Below, piece by piece: positions 1 through 64,000 of a stretch of 64,000 nucleotides of DNA. The translations under genes and the position numbers were made by a program. The stretch lies in contig JAJLTO010000001.1 of assembly GCA_030568195.1 (NCBI GenBank), positions 186,001 through 250,000 of the forward strand, in the 5' to 3' direction. This stretch comes from Dipodascopsis uninucleata var. uninucleata (Eukaryota; Ascomycota; Lipomycetes; Lipomycetales; Lipomycetaceae). The notes under the pieces were generated by a model. It ran no database searches. It was not told where the DNA came from and saw only the letters and a program-made list of their open reading frames with translations. Position 1 is the stretch's first letter, and every line of letters starts with the position of its first letter.

Positions 1-70
1 CCGATATCTATTTCGTATACTATCTAGAAAGAATAGTTCAAATATATATCCAATAATACAGAGATTCAGA

Positions 71-1137
71 ATGTCTACCGATCCTGCACTCGAGCTACTT
101 TCAAAGTCATTTGGTAATTTGTTGACTCTTAACAATCCAGAGGTATAATTGCCTACAAAGAAACAATTATGATTCCATTAAGTTAAGAATATAGTTGAAT
201 ATCTAACGGGACTTCTAATTTATAGGCCGTTGCATCTTTGGAAGCATCTTTTCCAAAGCTTACTGAAGAGCAAGAGAAGAAGCAGGCGGAAGTACTCGCT
301 TTGTCTGAGGGCTTTCCTGAGAAGCTGACTGAACTGAATTCCGCACTTGGAAAAGGCAAGTTCATCTTAGGCACAAGTACCCCATCTGTTGCAGACCTCA
401 TCATCTATTCCCGTGTGCGAGAGCCGGTTGTTAAAACTTGGTCCGACGAAGAATGTGTCAAGAACGCAAATCTGATTAGATGGGCCGATCGAGTTCAGAA
501 ATCTGGGCTGATTAAGGTCGATGATTCAAATCAGCTTATCAAGCTTGATGCTATCAATGCTGCCAAGAAGAAGGAGAAAGGATCTAAGCCACAGACGTCT
601 GCTCCTGCATCCAAGGAGATCTCGCCTGCTATGGTGGATCTTCGTGTTGGATTTATTCAGAAGGCCGTTAAGCATCCTGATGCTGATTCCCTATATGTCT
701 CGACTATTGATATGGGTGACGAGTCTGGACCGAGAACTGTCTGTAGCGGTTTAGTCAAATACGTTCCAATTGAAGATATGCAGCAGCGCTATGTCGTCGT
801 AGTTGCTAATCTCAAGCCAGTCAATATGCGTGGTATTAAATCTGAAGCAATGCTTCTCTGTGCTTCCGATGAGGGACATGGAAAAGTTGAATTTACTATT
901 CCTCCAGAGAACTCTAAACCTGGTGACAAGCTCTTCTTCGAAGGATTCGACGGAACTCCTGAATCGCAGTTGAACCCAAAAAAGAAAGTCTTTGAAACTA
1001 TACAGCCTATGTTTTCTACTAATACGGACCTTGATGTTACTTTTACGCCTGTTGATGGAAGTGGTCCACGAAAGTTAGTGAACAAGGAAGGAAAGGCTGT
1101 AAAAGCCACTTCTTTAATTGGTGCTACAGTGCGATGA
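71..1137 (+). CDS. ARC1: Arc1/AIMP1-like tRNA-binding cofactor (EMAPII domain)
   Basis: Two exons, 71-142 and 226-1137, give 327 aa. The first exon encodes MSTDPALELL and onwards, and the intron has a CTAAC branch site at 203-207 and ends TATAG. The N-terminal ~120 residues resemble a GST-C-like module of the Arc1/AIMP1 type (GKFILGTSTPSVADLIIYSR). A Lys-rich linker (AAKKKEKGSK) follows, then a C-terminal EMAPII OB-fold from about residue 155 (VDLRVGFIQKAVKHPDADSL, KPVNMRGIKSEAMLLCAS). In yeast, Arc1 binds tRNA and docks methionyl- and glutamyl-tRNA synthetases in the cytosol; that role is inferred from the family. The gene converges on the NmrA-like gene, 136 bp away. The donor GTATAA is slightly atypical, but the splice restores the frame and the start. 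Confidence 0.88.
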
Positions 1138-1273
1138 TCCGATAAATACTATTACAACAGTAAGTGACATGTTACGATTAATTGTGAATAATTATATGTT
1201 ATTTTTGCAGAAAGATATAAGGGAAAGTAGTATATTCAGATAATATAAATTATTCTTTCAGAAGTCCATACAT

Positions 1274-2167
1274 TTAAAGTTTTTCTTTGTATAATTTCTC
1301 AAGAGTTGTCCAATTCCAGAGACCAGGATTCACGAGGCTGTTCTCAGTTGGCTCAAAGCTGAAAGCATTGGTTTCTGGATATGCTTGTAAATTCAAAAGA
1401 GCAACAGGGAATTGAGTAACATCAGCGATGAAGTCCTTAATTGGTAAGGGATCTTTGGCAGTAATCTTGATCGACTTGCCTGATAATTTCTCATAAATCT
1501 TAATAGAGTCCTTAAGACTAAACGTATCTCCCGCGATCGAAACGGTATCGGGAAGCGAAGCATAATCGTCTGCCTTTGAGGCAAGAGAGGCAACAGCCAA
1601 ACCAACATCCCTCAGGTCAGTCATGTTTATTGTCTGATCTCCAGATCCAACGAACGTAGCCACTTCCGCACCAGGTTTGAATCCGAAGAAACCTAAGTCA
1701 ACAAAGAAGAATCCTAAGAGACCATTGTACACCTGGATGACTTTCTTGATTCCTAGCTCACGTGCTTTTTCAGCATGCGCAGCCTTCGAATCGAAGATAG
1801 TAGTAGGATATGTGGATCGTAACTTCTCGTAGTTACAACCGAAATCTGAAGTAAAGTAGATTTTGACACCATTAGCAGCGGACGCTTCAGCAAGCTTATC
1901 CCATGCGCCAGACGCTCCAGCGCCAGTTCCAAGCAAGTTTACAACAACATCAATACCCTTTAAAGCAGATGTCAAGGAAGAAGAATCATCATAATTAACT
2001 TTCGTAAAGACGAGGCCCTCGGCTTTTGCTTCGGTCTTTGGATCACTTGTGGTCAAGACGACAACTGGATTGTCAAAACTCGACCGGAAAAGAGGCGATC
2101 TAAAGGCATTGGCTACAGGTTCGAACAAGAAGCCGTGCGATCCAGCTATTGCAACTTTGATCCCCAT
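1274..2167 (-). CDS. NmrA-like / isoflavone-reductase-like NAD(P)-binding protein
   Basis: Single-exon gene of 297 aa. The start was set at ATG 2167 because the protein then begins MGIKVAIAGSHGF, the first beta strand and nucleotide-binding loop of an NmrA-type Rossmann fold; the open frame extends 36 codons further upstream without family similarity. Other Rossmann-type stretches are GIDVVVNLLGTGAGASGAWD and FTSDFGCNYE. The family contains NADPH-dependent reductases (PCBER, isoflavone reductase) and redox-sensing regulators such as NmrA/HSCARG, and sequence alone does not separate these. The glycine loop is GSHGFLFEP rather than a perfect GxxGxxG, so cofactor binding is likely but not certain. 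Substrate unknown. Confidence 0.8.
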   Translation of the reverse strand: MGIKVAIAGSHGFLFEPVANAFRSPLFRSSFDNPVVVLTTSDPKTEAKAEGLVFTKVNYDDSSSLTSALKGIDVVVNLLGTGAGASGAWDKLAEASAANGVKIYFTSDFGCNYEKLRSTYPTTIFDSKAAHAEKARELGIKKVIQVYNGLLGFFFVDLGFFGFKPGAEVATFVGSGDQTINMTDLRDVGLAVASLASKADDYASLPDTVSIAGDTFSLKDSIKIYEKLSGKSIKITAKDPLPIKDFIADVTQFPVALLNLQAYPETNAFSFEPTENSLVNPGLWNWTTLEKLYKEKL

Positions 2168-3695
2168 TGTCCCTATTTGATTGTGATGTATTTGATCTGT
2201 TAAGGCTGTGTTATAAAGTATAATGAGCTGAATGTTACTTCGATGTTTTCTTGAAATATCAACTACAATCAACACGAACGAGGAGGGAAATTAATCTTAT
2301 TTATATTAATCGGTCACATCATATTAGCTGCAGTTGAATCTAGAGCAATGCATGATTTTGTATTTACAAAGCTGTAGTGAGAAAAGTTAGCAGATCAAGA
2401 TTAGAAATCAATCGTAATTAGTGATAACCAATGATTACCATTATCGACCTTCGGATAATAATAATGGTAATGCCGAGCAAATCCAGTCTGAAACAAATTA
2501 GCAGCAAACTGATTGAACGCTCTAGCATGAATGAGCACTTTATTGAAAGTAGCAAGCTCATGACCGAATTAGCTGTATAATATTCAATTTGGGAACTCGT
2601 GGTAGGAGACCATTGTTAGGGGTTCAGCAGTTAATTATTCATCATTAACATAACGAATATTACTGAAATAATCAAATATGTGTATTAGGGTGATTTGTCT
2701 GCTTACGCAAGAGTTACTAAGATGCCTTGACTATTAATTTGTGTAGATACTGTTTGCTTATTTTCAAGAGAACATTCCATGAGAATAGATAGCACAATGC
2801 TGATATTAGGGTATGACTGTCACGTGCGTACGAGACTATCTGACCCAATAAATAAGGGCTTTCACAAGACCTAGATAGTGTGTCGCAAAATCTAATATAT
2901 TTTCAATAAATATGGATCAAGGGTTTGTGTAACATTGCTGTCAGAACGTAGTGACAGGTATGCGAGCAGTAACCCCTTTGTGGGAACAACTTACTTATAC
3001 TTTATTTGCCGTCTTTGTCCTTTTACGTATTAGATTTAGTCACGATTGCCTTGCTAGCTGCCAGTGACGATTGGCGCAAGGGTGCTAGCTGCAGCCTTTC
3101 ACCGTGGGTGTTGTAGTTTTATTATCAGATTTGGATTGACTTCAAATTTATTATCGTCCTGCTTTTGGCGCCTGAACGACGCTTTCGTACGAAACAGGGC
3201 TTACATTATGCAATTGAAGCAATTAGATATGTAGCAAAATAAAGTCCATTTCTAGTAGTAGTAATAGTAATAGTAAAGTTTTTACCTGAATTTGACTGCT
3301 AGTAGAAAGATAATTGCATACGTTTAGGACTGGGAGTTCATCGAAAAAAGGCTTTAGACTATGCTATTTAAAATTACATCAGGATAATTCAATGAGACGG
3401 AGAATGATAAAGAAAGGGTATTTCACTTATTTCTAGCTACTATTCTCCTTTAGAACGACCATTTTTGTACTGCGTACAGATTACCAGGGCACACACTTTA
3501 GAAATATAGAGGAAGTATTCAGTAGTAAGTACAAGACCACTTACATTTACCGAGAACTTGCTACGATACTTCTATCGAAATATATCATTTTACGCTTTTA
3601 TATTGCGCGTGCCAAGTTAAGAAACAGAGGATTAAATTCAGCACTTCTGATTTAGAGGTACAGATTAATATTTAACTTATATCGTACATTTAACA
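2168..3695. other. Intergenic region between divergent NmrA-like and Rab genes
   Basis: About 1.5 kb without a convincing reading frame or RNA gene. It should hold the promoters of both divergent neighbours. The only items seen are an E-box CACGTG near 2822 and scattered AT-rich sequence. Confidence 0.6.
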
Positions 3696-4635
3696 ATGAG
3701 CTCGAAAACTTGGGACTACATCGCCAAAATTGTGATGATTGGAGACTCGTACGTATTCGTTTGTTTTTGTGTATTATCATGGCAGAGACTTCTAGATACT
3801 GTAATCGCATAATACTAATTTAAAACCTATTTGGGATATCTATTGTGTAATAGAGCATGTGGAAAATCGTCGCTCACTGTCCGTTTGACTGACAATACGT
3901 TTAATGAGACACATGATGTCACTATAGCAGCTGAAATCGGTTCCAAGATAGTACCTGTTGACGATAATGTCTACATCAAGCTGCAAATTTGGGTAAGTTC
4001 GCTATCGCATGACTATAGTTAGCTTGTTGTCAAATAATTTAAGTGGACCAGCATTTATACTAACTCTGAACACATAGGATACGGTAAGATAACTATAGCA
4101 TACTTCTGCTTAGTATTTAATTACAGGTTTGTAAAGTGCATTGATTCTAACAAGGCTCTTGCAGGCTGGTCAAGAACATTATCGAGCAGTAACGAGATCA
4201 TATTTTAGGAATGCAACCGGCTGTCTTCTTGTATATGATGTGACTCGAAGAGAAACATTTTTGAATGTACAAGAATGGCTTGCAGATTTACGGGCTCAAG
4301 CCGAACCCGAAATATGCGTTCTCCTAGTTGGAAACAAGTGTGACTTAAGTGATACTCAGCGACAAGTATCTGTGCAGGAAGCTCGAGAGTGGGCGCATGC
4401 TAATGGTCTAATGGATTTCGTTGAGACAAGTGCGAAGACTGGTGACAGAGTAGAGGAAGCTTATCTCCAAGTTGCCCGCGAAATCTATTACAAGATAAAG
4501 GGAGGAAAATTTGATGTTAACGATAAGTCGCACGGAATAAAGGTGAACAGTGCTAAATACAATTCTTCATCAAATGGGCTCAGTTTAGATGCTAGTAATG
4601 GACCAGAATCGAAGTCTAGAAAGGGCTGTTGCTAG
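3696..4635 (+). CDS. Rab2/Rab4-clade small GTPase
   Basis: Four coding exons, 3696-3748, 3854-3992, 4078-4083 and 4165-4635, give 222 aa. The P-loop GDSACGKSS is split by intron 1. The invariant WDTAGQE is assembled from three exons: W ends exon 2, D-T is the whole of exon 3 (6 nt), and AGQE starts exon 4. NKCDL and ETSAKT are the guanine-binding motifs, and the protein ends GCC, a geranylgeranylation signal. Stretches such as TRSYFRNATGCLLVYDVTRRETF and REIYYKI resemble Rab2, with Rab4/Rab14 as close alternatives, so a role in Golgi or endosomal traffic is expected. Switch I reads TIAAEIG instead of the usual TIGVEFG, an oddity that may change effector choice. Tandem introns around the microexon have CTAAC branch sites (near 4057 and 4145). 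Confidence 0.92.
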
Positions 4636-5715
4636 AAGTATACTGTAGAAGGAAGTAATCTATCATTCTTAGCTCAGGTTCTTCTATATAAAGTACGGCT
4701 GGACAATGGCACGTGTGAATATCATAATAATATAGCAGGCACTGCAGAGTTATTTTTGGAGGTTTATTTTTGGTTTATATTTGACTACCTAGTGGTTTAG
4801 CATGTATAATATTTAATATAATGTATTTGGATCGTTGAGAAACAAAGAAAGCAGGGAACATACGGAACAGATAGAGGTAGTGGATAATATAATGTAAAGA
4901 TCTTGCTATTCAAATGGTTTGTGCTTATGTGACAATTATGAGTTTTACTTGGAGCGTTCTTTCTCAATATACACACTAGTTTGTGTTCATTTGTTTCTAT
5001 AAAAATTAGGCTAGTTACATGTCTCTGATTTTCATGGTTTATTCGTGGAGTATTTCAATGACTTGCACTTTCATTCAGTGCTCTTATTGGATTGATCTAT
5101 ATCTCTTTTTTTGTATAACCTCTACACGCGCGTATGCCAGATTCTTGACGTATCATTCTATAATTTGAGTCTTAAAAGAAACTATATAGATCTCCAGTTT
5201 CTCTACGATTGAACCTTCATTACCATTTCGAAATGTTAAATTGCATAGAGAAGATTTAGAAAAGCATGATAGCTGAGATCACTTATGGGAGAACGTCCGT
5301 CTTGTAGTCACGATAATGAGCTTTATCTCTAAGCCATGCACTAATTCTATACTCAGAAGACATAATTGAAAGCATGAAACCATATTCAAACGAATCTGAA
5401 ATACACTAACGAAATTCATAGTGCTATATCATAAAATATAAATCGCATAAATTAAACATTTATGACGACAGAACTCCCCAGCCATGACCAAAATAGATAA
5501 ACATAACACATAATTACAACACATTAAAATCAATAAATAGAAACGATGAAATAATGGTAATAGAGTTGAGATTTCAGTCTCTTTGAGCAGCCGATTCATT
5601 CCCCATTTCCTCCAACCTAGATCTACAATTACCAAACTCCAACGGAACGAACAATTAAGATAATTAATAGAATTCTGACAAAAAAAGATGTACAGTAACA
5701 ATGCACTTAAAAAAT
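4636..5715. other. Intergenic region between convergent genes
   Basis: About 1.1 kb separates the 3' ends of the Rab GTPase and the choline-transporter-like gene. It is AT-rich, with no credible ORF, so presumably 3' UTRs and terminators. A sequence matching the fission-yeast TR-box consensus (AAACAAAGAA, about 4842-4851) occurs here but sits downstream of genes, so no role is claimed. Confidence 0.6.
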
Positions 5716-8562
5716 CTAACTAAATCCTCCAAACTGTCTATCAGCCTCAGAGCAGTGACCTCCATGATTATTAACTTGGTCAATACCAAAACAAACGAAT
5801 GCAGCATCAACTATCATTGAAAGATTTCCTTCGGTTGCTCCTAACACTACCCATCCAATAGCACCGCCTACTAATCCAACTACGTAACCATAGAGACTGC
5901 CCCCATTGACATCCTGAGCAGCATGCACCCAAGCTCCAAATCCAAGAACGAGCGCTGTTAATGCACGTGCCGAGGAAAGTAGCATCTTCGCAAGCCTGTA
6001 TGCATGCCACGTATTGTTTGGAAACGGCGAGTTTCTGCCAAGATCGATAAATTTTTGATTTGAAATACCACTAGCAGATGCAACTAGTGGTTCCACTTTA
6101 ACTGCTGAATAAGATAACGTTATTGGATTCGTAATTGCACTAATCGGTCCAGCAATATAATTCATTAAGACAGCCTGAATTATAGAAACAACCTTCCGTG
6201 GCAGCACTAATAGCGGTAGTCTAATCAACAAAGCAATAAAGGCAGAGAAACATATGGTCCCAGCAAATGAAGTGCTAGCAACCGAGACAGACGTTAAAAT
6301 TATTGCTTTTGAAACAGACCGGGTATCTTCACTCGTTGGTCTATGGAAATACCACTGTGAAACCGTTAAAGTTGTCGCGACACGTTGAACACCAGAAAAT
6401 ACCCCCCAAGTCCAGAGATACATAATAATATACCACGCACCTAACAGCCATGAATTCTTATCCAATATCCAGATGGTTAAGCCAGAACTATTGCTCACAG
6501 TCCTTCCCCGCAAAAATACGCGTGTAAACATTGCAACCCACATCCAGGTAAACGCCGTAAATGATAGCAATACACCTAGACTCAGGAAGATCAAAGCAGG
6601 ATTTTCACCCAAAATTTTACAAGCTAGCTGGACAATACCTACTGCACGACCCAAAGAATTTCTGCTCTTGATTGCGAACCAAACCCAAAAGACCGCTAGA
6701 ATAGCAGGAAATAAGCTGGTCCAACGCATAGCTCTGTCTTGCGTAGTATTACCTCCCCAGCGATCATGATATGACATCACCAGCGGATAAATCGAAAGCC
6801 CAGCCAGAGAAATTGGAATGGAATAAACGAGCAAATGAAGCAAGGGTTGCACACAAGTACGTAGTAATATAAACCAAATAATCGAAACTGCTATCGCAAA
6901 AAGAGTATCAAAACCAAGAATCGAAAGTGAACCACCCAAAACTGTATATATAGTGTCGGTCAACGAGATGGATTTGGGAACTTCGGTTTCTAACCAAATA
7001 AGAATGGAAGTAGAAAACAGAGCTGCCATTGACAACATGTATAGTTTTGCCCAAACAGTATCTAGTGGAGCAATTGTTTTGACAATTTCAGAAAGAGGAG
7101 TAGGAGCCGTGATATCGGATGGCCTGCTGGAAGGTATAACCTGATGGGGAAGAAAATTCGGAGGAAGCCGTTCAACATCGGCTGGCTCAATAACTCGTAG
7201 AAATTCTGCATGCTGCTTTATACGATCTCTATAGTCCTCCCCATTGCTCTCCAAAAGAGGTATTTGCACGGCCATATCGCCTTCCGTTAAGCTATGATCT
7301 TGTCCATCGAGGTTATTACCTGTAATAGTATCATCATAACTATTCGTATTGCGGTTATCGTATTCTGTGTCTTCATCGTATAATAATCCGTTACGGCGAA
7401 CGTTAGCGGCATTCATTGTAGCTAATGTCATGTTCCTGGGGAACGGATGTTCGTGAAATCTAAGTCTAGCAGGAGGTGGCGACTTTTGCCTATCACGAGA
7501 TACAAAACTATCAAGACCAACACTTTCCATAGAATTCCTCGATGAAGCGACCACAGCTTCATCATCTTCAAGAGCCATATTTTGGTTTGTCGATGCCGGA
7601 AGTGCTTTAACAGTAGATGATGAAGGATCACCAGCGGTCTCATCAAAGTCCTCTTCTTCATCGTCATATGGTCGCCAGCTGCTGCGTATGACAGAGTCTG
7701 CTGCATATAAATGACCTGTATATGTGCCAGTCATAAAATCTTCACCTTCTATACCATCATGGCTATCTGGCGCCAAAGCTCGACTAGAACCTAGACCAGC
7801 AGTTCCAAATATGCTGTTTTGCACAGCAGGCACGTTGCCTGCTGTTGTGACATTGGGTGTGCTTGAACCTCCACCTGAGCTTTTGAAAAATAACCTACTT
7901 GATCTGTTGGAAAACATTCTACTACCTGAAGATTGAGGACGCTCCTCAGCAATAGGACTAGTCACTGAAATGTTGAACTGATCGCGTTCCTCATCGTCAT
8001 CATCGTCATCATCATCGTCCTCAAGCAAACCTGCACGTGACTTGTAAGGTCTCGAGCTAGACGCCATCCAGTTTCGTCTTGGGGAGTATATAGATCTCGG
8101 ATTATCATCCATATCAGGCATACCTTCCACGGCGGAATAGAAGAGCCGTGAGGCAAAGGTTGATTGTTGTGAAGCCGGTCGGGGAATGTGGCCACCAGTT
8201 CCAGACCCAAGAGATTGATTACCAACGGTATTGCTACCATTGTTATCATTTCCACTATTAGCTGTGCTACTATTTCCTAAACTTGCATTTCGTGACTCTC
8301 GGCCTGTCCGCGTCTGGGAAGAAGACAAAAATTTGGAAGCGTCTAAATTACAGTAGCAATTTTACATCAGTACATAACGTTCAAACACCTTGCGCTGATC
8401 TTAGGAGAGTAAGCCATATTATTAGAACATATAACTTCAGAGCGCTCTCGGAATACTTCAAGTAACCATGATAAAAGGACTCTTTTTAATCACTATTCCT
8501 AGATAGCTATTTCCATGAAGTCTTGACATATCAAATAACCTGTACTTACATTCAGAGAACAT
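5716..8562 (-). CDS. Choline-transporter-like (CTL/SLC44, Pns1-type) membrane protein
   Basis: The 5716-8342 exon carries nearly all of the protein but has no ATG near its upstream end. A 13-nt first coding exon at 8550-8562 (ATG TTC TCT GAA T, donor GTAAGT) joins in frame at 8342, giving 879 aa starting MFSEYASKFLSSSQ. The first ~400 residues are Ser/Asn/Asp-rich and probably cytosolic, including a run of Asp near residue 115. The second half has about ten hydrophobic segments and ends with the choline_transpo signature region (MNYIAGPISAITN, LYGYVVGLVGGAIGWVVLGA). Family members are plasma-membrane or vacuolar transporters of uncertain substrate. The first exon and the 207-nt intron are inference; the main exon is solid. 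Confidence 0.85.
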
Positions 8563-9373
8563 GACCAAATTTGACGGTCTCTAAATCAAAGAGCGCAAGC
8601 CTGCCAACCACTACCACAAGAGACTATGAATACTAATACTACTTGTGTCCTCCACTATGGAACAACAATATATCCGCAGAATATTACGTTTCGCACCTCT
8701 GATCGTCTCAAAATCGACTAATCACTGCATATAACCTAGAGTTCAGAGTGGGATTCAAGGTCAAGCGAAGACAAACGAAGCTGTTTATTTAGTAGTGACA
8801 TGGAGTTATCTGCAATAAGTGAATAATTATTTTATAAAAACACCTTAACAAAGATTCTCCGAAACATTTTTGGCATAAATACAAAACAGACGATAGCGTA
8901 CAAATTATGGCATAATTGAAAATAAATAATGCATTTATACATGAATTCACGATATCAACTAATACTACAGATAAAATATTTCTATAATGGCAACAAGAAA
9001 TGGCGATGAAATAAGACTTTGACATTGAGCAATAGGACAAAATGCCAGTCATATTAAGATATTATATAAACATAAGACAGCGGAAAATCAGGAACATTCA
9101 TAAGTTGATATAATGCACTAGAGATGTTAAAGAGTCCAAAAGCTTACAGATTTGGCCAGGTAATACTAGACTAAGAAGCAAGATAGGTAAAAAAAAAAAA
9201 AGAAAAGCACTAAACAATAATAGATGATCATCGCATAAAGTAGTATGTAGCATATATTTTGTTCTAGTTTATGTCTGTCTGTCCGCTGATCTGTTTACAT
9301 CACTTTGCCATCACTCGCCCACTTGTTTGTAAAGTCATGCTCTGCTTTTCTTTATGCATATCACTAAAGAAAT
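8563..9373. other. Intergenic region upstream of CTL gene, downstream of RPN8
   Basis: About 0.8 kb of AT-rich sequence with a poly(A) run near 9190. It contains the promoter of the choline-transporter-like gene and the 3' UTR of RPN8, both on the minus strand. No gene seen. Confidence 0.55.
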
Positions 9374-10523
9374 TTAGTTTTCAACCTTGTTCTCAATAAG
9401 ATCATGGAAAGCGATAATAGCACGAATCAAAGAACTCAGATATATTGTCATAAGCTCATCATTAGACTTGACAGTAATGGCATGAGCAAGTTCGCTCTCT
9501 CCGTTCTTTGATTCAGCAGACGGCGTTGACAAGTTCGGTAGCAGGTTGAAAACATCCTGAAACTTTCCCAGTATAACATGATTTACTGGAAGTTCACCCG
9601 ACGTAACTTTAGCCAAGTATGCACTAATCTCCGACAGACGGTGGTGCAGGCCCTTGAGTGACTGCAACTGCTGCGTGAGACGTGTAGATAGGGTGCCAAC
9701 TGCTGCGTCACGAATGTCACGTAACAAATGTTCAACACCAATTTCCTCAGCTTCTTCAGCTTCAATTATGGAAGGTGTATGCATGAAAGTGTGAGCAGTC
9801 GTACTACCATCATCCTTGATCTCCTCGACCGCAAAATAAGCATCTGTCACGGTATTAATGCTCTTCATGTGGACATCAACAACAACCAGAACTGGATTTG
9901 GAGTATAGCGCTTAAATAAACTATTGATTTCGAGATCAGCTGCTTGTCGCTTCGGTCCTGTATGGTACCATCCAATCAACTTTTCGCGAGCATTAACTTT
10001 CTTAAACATATCATTCATCATCTCAACATAATTATGATCCAGGAACCACACTGATGAGTCTTTGTCGTCTTCCTCGAAAGGTACTGGATATGGGGTTTCG
10101 TTAGTGATCCTCCTTCTACTGATATTTCCTGCAACCTCATCCGCACCAATTAACGACTTCACTGCCAAGCTCCATCCACAAGATCCGTCATAGTATGAAT
10201 CTAGAATATACTTATAGATTCCCTAAGAAAACGAAATTATGGATAAAACAAATAGTCTGTAGGCACAGACTATATGATGAGGCTCACATTGCTTGCTCTA
10301 CTTCTCCTGATCCAGGTCCTTCATCATCTCGTTACGTACCTGCGAAACTGTTCGTTACCCGCACAATCGATCCATTATTGTGGCCCAGTAAAACACCTAC
10401 TACTCTCCTTTTGGTGCCTTTTACTGTTCGGTTATAATGATCGACTACTGAAAGTAACACCAATGGTGCCACAGTCACCATCTGACTCACTTGAGAGATG
10501 CTTTCTGTTGTTGTAGCAGGCAT
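9374..10523 (-). CDS. RPN8: 26S proteasome lid subunit Rpn8 (PSMD7), MPN domain
   Basis: Two exons, 10340-10523 and 9374-10083, give 297 aa. Exon 1 encodes MPATTTES followed by [17 protein letters not shown] and [12 protein letters not shown]. The splice rebuilds [13 protein letters not shown], the exact Rpn8 context (donor GTACGT at 10339, branch CACTAAC, acceptor CCAG). WYHTGPK and the C-terminal helices follow. Rpn8 is the catalytically dead MPN partner of the Rpn11 deubiquitinase in the proteasome lid, and the metal-binding JAMM motif is missing here as expected. The intron is long (256 nt) and holds a perfect 8-bp hairpin at 10253-10272. RPN8 is divergent from ADK1 across 388 bp. Confidence 0.96.
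10253..10272. repeat. Perfect 8-bp inverted repeat inside RPN8 intron
   Basis: TAGTCTGT, then AGGC, then ACAGACTA: a perfect 8-bp stem with a 4-nt loop near the middle of the 256-nt intron. It may fold in the pre-mRNA and shorten the effective donor-branch distance. That function is inference. Confidence 0.6.
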
Positions 10524-10911
10524 GCTTCTTATAATTCGATTCCTAAAATCTCCGTCCTCCACGTATAACTCGCTTCTTCGATGTATTATGCAATGCGGTG
10601 AATCTATCCTAAACAGAAAAATGATCGGCTTAACGATGATGTTGCTTACCGGATTCTAGATTCTTTGCCTTTTGCTCTTCTATCTAGTTCCTTAGCACTG
10701 CACAATTGGAGACGGTGGTTGTGGTTTTTTTTTCAGATTTTGCCTGTTGACCGAGGGCTAGGGTGTTGCTTCTTGGTTCTTTCCGAGCGCACGAACTTTT
10801 CTCGCCTTAAAGGATTTTGCTCCGTCTCGACCACGACAATATCGAAAATCCGCCATATATATTCAGCGAAAATTGTCAATTTGGAAATATTTGCAATACC
10901 CGTAATACATA
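10524..10911. promoter_or_regulatory. Bidirectional promoter region, RPN8 / ADK1
   Basis: 388 bp between the two divergent start codons with no ORF of its own. It contains T-rich tracts (near 10728). I saw no PACE element for RPN8. Confidence 0.55.
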
Positions 10912-12307
<1,396 letters not shown>

Positions 12308-13369
12308 GCAGATACTCCTTATAGACGAGCAATATCACCAATTAATTGGTTAGAGATACTTTGAATGATATCTACATTTCCTGAGTAATGCGATTCTTGT
12401 GTTTACTTTGGGAATTAGTATATCGAATAGTTGATAATCTATTGGACAATGTTGCAGACAAACGGAACAGTTTATACTTGTGATAATTAGACAAATAATG
12501 TTACTAAAATAATAAAATTTCGATTTAGTTCCTCCTACCTTATCTTAACATGATCGTAGACGTTATATATATATATAGTTTGAATTCGAATGTCCAAATT
12601 TTAGCATTTGATTTTCCAAATTTTTTCAAGCTGAGTATCGAGGTAGATTTTAATAGAGCAACTAAAGCAAATGAATTTCGTCTTTCCGGTGTTACCTTTA
12701 TATCAGGAGCAAGATATTTGACATTTATAATCCTTGAATAATGAATTACTGCAACTTAAAGGAGAGTTCACTTCGCATAGTTGACTGGAAGCCACTATCG
12801 AAATAGTTTGACAGCTACATAGTCAACGTTTCTAGAAGCGAGATCAGTAAAGAGGCGATTGTTGCGCTAACAGAAGGAGTACTGTTTCGAAAGCAATTCT
12901 AATGCTAGTCAAATATTAATTATATAAGTCAAGTAGTGTATTAAATATATAAGTATATGTCTGTGTGTGGAGTATAAGAGCTACGCTTCACATCATATAC
13001 TAAATGCATACGTCATCTTCATAATCTTGAAGCATAATATTCGCGCGTATACACGTAAGCCAAAATTCACACGACGATTAGAGTCCCAATTCAAGTTACT
13101 TTCATATTAAAATATCAAAGACACTATTAAAAGCTCTTCTTTTATTAGTACTTCATTCTTTACATTATTCTTTCGAAATATCGTGTATATTACTCACTTC
13201 TTTGTTATATTCCATGTCATAATACCATGTCTCGCAATCTCAGTGCCTCTATGAATATCTTTGATCAACTATGTATTTTTTACACCACAAATATACAACA
13301 ACAAATATGAATTTCCTAAAATATGAAAAAAAAAATATGGACAATAATACAAATTAAGGAATATTGAAT
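12308..13369. other. Intergenic region between convergent ADK1 and GT31 genes
   Basis: About 1.1 kb of AT-rich sequence. The only ORFs (for example 12550-12741) are short and unlike any family. Presumed 3' UTRs and terminators. Confidence 0.55.
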
Positions 13370-14817
13370 TTACTTGAGTGGATCGCACTTTGCTTGTTTA
13401 CGCATTCTGTTTATACGATCCACGTTCCAGCCCGAAGAATAAGCAGTTTTTTTATTGTCATCAGGGCATCCAAGTCGAATGTTACGCGAAAGCTGGCACT
13501 CGCCTTCCTTGAAGCGGAACTGGTAACATTCAGAATCTTCTTTGCATCTCTTTTCACAGCCATCATAAGTGTTGTATACTTCTGCAGGAACATTATCACT
13601 GTCTTTGGTGAACTTTTCGCCGTCAGATACGTTGTCCCAATTATCCTTTCTCTCACTCGTTATATAAGGCTCGATAAAGTAACGGTAGACATCAGCATGC
13701 GATATCGCATGCTCCTCATCAAACTGTTTCTCGAACTGATACAAGCTTGTTACATCGTGTGCTGTGAGATGATGAAATGTGTTTACTTCTGCGCACCAAT
13801 TATCTTGGAAAAATCTCATGAATCTAGGAGGTTCGCCCTGAAATCTGTAATGTACATACGGATAGCTGTTTCCCGAGAGAACGTGTTCCCCGTGATCCAT
13901 AAATGCATGGGCGAGGACATGATCTCCACAACAGTGTACTTGTGTATATGCATCATACTTATGTTCCAAGTCAGGTTCTTTGCCAAAAGTTGCATTAAGT
14001 AGTCCTCGAGACATAACGACGCCAGAGCCTCCATGAGCGAACGGCTCATTGTTGAGATACGCAACAGATCCCATATACAGTTTGTCTTCTGGGTTGAGAG
14101 TCATTAGCCATCTGATCATATTAGGCCAAAGTATATAGGAGTCAGCATCCATAAAAATGTACCAGTCAAGGTTTGGATTGTTGCGATAAGCATGCGCTAC
14201 CATGGGCAAATTCTTATACTTGTCAAGAGTCCAACCACCCTCTATTTTTGCTTCTTTTTGCCATGGCTCTATGTTAGAGTTCTGTTCCAGAAGACTTTGC
14301 TGCTTTCTATATATAGAAAAGTCATCAGATTTCTTTAGTCTTTGGGAGACGTTTGCTAGTATATCTATCACTTCAATACCAGCGACCCTATCTGGTGCGT
14401 CGGAATAAATTGAGAAGTAGGGAACATGAGGCAAAGTTGTGACCAAATGAATGGGCAGTCGTTGCCACAATACAGTTGCACCTGTCTTAATCATTAAAAA
14501 TACTTTGTCACTACCCTCTGTTATATCAGTCTTGTATCCGTTAACATAGCTTCCCTCACTATGAGTATACTTTGTGCTGTCGACTATCTCCATGCGCTCG
14601 TCTTCGGACATCCATGTAGTCGGATAATCCAAGGGTCTATGTCTTCTGCAAACAGCTCCAGGAACTGGAATCATATCAAGGTATAATCCTGCAAAGAGGA
14701 CAGTTGCCAAAGAGACAACTAATACCATGAATATCATCCGTCGATGGCCTAATAGCGATGGATCTGTTAGTCCACTTTTCCATTATTCCGATTTATTATT
14801 GACATACCAATTTCCAT
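13370..14817 (-). CDS. Fungal GT31-like glycosyltransferase with C-terminal PAN/apple-like domain
   Basis: The main exon is 13370-14763, and a 10-nt first coding exon at 14808-14817 (ATGGAAATTG) is inferred. Together they give 467 aa beginning MEIDPSLLGHRR. A type II signal anchor follows (about residues 13-32, FMVLVVSLATVLFAGLYL), then a luminal GT-A domain with the metal-binding DxD in WYIFMDADSYILWP. The C-terminal Cys-rich segment (CEKRCKEDSECYQFRFKEG) looks like a PAN/apple module, common in this fungal family. Likely a Golgi sugar transferase acting on glycoproteins or wall glycans; the acceptor is unknown. The 44-nt intron has its CTAAC directly before the AG. Without this exon, translation could start at ATG 14737 (455 aa). 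Confidence 0.85.
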
Positions 14818-16228
14818 ACTCATGGTTGACTATATATGGAGTTCTGGGTGTCGTTGTACTGTGCAATCACCAGTTGTGCTGCTTGTACTTGTCCTTTGGT
14901 ATGGCTAGCAAGACTATTGAGTATACTTGCAAAAGACAACGTGTCTACTTGCACTCTACTTGACGTATTCTGCTCGCTACTTAATCTCGCGGTGTAGACT
15001 ATGGACTATATAAGCTAATATATCCTCATAGAAAGAAAAAAATTGCATCAGCACAAAGAGTAGCTACAGTTTAAAGAACTAATTTTTGTTACCATATTAT
15101 ACTCTGAAATCATACACTGCTTTTACCATATTTCTCCTCGTCAAGCACAACGACTTGTAGAGACGAAAATCTAAGTGCGGCTAAGTAAAGCTATATTAGG
15201 CTCATCCAGCTTTTCTGTTGCATATTATACATCGACGCATCAACCCTTATGCACAATAAAACTTTAATCACTGATTGAGCTCTGCCTTGTACCACTTCTA
15301 TGCTAATTTCACCACCAGCTAAAACTATATTTCTCTACCGTTCCTGAATAGTATTATGTCACGTGATAAACATCTTCAATAGTGCTAGGCGGATGAAGTT
15401 AGGATCTTAAGAGTAGTGCAAGGGGGACTTGCTATTGACAGCAAAGTATTATAGACTGTTTGAAGATACAGGATGACTGGGAAAGATAGGGAAGTGATAG
15501 CTAACGAGGTCCCATGAAACGGAAAGAAATCTCCCCGCCAAGGCTCGGTTGCTCATTTTTATATATTCTAACCGGTTATTGTGCACAAATAAGAGCAGGT
15601 TGAAGAGTTTTTAAAAGCGAAACTATGCACTCGGTCATAACATAAGTTTCAGACACCAAAGCAATCACGGTCTATGATGTCACCGCATAAAGGGATATGC
15701 GGCAGCAAATTTGCGTAGAAGCAAATTCGAGCCATCTCTTTAAAGCAATTGTTACCGATCTGCGGCAACATTCTCGCCTGCAAGATAGAATTTTTAGAGG
15801 AGGCAGTGCTCGTTACAGCCTACTGGATTATGCTCAAAAAAATACTAATAAGTACGACGCACTTTAGTAGTCTGTTTGATTGTAGAAGCTTTTATATGAC
15901 TGCTCGGCGTAGTGGTAAACGAAGCTTGTCTTGTCGGCTACGACTTATTTTTATATACAGGGTCTTCAAATTTCCCTGTTGCGGCTAAGGAATCTTGAGA
16001 CCAGCTTTATTCTTTGTTGTTTCTTAATAGAGTACTTATTGTTCTAAATTATCCATAATATATTATTGATACGCACGGCTATCATTTTCTTGGCCCAATG
16101 ATCGAAACGATAGGTGGTTATTCTTTTATATATACGGCATTTAGGGACATTGCAATTTATTAATGTATTGAGAGAAAAATTATACACATGAATGTCTGAA
16201 TTTTTTAAATAAATAAAAAAAATTAATT
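14818..16228. other. Intergenic region upstream of GT31 gene and downstream of tRNA-Ala
   Basis: About 1.4 kb without a recognisable protein gene. ORFs such as 15749-15988 have no family features. A TCACGTGA box lies near 15359. A tRNA A-box-like string near 15910 lacks a B-box and was rejected. Confidence 0.55.
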
Positions 16229-16302
16229 TGGACAAGTCCGGACTCGAACCGGAGACCTCTCGCATGCAAAGCGAGCGCGATAACCACCTACACTACATGC
16301 CC
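16229..16302 (-). tRNA. tRNA-Ala (UGC)
   Basis: 74 nt on the minus strand, no intron. The acceptor 5' strand GGGCATG pairs with CTTGTCC, including the G3:U70 pair that identifies alanine tRNAs. The discriminator base is A. The anticodon arm is CTCGC-TTTGCAT-GCGAG, anticodon TGC. The A-box TAGTGTAGGTGG and B-box GGTTCGAGTCC are intact. A run of Ts follows on the transcribed strand as a Pol III terminator. Confidence 0.95.
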
Positions 16303-16474
16303 TAGCTTTCTTTAAGATAATTTCAGTAGCACTTACACGCAGCGATTTCATAGTAAAAAAACCCTTAATATTAGGGTGGGTTATTATTTATGCCATTCTG
16401 TTCTATTTGCACTCTGTGGACAATCAATTCGCTACGGTAGAGATCTGGAATTATTTTCATATTAACAGCAGACA

Positions 16475-16941
16475 ATGGTAGGTGCAAGAGCTTGTGCAAT
16501 CATGGCCCATACTTCTATGTTATTAGCAGCTGACATTACGACTATAGGCTGATAAACTACGAGCACAGCAACAGCTGGAGCAGCTGCAGGCGAGATATAT
16601 CGGAATCGGGCATCCTGACACTGCGAAACAGTAAGTGCATTTAGCTTGGCTTTCTTCTTCTCACATCTTTCTACCTACTTTAATTTACTCTTTCTAACGT
16701 CCATGTGTGCATAGTGAATGGCTTACTAATGTGCGAAGAGACTCATACGCATCCTATATTGGTCATCCTCCAATGCTGGAACATTTTGCCGTTGCTCTGA
16801 ACGAGCCGCAAGCTAGGATCAAGACACAGTTTATAGAGGTAAGAGGTATTAATTTTTTTTTGCCCGTTAATATGCATATTGACTGAACTGTATCAGCGAA
16901 TGGTGCAACCTTGTGGACCTCCTCCAGAGAAAGAAGAATAA
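16475..16941 (+). CDS. YSF3: Splicing factor 3B subunit 5 (SF3b10/Ysf3)
   Basis: Four coding exons, 16475-16477, 16548-16630, 16715-16838 and 16897-16941, give 84 aa. The product matches SF3B5 throughout: QLEQLQARYIGIGHPDTAKH, EWLTNVRRDSYASYIGHP, then MVQPCGPPPEK at the end. It is a small structural subunit of the U2 snRNP SF3b complex, which recognises the branch point. The first coding exon consists of the ATG alone: the intron begins with the next base (donor GTAGGT) and ends ACTATAG before GCT GAT AAA. All three introns have CTGAC/CTAAC-type branch sites. The gene is too fragmented for simple ORF calling, but the joins are all in frame. Confidence 0.95.
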
Positions 16942-17277
16942 CTTATATTGTACACGGATTTTACATGGTTGAGAAAGAAGAGTGGTTGGTGGCACGCAGA
17001 ATTTTGGCGTCAAACGCAAAGAGAGCTCCGAAGAACACAGTACAAAGATACAGCATATTACGTTATCTCGCTGTGCTCTGTCTAAGATTTGGCATACAAG
17101 ACTACTGGCGAAGCCATGAAAAATTTCATATGTAATACTAGGCGTTGGTTTGAGGAATACATGAACTAGTTACCCGGAATACATATCATACACCTCTCTT
17201 TGTAGAACGTAAGATCCAGTGCAATATGCTACTGCGAGCGTATATTTTGTAAACAGACAGGCGCCGAGAAGTGATAC
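16942..17277. other. Short intergenic region between YSF3 and RNH201
   Basis: 336 bp between two genes on the same strand. It holds the 3' end of the first and the promoter of the second. Nothing else seen. Confidence 0.5.
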
Positions 17278-18424
17278 ATGACCGATCTTACTAGTGTAGA
17301 AGCAGGCGATGAATCGTATCGAGTTTTCTCAGCCCTACCGGAGAATACTCTTTACGAACCGACAGTAGTAGGAGTAGATGAAGCAGGACGCGGCCCTGTT
17401 CTAGGTAAGAAAAATTATACTAATTCAAGAGTTGGGCTACGAAGTGTACTTGATCGGTGTTGGGGACCAAATACTTACGAGATCTCGAGCAGGACCAATG
17501 GTTTACGCGCTGAGCTATTGCACAAAGGATCTAGATATTAACGAAGAAGGCTTCGCGGACTCAAAAACACTAAACGCGGAAGAGAGGTCGCGTATTTTTT
17601 CGCGTATACAGCTAAACGAGAGGATAGGATGGGCCACACACGTGCTAAGTGCACGTAGCATTTCTAGTAAGATGCTGGCTCGTAATCCTATTAATTTGAA
17701 CGAGCAGGCGCATACAGCTACGATTGATCTTGTGCGTGGACTGATAAGTCGGGGCGTGAAGGTGTCAGAGCTGTACGTTGACACAGTTGGACCACCCACG
17801 ACATACGAGGCGCGTTTGTCGCGTGTATTTCCTGGCGTACGGGTTATGGTGCGCAAGAAAGCAGACAGTCTGTTCCCAATTGTAGGAGCAGCGAGTATCT
17901 GTGCTAAAGTGACCCGTGACAGATTGCTTGAGCAGCGAGCGGCAGTAGCTTTTGGTGGCACGGAAAGTAGGGTAGAAGATAAAGGAGGCAGTGAGGCAAC
18001 AGCAGGCAGAGCTGAAGTAACGGCGCTTGGCAGCAGCGCCGGCAACAACAACGCGAACAATGATAATGGTGCTCGTGACGCAGACGATGACGACGAGATA
18101 GACGTGGAGAGTAAGCTACGAAGTAAAAAGACAAAAATCAAACACGGCAGCGATATGCAGAGCAGAGGAAGCTGGGGAAGTGGATATCCATCAGATGCGA
18201 GGACAAGCACATGGCTAAAGACAAGCGTCGATCCCGTTTTTGGCTGGAATAGCATTGTGCGGTTCTCGTGGCAGACAGCAGTAGACTGCATGCCTAAGGT
18301 AGTGGAGTGGCCGGAGGACCGCTTTAGCGGGGTACAGGAAGAAGGACAGCTTCCGCTTTCTTTCCGACGCGAGGATCTCAGCATGCGTAGTCTGTGGTTT
18401 GGGCGGCCGTGTTTAGAAATTTAG
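17278..18424 (+). CDS. RNH201: Ribonuclease H2 catalytic subunit A
   Basis: Two exons, 17278-17404 and 17493-18424, give 352 aa. The active-site motif DEAGRGPVLG is completed across the intron (VLG|PMVYAL). Other catalytic signatures are FADSKTLNAEERSRIF, LYVDTVGPP and KKADSLFPIVGAASICAKVTRD, then WGSGYPSD. The enzyme nicks RNA in RNA:DNA hybrids and removes single ribonucleotides from DNA as the A subunit of the H2 trimer in the nucleus. Between KVTRD and WGSGYPSD there is an extra ~85-residue hydrophilic, Asp-rich insert ending in a basic patch (RSKKTKIKHG). It could be a nuclear localisation or disordered loop; that is inference. Confidence 0.93.
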
Positions 18425-21209
18425 GATTTACTTAGAATATTACCGTGCAGGTCGCATGAGAGTACTTTTGTCCTAGGTACCTAAACGAGCCCGAGAAGTC
18501 TCCGTGCCATGCAAAACACCTCGCTAGTGTGATTGGGATTTTACGAATTGTATGCTCAGGAAAGTAATCATCGTAATGCGGGGCTATTTGTATACGATAA
18601 GCTTGAATACATTGACATCTATTGACGAATACAGACGCCACGCTTTGGCGAAAAATCCCAAAGAGAGTGCTTTTATTCTAGAGTGCGCAGAGCCCTTAAT
18701 GATTGAAGTTTTTAATTCTTATTTACTTTTTTTAGTCTTTGGGTGGTGGCTCTCTGCCTTTAGGTTGCAAATTACCCTTTACAACCAGCAAGAAGCAGCA
18801 GAAAACGGGCTCCGCTGTAGTTTATTCGCAACCGGCACGTCGCGAAGGCACGTAAACCGATGATGATGTATGCTTGCAGTGCCTACTAGTAGAGCGCACC
18901 GTGGAATTGCGTCATGCCCTTGTAGTGTATCATAGCTGTCGCTTATCCTGTGCAAATTTGCTTCGTCGCCTGTATGGAAGTCCGAACGCTCTCCGTTCCC
19001 TATACCAGAACCGGGTAAATAGAACTGACCGAATGCAGCTGTGTGAAGAGGTGGAAATGAGAGCTGCGGCGTTGGGAGAGATTTGGGCCAGTTTTGTTCG
19101 AGCTATTATTCAGCCTGCCTTTTTTAACACCTGGAACTACCATCTACGACTAGCGTGCTATATTTTAGTGTGCTCTGGTGCTTCCCTCGACTGCCCTATA
19201 CTACTGAGCCAGCAGCAGGAGGAAGCGTGCTCTAAACTACGCAAGTAATCGTGACGAGAAGTCCGCTCGTGATTATTTATGTTGGGTGCGACTGTAGATG
19301 AGTCGCTAGGATGGTTTGCTGCAAGGCACGCGCGTCCCACTGTAGTTGGCTTGCTTAGCGGACTCGGCTCGCGCAATCTTGGGTCAGACTTTACCACAGG
19401 GTACGCGAGCAACTGCTAGCTAACTGCTGCGGCTAAGGTGCTGCTGTGGAACAGATATGCACGCAGTTCTCGTCTGCTACGCGACTCGCTGTGTTCTTGC
19501 TCTTCGCTACCAAGTCCTGTGCGGCGAAATGCGAATATATACGCACAGGAGGAGCTGATTCAGGTAGTTGGCTGCGCATTAGGCGCAAATGCACGTTGCG
19601 CTAGGCAGAAGAGTACGGGCATACTTAGTAAGCTCGTGTGGCCTGCTGACATTCATTGCGCCAGCGTTATTACAATTGCTGACGTAACACGTCGCATTTT
19701 GCACTGGATACGCGGGTTCGAACAGCTGTGCGTGTTGGTTACCTATTCTTTCTGACGTCGTTCTCCACTCGCACGCGACTCCGATATTCGCTACGAGAGC
19801 CATTTTGTGCGCTGCTCGTCCGGTAGTCAGTCTGTAGTCGTGCGTAGTAGCTGGCTAAACGCAGCTGACTGCTGCTACTGCTATTGTTGTCGTTGCCGTT
19901 ATACCTGCTGCTGCTGTTGCTACTGCCTGCTAGCTGTTGGGAGGAGAGCATCATCAGTCCTGGCAGCTCTCGCGTAGTCAAGGCTGATCCGCATCTGCAC
20001 GAGTCAGCGTACATACCAGCATGCCCGCTACAGCACGGTATACTGCTGCTCCTGCTGCACGTCCCTAATCCATCGTCGCACTACCGCTACGCCCACAGTA
20101 TCAGTCTCTTCTGGTCCATCGCATCGCCGCTCGAGCTATGATCCTACTTGCCCGTCATTCCCCCCTACATCGGGCCCCCGCTCCCCACCCAGCTCCCCTC
20201 TGCTCGCTAAAAGCAGAGCACGTAAGCCTCGCGCGCTGCTGCCAGCGCTGCGTCGCTGTCAGTCCTGCTCGCGTCGCTGGCCCCTCGTCCCCGCGCCCCG
20301 CCGCAGCGCCCTCAGCACATCACGACCTAACCCTGATGTTAATGCACATTTCCTTTAACCCGGTCGCCCGGGCGCATGACTGCAGATCGCACCTGCGGAT
20401 GCGCGGAGCAGGAGCAAGGCCAGTGAGGTTTACAGGAATATGGCAGAAATGCATGATCTGCGCCTGCAGCATCTGTCTGCCTAATGGTACGCTGTAGCTG
20501 TCGCAGGGCCCGAGCTGCTATGGCAATGCGCGACCGGCGCACTACGACTGGCACTCGGGTCCGGTCCCAAGTGCCCTGCCTGGAAAGAAGCTCTCCATTC
20601 TCAGCTGCCTAAACTGGTAGCTGAGCCAGAGACTAGGCGGGTTTTCTTGGGGAGGGATAGGGAATGCACATGACAGCAGCTGCGCTAGGAAGGAGCGACG
20701 TCGGAGAAAGTATGAGGCTGCTCCACGCATCACTGGAGATCGGGATGGGCTGAAGGCTAAAAGGGTTACCTCCAGCTATGACAACCGTAAAGCAGGTAAA
20801 ATTCAAGGCAATCATGTAGCTAATATATCAACGCTCAAACGCAATTCCTTTTTTAAAACCAGTTCCTCAGTATTCAATTGTACGCTTTCTTTTTTTGTAA
20901 ATATTTAAAAAAAGAAAAATCTTCAGATCAATATCAAAAGCATTAAGAACATTCTACTATTCAAATAGGTATAACCGCCAATAGTAGCTCGTATATTGGC
21001 ATATATTGAGTGCTCTCATAAGTGCCAAACTTCAAATTCTAACAACACAAAACCAGGCGTCATTAGCTAGCGACCATCGTGTAAGCGCAGCGCAGCAGGC
21101 TCTTTTTTCTTTATTTACATAGCTGCTCGTCTTTGGAATCATCCTCTACATTATCATATCTTTTGTTTCTATCTCGCTCTCTTAACCTCATTTTATATTC
21201 CTTTCTGCT
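18425..21209. other. Gene-free, partly GC-rich region upstream of acetyl-CoA synthetase
   Basis: About 2.8 kb with no recognisable gene on either strand. The many medium ORFs overlap in opposite frames and have no domain character. Composition changes visibly: 18.9-20.8 kb is richer in G+C and CTG/GCT triplets than the neighbouring genes, and 20.1-20.35 kb is C-rich. Most likely a large regulatory region for the acetyl-CoA synthetase gene. Confidence 0.55.
20289..20301. promoter_or_regulatory. Pair of CreA/Mig1-type GC boxes
   Basis: Two copies of CCCCGC (20289-20294 and 20296-20301), whose reverse complement GCGGGG fits the carbon-catabolite repressor consensus SYGGRG. Acetyl-CoA synthetase genes are classically glucose-repressed in fungi, so the position makes sense, but the stretch is C-rich and chance matches are likely. 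Confidence 0.3.
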
Positions 21210-21803
21210 CTCCGCATCTTACTCGTCAGTTCTGTTCGCTCTCAGCATATAACAGAACAGAAAATCCTGGTAAGTCATCTCTTCCCCATCTGCGGACACC
21301 CCGACTATTCGCCGGGCGATCACGCTCAGCACACCTCATTGCCGCAGACTGTCTGCCTCCTTCTGCGTTGCCCTCATTGTGCGTGGCTACGACTGTGAGC
21401 TCGATCCAGCGCAGGGGCTCCTCTTGCGTGGATCTGCTGTTCTGCTTCCAGGCCAGGCGCCCGACGACTTGCAGGAGAGCCCGCGCTGCTGGAATTCGCA
21501 TGCTGTGCATTCCCATGTCTGTCTCAACACGCTGCCTCGTCCTCCGGCATCCTTTGCTATGTCTTAGTGCTTGGTGCGTGCGAGGTAGCTGTTGCATAAG
21601 CTGTATTTGTGCGCTGCACGACAGGAATGCTCGAACTGACCATACTTACTGCGCTTTAACGCTGTCCCTTTCCTGCTTGCTTGCTGCTAGTTCCCGTGCG
21701 CTCTGCTGGTCGTCAGTTCCAAAAGTGTTTTTGCTGAGTCTTGGATCTCATTGATTAATGCATATACTGTTGCTAACTAAAAGTATTTTGTTCTTGCAGA
21801 TCA
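21210..21803 (+). promoter_or_regulatory. Core promoter, 5' UTR and inferred 530-nt leader intron of acetyl-CoA synthetase
   Basis: A pyrimidine-rich tract (about 21100-21240) typical of fungal start regions precedes a GTAAGT donor at 21270. A CTAAC branch site (21773-21777) and TTCTTGCAG acceptor (ending 21799) lie just before the start codon at 21804. This predicts a leader intron 21270-21799 that removes all upstream ATGs in the interval. Inferred from motifs only. Confidence 0.6.
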
Positions 21804-23888
21804 ATGACTACCAACGGAAGTGAGAAGAAGCACGTTGTCGTGCTAGAAGCACACAATGTAGAGTCTATTCCTCCAACTGAGAAGTACTACCAGTAAGTGA
21901 AGTGTCCTGCCGGGAATAATTTTCGCTGGTGCCAGTCAGCTAATTTTTTTGTCGCTCTCTGCAGGAAGCATCCAAGTAAGCCACATATCTCGGGTCTGGA
22001 TGAGTACAATGCTCTCTATAAGGAGAGCATTAACCAGCCTGAGAAGTTCTGGGGCAAGATGGCTGGAGATTTGTTGTCGTTCTCCACTCCTTTCGAACGT
22101 GTTCTGTACGGTGGATTTGAGCACGGTGACGCGTCATGGTTCTTGGGTGGAAAGTTGAACGCTTGTTACAATTGCGTTGACAGGCACGCGCTTGCTGATC
22201 CTGACAGAGTTGCCATTATCTACGAAGCTGATGAGGAGGCAGATTCTCGCAAGATCACATACGGTGAACTGCTTCGTGAAGTCTCCAAGCTTGCTGCTAC
22301 GCTTCGATCGTTTGGCGTTAAGGAGAACGATACTGTTGCTGTTTATTTGCCAATGATCCCAGAGGCTATTATTGCTCTCCTGGCTATTGTTCGTTTGGGT
22401 GCCGTACATACTGTAATCTTTGCTGGTTTCTCATCTGGTTCTCTTACTGACCGTGTAACTGACGCCAACGCGAAGGTCGTCATTACCACTGATGAGGGTC
22501 GTCGAGGCGGAAAGACTGTTTCTACGAAACGAATTGTTGACGAAGCTCTCAAGGACTGCCCAGATGTCAAGCATGTCTTGGTTCACAAGCGAACTGGCGC
22601 TGAGATTCCATGGACTGAGGGCCGCGATTATTGGTGGCACGAAGAGACTGCCAAGTACAGACCATATCTTGCTCCCGTTGATGTTTCCTCCGAGCATCCA
22701 CTATTCTTGCTCTACACTTCTGGATCCACTGGTAAGCCAAAGGGTGTTTTACACACTACTGCTGGCTATCTTCTTGGTGCCGCTATGACTGGAAAGTATG
22801 TATTTGATATTCACCCAGGTGACGTCTATTTCACCGCTGGCGATGTCGGCTGGATTACTGGACACACATATGTTTTGTATGCTCCTCTCCTTCTCGGTGT
22901 TTCTACTCTTGTTTTCGAAGGTACTCCAGCCTACCCAACCTTTTCTCGATATTGGGACATCATTGAAAAGTACCGTGCTACTCAGTTCTATGTTGCTCCA
23001 ACTGCTCTCCGTCTTCTCAAGCGTGCAGGTGATGAATTTATCAACCACGACCTTTCATCTATCCGTACCCTTGGTTCAGTTGGTGAACCAATTGCTCCTG
23101 AGATCTGGCGTTGGTACAATGACAAGATTGGTAAGAATGAGGCGCACATTGTAGACACATACTGGCAAACAGAGACTGGTTCCAATATCATTGCACCATT
23201 GTCTGGTGTTACACCAAACAAGCCAGGTTCTGCTTCGCTTCCATTTTTTGGAATCGAGCCTGCTATTATTGATCCAGTCACTGGAGAAGAGCTCGTTGGT
23301 AACGATGTTGAGGGCGTTCTTGCCATTAAAAAGCCGTGGCCGTCCATGGCTAGATCTGTCTGGAATTCCCATGGCCGGTACATGGAAACCTATTTGCATC
23401 CTTATAAGGGTTACTATTTTACCGGTGATGGTGCTGGACGTGATCACGAGGGCTACTACTGGATTCGTGGTCGTGTTGACGATGTTGTCAATGTCTCAGG
23501 ACATCGTCTTTCCACTGCTGAAATTGAGGCTGCTTTGCTCCAGCATGCTGATGTTGCTGAGGCTGCTGTTGTCGGAACTAATGATGACCTCACTGGACAA
23601 GCTGTCAATGCATTCGTCGTTCTCCGCAACTCCATCGGTGAGTCATCTGCACTTGCTGACATGAAGAAAGATCTTATCCTCACAGTACGTAAGTCTATTG
23701 GACCATTTGCTGCTCCAAAGACGATTGTCATTGTTCCTGACTTGCCAAAGACTCGATCTGGCAAGATCATGCGTCGTATCTTGCGTAAGGTTCTTGCTGG
23801 CGAGGAGGATTCCCTGGGTGATATCACAACCCTCTCTAACCCAAACATTGTTGCTGAGATCATTAGTATTGTTAAGAATCGCAAATAA
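21804..23888 (+). CDS. ACS1: Acetyl-coenzyme A synthetase
   Basis: Two exons, 21804-21892 and 21965-23888, give 670 aa, the usual length. The N-terminus reads [20 protein letters not shown] and the splice joins YYQ to [10 protein letters not shown]. Family motifs in order: [20 protein letters not shown] (AMP-binding P-loop), [51 protein letters not shown], and the C-terminal [13 protein letters not shown] with the catalytic lysine that is acetylated in this family. It makes acetyl-CoA from acetate, CoA and ATP for gluconeogenesis, lipid synthesis and histone acetylation. There is no clear organelle-targeting peptide. Codon use looks strongly biased, as in highly expressed genes. Confidence 0.97.
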
Positions 23889-24974
23889 AAGGACTATTCG
23901 ATTATTGAAAGAGAAACTATGAGAATAACGAATGACAATGATGGTTATGCTAAAAGTTATTTTTGTTTTTCATTTTTGGATAGCTTTCGTGTGATTTAAC
24001 AGTAACATTTTACCTTTCTTTTTTATGGTCTCAAATTTCATGCTTTTTCTTGCAAGTTATGTTAAATACTCTTAATTACTATCTGTTTCTTTCATTATTG
24101 TTTGGTTTTATCTAAAGAATCATAGGTATATGGTTTTCTCTTTTGTAACTGACAGATTGCTACCACTCATTACAACAGCACAACAGCAAGCGATAGCACT
24201 AATGTTTGATCTAATAACATCATTCTACTATACGTTGATCTTGTTCACAAATACTATTCATTTCAACACCTATCTATCTTCTATTGATCAGTTCTCTTTT
24301 TTTCTTAAATATCTATGTCACCATACATACCTGTGTTTATTTTTTTGAGGCATCTGCCTATCCCTAGCCTGTATTTATTACAAAGAGTCTTCTCTTTTGT
24401 TGTGTAGAGTAACAAGTTTTGTTTCTACAATTCTATTTTTAAATCGGCATTCTTCTCTATGATTTCCATACGAGTGGCCTATATTCTATAAATTATTAGG
24501 GAAGAATTCCTTTGAAGTCCAATTGCTTTACCCGTGAGAATAAGTTTACTTCCAGCAGAGCGCGGATTTAACCTAACCCAGGTTGTTTTGCAATGTCTCG
24601 AAGACGAGTTGTCCAAGAAAAAGGGCGGAATAGGCTTAAGCAACACGACGAAGCAGACTTCCTGTACTTTAACATAAGTCAAGGAATGAACAAATACTTT
24701 CTAAATCTCTGTGAATAAATAACTTTGGATATCTGAATTGTCTCTGAGGAAACAAGTGTACGTATAGAAATTACTGAAAGCTGAGAATCTAGCTATATGC
24801 TCATCGATATTAATAGAAATATTTACCAAAGAAACATCACTGTTGCTATTATCATCCCATCATCATCTTTCTTGTCATCAGCATTAATACATTAGACAGT
24901 TGGAATATTAAAATAGGTCCGGGGGAGTTAGAGAAATTCTATTAGAAACTGAATAATCGGTGAAGAGAAGCCAA
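23889..24974. other. Intergenic region between ACS and the GT34 gene
   Basis: About 1.1 kb, T-rich in its first half (3' UTR and terminator of ACS) and then AT-rich promoter sequence for the mannosyltransferase. No credible ORF. Confidence 0.55.
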
Positions 24975-26027
24975 ATGCACTACTCAATACCGTCGCGCGC
25001 AGAGTCTCAATTTAAGCCAAAAAGTGGGCGAAATGAATCAACACCATTTTTACTTAAACTTTTATCCCCTATTTTACATCCTCTAAGTAGTGTAGTAGGA
25101 GGCAGCAACGGCATCGGAAGTAAAGGAGGATCAATGACAGCATTTGAAAGAAAGCGGCGAGCGTCAGCTCGAACAACAAAGTCTGCCCTCGTTTTAGTTG
25201 TGATGGTGGTTGGTTTGATCTTCTTTGCATTGTACTATACAATGGCTGGGCGTGTCAGCAGAGGACGATCACCACGTATTGTATTGGTGCTTGGTCTCGA
25301 TAATGCACGATACAAAGAATCATATTTGAATCGGATCATTGAGAACCGAAAGGAATATGCTGAGGCTCACGGCTATGGACTATATGTCCGCTATATTTCT
25401 GAGTTCGGCGCACTGGTCAACCCAATCGACAATGTAGTTTTGTATGATTGGGCCAAGTTGCCACTAATGCGAGCTGCCATGCAAGATAATCCTAACGGCA
25501 AATATTTCTGGTATTTGGATCAAAATGCAATCATCATGAATCCTAACATTGTTCTTGATCGTGATATCTTGGAGTCTCGTAAACTGAATTCCTTGGTCCT
25601 CCGTGACGTACCTGTGATTCCCCCAGATGGAGCAATTCGAACTTATAGACATGTTCCGGTGGATCGAATGAAATTTATAATCACGCAGGATCATGATGGA
25701 TTTCAGCCTGCATCGTTTATTCTTCTAAATGAAGAATATTCTTATTATGTTCTAGATGCATGGTTTGATAAACTTTATCGTGAATACAAGTTTGAAAAGG
25801 GATCTAAGTCTGCTTTAGACCATATTGCTCAATGGCACCCTACTGTTCTCTCAAAGATGGCGGTTATTCCTCAGCGGATTCTTAACTCATATCCCTCGGG
25901 TGTTGGTGATTCTCAGTATCAAGACGGAGACTTTGTAGCTTCCTTGACAGGGTGTGATTCTCCTGAAAGATCTTGCACCCGCGAGTTTGACAGATTATGG
26001 GATGTTCGAGGTCGTGCTGTGAAATAG
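24975..26027 (+). CDS. GT34 alpha-1,6-mannosyltransferase (Mnn10/Mnn11-like)
   Basis: Single exon, 350 aa. Start taken at the first in-frame ATG (MHYSIPSRAE). A basic cytosolic segment (FERKRRASARTTK) precedes a signal anchor at residues 70-90 (ALVLVVMVVGLIFFALYY). The luminal domain carries GT34 features: YAEAHGYGLYVRY, YDWAKLPLMRAAM, FWYLDQNAIIMNP, the C-terminal DHIAQWHP, and later NSYPSGVGDSQYQDGDFVASLTGC. The family elongates N-glycan outer chains in the Golgi (mannan polymerase II) or adds galactose (Gma12). The DxD-like motif reads DQNA rather than DxD, a form I associate with the Mnn11-type branch, so this may be the Mnn11-like partner rather than Mnn10. Confidence 0.87.
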   Translation: MHYSIPSRAESQFKPKSGRNESTPFLLKLLSPILHPLSSVVGGSNGIGSKGGSMTAFERKRRASARTTKSALVLVVMVVGLIFFALYYTMAGRVSRGRSPRIVLVLGLDNARYKESYLNRIIENRKEYAEAHGYGLYVRYISEFGALVNPIDNVVLYDWAKLPLMRAAMQDNPNGKYFWYLDQNAIIMNPNIVLDRDILESRKLNSLVLRDVPVIPPDGAIRTYRHVPVDRMKFIITQDHDGFQPASFILLNEEYSYYVLDAWFDKLYREYKFEKGSKSALDHIAQWHPTVLSKMAVIPQRILNSYPSGVGDSQYQDGDFVASLTGCDSPERSCTREFDRLWDVRGRAVK

Positions 26028-27092
26028 ATTTAGCGAAAAATAACATAACTTTGCAGTTGCCGATTGACTTCATTGTTTTCAACATATACAAAAGTTGATA
26101 GTACACTTTACAGTCACTGTACTGGTCATAATATTTAGAGCTGCTACACCTACAAAGTGCCCTATGTGTAATTATGCGTGTATTTTAGATTTGTTTGTGT
26201 GGGAGAGATAATTAATGACAAATATTATTTGGTTTTTTTTGCATCTTGAAAGATTTAGAGACTGACAAGTATTGTTGTCCAGACTTTTAAGTTTCCTATT
26301 ATTCGTAATTATTTGAGTCGTTTGCTCATAATGCCATTTCATTTATATCGCCGCATATATTTACAGCGATGGTCCTAGCTCCTAGAGGAATATTCTTGTT
26401 ATTACTATAGCATTATTATTATGATCTATATTATCCGGCATGGCTTAATTGTCCCTTCATCTATTTCCGTTTTAACTACTTAAAAGATTAAAGCATTTAT
26501 ATGTTCGGAATGTATTTATCGCGATGGCCCACTCTTTACTACTCTTTAAAATATTTCTCTTGTGTTGATTTCTCACCTTATTATCCTAATCGAGTTTCTC
26601 TGATTTGACTCACCGAATATAGTGGATTTACGACGATATTATGATACTTCCTATACATCAAGCTCCATCATGTACAAGATACATTAGCTACGCTATAGGC
26701 AATATGAAGATTAAAAGATTCGAATCTTACTACTGGTCCCTACTATAGCACATATAAAGATTAACCTTGGCTTTATTTATCTTCTCTATATCAGCAATTA
26801 GTTTCCAGGATCCAGTTACTAACAAGAGAGATACATTTGCAATTCTTTACTTCTCATACAAATAATAGAATAGTTTCCATTGGTAGCTAATTATCACGTG
26901 ATTACCAACAAATTTCATATGAACTAAAAACAAGTTTAGCGCCTTTGCATCAACACAATATACTAGAATATAGTAAAAATATAATCATTAGATTTATTTG
27001 TTCTTGTATATTAACTGTAGTTGAGTGGAGTTCAGAGAAAAGTCTTCGCAGAACGTCAAGCGATCATTCATTATACGATTATTAAGGACATC
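26028..27092. other. Intergenic AT-rich region
   Basis: About 1.1 kb with no ORF of note. A 10-bp palindrome ATCACGTGAT at 26893-26902 lies 190 bp upstream of the decayed tetraspanin gene and could be its old promoter box. Confidence 0.5.
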
Positions 27093-27914
27093 ATGACTAC
27101 TACCGCTTCACCGTTTACAAAACCAAAATCTGCCAGGCAATATATTGTGACGTGTCTGATAAGTGTATGCATAAGCATGATATCAATATAGTTCTCATTC
27201 AGTCAGGTTAACATTAAATAAGTAAGTCGCATCTTTGACAGTATTAGTAGGTCTAGTATGCTGCAGTCAGATCGAGCAATTTTCATTACCATCTCCAATT
27301 CCAGTGAGAGTCGTTGTTATTTTATTTATTTTTCTACCAATAATATTGATAGCATTCAGCTTTGTCATGCTGTTGAATCCGAAATTATTTATTTCGACCA
27401 CATTATTTTTCCCATTAGTTACAATTGCACTCCTCGTCTCCACGGTGGTAATAGTGGCATTTACCATCCCATATACATAGGCACTCTCGAATTCAGTTCT
27501 AGAGACTCATGATATGATGTGGGATCAGCTGTACCAATCTCAAGACCTAAAAATCAAGCAGATTCAAAAATGGTTTAAATGCTGTGGTTAAAACACCGTC
27601 TATGATCGTGCTTATCCGTTTGCGAGAATAATAGCTCTGCGAACTCTTGTCTCGTGAAATACAAGCATATCGAACCTTGTCGGCCAAAATGGATTAAGCT
27701 CTCGATAATCGGCGCCAAAATTCAAATAGTAGTCTTCATTTTCTTGAGCCTTGTGCCCTTGTATCTCTTGCTTAGTATATTAACGATATTGCAGATTATC
27801 TCACGGGATTATCCACGATATTCAGTCCCGGGCATTGTTACGGAAATGCAGATAGACACTTCAATCCAACAGATGATTCAGAACAGTCAAGTCTACTTGA
27901 AGATGAATCATTAA
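27093..27914 (+). pseudogene. Decayed tetraspanin gene
   Basis: Pieces of a fungal tetraspanin are recognisable in order. The start is MTTTASPFTKPKSARQYIVT with a first membrane segment. Next come a hydrophobic block with two membrane segments (27235-27477, VVVILFIFLPIILIAFSFVM and FPLVTIALLVSTVVIVAFTI) and the large loop with the hallmark CCG (IQKWFKCCG) and DRAYPF. Further Cys-containing loop sequence and the fourth membrane segment (IVVFIFLSLVPLYLLLSIL) close it. The reading frame is broken: the start lies in a different frame from 27235 onward, TAG stops it at 27478, TAA stops it right after CCG at 27589, and the frame shifts again near 27610-27620. No intron pattern repairs this, so it reads as a host gene lost by mutation. 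Three or more lesions suggest it is not a sequencing slip. Confidence 0.72.
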
Positions 27915-28172
27915 TACAATTCTATTCATAAACCGCAACTCATCTGGCTTGCTATCATGAGTCTATGTTCTTCTGGACCATAATAACAGGAATGCTAGTT
28001 GCTCCATAAACAAGATCATGGTCTCATTCTTCGTCGGTTGAAATCACATGCGGTATGTTCTTCTCATTATTTCGGCGTGCAGTGACATATAATTTACATA
28101 ATCTTTGAGGTACTTTCATAATAGATTTAAGCTGAAATAATACTGGTGCTATAACTATAGGAGTGACAATAT

Positions 28173-28832
28173 TTAGCTTCTTGATTTTGCTACTGCCCAC
28201 CAGTTATCACGTTCGTAGCCTTCCTCTATTACAATTCCGCCAGCAGATACAATATCGTCTCGTAGTTCACCTGATCTATAAAGATGGTAATATCTATTGG
28301 CAACCTCACCGGACTTTAAAACCCACGGAACAAACACATCCTGGTCGCTGTTTTCATCCCATCCTCGCCGAGAGCTCTTCTGCTCGAGGGCCCAAACATA
28401 GACAAGAAGCTCGCCACCATCTATCAATCTCTTCAGTATTGATGCAATTGCCTCCACTCTTCGCTCCCTTGTAGAGAAATGGTGCACTACTGCAATTGAT
28501 AATGCGAAATCAAAACGTCTATAAGGGTGAGGTAATCCTATACCATCTGCAACACCAACATCGTTGCAACCGATAGTGAGTGGCCCATCCATTCGCTCCT
28601 TTGCACAATTGACAAGTCCTGAAGACCTATCAGTTCCTATTATGAATATGCCGTCTCTTAGGCCTATATATTTACCATTTCCACATCCAACGTCTATGCC
28701 AACTGATCCTAACTCTCTTCTACTGATGAATTGCTCCACGATAGGCCATGGCTTGTATCTAGTTTGCGAAAAATGCGAAGCTATTTTTTCGTACACTGCA
28801 TGCACGTGTTCTTGTTCTAATCTTTCGGACAT
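28173..28832 (-). CDS. TRM9: tRNA (uridine-34) carboxymethyl methyltransferase Trm9
   Basis: Single exon, 219 aa, starting MSERLEQEHVHAVYEKIASH. SAM-binding motifs are GIDVGCGNGKYIG (motif I), IIGTDRSSGLV (acidic loop) and NDVGVADGIGLP. The sequence FALSIAVVHHFSTRERRVEA and the C-terminal ERDNWWAV are typical of Trm9/ALKBH8 methyltransferases. With Trm112 it makes the last step of mcm5U/mcm5s2U at the tRNA wobble position in the cytosol. Length is near that of fission-yeast and filamentous-fungal forms. Divergent from the tubulin cofactor B gene with a 314-bp shared upstream region. Confidence 0.94.
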   Translation of the reverse strand: MSERLEQEHVHAVYEKIASHFSQTRYKPWPIVEQFISRRELGSVGIDVGCGNGKYIGLRDGIFIIGTDRSSGLVNCAKERMDGPLTIGCNDVGVADGIGLPHPYRRFDFALSIAVVHHFSTRERRVEAIASILKRLIDGGELLVYVWALEQKSSRRGWDENSDQDVFVPWVLKSGEVANRYYHLYRSGELRDDIVSAGGIVIEEGYERDNWWAVAKSRS

Positions 28833-29146
28833 TCTACTTCGAATATATTTTTAAGACCTTTTCTTATATGAATTCCACTTATGCAGAAGCTAGTCTTGCT
28901 TATATCAATCTAGATAAAAAAAAGTCACGATGAAATATTTTTGTTTAGAATCCAATGCAAAATGAAAAATTCGGTGCGGCTTCTAACGAATAATGATTGT
29001 TTACACACAAGATGCAAACATACTTACGCCCATGTCATAGCTTACCACAACAAAGACAAACAACTTGCCGTCCAGCATTAAGCATCTATCACAGACATAT
29101 AAGTATCATCGTATACACCACAAACTAGCCTGGGGAAACCAGTATA
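28833..29146. promoter_or_regulatory. Bidirectional promoter region, TRM9 / tubulin cofactor B
   Basis: 314 bp between divergent start codons, AT-rich on the TRM9 side. No specific box recognised. Confidence 0.5.
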
Positions 29147-29875
29147 ATGGACGTGGTGCTGAATGTTACGTCAGACCAGATATCGTCAGAAAGACGTATA
29201 TCTATGGGATGGACAGTGGCGACACTTAAGAGTAGATTAGAAGCTATTACGGGTGTTCCTGTAGCCCACCAGAAAATAGATCTTTATGTGGGTCATTTGG
29301 AAACCCCTGCACTCTCATTTTTGCCCGGTGTGGATAGCGACAATACCGAACTGGCAGCGTTTGCAGACAAGATCCAGCCTTATGCAAGGCTACATGTCAC
29401 GGATACGCGTCCACCTGGACTACAGGCAAATTATACAGATGTCTCAGAGGTTAAGAAATTTGAGCTTTCAAGTGAGGAATACTCAGCGAGAAATGACACA
29501 GTATTAGCATGGAAGAAACGTAACAAGCTTGGGCGATTTGCTGAGCTACCGACTTCGACAGACCCTGTGGAGTCAATAGAACACCTCCATAGTAATGGAT
29601 ATGTGGTTGGAAATCGTTGCAGAGCAGAAGGAACGACGGATCGCCGTGGCGTTATTAAATATGTTGGAAAGGTGCCCGAGATTTCTGGAAGTATGGATAC
29701 CATCTGGATAGGTATTGAATTCGACGAACCAGTAGGTAAAAATGATGGATCTATCAAAGGGCAACGCTACTTCCAAGCGAAGCAAAATTATGGCTCATTT
29801 CTACGATCAGCCAAATTAATACCAGGCGATTTTCCACCGATTGATGAATTTGAGGACAGCGAGGAAGAGCTGTAA
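29147..29875 (+). CDS. Tubulin-folding cofactor B (Alp11/Alf1), Ubl + CAP-Gly
   Basis: Single exon, 242 aa. An N-terminal ubiquitin-like domain (residues 1-85, LNVTSDQISSERRISMGWTV) is followed by a short coiled region. The CAP-Gly domain (about residues 145-228) contains GNRCRAEGTTDRRGVIKYVG, WIGIEFDEPVGKNDGS and FQAKQNYGSFLRSAKL. The acidic end EDSEEEL mimics the tubulin tail, as in other cofactor B proteins. It acts with cofactor E to handle alpha-tubulin during heterodimer assembly. The canonical CAP-Gly string GKNDG is intact. The 3' end lies 184 bp from that of CENP-C (convergent). Confidence 0.94.
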   Translation: MDVVLNVTSDQISSERRISMGWTVATLKSRLEAITGVPVAHQKIDLYVGHLETPALSFLPGVDSDNTELAAFADKIQPYARLHVTDTRPPGLQANYTDVSEVKKFELSSEEYSARNDTVLAWKKRNKLGRFAELPTSTDPVESIEHLHSNGYVVGNRCRAEGTTDRRGVIKYVGKVPEISGSMDTIWIGIEFDEPVGKNDGSIKGQRYFQAKQNYGSFLRSAKLIPGDFPPIDEFEDSEEEL

Positions 29876-30059
29876 ACCAAGTTTCATATCTGAATTCCTG
29901 TTCCAAAAATTGACAACAGAAGAGAGTTGGAATGGAATACATTTGCTTGTTTATAATGTACAATATTGACAAACACAAGGATATTAAAATTACATCAGTA
30001 AGAAAATTTCACTCATAAACAATAAAAAAGTTTCAAATCCCTATATTGCCCATGCACGA

Positions 30060-32166
30060 TCAATTGCTTACAGTAGGCGACTTATTACTGTCAGACTCGC
30101 TGATAGACGAATTATACAAAGTGTCGGTGCTCTGAGCAAAGAACAATAAAGCTTTCTTGTTCCCAATATTTCGCAATCCATAGAAATTTCCTCGCGGAAC
30201 GATCATATGACCACCACGCCGTAATCGAAATACAGTTTCATCTATTACGCATTCTACTGTACCTTCGATAACACAAAAGGTCAACGCATTGTGCTTAGAA
30301 GGCTTAACTCTCTTTTCTCCCTGGACTGGCAAATAGACCATGCCCACTGCCAGAAATCCGTCTTCATCGAACGTTTTTGCAAATTTAAAAGAGCTTGTTG
30401 TCGCTAGGAATGGAATAGCAGAACCAGAAACTGCAAGCTTTCGAGTAAAAGTTTCACCGTTATTTATGTAGTCATGGACCTCTCCAACAATCTCGTCTGG
30501 TTCACTCCAGTCATCCTCATGTACAGATAAATCATCATCTGCCAGCATAGTCCGCCTTGACTGTCTACTTTTGTTCTTATTGTTCTGTGCGATACGCCTG
30601 ACGCGCTTTGGTATTTCTGGTGTTTCTACGCGAATAATTTCCTTAATTTGTGGTAATGCAGGACCCTGATCCTGTCGCTCACCTAAGTTGTAAATGATTC
30701 TCTCATTTCGCCAATACGCTAATGGTTGCACTCGTATACGTTTTGAACGACGCACCCCGTCCATATCCTCGTTGTTTTCAGCGTATGTCTCCATTTGTGA
30801 GGACGCTGTCCGTTTACGAGATATACCAGAAGAACTAGATTTTGGAGGCTCTTTTGATCTCTTCTTGGTACCGTTACGTAAAGGTTTTGTAGATTTTGTA
30901 GTACGTTTACCCGAGTGTCCTTGCTTTCTCTGAGGCCTATCTAACTCCATGTCTTCTCGTTCGGATTCGGGTTCAAATTCATGCTCCATATCTTGTTCTG
31001 AATCTTCAGATTCAGGTTCAGGCGCAGGTGCAGGTTCAGGTTCAGGTTCAGGTTCAGGTTCAGGCTCAGGTTGTGGCTCCAATTCCACGTTAATGTCTAT
31101 ATCTGATTCTGATTCTTCTTGCTCCTCTTGGTCCTCGCTACTACTACTACTACTACTGACTTGTTTCCTCTTTCGCGAGCCGTTACTTTGTGAGTTGATA
31201 TTTCGTTGAGTCAAAACTTTAGACTTTGCCTTTAACTTCGATCTCTGAGCGAGCTTGATTAATTTCTCCTCCATTTCACGTCTCTCACGTTCTTGTAGTT
31301 CCTTATAAGCGCGTAGCTTTGCGTCCATTGGACCGACATTCTCCTTTGAAGCTGTTTCTCGCTCCTGCTCATCATCAACGACTGCATCACGCTCGCTCTC
31401 ATTATTCGGTATTTTATCATTATCTAAATCTGCAAGATCAAATATCCTTCCTCTGGATTTCGAGCGTGGACTACCCTCCCCGCTAACTATAGAATTAAAC
31501 ATCATAGGCTTTTCCGGGGATCCAAACGATAGTCGCCTTGCAATATTGTTGACCTCACTACGCCTGGCCGGAGAACCAATATTTGTCTTGACAGGGGTTC
31601 TACCTGTGAGCTTATAGTTAGTACAGACATAAATGGACTTGGACGCAGCATAAAATGAATTTTTTGAGACCGTCCGGATACCGCTTAACTTACGAGGAAG
31701 AAGAGATGTATTTTTTTGAGGCGAAGCATTGTCTGCTAATGATAAGGACATATCTATAGACTTTGACGCAGTATTCGCAGTCCCAGCCGTTATATCCATA
31801 TCCTTCTCACTTGATAATGTATATTCTGGAGTCTTAGTTCTTTCGCTGAGAAAGGACGGCGCTGCATTTATGCTAACTGGTGCAGGCTCCGGAGAGAAGA
31901 ACGCGTCCATGTCCTCCATGCCATACGAATCCCTTCTACCGGAATCTTGAATTCGAATTCCAGTTTTCCTATATTTAACATAAAGAGGGTTAGAATGTAT
32001 CTATTGTTTCCAAGAATACATGTTTCGATGGCTTGACTCTGCATCAGTTGCAAGCATATTGTTAATATCGGTTCTTGAGTCTGTCATCACGGGCTTACCT
32101 TCCAGCAATTCCGATTTCTGCGAAGTTTGCTGGGCGCTGTGCCCGTCTGCTTACAGGCGAACCCAT
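30060..32166 (-). CDS. Inner kinetochore protein CENP-C (Mif2/Cnp3)
   Basis: Two exons, 32099-32166 and 30060-31968, give 658 aa. Exon 1 (MGSPVSRRAQRPANF) joins to rebuild the Mif2 N-terminal block EIGIAGRKTGIRIQD, followed by SYGMEDMDAFFSPE. This join gives more family match than starting at ATG 31919. The middle holds a Glu-Pro repeat and basic stretches. The CENP-C motif is RRSKRIRVQPLAYWRNERII (about residue 430), which binds the CENP-A nucleosome. The C-terminal cupin dimerisation domain follows (FCVIEGTVECVIDETVFRLR, GGHMIVPRGNFYGLRN). CENP-C bridges centromeric chromatin to the Mis12 complex. The intron (130 nt) has a TTCTAAC branch site. Confidence 0.95.
31008..31074. repeat. GGTTCA hexamer repeat coding Glu-Pro run in CENP-C
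   Basis: Near-perfect tandem copies of the hexamer GGTTCA (plus strand) encode alternating Glu-Pro (with a few Ala-Pro) in CENP-C. Such in-frame 6-mers are likely to vary in copy number between strains without breaking the frame. Confidence 0.85.
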
Positions 32167-32600
32167 CGCAGAGCAAATAAAATAATTTCCGTGTTCTATG
32201 TAATCTCTTGATGTATATGCCACTGCCCGGATGCTTCGCTTGTCTGTAAGGAGATGCTTTGATTAGAGCTGTCTAGTTTTGCCTTTGCTGGCGTTTTCTC
32301 TATATTTTGTATTTTGTTTACTTTCGAAATTTAGCGAGGGTTTAAACCGGGTAACAACAGAAAAGACAATAGAGAAATCGACACCAAAATAACAAATTAA
32401 GACGCGACAGGTTCAAATAGATAAATCATAGAAAGCTCAGCGACTACAAAATCGCATCTGATGCCTCAATAAGACATCGATAAGAGTATTAGATCTAGAA
32501 ACTCCAGTTACTTCGTATTACTGAATATCAGAGTAATTTAAGAGTAACTTTTGGTACATGTATGGAATCTTCTACGATCAAGTAGTATATTTAGACTGAA

Positions 32601-32618
32601 ACGCGAAAGTGACGCGTC
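32601..32618. promoter_or_regulatory. SCB + MCB cell-cycle elements between CENP-C and Tof1 genes
   Basis: CGCGAAA (32603-32609, SCB-like) and ACGCGT (32613-32618, perfect MCB) lie side by side, 128 bp upstream of the Tof1/Swi1 start and in the 580-bp region shared with CENP-C. MBF/SBF factors use these boxes for G1/S transcription of replication genes. The fit with a replication-fork gene makes the call plausible. Confidence 0.6.
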
Positions 32619-32745
32619 CATTTGGCGAAGGAAGCACATTTAAAGTCGGCATCCGCAGCAGTATTTAAAATCAAATATTATAGTCAGCGCACCTGCGGCG
32701 ATAATAAAATAGCGGACATTGACCTAGGAAATAAATTAGCTCATA

Positions 32746-35064
32746 ATGGCTGACATAGAGACAGAAAGTCACTATGAAAATTCGTTTGTAGATCCAACCG
32801 TTCGTGTGCATGTCACTTCACTGATATCTGCACTTGGTGGACCGGACCATACAATAGCGGAACAGCCTTATGTTCTCGGAGATGACGCTTTGGCATGTCT
32901 GAGAGACCTTAAAAACTGGATTAAAGTATATGATGAGCATTTAGGTAGATTGGAAGTGGCTCGAACTATAGCTGAGACCAGTTTGGTAACAGAAGACTTG
33001 CTGGAGATCATGGTAGATTGGGAAAAGGTTGCAAATCGGGGCCTAAAGAACAGGGAAAAGATTGCTCTAGCTTCTGTGGAATTGCTGGTGTACCTCACAT
33101 GGGAAATTAAACTGGATAATCCTGTCAATGAGCAGCAGGTGGAAAATTTCAAACAGAAGCCTCACATTGAGCAGGCACAGAGACGTTACAAGAAAGCAAT
33201 ACTACGCCATTCCAGCGATCGAGTATTAAAGGCAATCAGTAGAGTGGCTATTCCCTATCTCACCAAATCTCGCAGAGAGCGTACTGCAAGAGATGAAAAT
33301 ATTGTAAAGCTAGTATTATTATTTTTTAGGAATATAGCCAGAATATCGCAAGTTCAAGATTATTACGTTGATGATGATAGAAGCTTGACAATCCTCCAGT
33401 TTGAGCAACAAAAAGTTCTTAGATTTCTCCTTACGCTGACTAGCAATATCATGGATGAATTCCATACACTCAATGCGACTTTACTAGACTTGACATATCA
33501 GACATTAAGATGTATCAAGCCAGGCGATCTGTTTTCGATGCGATCATTACCTAATGGAAGACTCCTTCAAAAGCACGAGGACGAAGCGCAAGTAATCTCG
33601 AAAGGTGTGTCGACTCGACATAACAGATTTGGAACTCTGATGTCGGTAGTGGTAGATAACGAAATGCGCTATACAATGTCTGGTCAACAGGCAATTCAGG
33701 AGGGCAGCTCTTCAATTGAGATTCTTGACGCAACGAAAAAATTCCTGCCGCCTTTACGCCGAATGAAGATTGAAAATGACGACCTAGAGAAGAGAATATC
33801 TATCTCATCGGAAGCAAGACCATTTTTAAAGCAGTTCGTGTATGACTTTTTAGATTCGTCATTTAACCCACTCTTTATCAGTCTAAGAAAAGACATTGAA
33901 CGAGAATCAAATCATGTTGAAGAGATTCACAAGAAAGAGTTCTTGTATCTGATGTCCTGGTTTTTACGAGCAGAGCTAGAGCGAAGAAGCCATGACAGTG
34001 ACACAACTAATGATTTTAGCGTAGTCGCAGGTGTACTAGACCATCAGAGTATTGTGACCATAGTGAAGTTATTAAGGGAGTCTGTTGAAAAGAAACAATA
34101 TTTGACCATGCGCTGTGGTATGGACTGCCTCAAGCAAATCATACTAGTAGTTGGCGAGATGTCTTCATCAAGTTCTGAAGAAGACCGCGAAATCGCCGAT
34201 AATTTGGTTACACGATTATTCTACGAGGAGATTACGCTGGACTTAATTGCCAGTTTACCGAGAGTAGTCAAAGGGCTTCCATTTAGTTATTTAAGCACGT
34301 GTGCAGAGCTGGTACATGTCGTTATAAGAATTCTTGAAAAGTTCTCTAAAGAAAACAAAAGAATGTATATTCGGTCGAAAAGACGACGTCAGACTAAATC
34401 GAAAACCACATCTGGTCAAAAGAGAAGCCATGATACATCCGAAAATCTCTTAGAGACAGGTGGTAATGAAGAGGGCGATAATAAGGAGGAAGAGCTTGAC
34501 GCTGATGAGATGGAGATGCTGGAAGAGGAGTATGACGAAGTTGAGCTACAGCGATCTCAAGTGCGTGAACGAGCCTTTGAATTTGCTCGTTTTGAAAATA
34601 AGTTTCTTACACAAGCTTGCATCGATATGTTTCGAACACTAATGGAAAACTATAAAGAAACTAGTGATAGTCAATTGCGTCAAACTCTGGCATATTTCCA
34701 CCGATTATTTTTCAAGCGTGAGGAAGAAACAGTTCTATATAGACTCGATTTTATGTTAGCACTATACCGATGCTTGGACCCTAAAAACGGTATCCCACAA
34801 TGGCGATCCGTCCGACATGAATTTGAACAGTTCATGAAGCATTTTGTTAGGAAACTGGCTAAAGCGCTTGAAGAGCGCCCTGCACTATATGTGGAGCTAC
34901 TCTTCACGAAAATACCAGAGACTCTTTTCTTTTTAAAATATGGTCACGATGATGAAAATAGTCTAAGAAAAAGAAGAAAGAAAGTTAACGCTAAGATTAT
35001 TGATGATCAGGATATTCCACGATTGTCAGACGAAGAAGGTACTGACAAGGATTTAGATCTGTAG
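32746..35064 (+). CDS. Replication fork protection protein Tof1/Swi1 (Timeless)
   Basis: Single exon, 772 aa. The TIMELESS N-terminal domain spans roughly residues 20-300 (LGDDALACLRDLKNWIKVYD, VARTIAETSLVTEDLLEIMV, ALASVELLVYLTWEIK, LVLLFFRNIARI). An alpha-helical middle and an acidic linker (DADEMEMLEEEYDEVELQ) follow, then a further helical block (RAFEFARFENKFLTQACID). With Csm3/Swi3 and Mrc1 it stabilises stalled forks, and in fission yeast it is needed for the mat1 imprint that starts mating-type switching. The protein is shorter than fission-yeast Swi1 or yeast Tof1; a C-terminal extension is absent, and no continuation is visible in the 90 bp before the next gene. Promoter carries MCB/SCB boxes. 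Confidence 0.9.
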   Translation: MADIETESHYENSFVDPTVRVHVTSLISALGGPDHTIAEQPYVLGDDALACLRDLKNWIKVYDEHLGRLEVARTIAETSLVTEDLLEIMVDWEKVANRGLKNREKIALASVELLVYLTWEIKLDNPVNEQQVENFKQKPHIEQAQRRYKKAILRHSSDRVLKAISRVAIPYLTKSRRERTARDENIVKLVLLFFRNIARISQVQDYYVDDDRSLTILQFEQQKVLRFLLTLTSNIMDEFHTLNATLLDLTYQTLRCIKPGDLFSMRSLPNGRLLQKHEDEAQVISKGVSTRHNRFGTLMSVVVDNEMRYTMSGQQAIQEGSSSIEILDATKKFLPPLRRMKIENDDLEKRISISSEARPFLKQFVYDFLDSSFNPLFISLRKDIERESNHVEEIHKKEFLYLMSWFLRAELERRSHDSDTTNDFSVVAGVLDHQSIVTIVKLLRESVEKKQYLTMRCGMDCLKQIILVVGEMSSSSSEEDREIADNLVTRLFYEEITLDLIASLPRVVKGLPFSYLSTCAELVHVVIRILEKFSKENKRMYIRSKRRRQTKSKTTSGQKRSHDTSENLLETGGNEEGDNKEEELDADEMEMLEEEYDEVELQRSQVRERAFEFARFENKFLTQACIDMFRTLMENYKETSDSQLRQTLAYFHRLFFKREEETVLYRLDFMLALYRCLDPKNGIPQWRSVRHEFEQFMKHFVRKLAKALEERPALYVELLFTKIPETLFFLKYGHDDENSLRKRRKKVNAKIIDDQDIPRLSDEEGTDKDLDL

Positions 35065-35154
35065 TAATAAAATAATATTGTATAACTTATAAAAGGACTC
35101 ATGAGAACATCTCGGTGTAGATAAGAAATATCAGGATCGTTATTAAGCGGCAAA

Positions 35155-35909
35155 TCAGAGGGGACTGCTATCATGTGAATTATTTAGACTTGCAGTTTTA
35201 GAATTTAGGTCTGCTGCACCAGAAATGTCTTCTCTTTTTGCTGCATGATCCCTCCTGTCTTCTAAAGTTAATGAAAATAACGGTTCAAGAGTTACGTCTT
35301 CTTCATCTTGGCTGGTCTCGATCTCTGTATCATTCTCGGAATCAGAACTGAGTGGTCCTTGGTGACCTCGATCACTACTGACCCTTGATAATTGATAATC
35401 ATGTTCCTCGAGAAGCGACCGACACCGATTTATCGTGGATGATATCGATTGTTCTTGGGGACTATAGTTCACGAAGGACGAAACTAACTGGTGTGTGCCT
35501 GAATATAGTGGTACTCCTGATGCTCTCGAAGAGTCTCTTTGCGAGTTCTCTAAAGCCCGCTTCATCTGAGTTTCCTTGATTCGGCGTTGCTGGTATATCA
35601 GATATCGATCAAATAGCCAGCATTTATACTGCATAATAAATTCATTGTTATATCTATCGAGAGTCGGACTGTGATAGTTACTGGAGCTCCCGAGATCAGT
35701 TAGAGTTCCATCAAAAATCTCATTCCAAATTCTTCGCTCTTCTGAAATATCAAAGTGGACCTAAGGCAATTAAATATTAGAACCAACAATGCGCATATCA
35801 TATCATCTGACTGACGTCGTTCATTGCACAGTTCTTTGCTTACCATTTCAGGATCCACAAACCCATTTCTCGGAAAGGGTAGGCGGATATATACGTCCAT
35901 TTCCTTCAT
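35155..35909 (-). CDS. ATG29: Autophagy protein Atg29-like
   Basis: Two exons, 35844-35909 and 35155-35760, give 223 aa (220 if translation starts at the second ATG, 35900). The conserved N-terminal Atg29 domain reads DVYIRLPFPRNGFVDPEM, then VHFDISEERRIWNEIF, and later CWLFDRYLIYQQRRIKE. The splice (donor GTAAGC, 83-nt intron, acceptor CCTTAG) restores it exactly. The remaining C-terminal half is Ser/Asp/Glu-rich and probably disordered, as in yeast Atg29, where phosphorylation of that tail controls activity. Atg29 joins Atg17 and Atg31 at the phagophore assembly site. Similarity is confined to about 85 residues, so the assignment is good but rests on one block. Confidence 0.78.
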
Positions 35910-38900
35910 TACTAATGACCATATATTTTCCCTCTGCAGCCTTAGTATTCAACAGTCTACTGCGCAGCCTTAGCGTACATCGTGTTGTGCTGTAGATGGA
36001 TCATCTAGAAGCATACAAAGATGTGTGAAACCTCTGCGTGGACAGTGATTGGGACTATACTGAAATTTACACGCTTTGGACTGTGGTGTACAGTCTACGT
36101 GCGGCTCATAGTTTTCTTAAGTCCATTTGCTAGTCTACAGGGAATAATAGCCTGCATGGCAAAGGAGGACCGAAAGAACAAAAAAGGACTAATATTATAC
36201 CGGAGGACACAAGAGTGATAAGGACTTGCGTATTATTCAAGGAAATAACAGAAAATTTTCCGGCCACGTGGTCACTTGACAGAAACTCTACCTCACTTAT
36301 TTAGCATATCCGAAGAGGTCTTTGTCCATCAGCAGCATAACTTCATGCATAGAAGCATAGATAGCAGAGCTCTTCAGACGAACGGGATATCTAGTCTACG
36401 AGACTGCAGTTGTAGCTGTGAATACTCTATATATTGATACTAGTCTGAATAATTTTGGTTATTTAGTATCCTTGGAATGTACCTATCGTACCTGAACTTG
36501 GAGCTCGCGAACTCAATATAGGTATCAATTATGCTTTGCTCTGCATGCTCATATGATCCCACAGGGGTACACTAAGGCTATCGATAGTCTGGATCAATTA
36601 AAAAGAAAAATGCAGATTTGCATACCTAGAAAAATTCGCTCCATTGACAGCGATCTAGAGATAACTACTGACCTAGGCATTCAAATAGAGTATGAAAATG
36701 CAGGACTCAATAAATGATCCTTAATAATTTATCCGATAGGCCGTTAGCTCCTAAATACTATTACTAAGAAGAGTGTAGCGTCTGTGATATGCAGAATAAG
36801 CTCGCCAATTCGCTCGCATGTGGATGGAAAAACTTTTTGACAGGGGTTCCAATTCACTTGGAAATGGGGCTTTCTATCCATGTTTAGCAGAGTAAGTATT
36901 AAACATGTGCGCGAGTGGCTAGGAGTAAGGCAACTGTCTCATTCTAAAAGTCATTGCCTACACCACACCCCAATAAATTATGTACGTTACAGACGAGACT
37001 GTCTAATACGGATCAATCTGGTCTGTATGGGGTTGTGGAGAGAACTACATGTTCGCACCGTAGTGAAAAGTAGCGCCCTCATTTGCAACCGATCTCGCCA
37101 AAACTCAGGACTACCACTTCCAGGCTCGAAACTTCAATAGAGTGCAGAGGCGGTAGCCCTCTAATAGGGCCACATGCAGCGACCATTCCCGACCGTTTCC
37201 TAGCAGTGAGCGCTTTGTAATATGCGTTCTACTGTGCAGCCTATCGTGTAGAGCGGTATTAGAGACCAAAAGACCAGAAAGTGTATTTATCGCTAAATAC
37301 GCACGCGAATTTATACTCGAGGGAAGAGACGAATCTTACCTTATTGGGTTCAGTAAATGGAAATAGCGTTGCTAGCAGGGGAAATACAGGAACAGATGAT
37401 TAGGGAGATATCGCGTGACGCCGGTAAGATACAGTGGTGCAGCCTTAACAGGATCTCTTTCAGTGCCCATACATGAGACGATACAGTCTCTACACGGCTA
37501 TAGATGAGTCGACTACACGAGGTGGAGATTAAGATATCCAGCAGTCGGGAAAGTTTAGCAGTAGGCGAAAAAGCAAGCGGCGACACGAGATTATGGAAGA
37601 CAGTACGTATCTTGGTTCAAGAAGGTATACTGCCTCAAGTCCAGGGAACCCCAGCCGGGGCCACGCTACCAGGGGTCTCGCTAGCGATGGTGACAGATAG
37701 TGTGTTATTTTGTGGATGAAACGAAAGGAGTCGGCAGATTCCATGTACCAGTTCCACCGAGCGAATTGAGGCAGCAGTCGCGGAAAGGCTGGGCGTAAGT
37801 TCGCGTAGAGTTTACAATGGCCGTGAAATGAAAAGCACATGGTGCACATGGCCAACCTGAACCGGAATGTGTGTATAGATAGCTTGCACGCGGAGACAAG
37901 TGACAAGGACACGACTGCGTAGTTTACACAGATAAAAGCAAGCGGCGCAAGTAGCCTGAGAATTAGGCGCACATGGCTGCCATGAGAGTATAAGCGACAG
38001 GGATTACAGACCACCAGGCAGAGATTTGAACAGGGAAACTCCAGGCTAAGGAGCACAAGCAAGGTATCGTCTAAAGCGAATCTTGGTGTCTGGTTCGATC
38101 TGGCTTTGCTTTTGTTGTCTGGAGAAGACCAGTGCAGGCACGGAGTTCCAAAAGAAGATTCGAGCAGCCAAGGATCTATTAACGTTTTTGAAGTGACATG
38201 TATCTCACACTTTAAATGCCTGCTTAGTCTGAATCTCTTGAAGTTTAAAAAGCACATGGGTTTCTTGTTGTATATAAAGTTCCAGGGAGAAAGTGTACCA
38301 GCGTTGGCTGGAACGTGGAATGCACTCTACACGTGCATGTAACGCTACTGACAAGCAACATGGGCTGGACGCCGCTATACGCCGCACGCATCATCATGCA
38401 TGCGGTTACCAGACTTTTGCAAAATGCGCAGTCGACCGGGATAGTTATAAAAGTAGCTAAATATGCAATCTGTATGCATCTAGGACTCTAGCGCGCACTT
38501 TAATTGTCATGCTATTAGCTTTGACGTGAGACTGAGGCTTGCGTGACCTAAAGAAAATACTTTTAATGCTATTTGTTTTACTTATGATAATTAATTTGGC
38601 TGGACTAACCATGCCGAACTGCGAATAGCTGATCTCTGTACAGAGCATGCCAGGTGCGCGTCGGGCTGCTAAATAAGAGCAATATTTTCGTGGATGCTGA
38701 TGAGCTGGTCCATCCTACGGCGCCAGAAAACATCTGGTCCGCGTACGGAAACGTCCGCTTCAGGGCAGCGACATGCACAGGTGCTCTGGGAGTAAATAAT
38801 GGGCTTGCAGCGGCGGAGGTAGCGTAGACCGAGATTAGATGAACGCAAATTGTAAGCAGGAAAGGGCTAATTAGTGGAGCATAAAAAGAGGAGAACTCAG

Positions 38901-41900
38901 CACGAGAGCAAAACGCTTGAAAAAGAAAAAACACCAAAGAAAATGGGAAGAAAAGTAGCGCGGAAAAAGAAAAACGAAAAAGAAATGGCCATACTGTCGC
39001 AAAAAGATGGCGCTGACCCCTAATCATGCAACCACGTTGCTCCTGGCTCCCAGCCGGTGGAGTGGTAAGCACACAGCGCAGCTGCTAGAGGCGTCAGAAC
39101 ACAGATTCCTCAGCAAATACGCAGAGACACAGCTAGTCCAGACGCAGCGTCGTGGAGCGAGCCATGATCTTCACAATTCGAAAGCTGTCGTAGACTGAGA
39201 GCTAAAGAGCAGCTTATGCTAAGCTCACCACACTCTCGCGTCGACAAAGAGTACCGCCGGGGTTATCGCGTCGCACCTCACAGCGCAAGGCTAGAAAGGA
39301 CACTGTGGTTGGAGCCAGCCAGCCACACTTAGCGGCCAGCCGATTCGCAGCAGGCTCAGCAGCTTTTGACGTTCGCCCGTTACGAGCACTGCACTCTGGC
39401 ACCAGTGCTCTACAGCAGAGAAAATAAGCTAGAAAGCACGAATAAAAAGCTAATGAAAAAGAAATAATATGGCCAAAAAGCCTAGCACGGATGAGCCTCG
39501 GGTGATAAGGGAGAGTTCTACCCTTTCGCTCTATTGCTGTCCGCTACTTTCCTCATTTTGTTCTCGTCTACTGCATTCTACGGCGGCCCTCTGTCCAGAA
39601 CGCCTGTGCTATGCGGGCTCCGTAAATATTTTGCCTGTGCCGACATTCAGGTTCCCAAGAATCTCTACAGAACGAGCGTGCTACAGGCAAAGGAAGCCGA
39701 AGAGAAAACTAAAAGTAAATAGTAGCTAATTAAAAAAGAAGCTAAAATAACACAAAATAACATCAAGCCGAAAAATTTTAGAGAGCCCGGAAGGAAAGCT
39801 AAGCGTGAGGTCAGCGAATACCAGTAATGGTGATATCATTGCGAGCTCCTAGAGATGAGAGTATCTACGGAGGCTGGGTAAAGGAAGATAAAGAGATTAG
39901 CGCTTATTTCTCTCTAGGTCACGTTTCCTTGCCCACCCATAGTTCTTTCCCAGCAAACTGGCAGCCTTCGCTAAGTCCCATCCTCGCCGCTACTGCTCGC
40001 CCTGGCAGCGTTCTCGGCCCCAAGTTCGCGTCTCGCACATCCTCCGAGCATCCAGTTATCTGAGATCAAGCGCGCGAACTCCTGGCAGCGCGCTTAGTAA
40101 GGCAAGCATGGCTCATTGGCCGGCTCGGAGCACTGAAGCGAGTTCGCGTCTATAGCGCAGACACGCAGGAAGTGCGCTGCGAGGACAGCCAGTCCTGCGC
40201 ACGGATTTTGTTCTCAGGTGCCTTTTTGAGGCTTCTCCACTCGCTAGCTGGGGCCTGAAAACTCCGCGAAGCAGACCACTCCGCTCCACGCGATTAAAGA
40301 GCCAGCCGAAATCGCTACCGTGCAGACTAGATCAGCCAAGAGCAGGCTGCTGAGCTTCTCAGCAGCTGCCTAGTATGACCCATGTGAGAAATCTTTAGAA
40401 GCCTCTAGCTGCTCGGATCTTGCCGATTGAAGAATAAGATTTATTCGTCGTGTTTTGTCTCTTGCACTTGCGCGCGCTACCGTATTGCTCTGGTGTAATT
40501 TTCGTTTTCTTGCTAAATATTCTGCTGCAGTGGTAAACCCACTCCTTGTCAGAACGATTTGGAAACTCTAATCTCGTGTCTGAAACTCTGTTGCGTGAGC
40601 ACACAGAGTATCCATCCTCCCTCTTTTTTGTTGTTGCTTTTTGCTGTAGACTGCTTAACCCGCATTCCGCGCCGAGGCACTGTGCATGCGCAGGTGTGGA
40701 TAGGCGCTGGTTCTGCCCAATTTCGCACACGCATGCAGAGCAAGTCGCACACTTTGTGGTCTGAGAGTGTCGACAGCGCGACCCACGGGCACGAGACGCG
40801 CCTGCAGCTAATGCGCGCAGACACTAGTTCTGCTAGTCGCTACAGTTTCCCATGCACGCCCATGCACCGACGCGACCTTCATGCGCGACTGTGCATACTA
40901 CAGGCACTGTAAGTTTATCTTTGCACGCATATGTGCAGCGACGTGCGTGCAAAGAGTGCATGCGTGCACACGTACACCTGGGTAATAAGTTTCTGTGGAA
41001 TAGCCGAAGTCCACAGAGCCAATTAATCATCTAGAAAGCTAGGCGCGATTTTAGGGTGAGGATTCGGCCAAAAAAGGCTATGTTAAGAGAATCGCACGTA
41101 GGTTTCCTTTAGGCCACTTTGAGCTGGCTGGGTCACAGCCATGCTATCGGACGCAGTTCGATGACTGCACAGCGCCCCGAGAATTGGCATGCATTACTCA
41201 CAGACAAGCTCAGTCTACGTGTACTTGCGTCTAGCCCCCGTCGCACCATCGGCTGGCATGGCCAAACCTCGTCGTGCGGCAGCAGTTGTGTGCACAGAAC
41301 CCGCAGGTTACGCGCCTGCGTGTCTTTGCCTCATTTCGGTCTCTGCCGCAGCGGTGTTCTCTGGCTGCTAGCATGCAGGTGAACGTCGCGTCCTATCAGC
41401 AACCTTTTGAACATCTGACTAGAGCGCGCCCGCACGAGAATAGTAGGCATGCCCATGGTTCGTCGGAAAGAGTGGTAGCCGGTAGAGCTACTGCTGATAA
41501 ATGATTGTCGGCGTGCTTTTTATCGTCGCGAAAGTTAGTGCTCTATGCAGGCTAATGTGTGCTCGCCGCAGTCGAGATGCCGGCGCGAACTCTGCTCGAT
41601 GCACTGACCATCCACCCACCTACGCTCCGTACAGTCTCGCACGACGCCTGGTGCGCCCGCGTCCCGGACTGTAGACCTGTTGACGAGCGCAGTCGGTGCA
41701 TCCTGATGTGCGCAGCTGCGGTTCTCGCCAAGCGCCGCATTCTGGCGCTGCCGGACTGCGTAGAAAGCACGGCGTTTGCGTAGACGTCGAGTTTGTGGTT
41801 CGCCTTGAACCTGCTGCTGCTAGGCATGGCTGCACTAGCCACTGGCCAATCTCATGAAATCGTTGATAGGGCAATTAAATTAATTAGAGAGCTAGCAAAC

Positions 41901-43605
41901 CGAGACCAGAGTGAAGAGACAAAGCAACGCCAGAAGGCGAGACATGATGCGAATAGCACAGTCAATTGCACTGTTTCGAGCAAAGCGAGCTCTTTCGCAA
42001 TTTTTATTTTATTTTTAGTTTGTTTATTTTGCTTTCTATCTCCCATACTTTGGTTTTACTATTTTTGCAGCGAGCTGAATGTGAGAGGGAGCAAAAGGGA
42101 ATCTCCACATGAGGGTTGACGCTATATTAGAGGATCGTCAAGTTTGAAACCTCAACGTTTAGGCTTTGGAGCAGGTACACTCTTGAAGCTCTACGATGTG
42201 AAACTAATAGCCTCAAATTAAGTGCTGCAGGCTGGAGATATTAGAATTCGACCAATAGTCCTGGTGCTGTCGCGTGAAATTTATTATTAAAATATGTCAG
42301 ATTTTTAGCGCACTGTAATCCATGTGGTTCAGGATTGTAGAACCAAACAGAGTTATTCCACACCGTAGCTCTCTACGTTCCAGCAGTATCTACTATCACT
42401 ACTACTATCGCTATCATCACTAACATTAATCCTGTTATTACTATCATTATATTGCTATGTCGTGCTCTAGTAGCTAGCAATAGTCGGCTCCTGAAAACGA
42501 CTAAGCACTAGCACACGACCGCAAACTGCACTACCAGGCCTATGCACTTGCGTCCTGCGGTGCCTAGGACCTCGAAAGCCTTGCAAGAAGCCTAGTGTTC
42601 TGGTAGAGACGTGCCGCGTACAGAATGCCGACTGGCACTCTTGCACACCAGGCACGCAGAGCGGTAATCATGCGCGCGCTGTAGACTGCAGCTGTGGACA
42701 GTCAATACCGCTGGCCCATTGAATCATATAGCAGGGTGTTTACTACACAGAATCGGGCTGGCATATCTGCAACCACGACCGATCTCCCAGTACCATCCCG
42801 TATCTTGCTGCTAGCTGCCCTATAAGTTTCTAGTGCATAGACACGATGCTTTTTACGCTTCTTTGCTTTTTGTTGGTATAAAATAAAAGTTCTTGATTGC
42901 TTTTTTGCTGTGAACCTTAATAATAAGCTATTAACGTTCAATGAGCAGTTAAACTTTTCGCGACACATTTGCTTTTCTATGTTTACTTTTTTCGCTGAGA
43001 GTGCGAACTCTAATCGTGCTTCTCTTTACCCGCATCATGTACTTTACATGTATTTTTTTCATCCATTATAGCTAATTGCTACCATACTTTCAGTATATTT
43101 ATTTGCGTACCTACTCCGACTCTCGATCGTCTGTTTCTCTATCGGTCTCATATTTATTCTGAATTCCCTTTTCCCTTTAAAAGTCCGTGCTCATCCTCTC
43201 TCGTCCTATTTTCTTCATCTCATAAGTTCACAGCTGTGCTCAATTCAGCGTGCGCTTTGTCGTCTTCTGTCTAGATAAACTTATTTTGGTCAATATCGAT
43301 CTTGTTTTCCTGCACTGCTTATTTATAGTCCTTGCTTTTCGTCCTGTTTGTCGTCCAATATTCATAACGTCTGAGGAAGCTACTATTGATTTGTATCCCC
43401 AAAAAGACTCTCGAGTATTGTGCTCCTGGAACAAAGTCGTGAAAGCAAGTAGTGTATTTATTGCATTCACTGTTTTTTATTCTTTGAACTATAGCAAGGT
43501 TATCTGCATCGAAACTATCCGGCACTTACTACTGCTGCTTTGTGGGCAGTCAACTTGAGCACGATATACTATACTTAGCTCCGCAAGAACAGCAATTCTT
43601 TAATA
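35910..43605. other. 7.7-kb gene-free region upstream of the Ste11-like regulator
   Basis: No recognisable gene on either strand. The longest frames (for example 37529-38257 minus, 38605-39072 minus) have erratic composition, no domains, and overlap other shadows. A small frame at 36021-36218 (+, 65 aa, one hydrophobic segment) starts with ATG but is unlike anything I know. G+C rises visibly between about 37.1 and 42.8 kb. Purine-rich tracts on the plus strand at 38.88-39.0 and 39.67-39.75 kb (pyrimidine-rich on the minus strand) look like start regions for minus-strand transcripts. Pyrimidine-rich tracts at 43.1-43.25 kb look like the start region of the downstream HMG gene. Confidence 0.55.
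42389..42450. repeat. Imperfect ACT/ATC trinucleotide repeat
   Basis: Degenerate runs of ACT, ATC and TATC units in the gene-free region. Simple sequence, no coding context. Confidence 0.55.
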
Positions 43606-45084
43606 ATGTCCAAAGATCTCCAGTGTTCTTCGAGTGAGATCTCTGATTCCGAATGCGAGACCACTCCGATTATGCAGCCCTCTCTGATAGATAAACCTGC
43701 TAGTGCAGCTGCGCTATGTTCGCCGTTCATATCTAGCAATAAAGTCTCACCTGCAGAGTCTCCTTTGGTTATTACCATCGTTCAAGAAGCTCTTAAGATC
43801 CCACTGTCTCCCATGACACCAGAGAGACGTGAACAGATTATTCAAGCCATTGAGTCCAAGAAAATTCCTGATGTTGTTCTTGACGAAATGATCTTTGTAT
43901 ATGTTCGACGTTCGTCCATACTTAGCTCAGGCTTCAATGCTAAGTTTCTCACTCCAACTGGCAAGCAGAGAAATCGTGGACGTCCTAAGGGCCATGTTAA
44001 GCGACCTTCCAACTCTTTCATGCTCTACAGACGTGTTCAGACCTATCTCTTTCACGCTTCATCGGCTAGTCCAATGTTCCGAGGAATGAGTTTGGGTGAT
44101 CTTGATAAAGTTAACCACCAGTCTGTTTCTGTTATTATTGGTCAGTTATGGAAGACTGAACATCAGAATGTTCGTGATGCTTTTAGTAAGCTTTCTCGTC
44201 GTGAATCGACACTCCATCGTGAACTCCATCCTGATTACAAGTATTCTCCTCAAAAGAAGCAAAAGAACAAAGTTTTCTCGGGACAAGTTCCTGGTTCTAT
44301 GATATCATCTATCAGAGATTTTGGAAAACCACTGTCTACACCCCGTTTCATACTACCGGCTACTTGCAAGCCACAACAGGGGTTGATTTCTATTCCAATG
44401 TCTGTTCCATCGCTGTCTTCATCATCGTCCATTTCTACCTCGTCTTCTATTTCGATAGCGTCCCCAACTTCTTTGACACTTTCCCCAACCGCAGTTCCGG
44501 TTAACAAGATTATTTTCTCTGCGCCATCTTCACCTTCTTCGCCTACCGGATCTATCAGTTCTCCGACAATAGACAACTATCATCATCATCATATACCAGT
44601 CGAGTCCAACCTTACTGATCTTGTCGAGTCGTTTCCGACGCCTCCGCCTGAAGTGTCGTACTTCACGCAATCAATGAATTCCTTTGATCCTGTGGCTCCT
44701 ACGATTTTCTCGACCGGCATTCCAGTCGGTGCCTTACCAAGCAACAGTTCATATTTTACACTACAGTCTGGTTCTTCTGCGAATCTTCCTTACTATAGTG
44801 GTTTAATATCGAAAACATCACCGATTAGTTCTGATTCGTCATCACTGTCGTCATCCTTTTCTGATGAATTGTCGCACTCTACGTCTTCGATTTCGTCGAC
44901 TAGTTCATCGATGTCTATGTCTAGCAATTTTGGAATTGAGCCTGTGAAGACATCGTCTGAAGACAGTTCACGCTATTTTGATATTAATGTACTCAACTGC
45001 AACGGCCAGGCTTTCAATGACTCGTCATTCTTCATTCCCAATGAGACTTCACTAAATGACAAAGTATATTCCAGTTGGTTATGA
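43606..45084 (+). CDS. Ste11-like HMG-box transcription factor
   Basis: Single exon, 492 aa. HMG box at about residues 131-217: KRPSNSFMLYRR, NHQSVSVIIGQLWKTE, then LHRELHPDYKYSPQKK. The pattern NHQS-x-IIGQLW and YKYSPxKK matches fission-yeast Ste11 (and fungal Prf1/Rox1-type relatives) better than MAT-HMG proteins. The box carries about 18 extra residues in the loop after helix 1 (between YRR and NHQS), and an AT-hook-like GRPKG directly precedes it. The rest is Ser/Pro/Thr-rich. Ste11 drives sexual genes and mat genes in fission yeast by binding TTTGTT boxes. Here it lies beside SLA2 and the MAT pair, suggesting a linked sexual regulator; function is inferred. Other HMG subfamilies (Rox1-like repressors) remain possible. 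Confidence 0.82.
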   Translation: MSKDLQCSSSEISDSECETTPIMQPSLIDKPASAAALCSPFISSNKVSPAESPLVITIVQEALKIPLSPMTPERREQIIQAIESKKIPDVVLDEMIFVYVRRSSILSSGFNAKFLTPTGKQRNRGRPKGHVKRPSNSFMLYRRVQTYLFHASSASPMFRGMSLGDLDKVNHQSVSVIIGQLWKTEHQNVRDAFSKLSRRESTLHRELHPDYKYSPQKKQKNKVFSGQVPGSMISSIRDFGKPLSTPRFILPATCKPQQGLISIPMSVPSLSSSSSISTSSSISIASPTSLTLSPTAVPVNKIIFSAPSSPSSPTGSISSPTIDNYHHHHIPVESNLTDLVESFPTPPPEVSYFTQSMNSFDPVAPTIFSTGIPVGALPSNSSYFTLQSGSSANLPYYSGLISKTSPISSDSSSLSSSFSDELSHSTSSISSTSSSMSMSSNFGIEPVKTSSEDSSRYFDINVLNCNGQAFNDSSFFIPNETSLNDKVYSSWL

Positions 45085-46893
45085 ATACGACGATACGGAT
45101 CAAAATTTTGAAGAATAATGGAATTGAATTTCATCTGTGTAAATAAGTTTAGATAGAAATGTTGTTGAACCTTTTGTTATATTTTATTTATTTTTTTGGT
45201 CAATGTCTTTAATGTTTTTGGGATGTCTTCTGATACTATCACGATACGCTTTAATGGCCTTTTGTAACGACGGTTGGTTTGCGAGCAATGCATGTTATTG
45301 CTAAAGACTCAATATTATGTTACATACACTATGTTGAATATTTTGGATCTAATGAATTCTATGAAAAATATTCTGTAAAATGTAGTGTTTCAAAACATTG
45401 TTTCAGTACCATAGTAGTCACTACAAATATCCTGATCTTAAGTAGTATGTCTGCCGACTTACCGCACTTAAAAAAAATCTGTACTAGCAATTTCGTTAGT
45501 TATGTTAGTTGGCTTCTGCATCATAAGTATCCCAGAATCTTGGGTTCTCTTCCCACTATGACTGATTCAAGATCAGACAATGAGGAGAACAGTAAAAGAT
45601 ACGTTATGTCTAAGTACTTCTAGGATGTCACAAGACGATAAACATTAGCAAAAAGCCCGCGATGAATGGATTTTAACTAGTCTCTATCTGTAGTCCTGAT
45701 CTCCTCCCTTTCGGACATCTTATGAGATGTCTGAAAGTTGTCCTCGTAGTTTGAGAGCGCTAATATGTATGCTAGTTGGTAGATTCGGTCACATTATGGA
45801 ATATCAAACAATACTTAGATTTCTACAAAATATCGTAAATAGATCTTATTTCTAATGTATTATATGAACTGAATAAATTGATCTGGATATTGCGTCTTCC
45901 TACACGCAAGTTAGACATCAAGGCTGACCTCCGCAAATAGCACGAGCCACCACTTAATTCACATCGATCACCGCTGGGTAAACGTATAACTCATCGTGGA
46001 CAACGCAAGCAACTCAGCGGTAAATATATTCAATTCACTACTACTGACGCTTCCGCTATATAGTATACTAGGTTAAATCAGCCGACTCTTGTCACTAAAT
46101 CACCCATACGTATCTGTGATCGCACAGAGTATATCTACTCAGACGCCACAGGTATTGTTCCTGCTTTACAAGAAAAATCCACCATTATACCCTACTCTAT
46201 TGAAATTCCATAGCTCATGTAGATATTTTGATGTGCCAATGAGCTTGCGGACATAAATCTGACAACAGCGCTGTGCAAAAAAATACATTGCAGAATGTGA
46301 CATTATCAATGAAGATCATTGTCAGCCAGATCATCCATCTATTTTATACATCTCTTGGATACCTAACTGAAACAATTCTTAAATACACGTTACAAACAGA
46401 TCATAATATTGTAAGCACATATCTGATATATTGTAAAAATAATACCAAGTTCTTAAGGTCGCCGGGTGAGTCGGTTGTCGATAAAAGTAATTCTGTAGAA
46501 AAAAGTGGAAATACGCCGCTTTTGTCGTTGGAACTTAGTTGTCGTTATTTAAAGAAAGTGTTAACAGAGTTACATGCTGCATTCTTTCGACCCCATAATA
46601 TTCCCTCATAAGGCCGAACATTCAGCTTCAAATTCAGTTTTCTTGTTCATGCAGGCGAAATAACACTCGCCAGCTGATTTAGATTAGAGTGAGTCTTGTA
46701 CAAATAGCAATACGATTCGTACAGTCAGAGTGAGGTGAAGTTAGTGCTAATCTATACTATCCTCGATTTTCTGACTGTATGCCCTGAATCACTTTGCCAT
46801 TAATCGTGTCCCTTTTGCTGATTTTAGAAGTATTATATATCAATTTGATCAAGGAACTGTTCATATTGTTATTACAGTAATATCTCCGCAAAC
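45085..46893. other. Intergenic region between the Ste11-like gene and SLA2
   Basis: About 1.8 kb. Two open stretches (45279-45623 and 46273-46611, plus strand) lack family features or a homeodomain helix and are probably chance. I looked for small MAT-type genes (homeodomain or Mi/Pi-like) and saw none. Confidence 0.5.
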
Positions 46894-49800
46894 ATGTCGG
46901 TCCAAAGTGCAAGAGGCCTTGGCCTGGGTAAGGCGGATGCTGACCTGTCGGTATCTATCAAGAAGGCTACTAGTATGGAGGAATCCGCCCCTAAACGAAA
47001 GCACGTTAGAAGTAAGTATCATTGAGTGAAAGGGTGGACATATTGCAATTGATTTGGTAGTGGATTGATTGATCTCGAAGAAAATCAATGTTCGTTTTAG
47101 TGACTAATGAATATCACGTCTTCGTGCGATTGTCTTTCCCGCAGTCGGCCCACCTAAGAGCTCGCCAGTCGTATTTCACGGTTGGTCTGAGTGCAAAGTG
47201 TCACATCTTGTAATTTTCAAGAAGATCATAGCGTCAGCTGCGTGAGACTTTGCTAGGTGGTTTAGCCGTACTTGATAGATTGATAGACGAGTATCAAGGC
47301 GGGAAGACAATTGTATGGTCGACTGTTCGTTACTTTAGGCTGTATCGTATATACATGGGATCATAGATCATCAGCTGCCTTTTGGGCATCTCTTAAGATT
47401 CAGCCTGTTCTAGCTGATGAAGTACAGACATTCAAAGCTTTGATAACAGTACATAGAGTACTACAAGAAGGCCATCCATCGGCTCTCCGGGATGCCCAGA
47501 ATCAGATCGGATGGCTTGAAAGCTGCGCTCGCAGCGTTCATGGAGAGGGTGTTAAAGGTTATGGCCCTCTTATTCGAGAATACGTTGATCTCCTCCTTGC
47601 TAAACTAAGGTTCCACAAAGAGCATCCAGAATTTAATGGAACGTTCGAATATGAGGAGTATATCTCACTGAAGACAATTAATGATCCAAACGAAGGCTAC
47701 GAAACAATTACGGACCTGATGAACTTGCAAACTCATATTGACGGGTTTCAGCGAATAATATTCGCTCATTTTCGTCCCGGATCATCAAATGAATGCCGCA
47801 TTTCATCTCTAGTGGCTCTTGTCCACGAATCTTACGGTATTTATAAATTTATCACTTCGATGCTTCGAGCTATGCACGCTACTACAGAATCAGATGAAGC
47901 ACTTGAACCACTTCGAATTAAGTATGAAGCTCAGCATCATCGTTTGGTTAAGTTCTATTATGAGTGTGCTAGTTTGAAATACCTCACAAGTTTGATTTCT
48001 ATCCCGAAGCTTCCTAGAGATCCTCCAGATCTCTTCAGAGAAGATGATGAGTCTGCTCCATCTCTTCCTCGTCGTCCTCAAGATGGTACCCCTGTGTCTA
48101 GTTCTCCGGTTTCGACACCTGCTCCAGAACCTCTCATTTCCACGAACGATCTTTACCAGCAACAGCTCGCAGCGCAACAGGCTGCATATGAAGAAGAGCA
48201 GCGTCGTTTGGCTTCCCAGCGTGAAGCTGAGCTTTATCAGCAGCAGCAATTAGCCCTTGAGCAGCAGCGCCAGTTTGAGGAACAGCAACATTCAGCTGCA
48301 GAACAGCAACGTCTTGCCCAAGAACAACTCCTTAGGGATCAGCTGCAGCGACAGGCTCAAGGGCGTGTTGCTGAGTTGGAGCGCGATATCCTTGCTCTCA
48401 GAGGGCAATATGATCAAGATCAAATTATGCTAGAACGTTATGATGGTCGCGTAAAGGCGCTAGAGAGCGAGCTACATCAACTAAACACTACTACATCTCA
48501 GCAGTTAACATCAAAGGACGAGCAAATTAAATCACTTCAAGAGCAGCTGGCAACTTGGAAGTCTAAATATGATGCTCTAGCTAAATTATACTCCCAGCTT
48601 CGCAAAGAACATATTGATCTCATGTCGAAGTATAAGGCCATGCAAGTCAAAGCTGCATCGGCTCAAGAAGCTATAGACAGAAAAGAAAAACTGGAGCGCG
48701 AGCTGAAATCAAAGAATCTTGATCTTGCTGATCTTATCAGAGAACGAGATAAGGCTAAGCTGGAACTTGATCGTGTTAGAGGTGGACAGAAAGACGAAGT
48801 CGAAAGACTGCAACGAGAACTCGAAGATGCTAAACTGAAGCAGGATTTAGCTGACCGTTCAAAAGGAACTGAGCTTTCTAATCTTCTTTCACGTCATAAC
48901 AAAGAAATGGAAGACCTTGAGCAGCAATTGTTAGCAAAACAGCGAGCTCTTGACGAACTTTCAGATCGCGTTAAAGGATTTGATGGCGAAGCAGAGAGAC
49001 TTTTGAAGGAGAAGGAGGATGAGCTGGAAGTCTATAAAACTGGTATGGATGAAGCTCTTCTACGCTTGAATGAGCTTACGATGAGTCAAAAGGATACCGA
49101 TGCTGCCATGGACGGTCAGATAGATGGTCTTGTGGTGGACCATATCAACAAGCTAAACTCTATTATCGATGCTGTCTTGCAGTCAGCAGCACAACGTATC
49201 GCTGATGCTATCTATGAGTTAGAATCTCCTATGCAAGCAGGTAATCAAAACTCATCTCCAAGCTATCTTCTTTCCATGGTTGAAAAAGGTTCCGCTACTG
49301 CTACTGACTTTGCGACTGCATTCAACAATTTCCTTGCTGATGGCCCTAATGGTGATCAATCAGAGGTCATAAAATCATCGGCTATCTTTTCTAGTGCCAT
49401 CGCTGACATTCTTATCAATGCCAAGGGTTTGACTCGTCTTGCTTCTGATGAGAAGCGAGCCGATACTATAATTATCGTTGCTCGTGAATGTGCCAATTCC
49501 GCTGAATTATTTTTTACAAACTTATATTCTGATCGGCTAGCACCTCTGACAATAGATCAGCGTACTGACAGAGTTATCTCTAAGAATCTTGATGTTCAGC
49601 GTAACTTACAGAAGCTCACTAAGCTCACAGAAACGTTTGGACCCAAGAAAGGCCAGAATGGACTACTTACGAATGGTGGTGACATTGGTGAATTGGTTGA
49701 TAGAGAACTAAGTAATGCTGCTGACGCAATTGCGAAGGCAAGTGCTCGCTTAGCTCAATTGATGCAGAAGCCAAAGAACCCAGGATTGTCGTCTTTTGAC

Positions 49801-50412
49801 ATGAAGATCCACGATGCTATACTTGCAGCTGCTATTGCAGTTACAAATGCTGTTGCGCAATTGATTAAGGCTGCTACTGAGTCTCAGCAGGAAATTGTTG
49901 CGCAGGGAAAAGGTAGTAGTACAAGGACTGCGTTTTATAAGAAACATAACAGATGGACCGAGGGCCTGATTTCTGCTGCTAAAGCCGTTGCGACATCCAC
50001 GAATGTCCTGATAGAGACTGCTGATGGCGTTATTAATGGCAATAATTCTCTTGAGCAGCTTATTGTTGCATCAAATGATGTGGCTGCTTCAACAGCGCAG
50101 CTTGTCGCTGCCTCCAGAGTTAAGGCGTCTTTCATGTCTAAAACGCAAGAAAAGCTTGAGGCTGCCAGTCGTGCAGTTAATAGTGCTTGTAGAACACTTG
50201 TACGTCAAGTACAGCAGATTTTGGAGCAGCGAGGACTAGGAGATGAATTTGGAGAAAAGATCGACTATAGTAAATTGTCCTCGCACGAGTTCAAGCGAAC
50301 TGAGATGGAGCAGCAAGTAGAGATTCTCAAGCTGGAGAACGAGCTTTCGACTGCACGCAAGAAACTAGGAGAGATCCGAAAAGTAGGTTATCGACAGGAC
50401 GAGGATGATTAG
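46894..50412 (+). CDS. SLA2: Endocytic adaptor Sla2/End4 (ANTH - coiled coil - THATCH)
   Basis: Two exons, 46894-47011 and 47339-50412, give 1063 aa. Exon 1 encodes MSVQSARGLGLGKAD to KRKHVR, and the join yields KHVRSCIVYTWDHRSSAAFW, the start of the ANTH domain (about residues 15-280, with FKALITVHRVLQEGHPSALR). A Gln-rich and then charged coiled coil spans about 330-650. The C-terminal I/LWEQ (THATCH) actin-binding domain ends near residue 1040 (WTEGLISAAKAVATSTNVLI, ELSTARKKLGEIRK). It couples clathrin coats and PIP2 to actin. SLA2 is one of the two classical flanks of ascomycete MAT loci. The 327-nt intron is long, but family alignment leaves no room for another coding exon in it. Confidence 0.96.
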
Positions 50413-52245
50413 AGAGTTTATGAAAGTAGCAGGCTCGAGTTGTTGTCACCATTAGATTTTGTGTATGCTAGCGAACAGGATCGACTTTTTTTACGATTAC
50501 CGGTTCAAATACTAATTTCTTCTCTAAGTTCTATTACGATTCATATAGTGTCTTTTTTCTGTTTCTTTTACTTTTGTTTCTTAACAAATTTTTTTCACTA
50601 TACTATAGTTTCCGATTATTCAAGTTTTGATTTGGTATCTTTCTGTCTGTCTATTCTAATTTGTATTCTCGCACAGATGTAAAAGAAACTCAGAGGTGCA
50701 AGTGCAAATCTGTAATTGGCTCCTAATGACGCTCAATTTCAGTCTGCCCAGTCATAATTTCATAAGTTCACGTACACATCTTCCTTTTTCTGAGTCTACC
50801 ATTCTCTTGCTATTTTCTACGTAATTTCAAAATCCCATGCGAGATTATTTTACAGCTCGACCAGGATTCCCTGTATCTGTCGATCATTCGGTCAGTGGGC
50901 ACGGTAGCTCCTACAGGGTTGTAGTTGATGGCGTATTTAATTCCTGGGGTATACCTTGTTCAATATAGCTTCAATCACTTTAATATTGTTGCCCTTAATA
51001 TTGTTGTTGTGACGAGGATAATCACACTACCATTATCCCTGTCTGTCTAAGTGTGAGCACTCAACACCAAATTACCCGTCTGTCACCTATAATTATGAGA
51101 TCTTTGAGAGATAGGCAAGATTGTAGAGGATGACACTTAAATTATTATTTGCACACTTTGCTCGCCTAAGACGGAAGGTTAATAGGATAAGATGAGACGA
51201 AGAGTGAAGGGCGATGAGATAATGATGTCAGCTACTTACTTTAACAATTACGTTTTCAAACAATAAAGATACACAAGAACAAATTATAACAAACCAAAAG
51301 AAACCAAAACTAATAAGGAAAATTACGAAATGGCTACTTCAAAAGGAACAGTAACATTCTTTTATGAGCGCGACGTTCAATAGAACATTTGGATGATTGA
51401 AGTAGGTGAAAAAGCGAAACTTAACACTTCAAAATAGTAAATTTGGCTGCTTTTGGACCATCCCTCTCTAGACTATTCAAACTTTTTTTATCACCTCTTC
51501 CCTATTCAGAACATCAGAACAGAGCACACAGACAGAAACAGAAGCGAAAGAAATTGTCAGATAAAAGATAGTAAATATATATGAACAGTATTTAATGTAT
51601 CAGAGCCAGAGCAAGTAAAACATAATTAAACACAGAGCAGCAAAAGACAAACTAACCCAACCAACAGTATGAATACTAATTAAGGCCAAAAGCTATCCAA
51701 AAGAAGATAATACGTCAAGAAATACATATTTATATTAAAACAGAAATAAAGTCAAGGAAAGCACCGAGCCTTCGCTCAAATCCATAGCAACTACACTTTC
51801 TATCGTCCTAAGCTGATCAAAGCTGAGATATATCATGCAGATATAAAAATTAGGCAATCTTCAGGCAGCTAATTCCGCTTTCTCCAGACATCACCTGTAA
51901 TTTTCCCATAACTAATTCAAAGAGAGTGACAGATAAAAAGTAAAAGGCGAAATAGGAAATTTCACAGACTAGAGCAAAAATATTTAAGTTGAAGAGGAAC
52001 TGAAATCGCTGCACATAGCATAGTCTAAGTATGTATGATAATATACGGTTAGTTTCTTTGGCATTTCTTGCATACTCATCAATTATATTCATCCAATATG
52101 TCCAAAAATATGGATTACGCAGGTAAGTCATGTAAATTATGTCTCTTTTGCGTCAAGTTTACTTTGTAAAATATTGAACGCAGGAGACGAACATGCTGTC
52201 CACATACATATATAAATACAATCATTTTCCTTTTAGCTCTTGTCT
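50413..52245. other. Intergenic region between convergent SLA2 and the MAT alpha-box gene
   Basis: About 1.8 kb. A T-rich 3' UTR follows SLA2; from 51.2 kb the plus strand becomes A-rich, consistent with the 3' end of a minus-strand gene. Small frames (50440-50682, 51850-52131) have no support. Confidence 0.55.
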
Positions 52246-53742
52246 TTATATATCATACTCACCATCAAATTGAACATTTCCTGCTAGTCCAGTAAAGTCG
52301 CCTAAATCTCGAAACAGTACGTCTAGGTCAACAGTAGGGTCTAGTCCGCCATAACTATTTTGATAGAAATCATCTGAGCTGTTAGAATCGCTAGAACTCA
52401 GAGGGGTGTCACTGTTACTACTGTTCTGGTTACTGCCGCTGCTATTGAAGTAGCTGTAGCCATGATTATTAACATTATTGACACTTCCATTTTTAAGGAT
52501 CTCAGACATCAGGATCTCGTCGTGTGATGAGATTAGAGGTTGCGACGCTGCATTCACGGTCGCAGAGTTGACAGTTATAGTTGGTACAGTAACAGATGAA
52601 TCTATGACTTCTATACTGCTGCCTGTTCCAACTGCATCGTCAAAGCTACAGCTGCTACTGTTACGATAATAGTAGTTGTAATTGTTGCTTTGCTGATTGT
52701 TGATGAAATCAACATCTAGAGGAATTTTCTTTGGAAGCCGCCTAGGCTTTACAGAATCGTTGAGTTTCTTGGCTAGTTCGTCAAGGCCAGGCAGTTTCGG
52801 TGGTACTGTCCGCTCTAAGAGCCAATCAACAAAGCACTTTGATCGTGGTTCCGTACAGTATAGTACAGTATATCGTGACCAGAAATCTTTGTGTTTATAC
52901 GTAGCCCACGTTTTTGACAGATATGAAGAAAGCCTCTGTTGGTGTGTATTAGGCAAAATTCGACAGTAGTAAGCTCTAAAACCAATAAATGCATTTATCG
53001 GTGTAAATCCAGACTTCTTTGGACGTCTGTTCTTTGATCTTGAAGAAACACTGCGTATGCTATTGGTGTTATAACTATTACTTATAATGCTGTTACTGCT
53101 GTTTCTACTGTCGGTAGCGCCATATTCACTATTATTGGTATGCTGATTATCGCCAATTTCTGAAAGTAGTGGAGAGGCAGAATAAGACAATGGTATTATT
53201 GGCTGTCGTGGTGGCGGTGACGGAGAAAAACAGTCGTTTTCACTGTCGCAGTTAGAGGACCATTTGTCAAATCCCATCACAGCGTAGTGACCCCCAACGA
53301 CAGAGCGGGAGACAGCAGAATAAGAAGGATTATTATTCCTACTACCAGCCGTATTTTGCTGATATTTTGCTATCCCTCCTCTGCTAGATTGTTCCGTGGC
53401 CCTGCCGAACTTGATTATATCGCAATATGGCTTAAGAATAGGATTTTTTGTTGCCTGGCGCTTTTTGCGCATAGTACTGGTGCCCGGTCTGTTGCTGTTT
53501 GGTGCTCTATCTTCATTTCTCTCGCCCTCAGCTAAAACCTCTTTGGGATGGATCCTGAGAGCTTGTGGACCGGAATTTCCCTGATAGTATTCTACGCATG
53601 CCGCTGCGTGCTCTGTCCGTACAATGACAGGTGTGTAGCCCGCAGGAATCAGATATATTTGCGCTGAGCGCTCTCTGGCTACCTCTAGCACATCTGAGGA
53701 TGGAACTTCGACTGATGATCCTGGTACTCTGTATGCGTCCAT
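52246..53742 (-). CDS. MAT1-1-1: Mating-type alpha-box protein (MAT1-1-1 / mat-Pc type)
   Basis: Single exon, 498 aa, starting MDAYRVPGSS. The alpha-box (MATalpha_HMG) lies at about residues 245-305: INAFIGFRAYYCRILPN, LSSYLSKTWATYKHKDFWSR, then VLYC. No intron interrupts it. Residues 8-48 form a module shared with the head-to-head MAT HMG protein (ARERSAQIYLIPAGYTPVIV). The C-terminus is Asn/Ser-rich and ends with an acidic, hydrophobic patch (LDVLFRDLGDFTGLAG) that could activate transcription. Alpha-box proteins specify one mating type and work with Mcm1-type factors. The placement of the box, after ~240 residues, is unusual, since in most MAT1-1-1 proteins it is near the N-terminus. The gene symbol is by domain and locus, not by orthology proof. 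Confidence 0.9.
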   Translation of the reverse strand: MDAYRVPGSSVEVPSSDVLEVARERSAQIYLIPAGYTPVIVRTEHAAACVEYYQGNSGPQALRIHPKEVLAEGERNEDRAPNSNRPGTSTMRKKRQATKNPILKPYCDIIKFGRATEQSSRGGIAKYQQNTAGSRNNNPSYSAVSRSVVGGHYAVMGFDKWSSNCDSENDCFSPSPPPRQPIIPLSYSASPLLSEIGDNQHTNNSEYGATDSRNSSNSIISNSYNTNSIRSVSSRSKNRRPKKSGFTPINAFIGFRAYYCRILPNTHQQRLSSYLSKTWATYKHKDFWSRYTVLYCTEPRSKCFVDWLLERTVPPKLPGLDELAKKLNDSVKPRRLPKKIPLDVDFINNQQSNNYNYYYRNSSSCSFDDAVGTGSSIEVIDSSVTVPTITVNSATVNAASQPLISSHDEILMSEILKNGSVNNVNNHGYSYFNSSGSNQNSSNSDTPLSSSDSNSSDDFYQNSYGGLDPTVDLDVLFRDLGDFTGLAGNVQFDGEYDI

Positions 53743-53790
53743 CACCTCTTCTATCTTTCAGCTGCCCAACTTGCTCTTAATTTGTTTCTT

Positions 53791-53807
53791 AGTCTGTTCA
53801 ACAGACT
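53791..53807. repeat. Perfect palindrome upstream of the alpha-box gene
   Basis: AGTCTGTT-C-AACAGACT, 8-bp arms with one central base, 49-65 bp upstream of the alpha-box start codon. Could be a dimer-binding operator or a leader hairpin. The same arm sequence, AGTCTGT/ACAGACT, recurs in the RPN8 intron hairpin. Confidence 0.55.
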
Positions 53808-54119
53808 GATTATAGTCAGCTGGCTGTCTAATGGATGTCAATGAGCGAAAGATGTTCTAAAAAAATTTCGTTACGCCTTGATTCTAAACAAAGTCCGTTC
53901 CCCTTTTTAGTATCGCAGATGGTGTTGTGTAGGTTGGCGATGGTAGCACTGCAAATTCTAACAATCACCACCACCACTCCAACTTGCGATTCATTTGCAA
54001 CAATGGCTGTCTACATTCTGAAATATGGTTGTAACCACGACATCAATTTTGCGTCAGCAACATGTTCATGATACGTTAATGAGATGCTGCATTTGTAGGT
54101 ATATTTTCTGTTTGGCTCA

Positions 54120-54536
54120 ATGGCAGGACTAGCTGCAGGAACAAGCTCACCTCTTAGAAGGGTAGCTATTAGCGCCAGCATCTTTCTAAAATGCCAGGTA
54201 AGTAGGTATTTATATCTTGAGAACGCAGAGCAGAACCATCTAACCTAGATGTATTATAGTCTCTGTATCTGTCATTCTGGTCATGAAGCAATCAGTCAGA
54301 CGGGTTTTGCTGGGTTGTTCGTCCTGATTTATGTCGTGGACAACCACCAGCATTTTTTAGACAAGGCAGCGACGCCAGAAAATAAACATTCGATATATGT
54401 TTGTACTGCACGCGCACATATACGCAAAACAATTAGCAGATTTATAATTGAATTGATTTTCTTCATAGGTCCGGAAGAATTTTTTCAGAAATCAGAAATA
54501 GCTACTGTGAAGTGCTTCACTCGTCTGCAATGCTGA
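54120..54536 (+). CDS. Candidate small spliced gene between the MAT genes
   Basis: Speculative. Exon 54120-54197 starts MAGLAAGTSSPLRRVAISAS and ends at a good donor (CAG|GTAAGT). Acceptor CTAACCTAG leads in phase into an open frame 54249-54536, giving 121 aa with one hydrophobic segment (GFAGLFVLIYVVD). The branch site abuts the acceptor, as in two other introns of this window. I recognise no family, and the C-terminal half has unremarkable composition. It may be chance sequence, a decayed gene, or a lineage-specific MAT gene. Confidence 0.2.
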
Positions 54537-55337
54537 TGAAACTCATAATACCTATGCAGGCACATCCACTGTCAAAAATCAATATCACAGCTTTCAACAC
54601 CACATCTACTGTGATTTTGCATATTAGATGTGTCAAATATTGCTAGAGCACTATAAATAATATTTGCTATTTAAATATCAGAAATTTAGTAAACAGAGGG
54701 TGAATGAGAAAATGGAACATGATGCTCGTTATGTACCAACCTGTGTTAACAGTACAGACGTATGGTCTGAGACCTGATAGTTTGGGACGGCGACAGTGTG
54801 GTCTATCATATACTAGCTAGGATGTTGAACTGATGACCGGGTTCCCTGGAATGTGATTTTAGCCATGGACAGGCATTCTAAGTGGAAGAGTGAGGATATA
54901 TATATCACGAGCAAAATTAGATGACCATCTAGGTGAGAATGGCGATGGGCCACAGTCAATGATACAACCTTGACCGTAGCGCATGCAAGGATTTGGTCAG
55001 TACTACCACCCTCAAGCCTGCATTGCTATTATAATTATTTTTTCCTTTCCCACTAAAAGGGGAACAGACTTTGTTTTGTATCAAGGCGCATCTGGATCTT
55101 TTTTGCTCTTTCTTTTCAATTATTTCTACGGACCCTGCTCTCTTTCTCTTTCCCTAGTGCATGCTCCCTGGCTATTTTTTTGACTGACCTTAGTGCACCG
55201 CCGCCTGGTATACATATCTACTGCGCTTTGCCTTCTTTTTCCTTCTTCTCTGTCTCTACTAGCTCGTTTTCTTAAGACTTTTCTATTCTGCAGTACCTGG
55301 CATTTTTGTTATATTTACAGTCAGTACAGGCATCACC

Positions 55338-56600
55338 ATGGAGGTCAGCACGATTGCAGGTTCGTCAATCGAAATCCCTTCATCGGAAGTCATCCAGCTG
55401 GCGCGAGAGCGCTCAGCTCAGATTTACCTCATTCCAGAGGGATATACTCCAATTTTTCTCCGATCAGATGATGCTGCAGCACTCAACATACAGAATGCAG
55501 TCCTTTGGGAGCCAGAAAACTACAATGGACAATCCAGAGATTTTGACATACATTCTGGTCGCTTCTCGTCGCCATCCATATCCCACAGTGGAAGTACTGA
55601 TGAGAATGACTTCTATGCAAAATCTGGTGACAGCGTTCGACCTTGTTTGGCTGGAGCTAGCTCTGCATGTAGAATCTCAAAAGGATCGTCAAAGACTACT
55701 AACTCAAAGAAGTCCAAAGCCTTGATTGCTAAGGTTCCCCGTCCGCGTAATGCTTTTATTATTTATCGCGGCGAGAAGCACCACGAGGTCATGAAGAGAG
55801 GCGATATTACTAACACTAGTGCTTCTAGAGTTATAGCACAGGTATGGTGTTCAGATAGATTTGGTCTTTCTTCTTATTTACTATACACTTGTTTCTCCTT
55901 ATTATTTATAATTTGTTTGCATTCTTTATTTTTTTTTAGTTTTTTGATACTGCCTCTTATCTGTTTCGGCTCTTTTTCCCTCTATTTTATTTTAATGTCT
56001 CTTCTTTTCGTGGTCCCTTATACTTACTAACTTTTATTCGAATAGATGTGGAAAGAAGAGCTTCCTCATATCAAAGCTTACTATCAGAATCTAGCTTTAG
56101 AGGAAAGCCTACAGCATAAGCTTCAACATCCGGAATATCGGTATAGTCCGAGAAAACCTGGTGAGAAGCAGAAAAGAGCACGAAGAAGACCTCTAGATGT
56201 TTCAAATTACTTGAAGGATAACAAAGGCGATACTTCTGACTCTAGTGATTCAAGATCCTTTAATGATGCCTTTTCTTATATGAGCTCAGAAGAGAGCGCT
56301 ACGTGTAGTCCTAGCGTACTTTCTGATGCTAGTCCACGAGAGCCTGCTAGGCAAATCCCATCATCGGTTTCTATTATGCAAACTACTGCTGTGCCATTAT
56401 CTCAGCCACGGACATTCTCTAGTGAATTATATAACTGCCCTGGCTTTCCTTACTACTTTGAAGTCGATGGTACGCAGAGTCACAGTAATGGCACGAGCCT
56501 TGACAATAGTAACGAGCGCACAAAAAGCAACACTAGCTGTGGCAGCGACAATAGTAACAGTAACAATAATATATCGTCTGCTAGTGAGTCTTCTTTCTAA
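55338..56600 (+). CDS. MAT1-2-1: Mating-type HMG-box protein (MAT1-2-1 / mat-Mc type)
   Basis: Two exons, 55338-55841 and 56046-56600, give 352 aa. HMG box at about residues 133-205: VPRPRNAFIIYRGEKHHEVM, ASRVIAQ|MWKEELPHIKAYYQ, HPEYRYSPRKPGEKQKRARR, a typical MAT_HMG signature. A 204-nt intron cuts the box between Gln and Met-Trp (branch TTACTAAC, acceptor AATAG), and introns inside the MAT HMG box are a known hallmark. Residues 8-48 are homologous to the N-terminus of the alpha-box protein (ARERSAQIYLIPEGYTPIFL). From memory, fission-yeast mat-Mc has a similar AAYFVPDGFTPILI motif. The tail is Ser/Asn-rich. It would specify the opposite mating type to its neighbour. Confidence 0.94.
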
Positions 56601-57272
56601 TAAGTTTTATAATTCAATAATATTGTTACTGTTTATTTTGCAGACTCGCTTGGGGATGCTTTTTAAAACTTATCGATGCCTTGCTAACTATACTCTTTAC
56701 TTAGATACCGCTCTGCATACTATTACTAAAGCACGCAGCCAAGGAAATAATCATTTTGTACAAAGGGCTGAAAGCAATAATGTATGGCCTAGCGAATCAT
56801 ACTATATTTGATTATACAGTACTATGATTTACTTTAGCTTTTTTGGTTTAATGTGTTTTATTGATGTGTGGTCTATTTATTTAACCTTGATATCTTAGTA
56901 TTGTTCATGTTCGTATTGTTCTTACATGATACTTTTATCCCTTTCTATTGTCCCAGAAGACAACCTCCTTTTGTTTACTTCTATGTTATTGACTTGAGAG
57001 CTAAAAGGAAAGAAAAGTGCTTGTCTTGTATCTATGGATTGTCTTATAGTTTTTTTGGCGTATATGTTTTGTTATTCCGTTGTTTATTCGAGTTTTGTAA
57101 TATTTTGCATTTTTTAGTAAACTTTCTGTAACAGCCTTGGTGAGCATTTGTACTTCTAGTTTTCGAACATAATTATATCTATTCATATTAATATAAAATG
57201 TTTAAGAACGTATCATTCATAATAACGTCTTACAATGTATGCAACCTTTCTAAGTCACCAAGTGTTATTATA
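56601..57272. other. Intergenic region between convergent MAT HMG gene and APN2
   Basis: About 0.7 kb, T-rich at the left, probably 3' UTRs only. No coding signal. Confidence 0.55.
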
Positions 57273-59313
57273 TCAAGTACACCATTTAAAATACGAGCAT
57301 CGAAATTCACGGTTAGTATTTGCCCTGGATCTTCCGTTTCGCTCATATCCTGGACCAATTGGTCTAGATGTCATACAAATTATGTTAGTTAATATCCAAT
57401 TTACCCATATCACTAGGTGAAATAAATACAATCACAAATCCAACTAACCTTGCGCAAATCCAAAATGCTCGTCCCTGGTTAATTCCTGCTTTTTTTGTCG
57501 TCATTTGAATACATGGTTCATTATGCCCTGAACAATTTGGTGGTTTTGGCTTTTCAAATATTTTTCGCCAATCTCTGTTGATGTTGATAGTAGAGGTGAC
57601 TGTATCACCACTGTTTCGCTCCGATGCTCTCAAATTGGCAGGTTTATTAGATGATGACTCTAGCTCGAGTTCCGCCATCATGGCTTTGTGGCATTCCCAT
57701 GCTAGCCTCTCGTCATCTTCTAGTGATTGAGCCTCGTTATCCCTGGACATTGATTCCATTGCTTCAGGCTCCATTAATACTGGTGAAGCTTTCTTGAAGA
57801 AACTTGTAAGGCGTTTCTGTCCATTGCCAGAACGCTCTGGCGAGCTATCGCCAGTGTTATTGTGGCTATATTTTCGTTTTATAGAAGCACGCTGTTGTTT
57901 AGATAGTGACTGTTCACCCTGACGCAGGGATTTTTCAGTTACCGCAGGAGTAGATGATGCTTCTATTCTGTCAGAACTTTGTAAACAGTCTTCTTGCTTC
58001 GTTTCTGATTTCGATTCAGTTAGAGAAGATGACTTTTTTAAGCCTGCAGCAGCAAACATTTCCTTTATACTGCGTCTACCATTGAATTCAGGCAGGAATT
58101 TCGATGCCAACTTTGGCGTTGATGAAGGTACTGCCATGATCTTGTCACGGAAGCCACCACTGCTAGTTTTAGTCATTTCAGATGAAGACAATCGCAAATC
58201 GGCATAAACAGGACAGTGATCAGAACCTAAAAGATCCGGCCGAATATCTGCATTCTCAAAAAAGGAACTTAATCCTTTACTGGCAAGAATATAATCTATC
58301 CTAGATCCTTCGTAGATACCATTGCAGTCAGTACATCTTGTTCATGTATTATATAGCAACTATCACTTACCATAATTTCCCGGACGAGCATTGAGCTTTT
58401 GATTCCAGCAAGTAAACATTCCCTCTCTGTCAGGAAACTGTTCACGGCATAGATCAACCATAACACCATTTGGATGAGGCACTAGAAGCTCATCCAAGAG
58501 CTGCCGCGCATATGTTGCCTTGAAGTCTTGTAGTCCTTCTTCTATCATCCGTTCATCTGCTTCAACAGTGTCGATCTTGTCTCTGCATATATTCAAATCA
58601 CCCATTAAAATGACTTCTCTCTTTTCTTCTTCGATGAGTCGTCTAACACGAGTAAAGAGAGCAGTTAAAAATGCTGCCCTGTAGGCATCGCGATCTGCTG
58701 TAGCCGAATTCGCAGGACAGTATACGCCAATCAAAATAAAGGCATCAAGATCAAGTATCAGTGTTCGACCTTCATTATCTAGCAACCTGGCTTCTGATTC
58801 TCCCAGAGATTCGTCATAGGCACCTATGCAATTTGGTAGCTCACGATACTTTTTCCCTCCTGAGAGTGGTGCATCTAAGATGCCAGTAATTCCCTCCTCA
58901 GCACGGCAAGGTCGGCATATAGAATTCCTTGTATATATTGCTACACCTGAGTAACCGCGCTTTACCTTAGAAAAACTGAAGAATGATTCAAATCCAGGTA
59001 CAATGGCCATGTCGGCGTCCACATCTTTTCGTTGTATTTTTGTCTCTTGAAAGCAGATTATGTCTGCCTTTAGCAGGTCGAACATTGCAGCGAACGACTT
59101 TTCCTCGTTCCACGGATGGTACTGTAATACATTGCGTATTCCACATATATTGAATGTTACAAATCGTAGCCGATCAGGAAGTTTGACGTTATCATTGTCT
59201 TTGGATGACTGCTGTTCTTTCTTAGAATCAGTAGAGGATACAATAAGCGAACTCATTGTCGTATCGTCATCTTTCTGTGACATGTCATGTATAGGACGTC
59301 GAGCTACATTCAT
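57273..59313 (-). CDS. APN2: AP endonuclease 2 with GRF zinc finger
   Basis: Three exons, 58371-59313, 57449-58307 and 57273-57363, give 630 aa. The exonuclease/endonuclease/phosphatase domain has FVTFNICGIRN, ADIICFQETKIQR, KRGYSGVAIYTR, LMGDLNICRDKID, and the splice-built NARPGNYGSRIDYILAS, then LLGSDHCPVYAD. A linker with a PCNA-box-like QKRLTSFFKK follows. The C-terminal GRF finger (PPNCSGHNEPC, RAFWICARPIGPGYERNGRS, FRCSYFKWC) is completed only by exon 3. It repairs abasic sites and 3' blocked ends in the nucleus. The N-terminal ~47 residues before RLRFVTF exceed the usual start, so the true ATG may be internal. APN2 is the second classical flank of ascomycete MAT loci. Confidence 0.95.
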
Positions 59314-60004
59314 AATAAAACCCCATAGTATAGCTCAGTGTTTTTTGTTTATACTTTATCTTTATCGTAGAGCAGTTCAGAAGAGCTTGTAAAGACAGGC
59401 TATCGGTTATCTAGCAATTGTGAAAAACATAAACTATCAAGACTATTAATATTGAGACGCATTCACTTTTTATCTTTCACTTTACACCACATACGGGTAA
59501 ATAATAACAACATAAAAGCTGACTCTGCTCTTAGATTCCAGACTTGCTCTATAGATATCTTATAACACCTACGGAATAGAATATTATCTTAAAAGATTCT
59601 TAAATGGCAGAAAACACATATATTAAATCATGTGCTCGAATCAGCTTTACAAGGCAGACACGAGGTAGAATAACCCAAAAAACAAAAAAAAATACATGGA
59701 CTAGAAAAGAATTAACAAAGATACGAATTAAAGAACCAAAAAGGAAAACAAACAGTAAATGTAGTCGAAGAGAAGACCAATCGACCTTTCAAAAAAACAA
59801 AAGAAACAACACAACAGAGATCAAAATGCATACAACTCGCATATCAGCCGATCTTACAAAATAAAATAATAATTTTGAAAATTCATAACAAAAACGATGG
59901 CATTCACTCTTTATACTAATAAATCTACATGGACAGAGAGGAAAGGACACCAGATAGACCTTACCATCCTTTGCCGTCTCGCTCAGCTAAAATATGGCAT
60001 TTTC
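59314..60004. other. Intergenic A-rich region upstream of APN2
   Basis: About 0.7 kb. A-rich on the plus strand (T-rich in APN2 orientation) between 59.6 and 59.9 kb, as expected for a minus-strand promoter and the 3' end of SNX3. The Lys/Thr-rich frame 59604-59864 is a by-product of the A-richness. Confidence 0.55.
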
Positions 60005-61025
60005 TTATATCCATTGGTTCTAGAAAATAATGTGAGCATTATTAATCAAATAATGCGGCCAAATGTGTCATAAAATCAGTACTTACTCTGTCCCATTGAG
60101 GATCTTGAATGAAACCGCAAAGAACCTTTGACCCTGTCTGGAGAAGAGGATGGCCAGCCACACTATAGTCGGGTAATGCATAGTCAACATCATTGTCCAA
60201 AATTGCATCAGATACTACAGACACATAAAAACATCCAGAAGGAAGAATGCTTCTTTTACTTACGTCTGCAAGAATCTCTCAAGTCCCTCTCTACGTGTTT
60301 CAATAACTTCATCAGAGAAACGATTTGTAAAAACTTTGCCAGGGAGAGGTGGAATGGTTACGCGGGAACCTTCGCGTTCAAGAATCTCTCGGAAGAACTC
60401 GAAATCACTGTACCGTCGACGGACTACAGAGTACTTCAGCTTGAATGCGGGAATATTTGTCTAGTCAAATTGAAGTCTGTTAGCATCAATTATTTACCAT
60501 ATATTGACCAGCGTTGTGGCGAATCAAATTCTATCACTCAAACACATGAAATAGAAAATTGCCTTAGATCTAAATAGGATGACTTACTCTGCATACTATC
60601 TCGTAATCGGTATACATTCCTCTACCATAACCAACTATACATAACAACAGCTAATGTTAAAATGCTGTGCATCGATTATGAGTAACAGGAACCTGCAAAT
60701 ACTTTCAAACATACCATGTGTCTCCGGATTGCGAACCTATGTACAATCAAAACAGCGTTTATATTAATAAATTGTTCTTTTATCTTTGAATACATAATAT
60801 AGCACACCAATTCACCTCCTTCCAGCTAAAACACAAGCATCGACGCGAAAGGCGCCATCCACTTACCTCGATTTCCAAAAAGTTTTCAGGAACACCATAA
60901 ATTTCGTCGAACGTTTGCTGTTTAAATTGAGGGCGAGAAATAAACTCGAAATTTCTGTTGGTCGGAGAGGAAGACATCGACCTGCCGCCATTCGCTGTAG
61001 GAGAGCTCGAGAGTGTTGAGTTCAT
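60005..61025 (-). CDS. SNX3: Sorting nexin-3 (Grd19), PX domain
   Basis: Six exons, 60867-61025, 60715-60736, 60588-60634, 60264-60460, 60087-60162 and 60005-60019, give 171 aa. Every junction restores the family sequence: [18 protein letters not shown] | VRNPETH, then [13 protein letters not shown] | [20 protein letters not shown], then LERFLQT | [20 protein letters not shown], and WDR | NQWI at the end. The PX domain binds PI3P with the RRRYSDF arginine and tyrosine. The protein recycles cargo from endosomes with retromer. Exons of 22 and 15 nt are notable. Start at ATG 61025; upstream codons in frame lack an ATG. Confidence 0.96.
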
Positions 61026-62891
61026 CGTCAAATTTTGTGTGCTGCACAAATATTAGATAATAAAATTACAGTCTTATTTCAATTCTGTGCTATTTGTAGG
61101 TGCGTAATCCCAGAATTCTCTTAACAGTCTGTAATATTTTGAAATCCTAGAAGTCTGGTTAGCGAGAGTTAACTCTATCTCGGTTATCCAGCTCTACTTC
61201 TTTGTTCTCCTTTCTCACTCATCTCTCTGTCTTTCTGGAGCAGAACAGTACTATTTTCTGTGATTACACCTCACATATTCACACACTGTGAACTATATCA
61301 TCTCTCATACCTGATATTGATTATATCGTCTTGTGTTGAAATTATCGATGAAAGTAACTATTCCCGTAATGCTGTGGACCGTCTGGGTCTGTTCGTTTTG
61401 CCTAACGTCTTATAATTTTTTACTCATACACGCACATACGTATATAACACATACGTATATACGTATTTAAGTACGATACTTGCGTATATATATCTATGTA
61501 TATATCTTAATAAATCTATATACTGGTATATATAGCTAGATGAGAGTATAAAGGCCAGTAAATGCAAGTAACTGTAAACCGAAATTACAAATCCTACCGT
61601 ACCAATGTTATATACCCTTATAATATTACAGTCACCTGATATTAGTCTTATCCGATTTGAATTTCTTAGATAATATCACGATTAACAGATAACGCCGGCA
61701 CCTGGATTGCTTCAAATAATTGTTGTCGAGACCCATGTACAGAAAATGCTGAATGGCTAAAAAGACGAATCTCGTGAGAGATATAGAGATATTTAGGAGT
61801 AAATATTTAATAACTGCATACGTTAAATGATGTTCTACGAGTAATTACTCTTCAATACCTGAATACGAGATTTCCCGAACTGGCCGGTCGGTCTTGACGT
61901 AAACGACAGCTGCAGGATATGAGTTTTACGTGGCAATTGCAAAGTTTTGAAGTTTGTAAGCCGCCTTGCTCTTAGAATACTACGTAAGACTCAGCAATGA
62001 AATTTACGCGTAAGATTTACAAATGTCAAAAGAGAAATTAGAATCTGAGTAATATTGTTTATAGCTTTACTTATCGGTTCCCAGCTTTCTTGTCTAGCCA
62101 CCGAAGATCAGTTATTACGCGCTATTGTATATAGTACTATTTGTTCAAAATTACATTATGTACTTACGCCATATTTCGCATACTTCGCGCCATATGCTAT
62201 CTCACCTTGTACGCCCTAACCGGACAATAATAAATCACGTGATATGATTGCAGATACCATACACTATACGCTTTACGTGCGGTACAAAAAATCTTTTGAG
62301 TGTTTCTATATATATGGCAAAAGTGACAAAAGAGTCACGTAGATTGGTTTCTCCCATCCGGACCAAAAAAATTTCTAGGACGGATAATACTGGCAAGGAA
62401 AAAAATTTCATCTGACATTAGATTTAACTGAGCGCCGAAAAATATTATCTGACAATTCTTTTCCCTCAAATACTCTGAAACTGAAAGTTGACCAGAGCCT
62501 GACTATATCAAGTTCTATTAGCCTTAAGTGAGTAAAAATCAACTTTACTTCTGGCGTTCTAGTTAAATTATTAGAGGTGACTATTAGATCATCGGTTGCA
62601 ATAGTAATAATAGGTTGTTCTCTACGCGTATTTCAGAACAGCTCACTTTCTATTGGACTACCGTATTATATATATTAGCAGGATATCCTTACATGCATTC
62701 AAATATTTGTATGCGATTATAGGTTTACTCGAGACTATTCGTTCTGTTAAATAAGGCAGTAAACCCGTACTTATCAGTTTGGCGGAACTTTGTCGGAGCC
62801 TACAAGTTACCAGGAAGGTCGTTGAACGGTAGTATTCGCTACAGATGCAGCCGTAGATTACGTGGATAAAAACAATAGAAAGATTTCATAA
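61026..62891. other. Intergenic region between divergent SNX3 and RIM2 genes
   Basis: About 1.9 kb, strongly AT-rich, without a credible ORF. It has a TA/TACGTA-rich simple-sequence patch and an ATCACGTGAT palindrome at 62234-62243, 650 bp upstream of the carrier gene. Confidence 0.55.
61430..61540. repeat. TATA/TACGTA-rich low-complexity patch
   Basis: Repeated ACATACGTATATA-like units followed by TATATA runs, alternating purine-pyrimidine and self-complementary. Simple sequence with likely length polymorphism. Confidence 0.65.
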
Positions 62892-64000
62892 ATGTCCACA
62901 GTTTCAACATCAGCAGTCCCTTCAGGGTCGTCTTCGGGGCAGAATACCTCTTTCGCCTCGCTTAGTGCATCTAATAGTGGCAAATCACTAAGTGGTAAAG
63001 TAGCGGTTCAAGAAGATGCAATCAAGGCGGTTAAGGCATCAAAACCATGGCTACATTTTGTTGCAGGAGGGTAGGTCTATTATCGTAGAATATTTCTTAT
63101 GCTTTTAAAAGATCAAATGAAGTGCTTACTGACATTTGCGTTCCCTTAGTTTTGGTGGAATGATGGGCGCCATTATGACCTGTCCTTTAGATGTCGTTAA
63201 AACTAGATTGCAGAGCGACTTCTATGGATCCCAAATGAAGCATGGCCATCTTCAACAAGTTGTCAATGGTCGACGGCTTGGTCCTATTCGATCAATCGGC
63301 TTGCATTTTTATGAAACATTTCAGATCATGGCGGATGTTTATCGAAATGAAGGTGGAAGAGCTCTTTTTAAAGGTCTTGGACCAAATTTGGTTGGCGTTG
63401 TTCCTGCTAGATCTATTAATTTTTTCACCTATAATTACGGTAAGACTGCATATGCAGACTATTTTAATGATGGTAAAGAGGCTACTTGGGTTCATCTTAT
63501 GGCCGCAGCTACTGCTGGAATTTCTACGTCAACTGCAACAAATCCTATTTGGCTAGTGAAGACTAGACTTCAATTGGATAAGCAGAACAGCACTAAGGGT
63601 GATCAGACACGCCAATACAAGAACAGTTATGATTGTGTCAAGCAAGTTCTACAGAAGGAAGGTGTCCCCGGTCTATATAGAGGCTTAACTGCTTCCTATC
63701 TGGGAGTTGTCGAATCTTCGCTACAGTGGGTTCTCTATGAGCAAATGAAGTTTTTGATCAATGGCCGTGAAAAGTATAGAGAACGTAGAGGAATTACAAC
63801 CACCACTGGAGATGCATTTTTTGAATGGTTAGCAAAATCGGGAGCTGCTGGTCTGGCAAAGCTTTCTGCTTCGCTTCTTACTTATCCTCATGAAGTTGTT
63901 CGTACCCGTCTTCGACAAAGACCTTTAGACAACGGCAAGCCGAAATATTCCGGACTAATCAACTGCTTCACCACTATTTGGAAAAAAGAAGGATTCTTTG
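62892..64000 (+). CDS. RIM2: Mitochondrial pyrimidine nucleotide carrier (Rim2/SLC25A33-36 type), 3' truncated by window end
   Basis: Exons 62892-63070 and 63150 onwards give the first ~343 residues; the gene runs past the window end. A Ser-rich N-terminal extension leads to HFVAGG|FGGMMGAIMTCPL. Three mitochondrial-carrier signatures are present: PLDVVKTRLQ, PIWLVKTRLQLDK and PHEVVRTRLRQ, each closing an odd-numbered helix. GLYRGLTASYLGVVESSLQW is highly typical of Rim2. The carrier exchanges pyrimidine (deoxy)nucleotides across the inner membrane for mtDNA and mtRNA synthesis. Intron 63071-63149 has donor GTAGGT and branch TACTGAC. Confidence 0.94.

Follow-up and report, generated by a model that had tools for sequence, protein, structure and literature searches.

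Genes and features of the locus

Analysis of the 64-kb window (the whole stretch of DNA under study) revealed an alpha-box gene (alpha1) and an HMG-box gene lying adjacent between SLA2 and APN2, and a further HMG-box gene nearby. Positions, strands and evidence for all features are listed in Table 1. Judged from the Pfam domains of the flanking genes, the position of the two genes is that of an ascomycete MAT locus of the SLA2-APN2 type. In APN2 the Exo_endo_phos domain (58363-59313) was found with an E-value of 3.3e-13, and the GRF zinc finger (57385-58176) fell below the cut-off (E 3.6e-4).

Table 1. Features of the MAT locus and its surroundings, with positions in the window
Feature	Position	Strand	Evidence or remark
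HMG-box gene, HMGX-like or Ste11-like, candidate partner/regulator	43606-45084	+	PF00505, E 3.4e-7
SLA2, conserved MAT-flanking gene	47719-50412 (frame open from 47287)	+	I_LWEQ, E 5.1e-61; ANTH, E 1.8e-26
Alpha-box gene of MATalpha1 type, one open frame encoding 498 aa	52246-53742	-	ORF; PF04769
Alpha box, alpha1 residues 229-295	52858-53058	-	PF04769
N-terminal module in alpha1, residues 1-48	53599-53742	-	BLASTP against HMG protein
17-nt near-palindrome with odd centre base, in alpha1 leader	53791-53807		One arm repeats GAACAGACT of the common element
alpha1 upstream element	53859-53907 (core 53874-53907)	-	Inverted repeat; AACAAAGTC on + strand at 53887-53895
HMG-gene upstream element, matching the alpha1 element	55055-55103 (core 55055-55088)	+	Inverted repeat
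HMG-box gene (MATa2/MAT1-2-1 type), exon 1	55338-55841	+	ORF; donor GTATGG at 55842
N-terminal module in HMG protein, residues 1-48	55338-55481	+	Alignment with alpha1
Putative intron inside HMG box	55842-56045	+	GTATGG...TACTAAC...TAG; joining completes the box
HMG-box gene, exon 2	56046-56600	+	Second half of HMG box
APN2, conserved MAT-flanking gene, two reading frames	57385-59334	-	Pfam domains

The alpha box of alpha1 was identified with an E-value of 1.5e-10 (41.2 bits against a curated cut-off of 28.1), which places the protein among the MATalpha1/MAT1-1-1 family. Taken singly, each exon of the HMG gene carries half a box that does not reach the cut-off of Pfam (E 0.018 and 0.0085). Because these halves become one complete HMG box when joined, an intron probably separates them. 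Removal of this single putative intron gives a protein of 352 amino acids with a full PF00505 domain at residues 134-200 (E 1.4e-11, 45.1 bits against a cut-off of 25.4), a member of the HMG-box family.

The arrangement resembles the PHC class of homothallic loci in budding yeasts such as Lipomyces, with SLA2, MAT and APN2 contiguous, where alpha1 and HMG genes are likewise adjacent between SLA2 and APN2 with an extra HMG gene nearby (PMC6692504). For PHC Lipomyces the same source gives all four canonical MAT genes; a motif scan of the six frames of the window found no convincing recognition-helix motif of a homeodomain (a1, alpha2) gene, although an intron could hide one from such a scan. The additional HMG gene is here located beyond SLA2. 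The Lipomyces section of that paper mentions no common 5′ end, unlike the locus described here. Scans for tRNA genes and Rfam families identified one tRNA-Ala and nothing at MAT, and SLA2 gave no match to phage records, as expected. A scan of the MAT spacer for bacterial promoters and terminators is not informative for a fungus.

A common N-terminal module in the alpha1 and HMG proteins

Opposite mating-type genes usually have little in common. One-against-one BLASTP comparison of the alpha1 and HMG proteins revealed that residues 1-48 align without gaps, with 29 of 48 residues identical (E 3e-17). Identity is densest over residues 8-48 (28 of 41), and re-alignment reproduced the coordinates and counts given for this ungapped part in the first-pass annotation. 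The local alignment scores 162, while none of 1000 shuffles scores above 65, and the similarity breaks off at residue 48. These alignments strongly support the earlier claim that the two N-termini are homologous.

Over codons 8-48 the two genes match at 30, 40 and 13 of the 41 first, second and third positions, respectively, and at four of 20 four-fold sites; the NG86 estimate gives a dN of 0.16 and a dS that is not finite. Because of this pattern, both N-termini look translated and under constraint, and the copies are old. The divergence of silent sites rules out a recent duplication of the module, in agreement with the first reading. For the module, the codon-position constraint in the same frame of both genes also makes it unlikely that one of the N-termini is untranslated, a doubt raised in that annotation. 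A tblastn search of the 64-kb window detected no module copies past these two, the next matches having E-values of at least 0.13.

The starting premise, by which MAT idiomorphs as a rule show no relationship, should be put less strictly. Opposite idiomorphs with partial homology are described for MAT1-1-3 and MAT1-2-2 in Magnaporthe and for a truncated MAT1-1-1 in Ophiostomatales (PMC3583454), a 250-bp MAT1-1-1 repeat is described in Sclerotinia (PMC3574095), and the alpha box itself has been assigned to the HMG superfamily, close to MATA_HMG (PMC2999568). The passages cited on Magnaporthe, Ophiostomatales and Sclerotinia resemble the present case in that pieces of one MAT gene occur in or near the opposite one; the present case differs in that an in-frame N-terminus and a promoter element are common to an alpha-box gene and an HMG-box gene, each of which has its DNA-binding domain. 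No description of an N-terminus common to alpha-box and HMG-box MAT proteins was recognised among the open-licence papers listed; one match proved to be a reference on mildew effectors.

A matching inverted block upstream of both genes

Comparison of the sequences upstream of the two genes revealed an inverted repeat of 49 nt (82% identical) with a core of 34 nt (91% identical, E 1.5e-7). The coding part forms an inverted match of 94 nt at 71% identity, with the same E-value as the core. The score of 55 for the upstream pair was reached by none of 1000 simulated pairs (maximum 46) and none of 923 real pairs (maximum 33). No other strong inverted match was found between SLA2 and APN2, the next one (E 0.012) being a local palindrome. 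Judged from these alignments, the homology of the alpha1 and HMG genes extends past the N-terminal module to the upstream block. The core is found 132-165 nt upstream of the alpha1 start codon and 250-283 nt upstream of that of the HMG gene; the stretches from element to start codon yielded no similarity between the two genes. The first-pass annotation makes no mention of this block.

The element contains AACAAAG, a weak or imperfect Ste11-type site. The motif AACAAAGTC occurs four times in the 64-kb window against 0.9 expected, and four or more occurrences were seen in one of 100 shuffles, for a motif chosen after looking. These sites lie upstream of alpha1, upstream of the HMG gene, about 170 nt upstream of the further HMG gene (43430-43438), and in another gene. 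CTTTGTTY, a shorter motif, shows no enrichment in the window (six found, 5.9 expected). Ste11 and PaHMG5 are described as controlling mating-type genes (PMC1693924, PMC3730723). As in these systems, AACAAAG is present upstream of both MAT genes, and the window contains one more HMG gene; unlike them, the site here is an imperfect, putative Ste11 box.

Relatives and predicted structure of the module

No Pfam and no NCBIfam family was listed for the module at E ≤ 10, in searches that filter out most matches with E-values over about 0.1, and the alpha1 module as query gave no match to PDB sequences at E 10. Pattern searches returned 23 matches in viral contigs (IMG/VR) and 41 in prokaryote genomes (GTDB), collections not meant for fungi, and none was confirmed.

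A provisional fission-yeast Mat1-Mc sequence matches the module core with a profile E-value of 1.4e-5 in one comparison; its score is 45.0, and the highest among 2000 shuffles is 42.5. A core of 12 residues aligns; the pattern Y-x-x-P-x-G-[YF]-T-P is located upstream of the HMG box in both cases, whereas the remainder of the module is unaligned in the profile match. This match may serve as a lead only. Other provisional sequences remained below the inclusion threshold in single comparisons, namely S. cerevisiae MATalpha1 (E 0.034), N. crassa mat a-1 (E 0.085) and part of N. crassa mat A-1 (E 0.093).

Structure models of the two modules were poor, with mean pLDDT values of 58.0 and 57.9. Two helices recur in both models, and a single model shows strands; the predicted fold is a helix, possibly two strands, and a helix.

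Origin and meaning of the common 5′ ends

Overall, our analysis suggests, with a probability of about 0.55, an old head-to-head copy of the 5′ end of one MAT gene (promoter element and about 48 codons), each copy doing the same job. The two copies themselves show that both parts are homologous and under constraint, that they are inverted relative to each other and that they are old. Weighing against this reading are the lack of enrichment of CTTTGTTY, the choice of AACAAAGTC after looking, the unequal distances of the core from the two start codons with unmatched sequence in between, the poor structure models and the uncertain likeness of the 43606-45084 protein to Ste11. The 5′ end of one gene would have been moved onto the other by inverted duplication or by a gene-conversion-like transfer, after which the silent sites of the reading frame would have become saturated and selection would have kept the protein and the promoter element. 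The promoter element would place both MAT genes under one HMG-type activator. The N-terminal module would act as a docking surface, by which either DNA-binding protein recruits the same co-activator, most likely a Ste11-type HMG protein such as the product of 43606-45084. A common partner protein for both N-termini is plausible; its identity, the binding of the element, the docking and the route of transfer are inferred, and the direction of transfer would be taken from the provisional Mat1-Mc sequence.

The main rival account, which is possible though we lean against it, holds that both idiomorphs inherited one ancestral 5′ end. The idiomorph border of a heterothallic ancestor would have run within the two genes, so that both alleles used the same promoter and first codons, and homothallism would then have set the copies side by side and head to head. 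One origin would thereby cover the promoter, the start codon and the module, and would account for the stop of similarity at residue 48; partly homologous opposite idiomorphs are reported, as in the Magnaporthe genes cited above; the unmatched stretch from element to start and the saturation of silent sites, however, demand a long time since separation. Descent of the alpha-box and HMG-box MAT genes from one ancestor, with the N-terminus retained in both, would agree with the closeness of the alpha1 domain to MATA_HMG (PMC2999568) and with the match of the provisional Mat1-Mc sequence to the module core. We consider it quite unlikely, as the two modules are far closer to each other than either is to that Mat1-Mc sequence, a promoter block of 91% identity is not expected to last that long, and the budding-yeast and Neurospora sequences remained below the threshold. 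The first-pass annotation had offered inverted duplication of the 5′ ends among several origins; the upstream block now favours that option over simple descent from a common ancestor.

Flip/flop switching, with the common 5′ ends as recombination arms, is very improbable. Inverted arms are present, but the strong inverted matches within SLA2-APN2 are confined to the divergent 5′ ends, which lie between the two MAT genes and do not flank them as in the FF1/FF2 arrangement; recombination between them would invert only the spacer. Coding arms of 71% identity with saturated silent sites also argue against ongoing exchange. Chance or convergent likeness of short N-terminal motifs has a negligible probability, as the BLASTP and shuffle results, together with the separate upstream match and its simulations, rule it out.

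A broader version of the copied 5′ end is tentative and rather unlikely: the module may be a docking domain of long standing in the HMG mating-type proteins of ascomycetes, including fission-yeast Mat1-Mc. In this lineage it would have been carried, along with its promoter, to the alpha-box gene; both mating types would then recruit one Ste11-like HMG partner, and the DNA-binding domain would be the main difference between them. The different programmes set by opposite mating-type proteins are commonly attributed to their different DNA-binding domains. If the copied 5′ end is correct, the common N-terminus and promoter element would give the two master regulators the same input (activator) and output machinery (co-activator). 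Furthermore, the locus would offer a sequence handle on how two idiomorphs joined in a homothallic fungus, and the non-DNA binding partners of alpha1 and Mc-type proteins would become testable.

The HMG-box gene outside SLA2

The 43606-45084 protein matches 17 PDB sequences, with SOX-2 as the best (E 1.7e-5). No module was detected in it, the best among the top three matches listed per pair having E-values of at least 2.2. Against a provisional Ste11 fragment it scores 61.6 bits (39.6%), compared with 53.5 bits to the provisional Mat1-Mc sequence and 53.9 bits to the MAT HMG protein of the window. Its likeness to Ste11 is uncertain because the MAT HMG protein matches the same fragment equally well (63.5 bits, 34.9%). 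The MAT HMG protein gives an E-value of 2e-16 to the provisional Mat1-Mc sequence. Position in the MAT locus supports the MATA subclass for its box.

Organization of the MAT locus

Analysis of the window revealed a contiguous ascomycete MAT locus comprising SLA2, an alpha-box gene (alpha1), an HMG-box gene and APN2. Taken singly, the exons of the MAT HMG-box gene each gave half an HMG box (E 0.018 and 0.0085, both short of the cut-off used by Pfam); joined, they gave a full HMG box at residues 134-200 of the protein (E 1.4e-11). Motif scans across the six frames of the window found no convincing motif of a homeodomain mating gene beside alpha1 and HMG; hence the locus appears to contain two MAT genes, one of them interrupted by a yeast-like intron with TACTAAC. 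For the same reason the four-gene MAT arrangement described for Lipomyces fits poorly here. The additional HMG-box gene outside SLA2 (the 43606 gene) recalls the HMGX genes which, according to PMC6692504, are present in six of nine sequenced Lipomyces species, some of them located at MAT.

Features of the MAT region and of motifs in the window
Feature	Position	Strand	Remarks
SLA2	47719-50412	+	I_LWEQ E 5.1e-61; ANTH E 1.8e-26
Alpha-box gene	52246-53742	-	PF04769 E 1.5e-10
MAT HMG-box gene	55338-56600	+	one intron
Putative intron of MAT HMG-box gene	55842-56045		deduced from GTATGG, TACTAAC and TAG
APN2	57385-59334	-
HMG-box gene outside SLA2	43606-45084		HMG box E 3.4e-7
Inverted repeat (49 nt), copy before alpha1	53859-53907		core 53874-53907
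Inverted repeat (49 nt), copy before HMG gene	55055-55103		core 55055-55088
AACAAAGTC site			upstream of alpha1
AACAAAGTC site			upstream of MAT HMG gene
AACAAAGTC site	43430		upstream of 43606 HMG gene
AACAAAGTC site	25175		within another ORF
GAACRGACT site			arm of near-palindrome in alpha1 leader
GAACRGACT site	17867		inside another ORF
Near-palindrome (17 nt), alpha1 leader	53791-53807		one arm repeats GAACAGACT of the inverted repeat
Imperfect palindrome (22 nt, 91%)	52981-53002		in alpha-box coding region

Elsewhere in the window, GC content is about 0.45-0.55 (2-kb steps) over 18000-22000 and 36000-43000, against 0.416 window-wide. Almost no internal repeats were found in these stretches, and two of their ORFs (37529-38257 and 38605-39027) had no Pfam match.

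Shared N-terminal module

Alpha1 and the MAT HMG protein share an N-terminal module at residues 1-48 (29/48 identical, ungapped, BLASTP E 3e-17), with a local score of 162 against a maximum of 65 among 1000 shuffles. Recounting of residues 8-48 gave the 28 of 41 identities, free of gaps, claimed in the first-pass annotation. Over these codons, matches numbered 30/41 at the first, 40/41 at the second and 13/41 at the third position; of 20 four-fold sites in codons matching at positions one and two, 4 agreed; and NG86 gave a dN of 0.16 with dS not finite. This pattern means that selection has long maintained both copies as protein in the current frame. It also makes it unlikely, for the module, that one of the two N-termini is untranslated, as the first-pass annotation had considered.

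No Pfam or NCBIfam match was listed for the module at E up to 10, and the alpha1 module had no PDB match at E 10. Pattern matches numbered 23 in IMG/VR and 41 in GTDB genomes, none confirmed, in collections that are not fungal and say little on fungi. AlphaFold was run twice on two-row alignments (mean pLDDT 58.0 and 57.9); both models predicted helices at about 15-24 and 43-54, and one predicted strands at 27-31 and 38-42.

A profile of both modules matched a provisional fission-yeast Mc sequence at Mc residues 44-55 (E 1.4e-5, single comparison). A separate ungapped score was 45.0, with a maximum of 42.5 among 2000 shuffles. BLASTP of alpha1 against this Mc sequence listed the module-matching stretch at E 0.023; with the MAT HMG protein as query, the module was not among the matches listed. 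Provisional sequences of S. cerevisiae MATalpha1 (E 0.034), N. crassa mat a-1 (0.085) and partial N. crassa mat A-1 (0.093) fell under the inclusion threshold of the profile. These comparisons with other MAT proteins may serve as a lead, short of a test.

Shared upstream element

Upstream of both genes lies a 49-nt inverted repeat, 82% identical, with a 34-nt core that is 91% identical (E 1.5e-7); the 94-nt match between the two ORFs (71%) has an equal E value. None of 1000 simulated pairs reached the element's score of 55 (maximum 46), nor did any of the 923 real pairs drawn from the rest of the window (maximum 33). The next-best inverted match from SLA2 to APN2 (E 0.012) is a local palindrome. 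Because silent sites in the ORFs are saturated yet the block is 91% identical, the promoter block is best read as constrained. It stands 132-165 nt from the start codon of alpha1 and 250-283 nt from that of the HMG gene, and no alignable similarity was found between the two intervening sequences.

Origin of the shared 5' ends

Judged from sequence, the shared 5' ends most likely arose by copying of one 5' end. The main rival is a 5' end that the two idiomorphs already shared before they came together. Three features favour either route over vertical retention of the module from a shared ancestor of the alpha-box and HMG-box classes, a relationship put forward in PMC2999568: the two copies are inverted, they start at the same residue, and their promoter blocks match. 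From the inverted matches between SLA2 and APN2, flip/flop switching with the shared 5' ends as arms is unlikely, since these arms enclose spacer alone and have diverged too far in their coding part.

Opposite MAT genes with partial homologies are already known (PMC3583454, PMC3574095). Among the open-licence papers listed by literature searches, no description was recognised of an N-terminus and promoter element common to alpha-box and HMG-box genes that keep their DNA-binding domains.

Putative regulators of the two MAT genes

AACAAAG lies within the element. Fission-yeast Ste11 is reported to bind imperfect Ste11 boxes of this kind only when Mat1-Mc is present (PMC1693924); in Podospora, PaHMG5, termed the SpSte11 ortholog, is reported to bind (A/G)ACAAAGAA probes from both mating-type genes (PMC3730723). 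The 9-mer AACAAAGTC, a motif picked after looking, was found four times in the window against 0.9 expected, a weak indication of shared HMG-type binding; the shorter CTTTGTTY was not enriched there (6 against 5.9 expected). GAACRGACT, another part of the element, was found four times against 0.71 expected.

We propose that a single HMG-type activator would act on the promoters of both alpha1 and the MAT HMG gene (common input), and that a single co-activator would dock on the N-termini of both proteins (common output). The leading candidate for both roles would be the product of the 43606 gene. Its box gave 61.6 bits (39.6%) with a provisional fission-yeast Ste11 fragment, 53.5 with the provisional Mc sequence and 53.9 with the MAT HMG protein. 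The MAT HMG protein itself gave 63.5 bits with the identical fragment, which speaks against a special Ste11 relation, and 'Ste11-like' is used here as a working label. A Ste11 relationship is possible for the Lipomyces HMGX genes, whose function PMC6692504 describes as unknown; in bits, the provisional Ste11 fragment fits the MAT HMG protein just as well as it fits the 43606 product.
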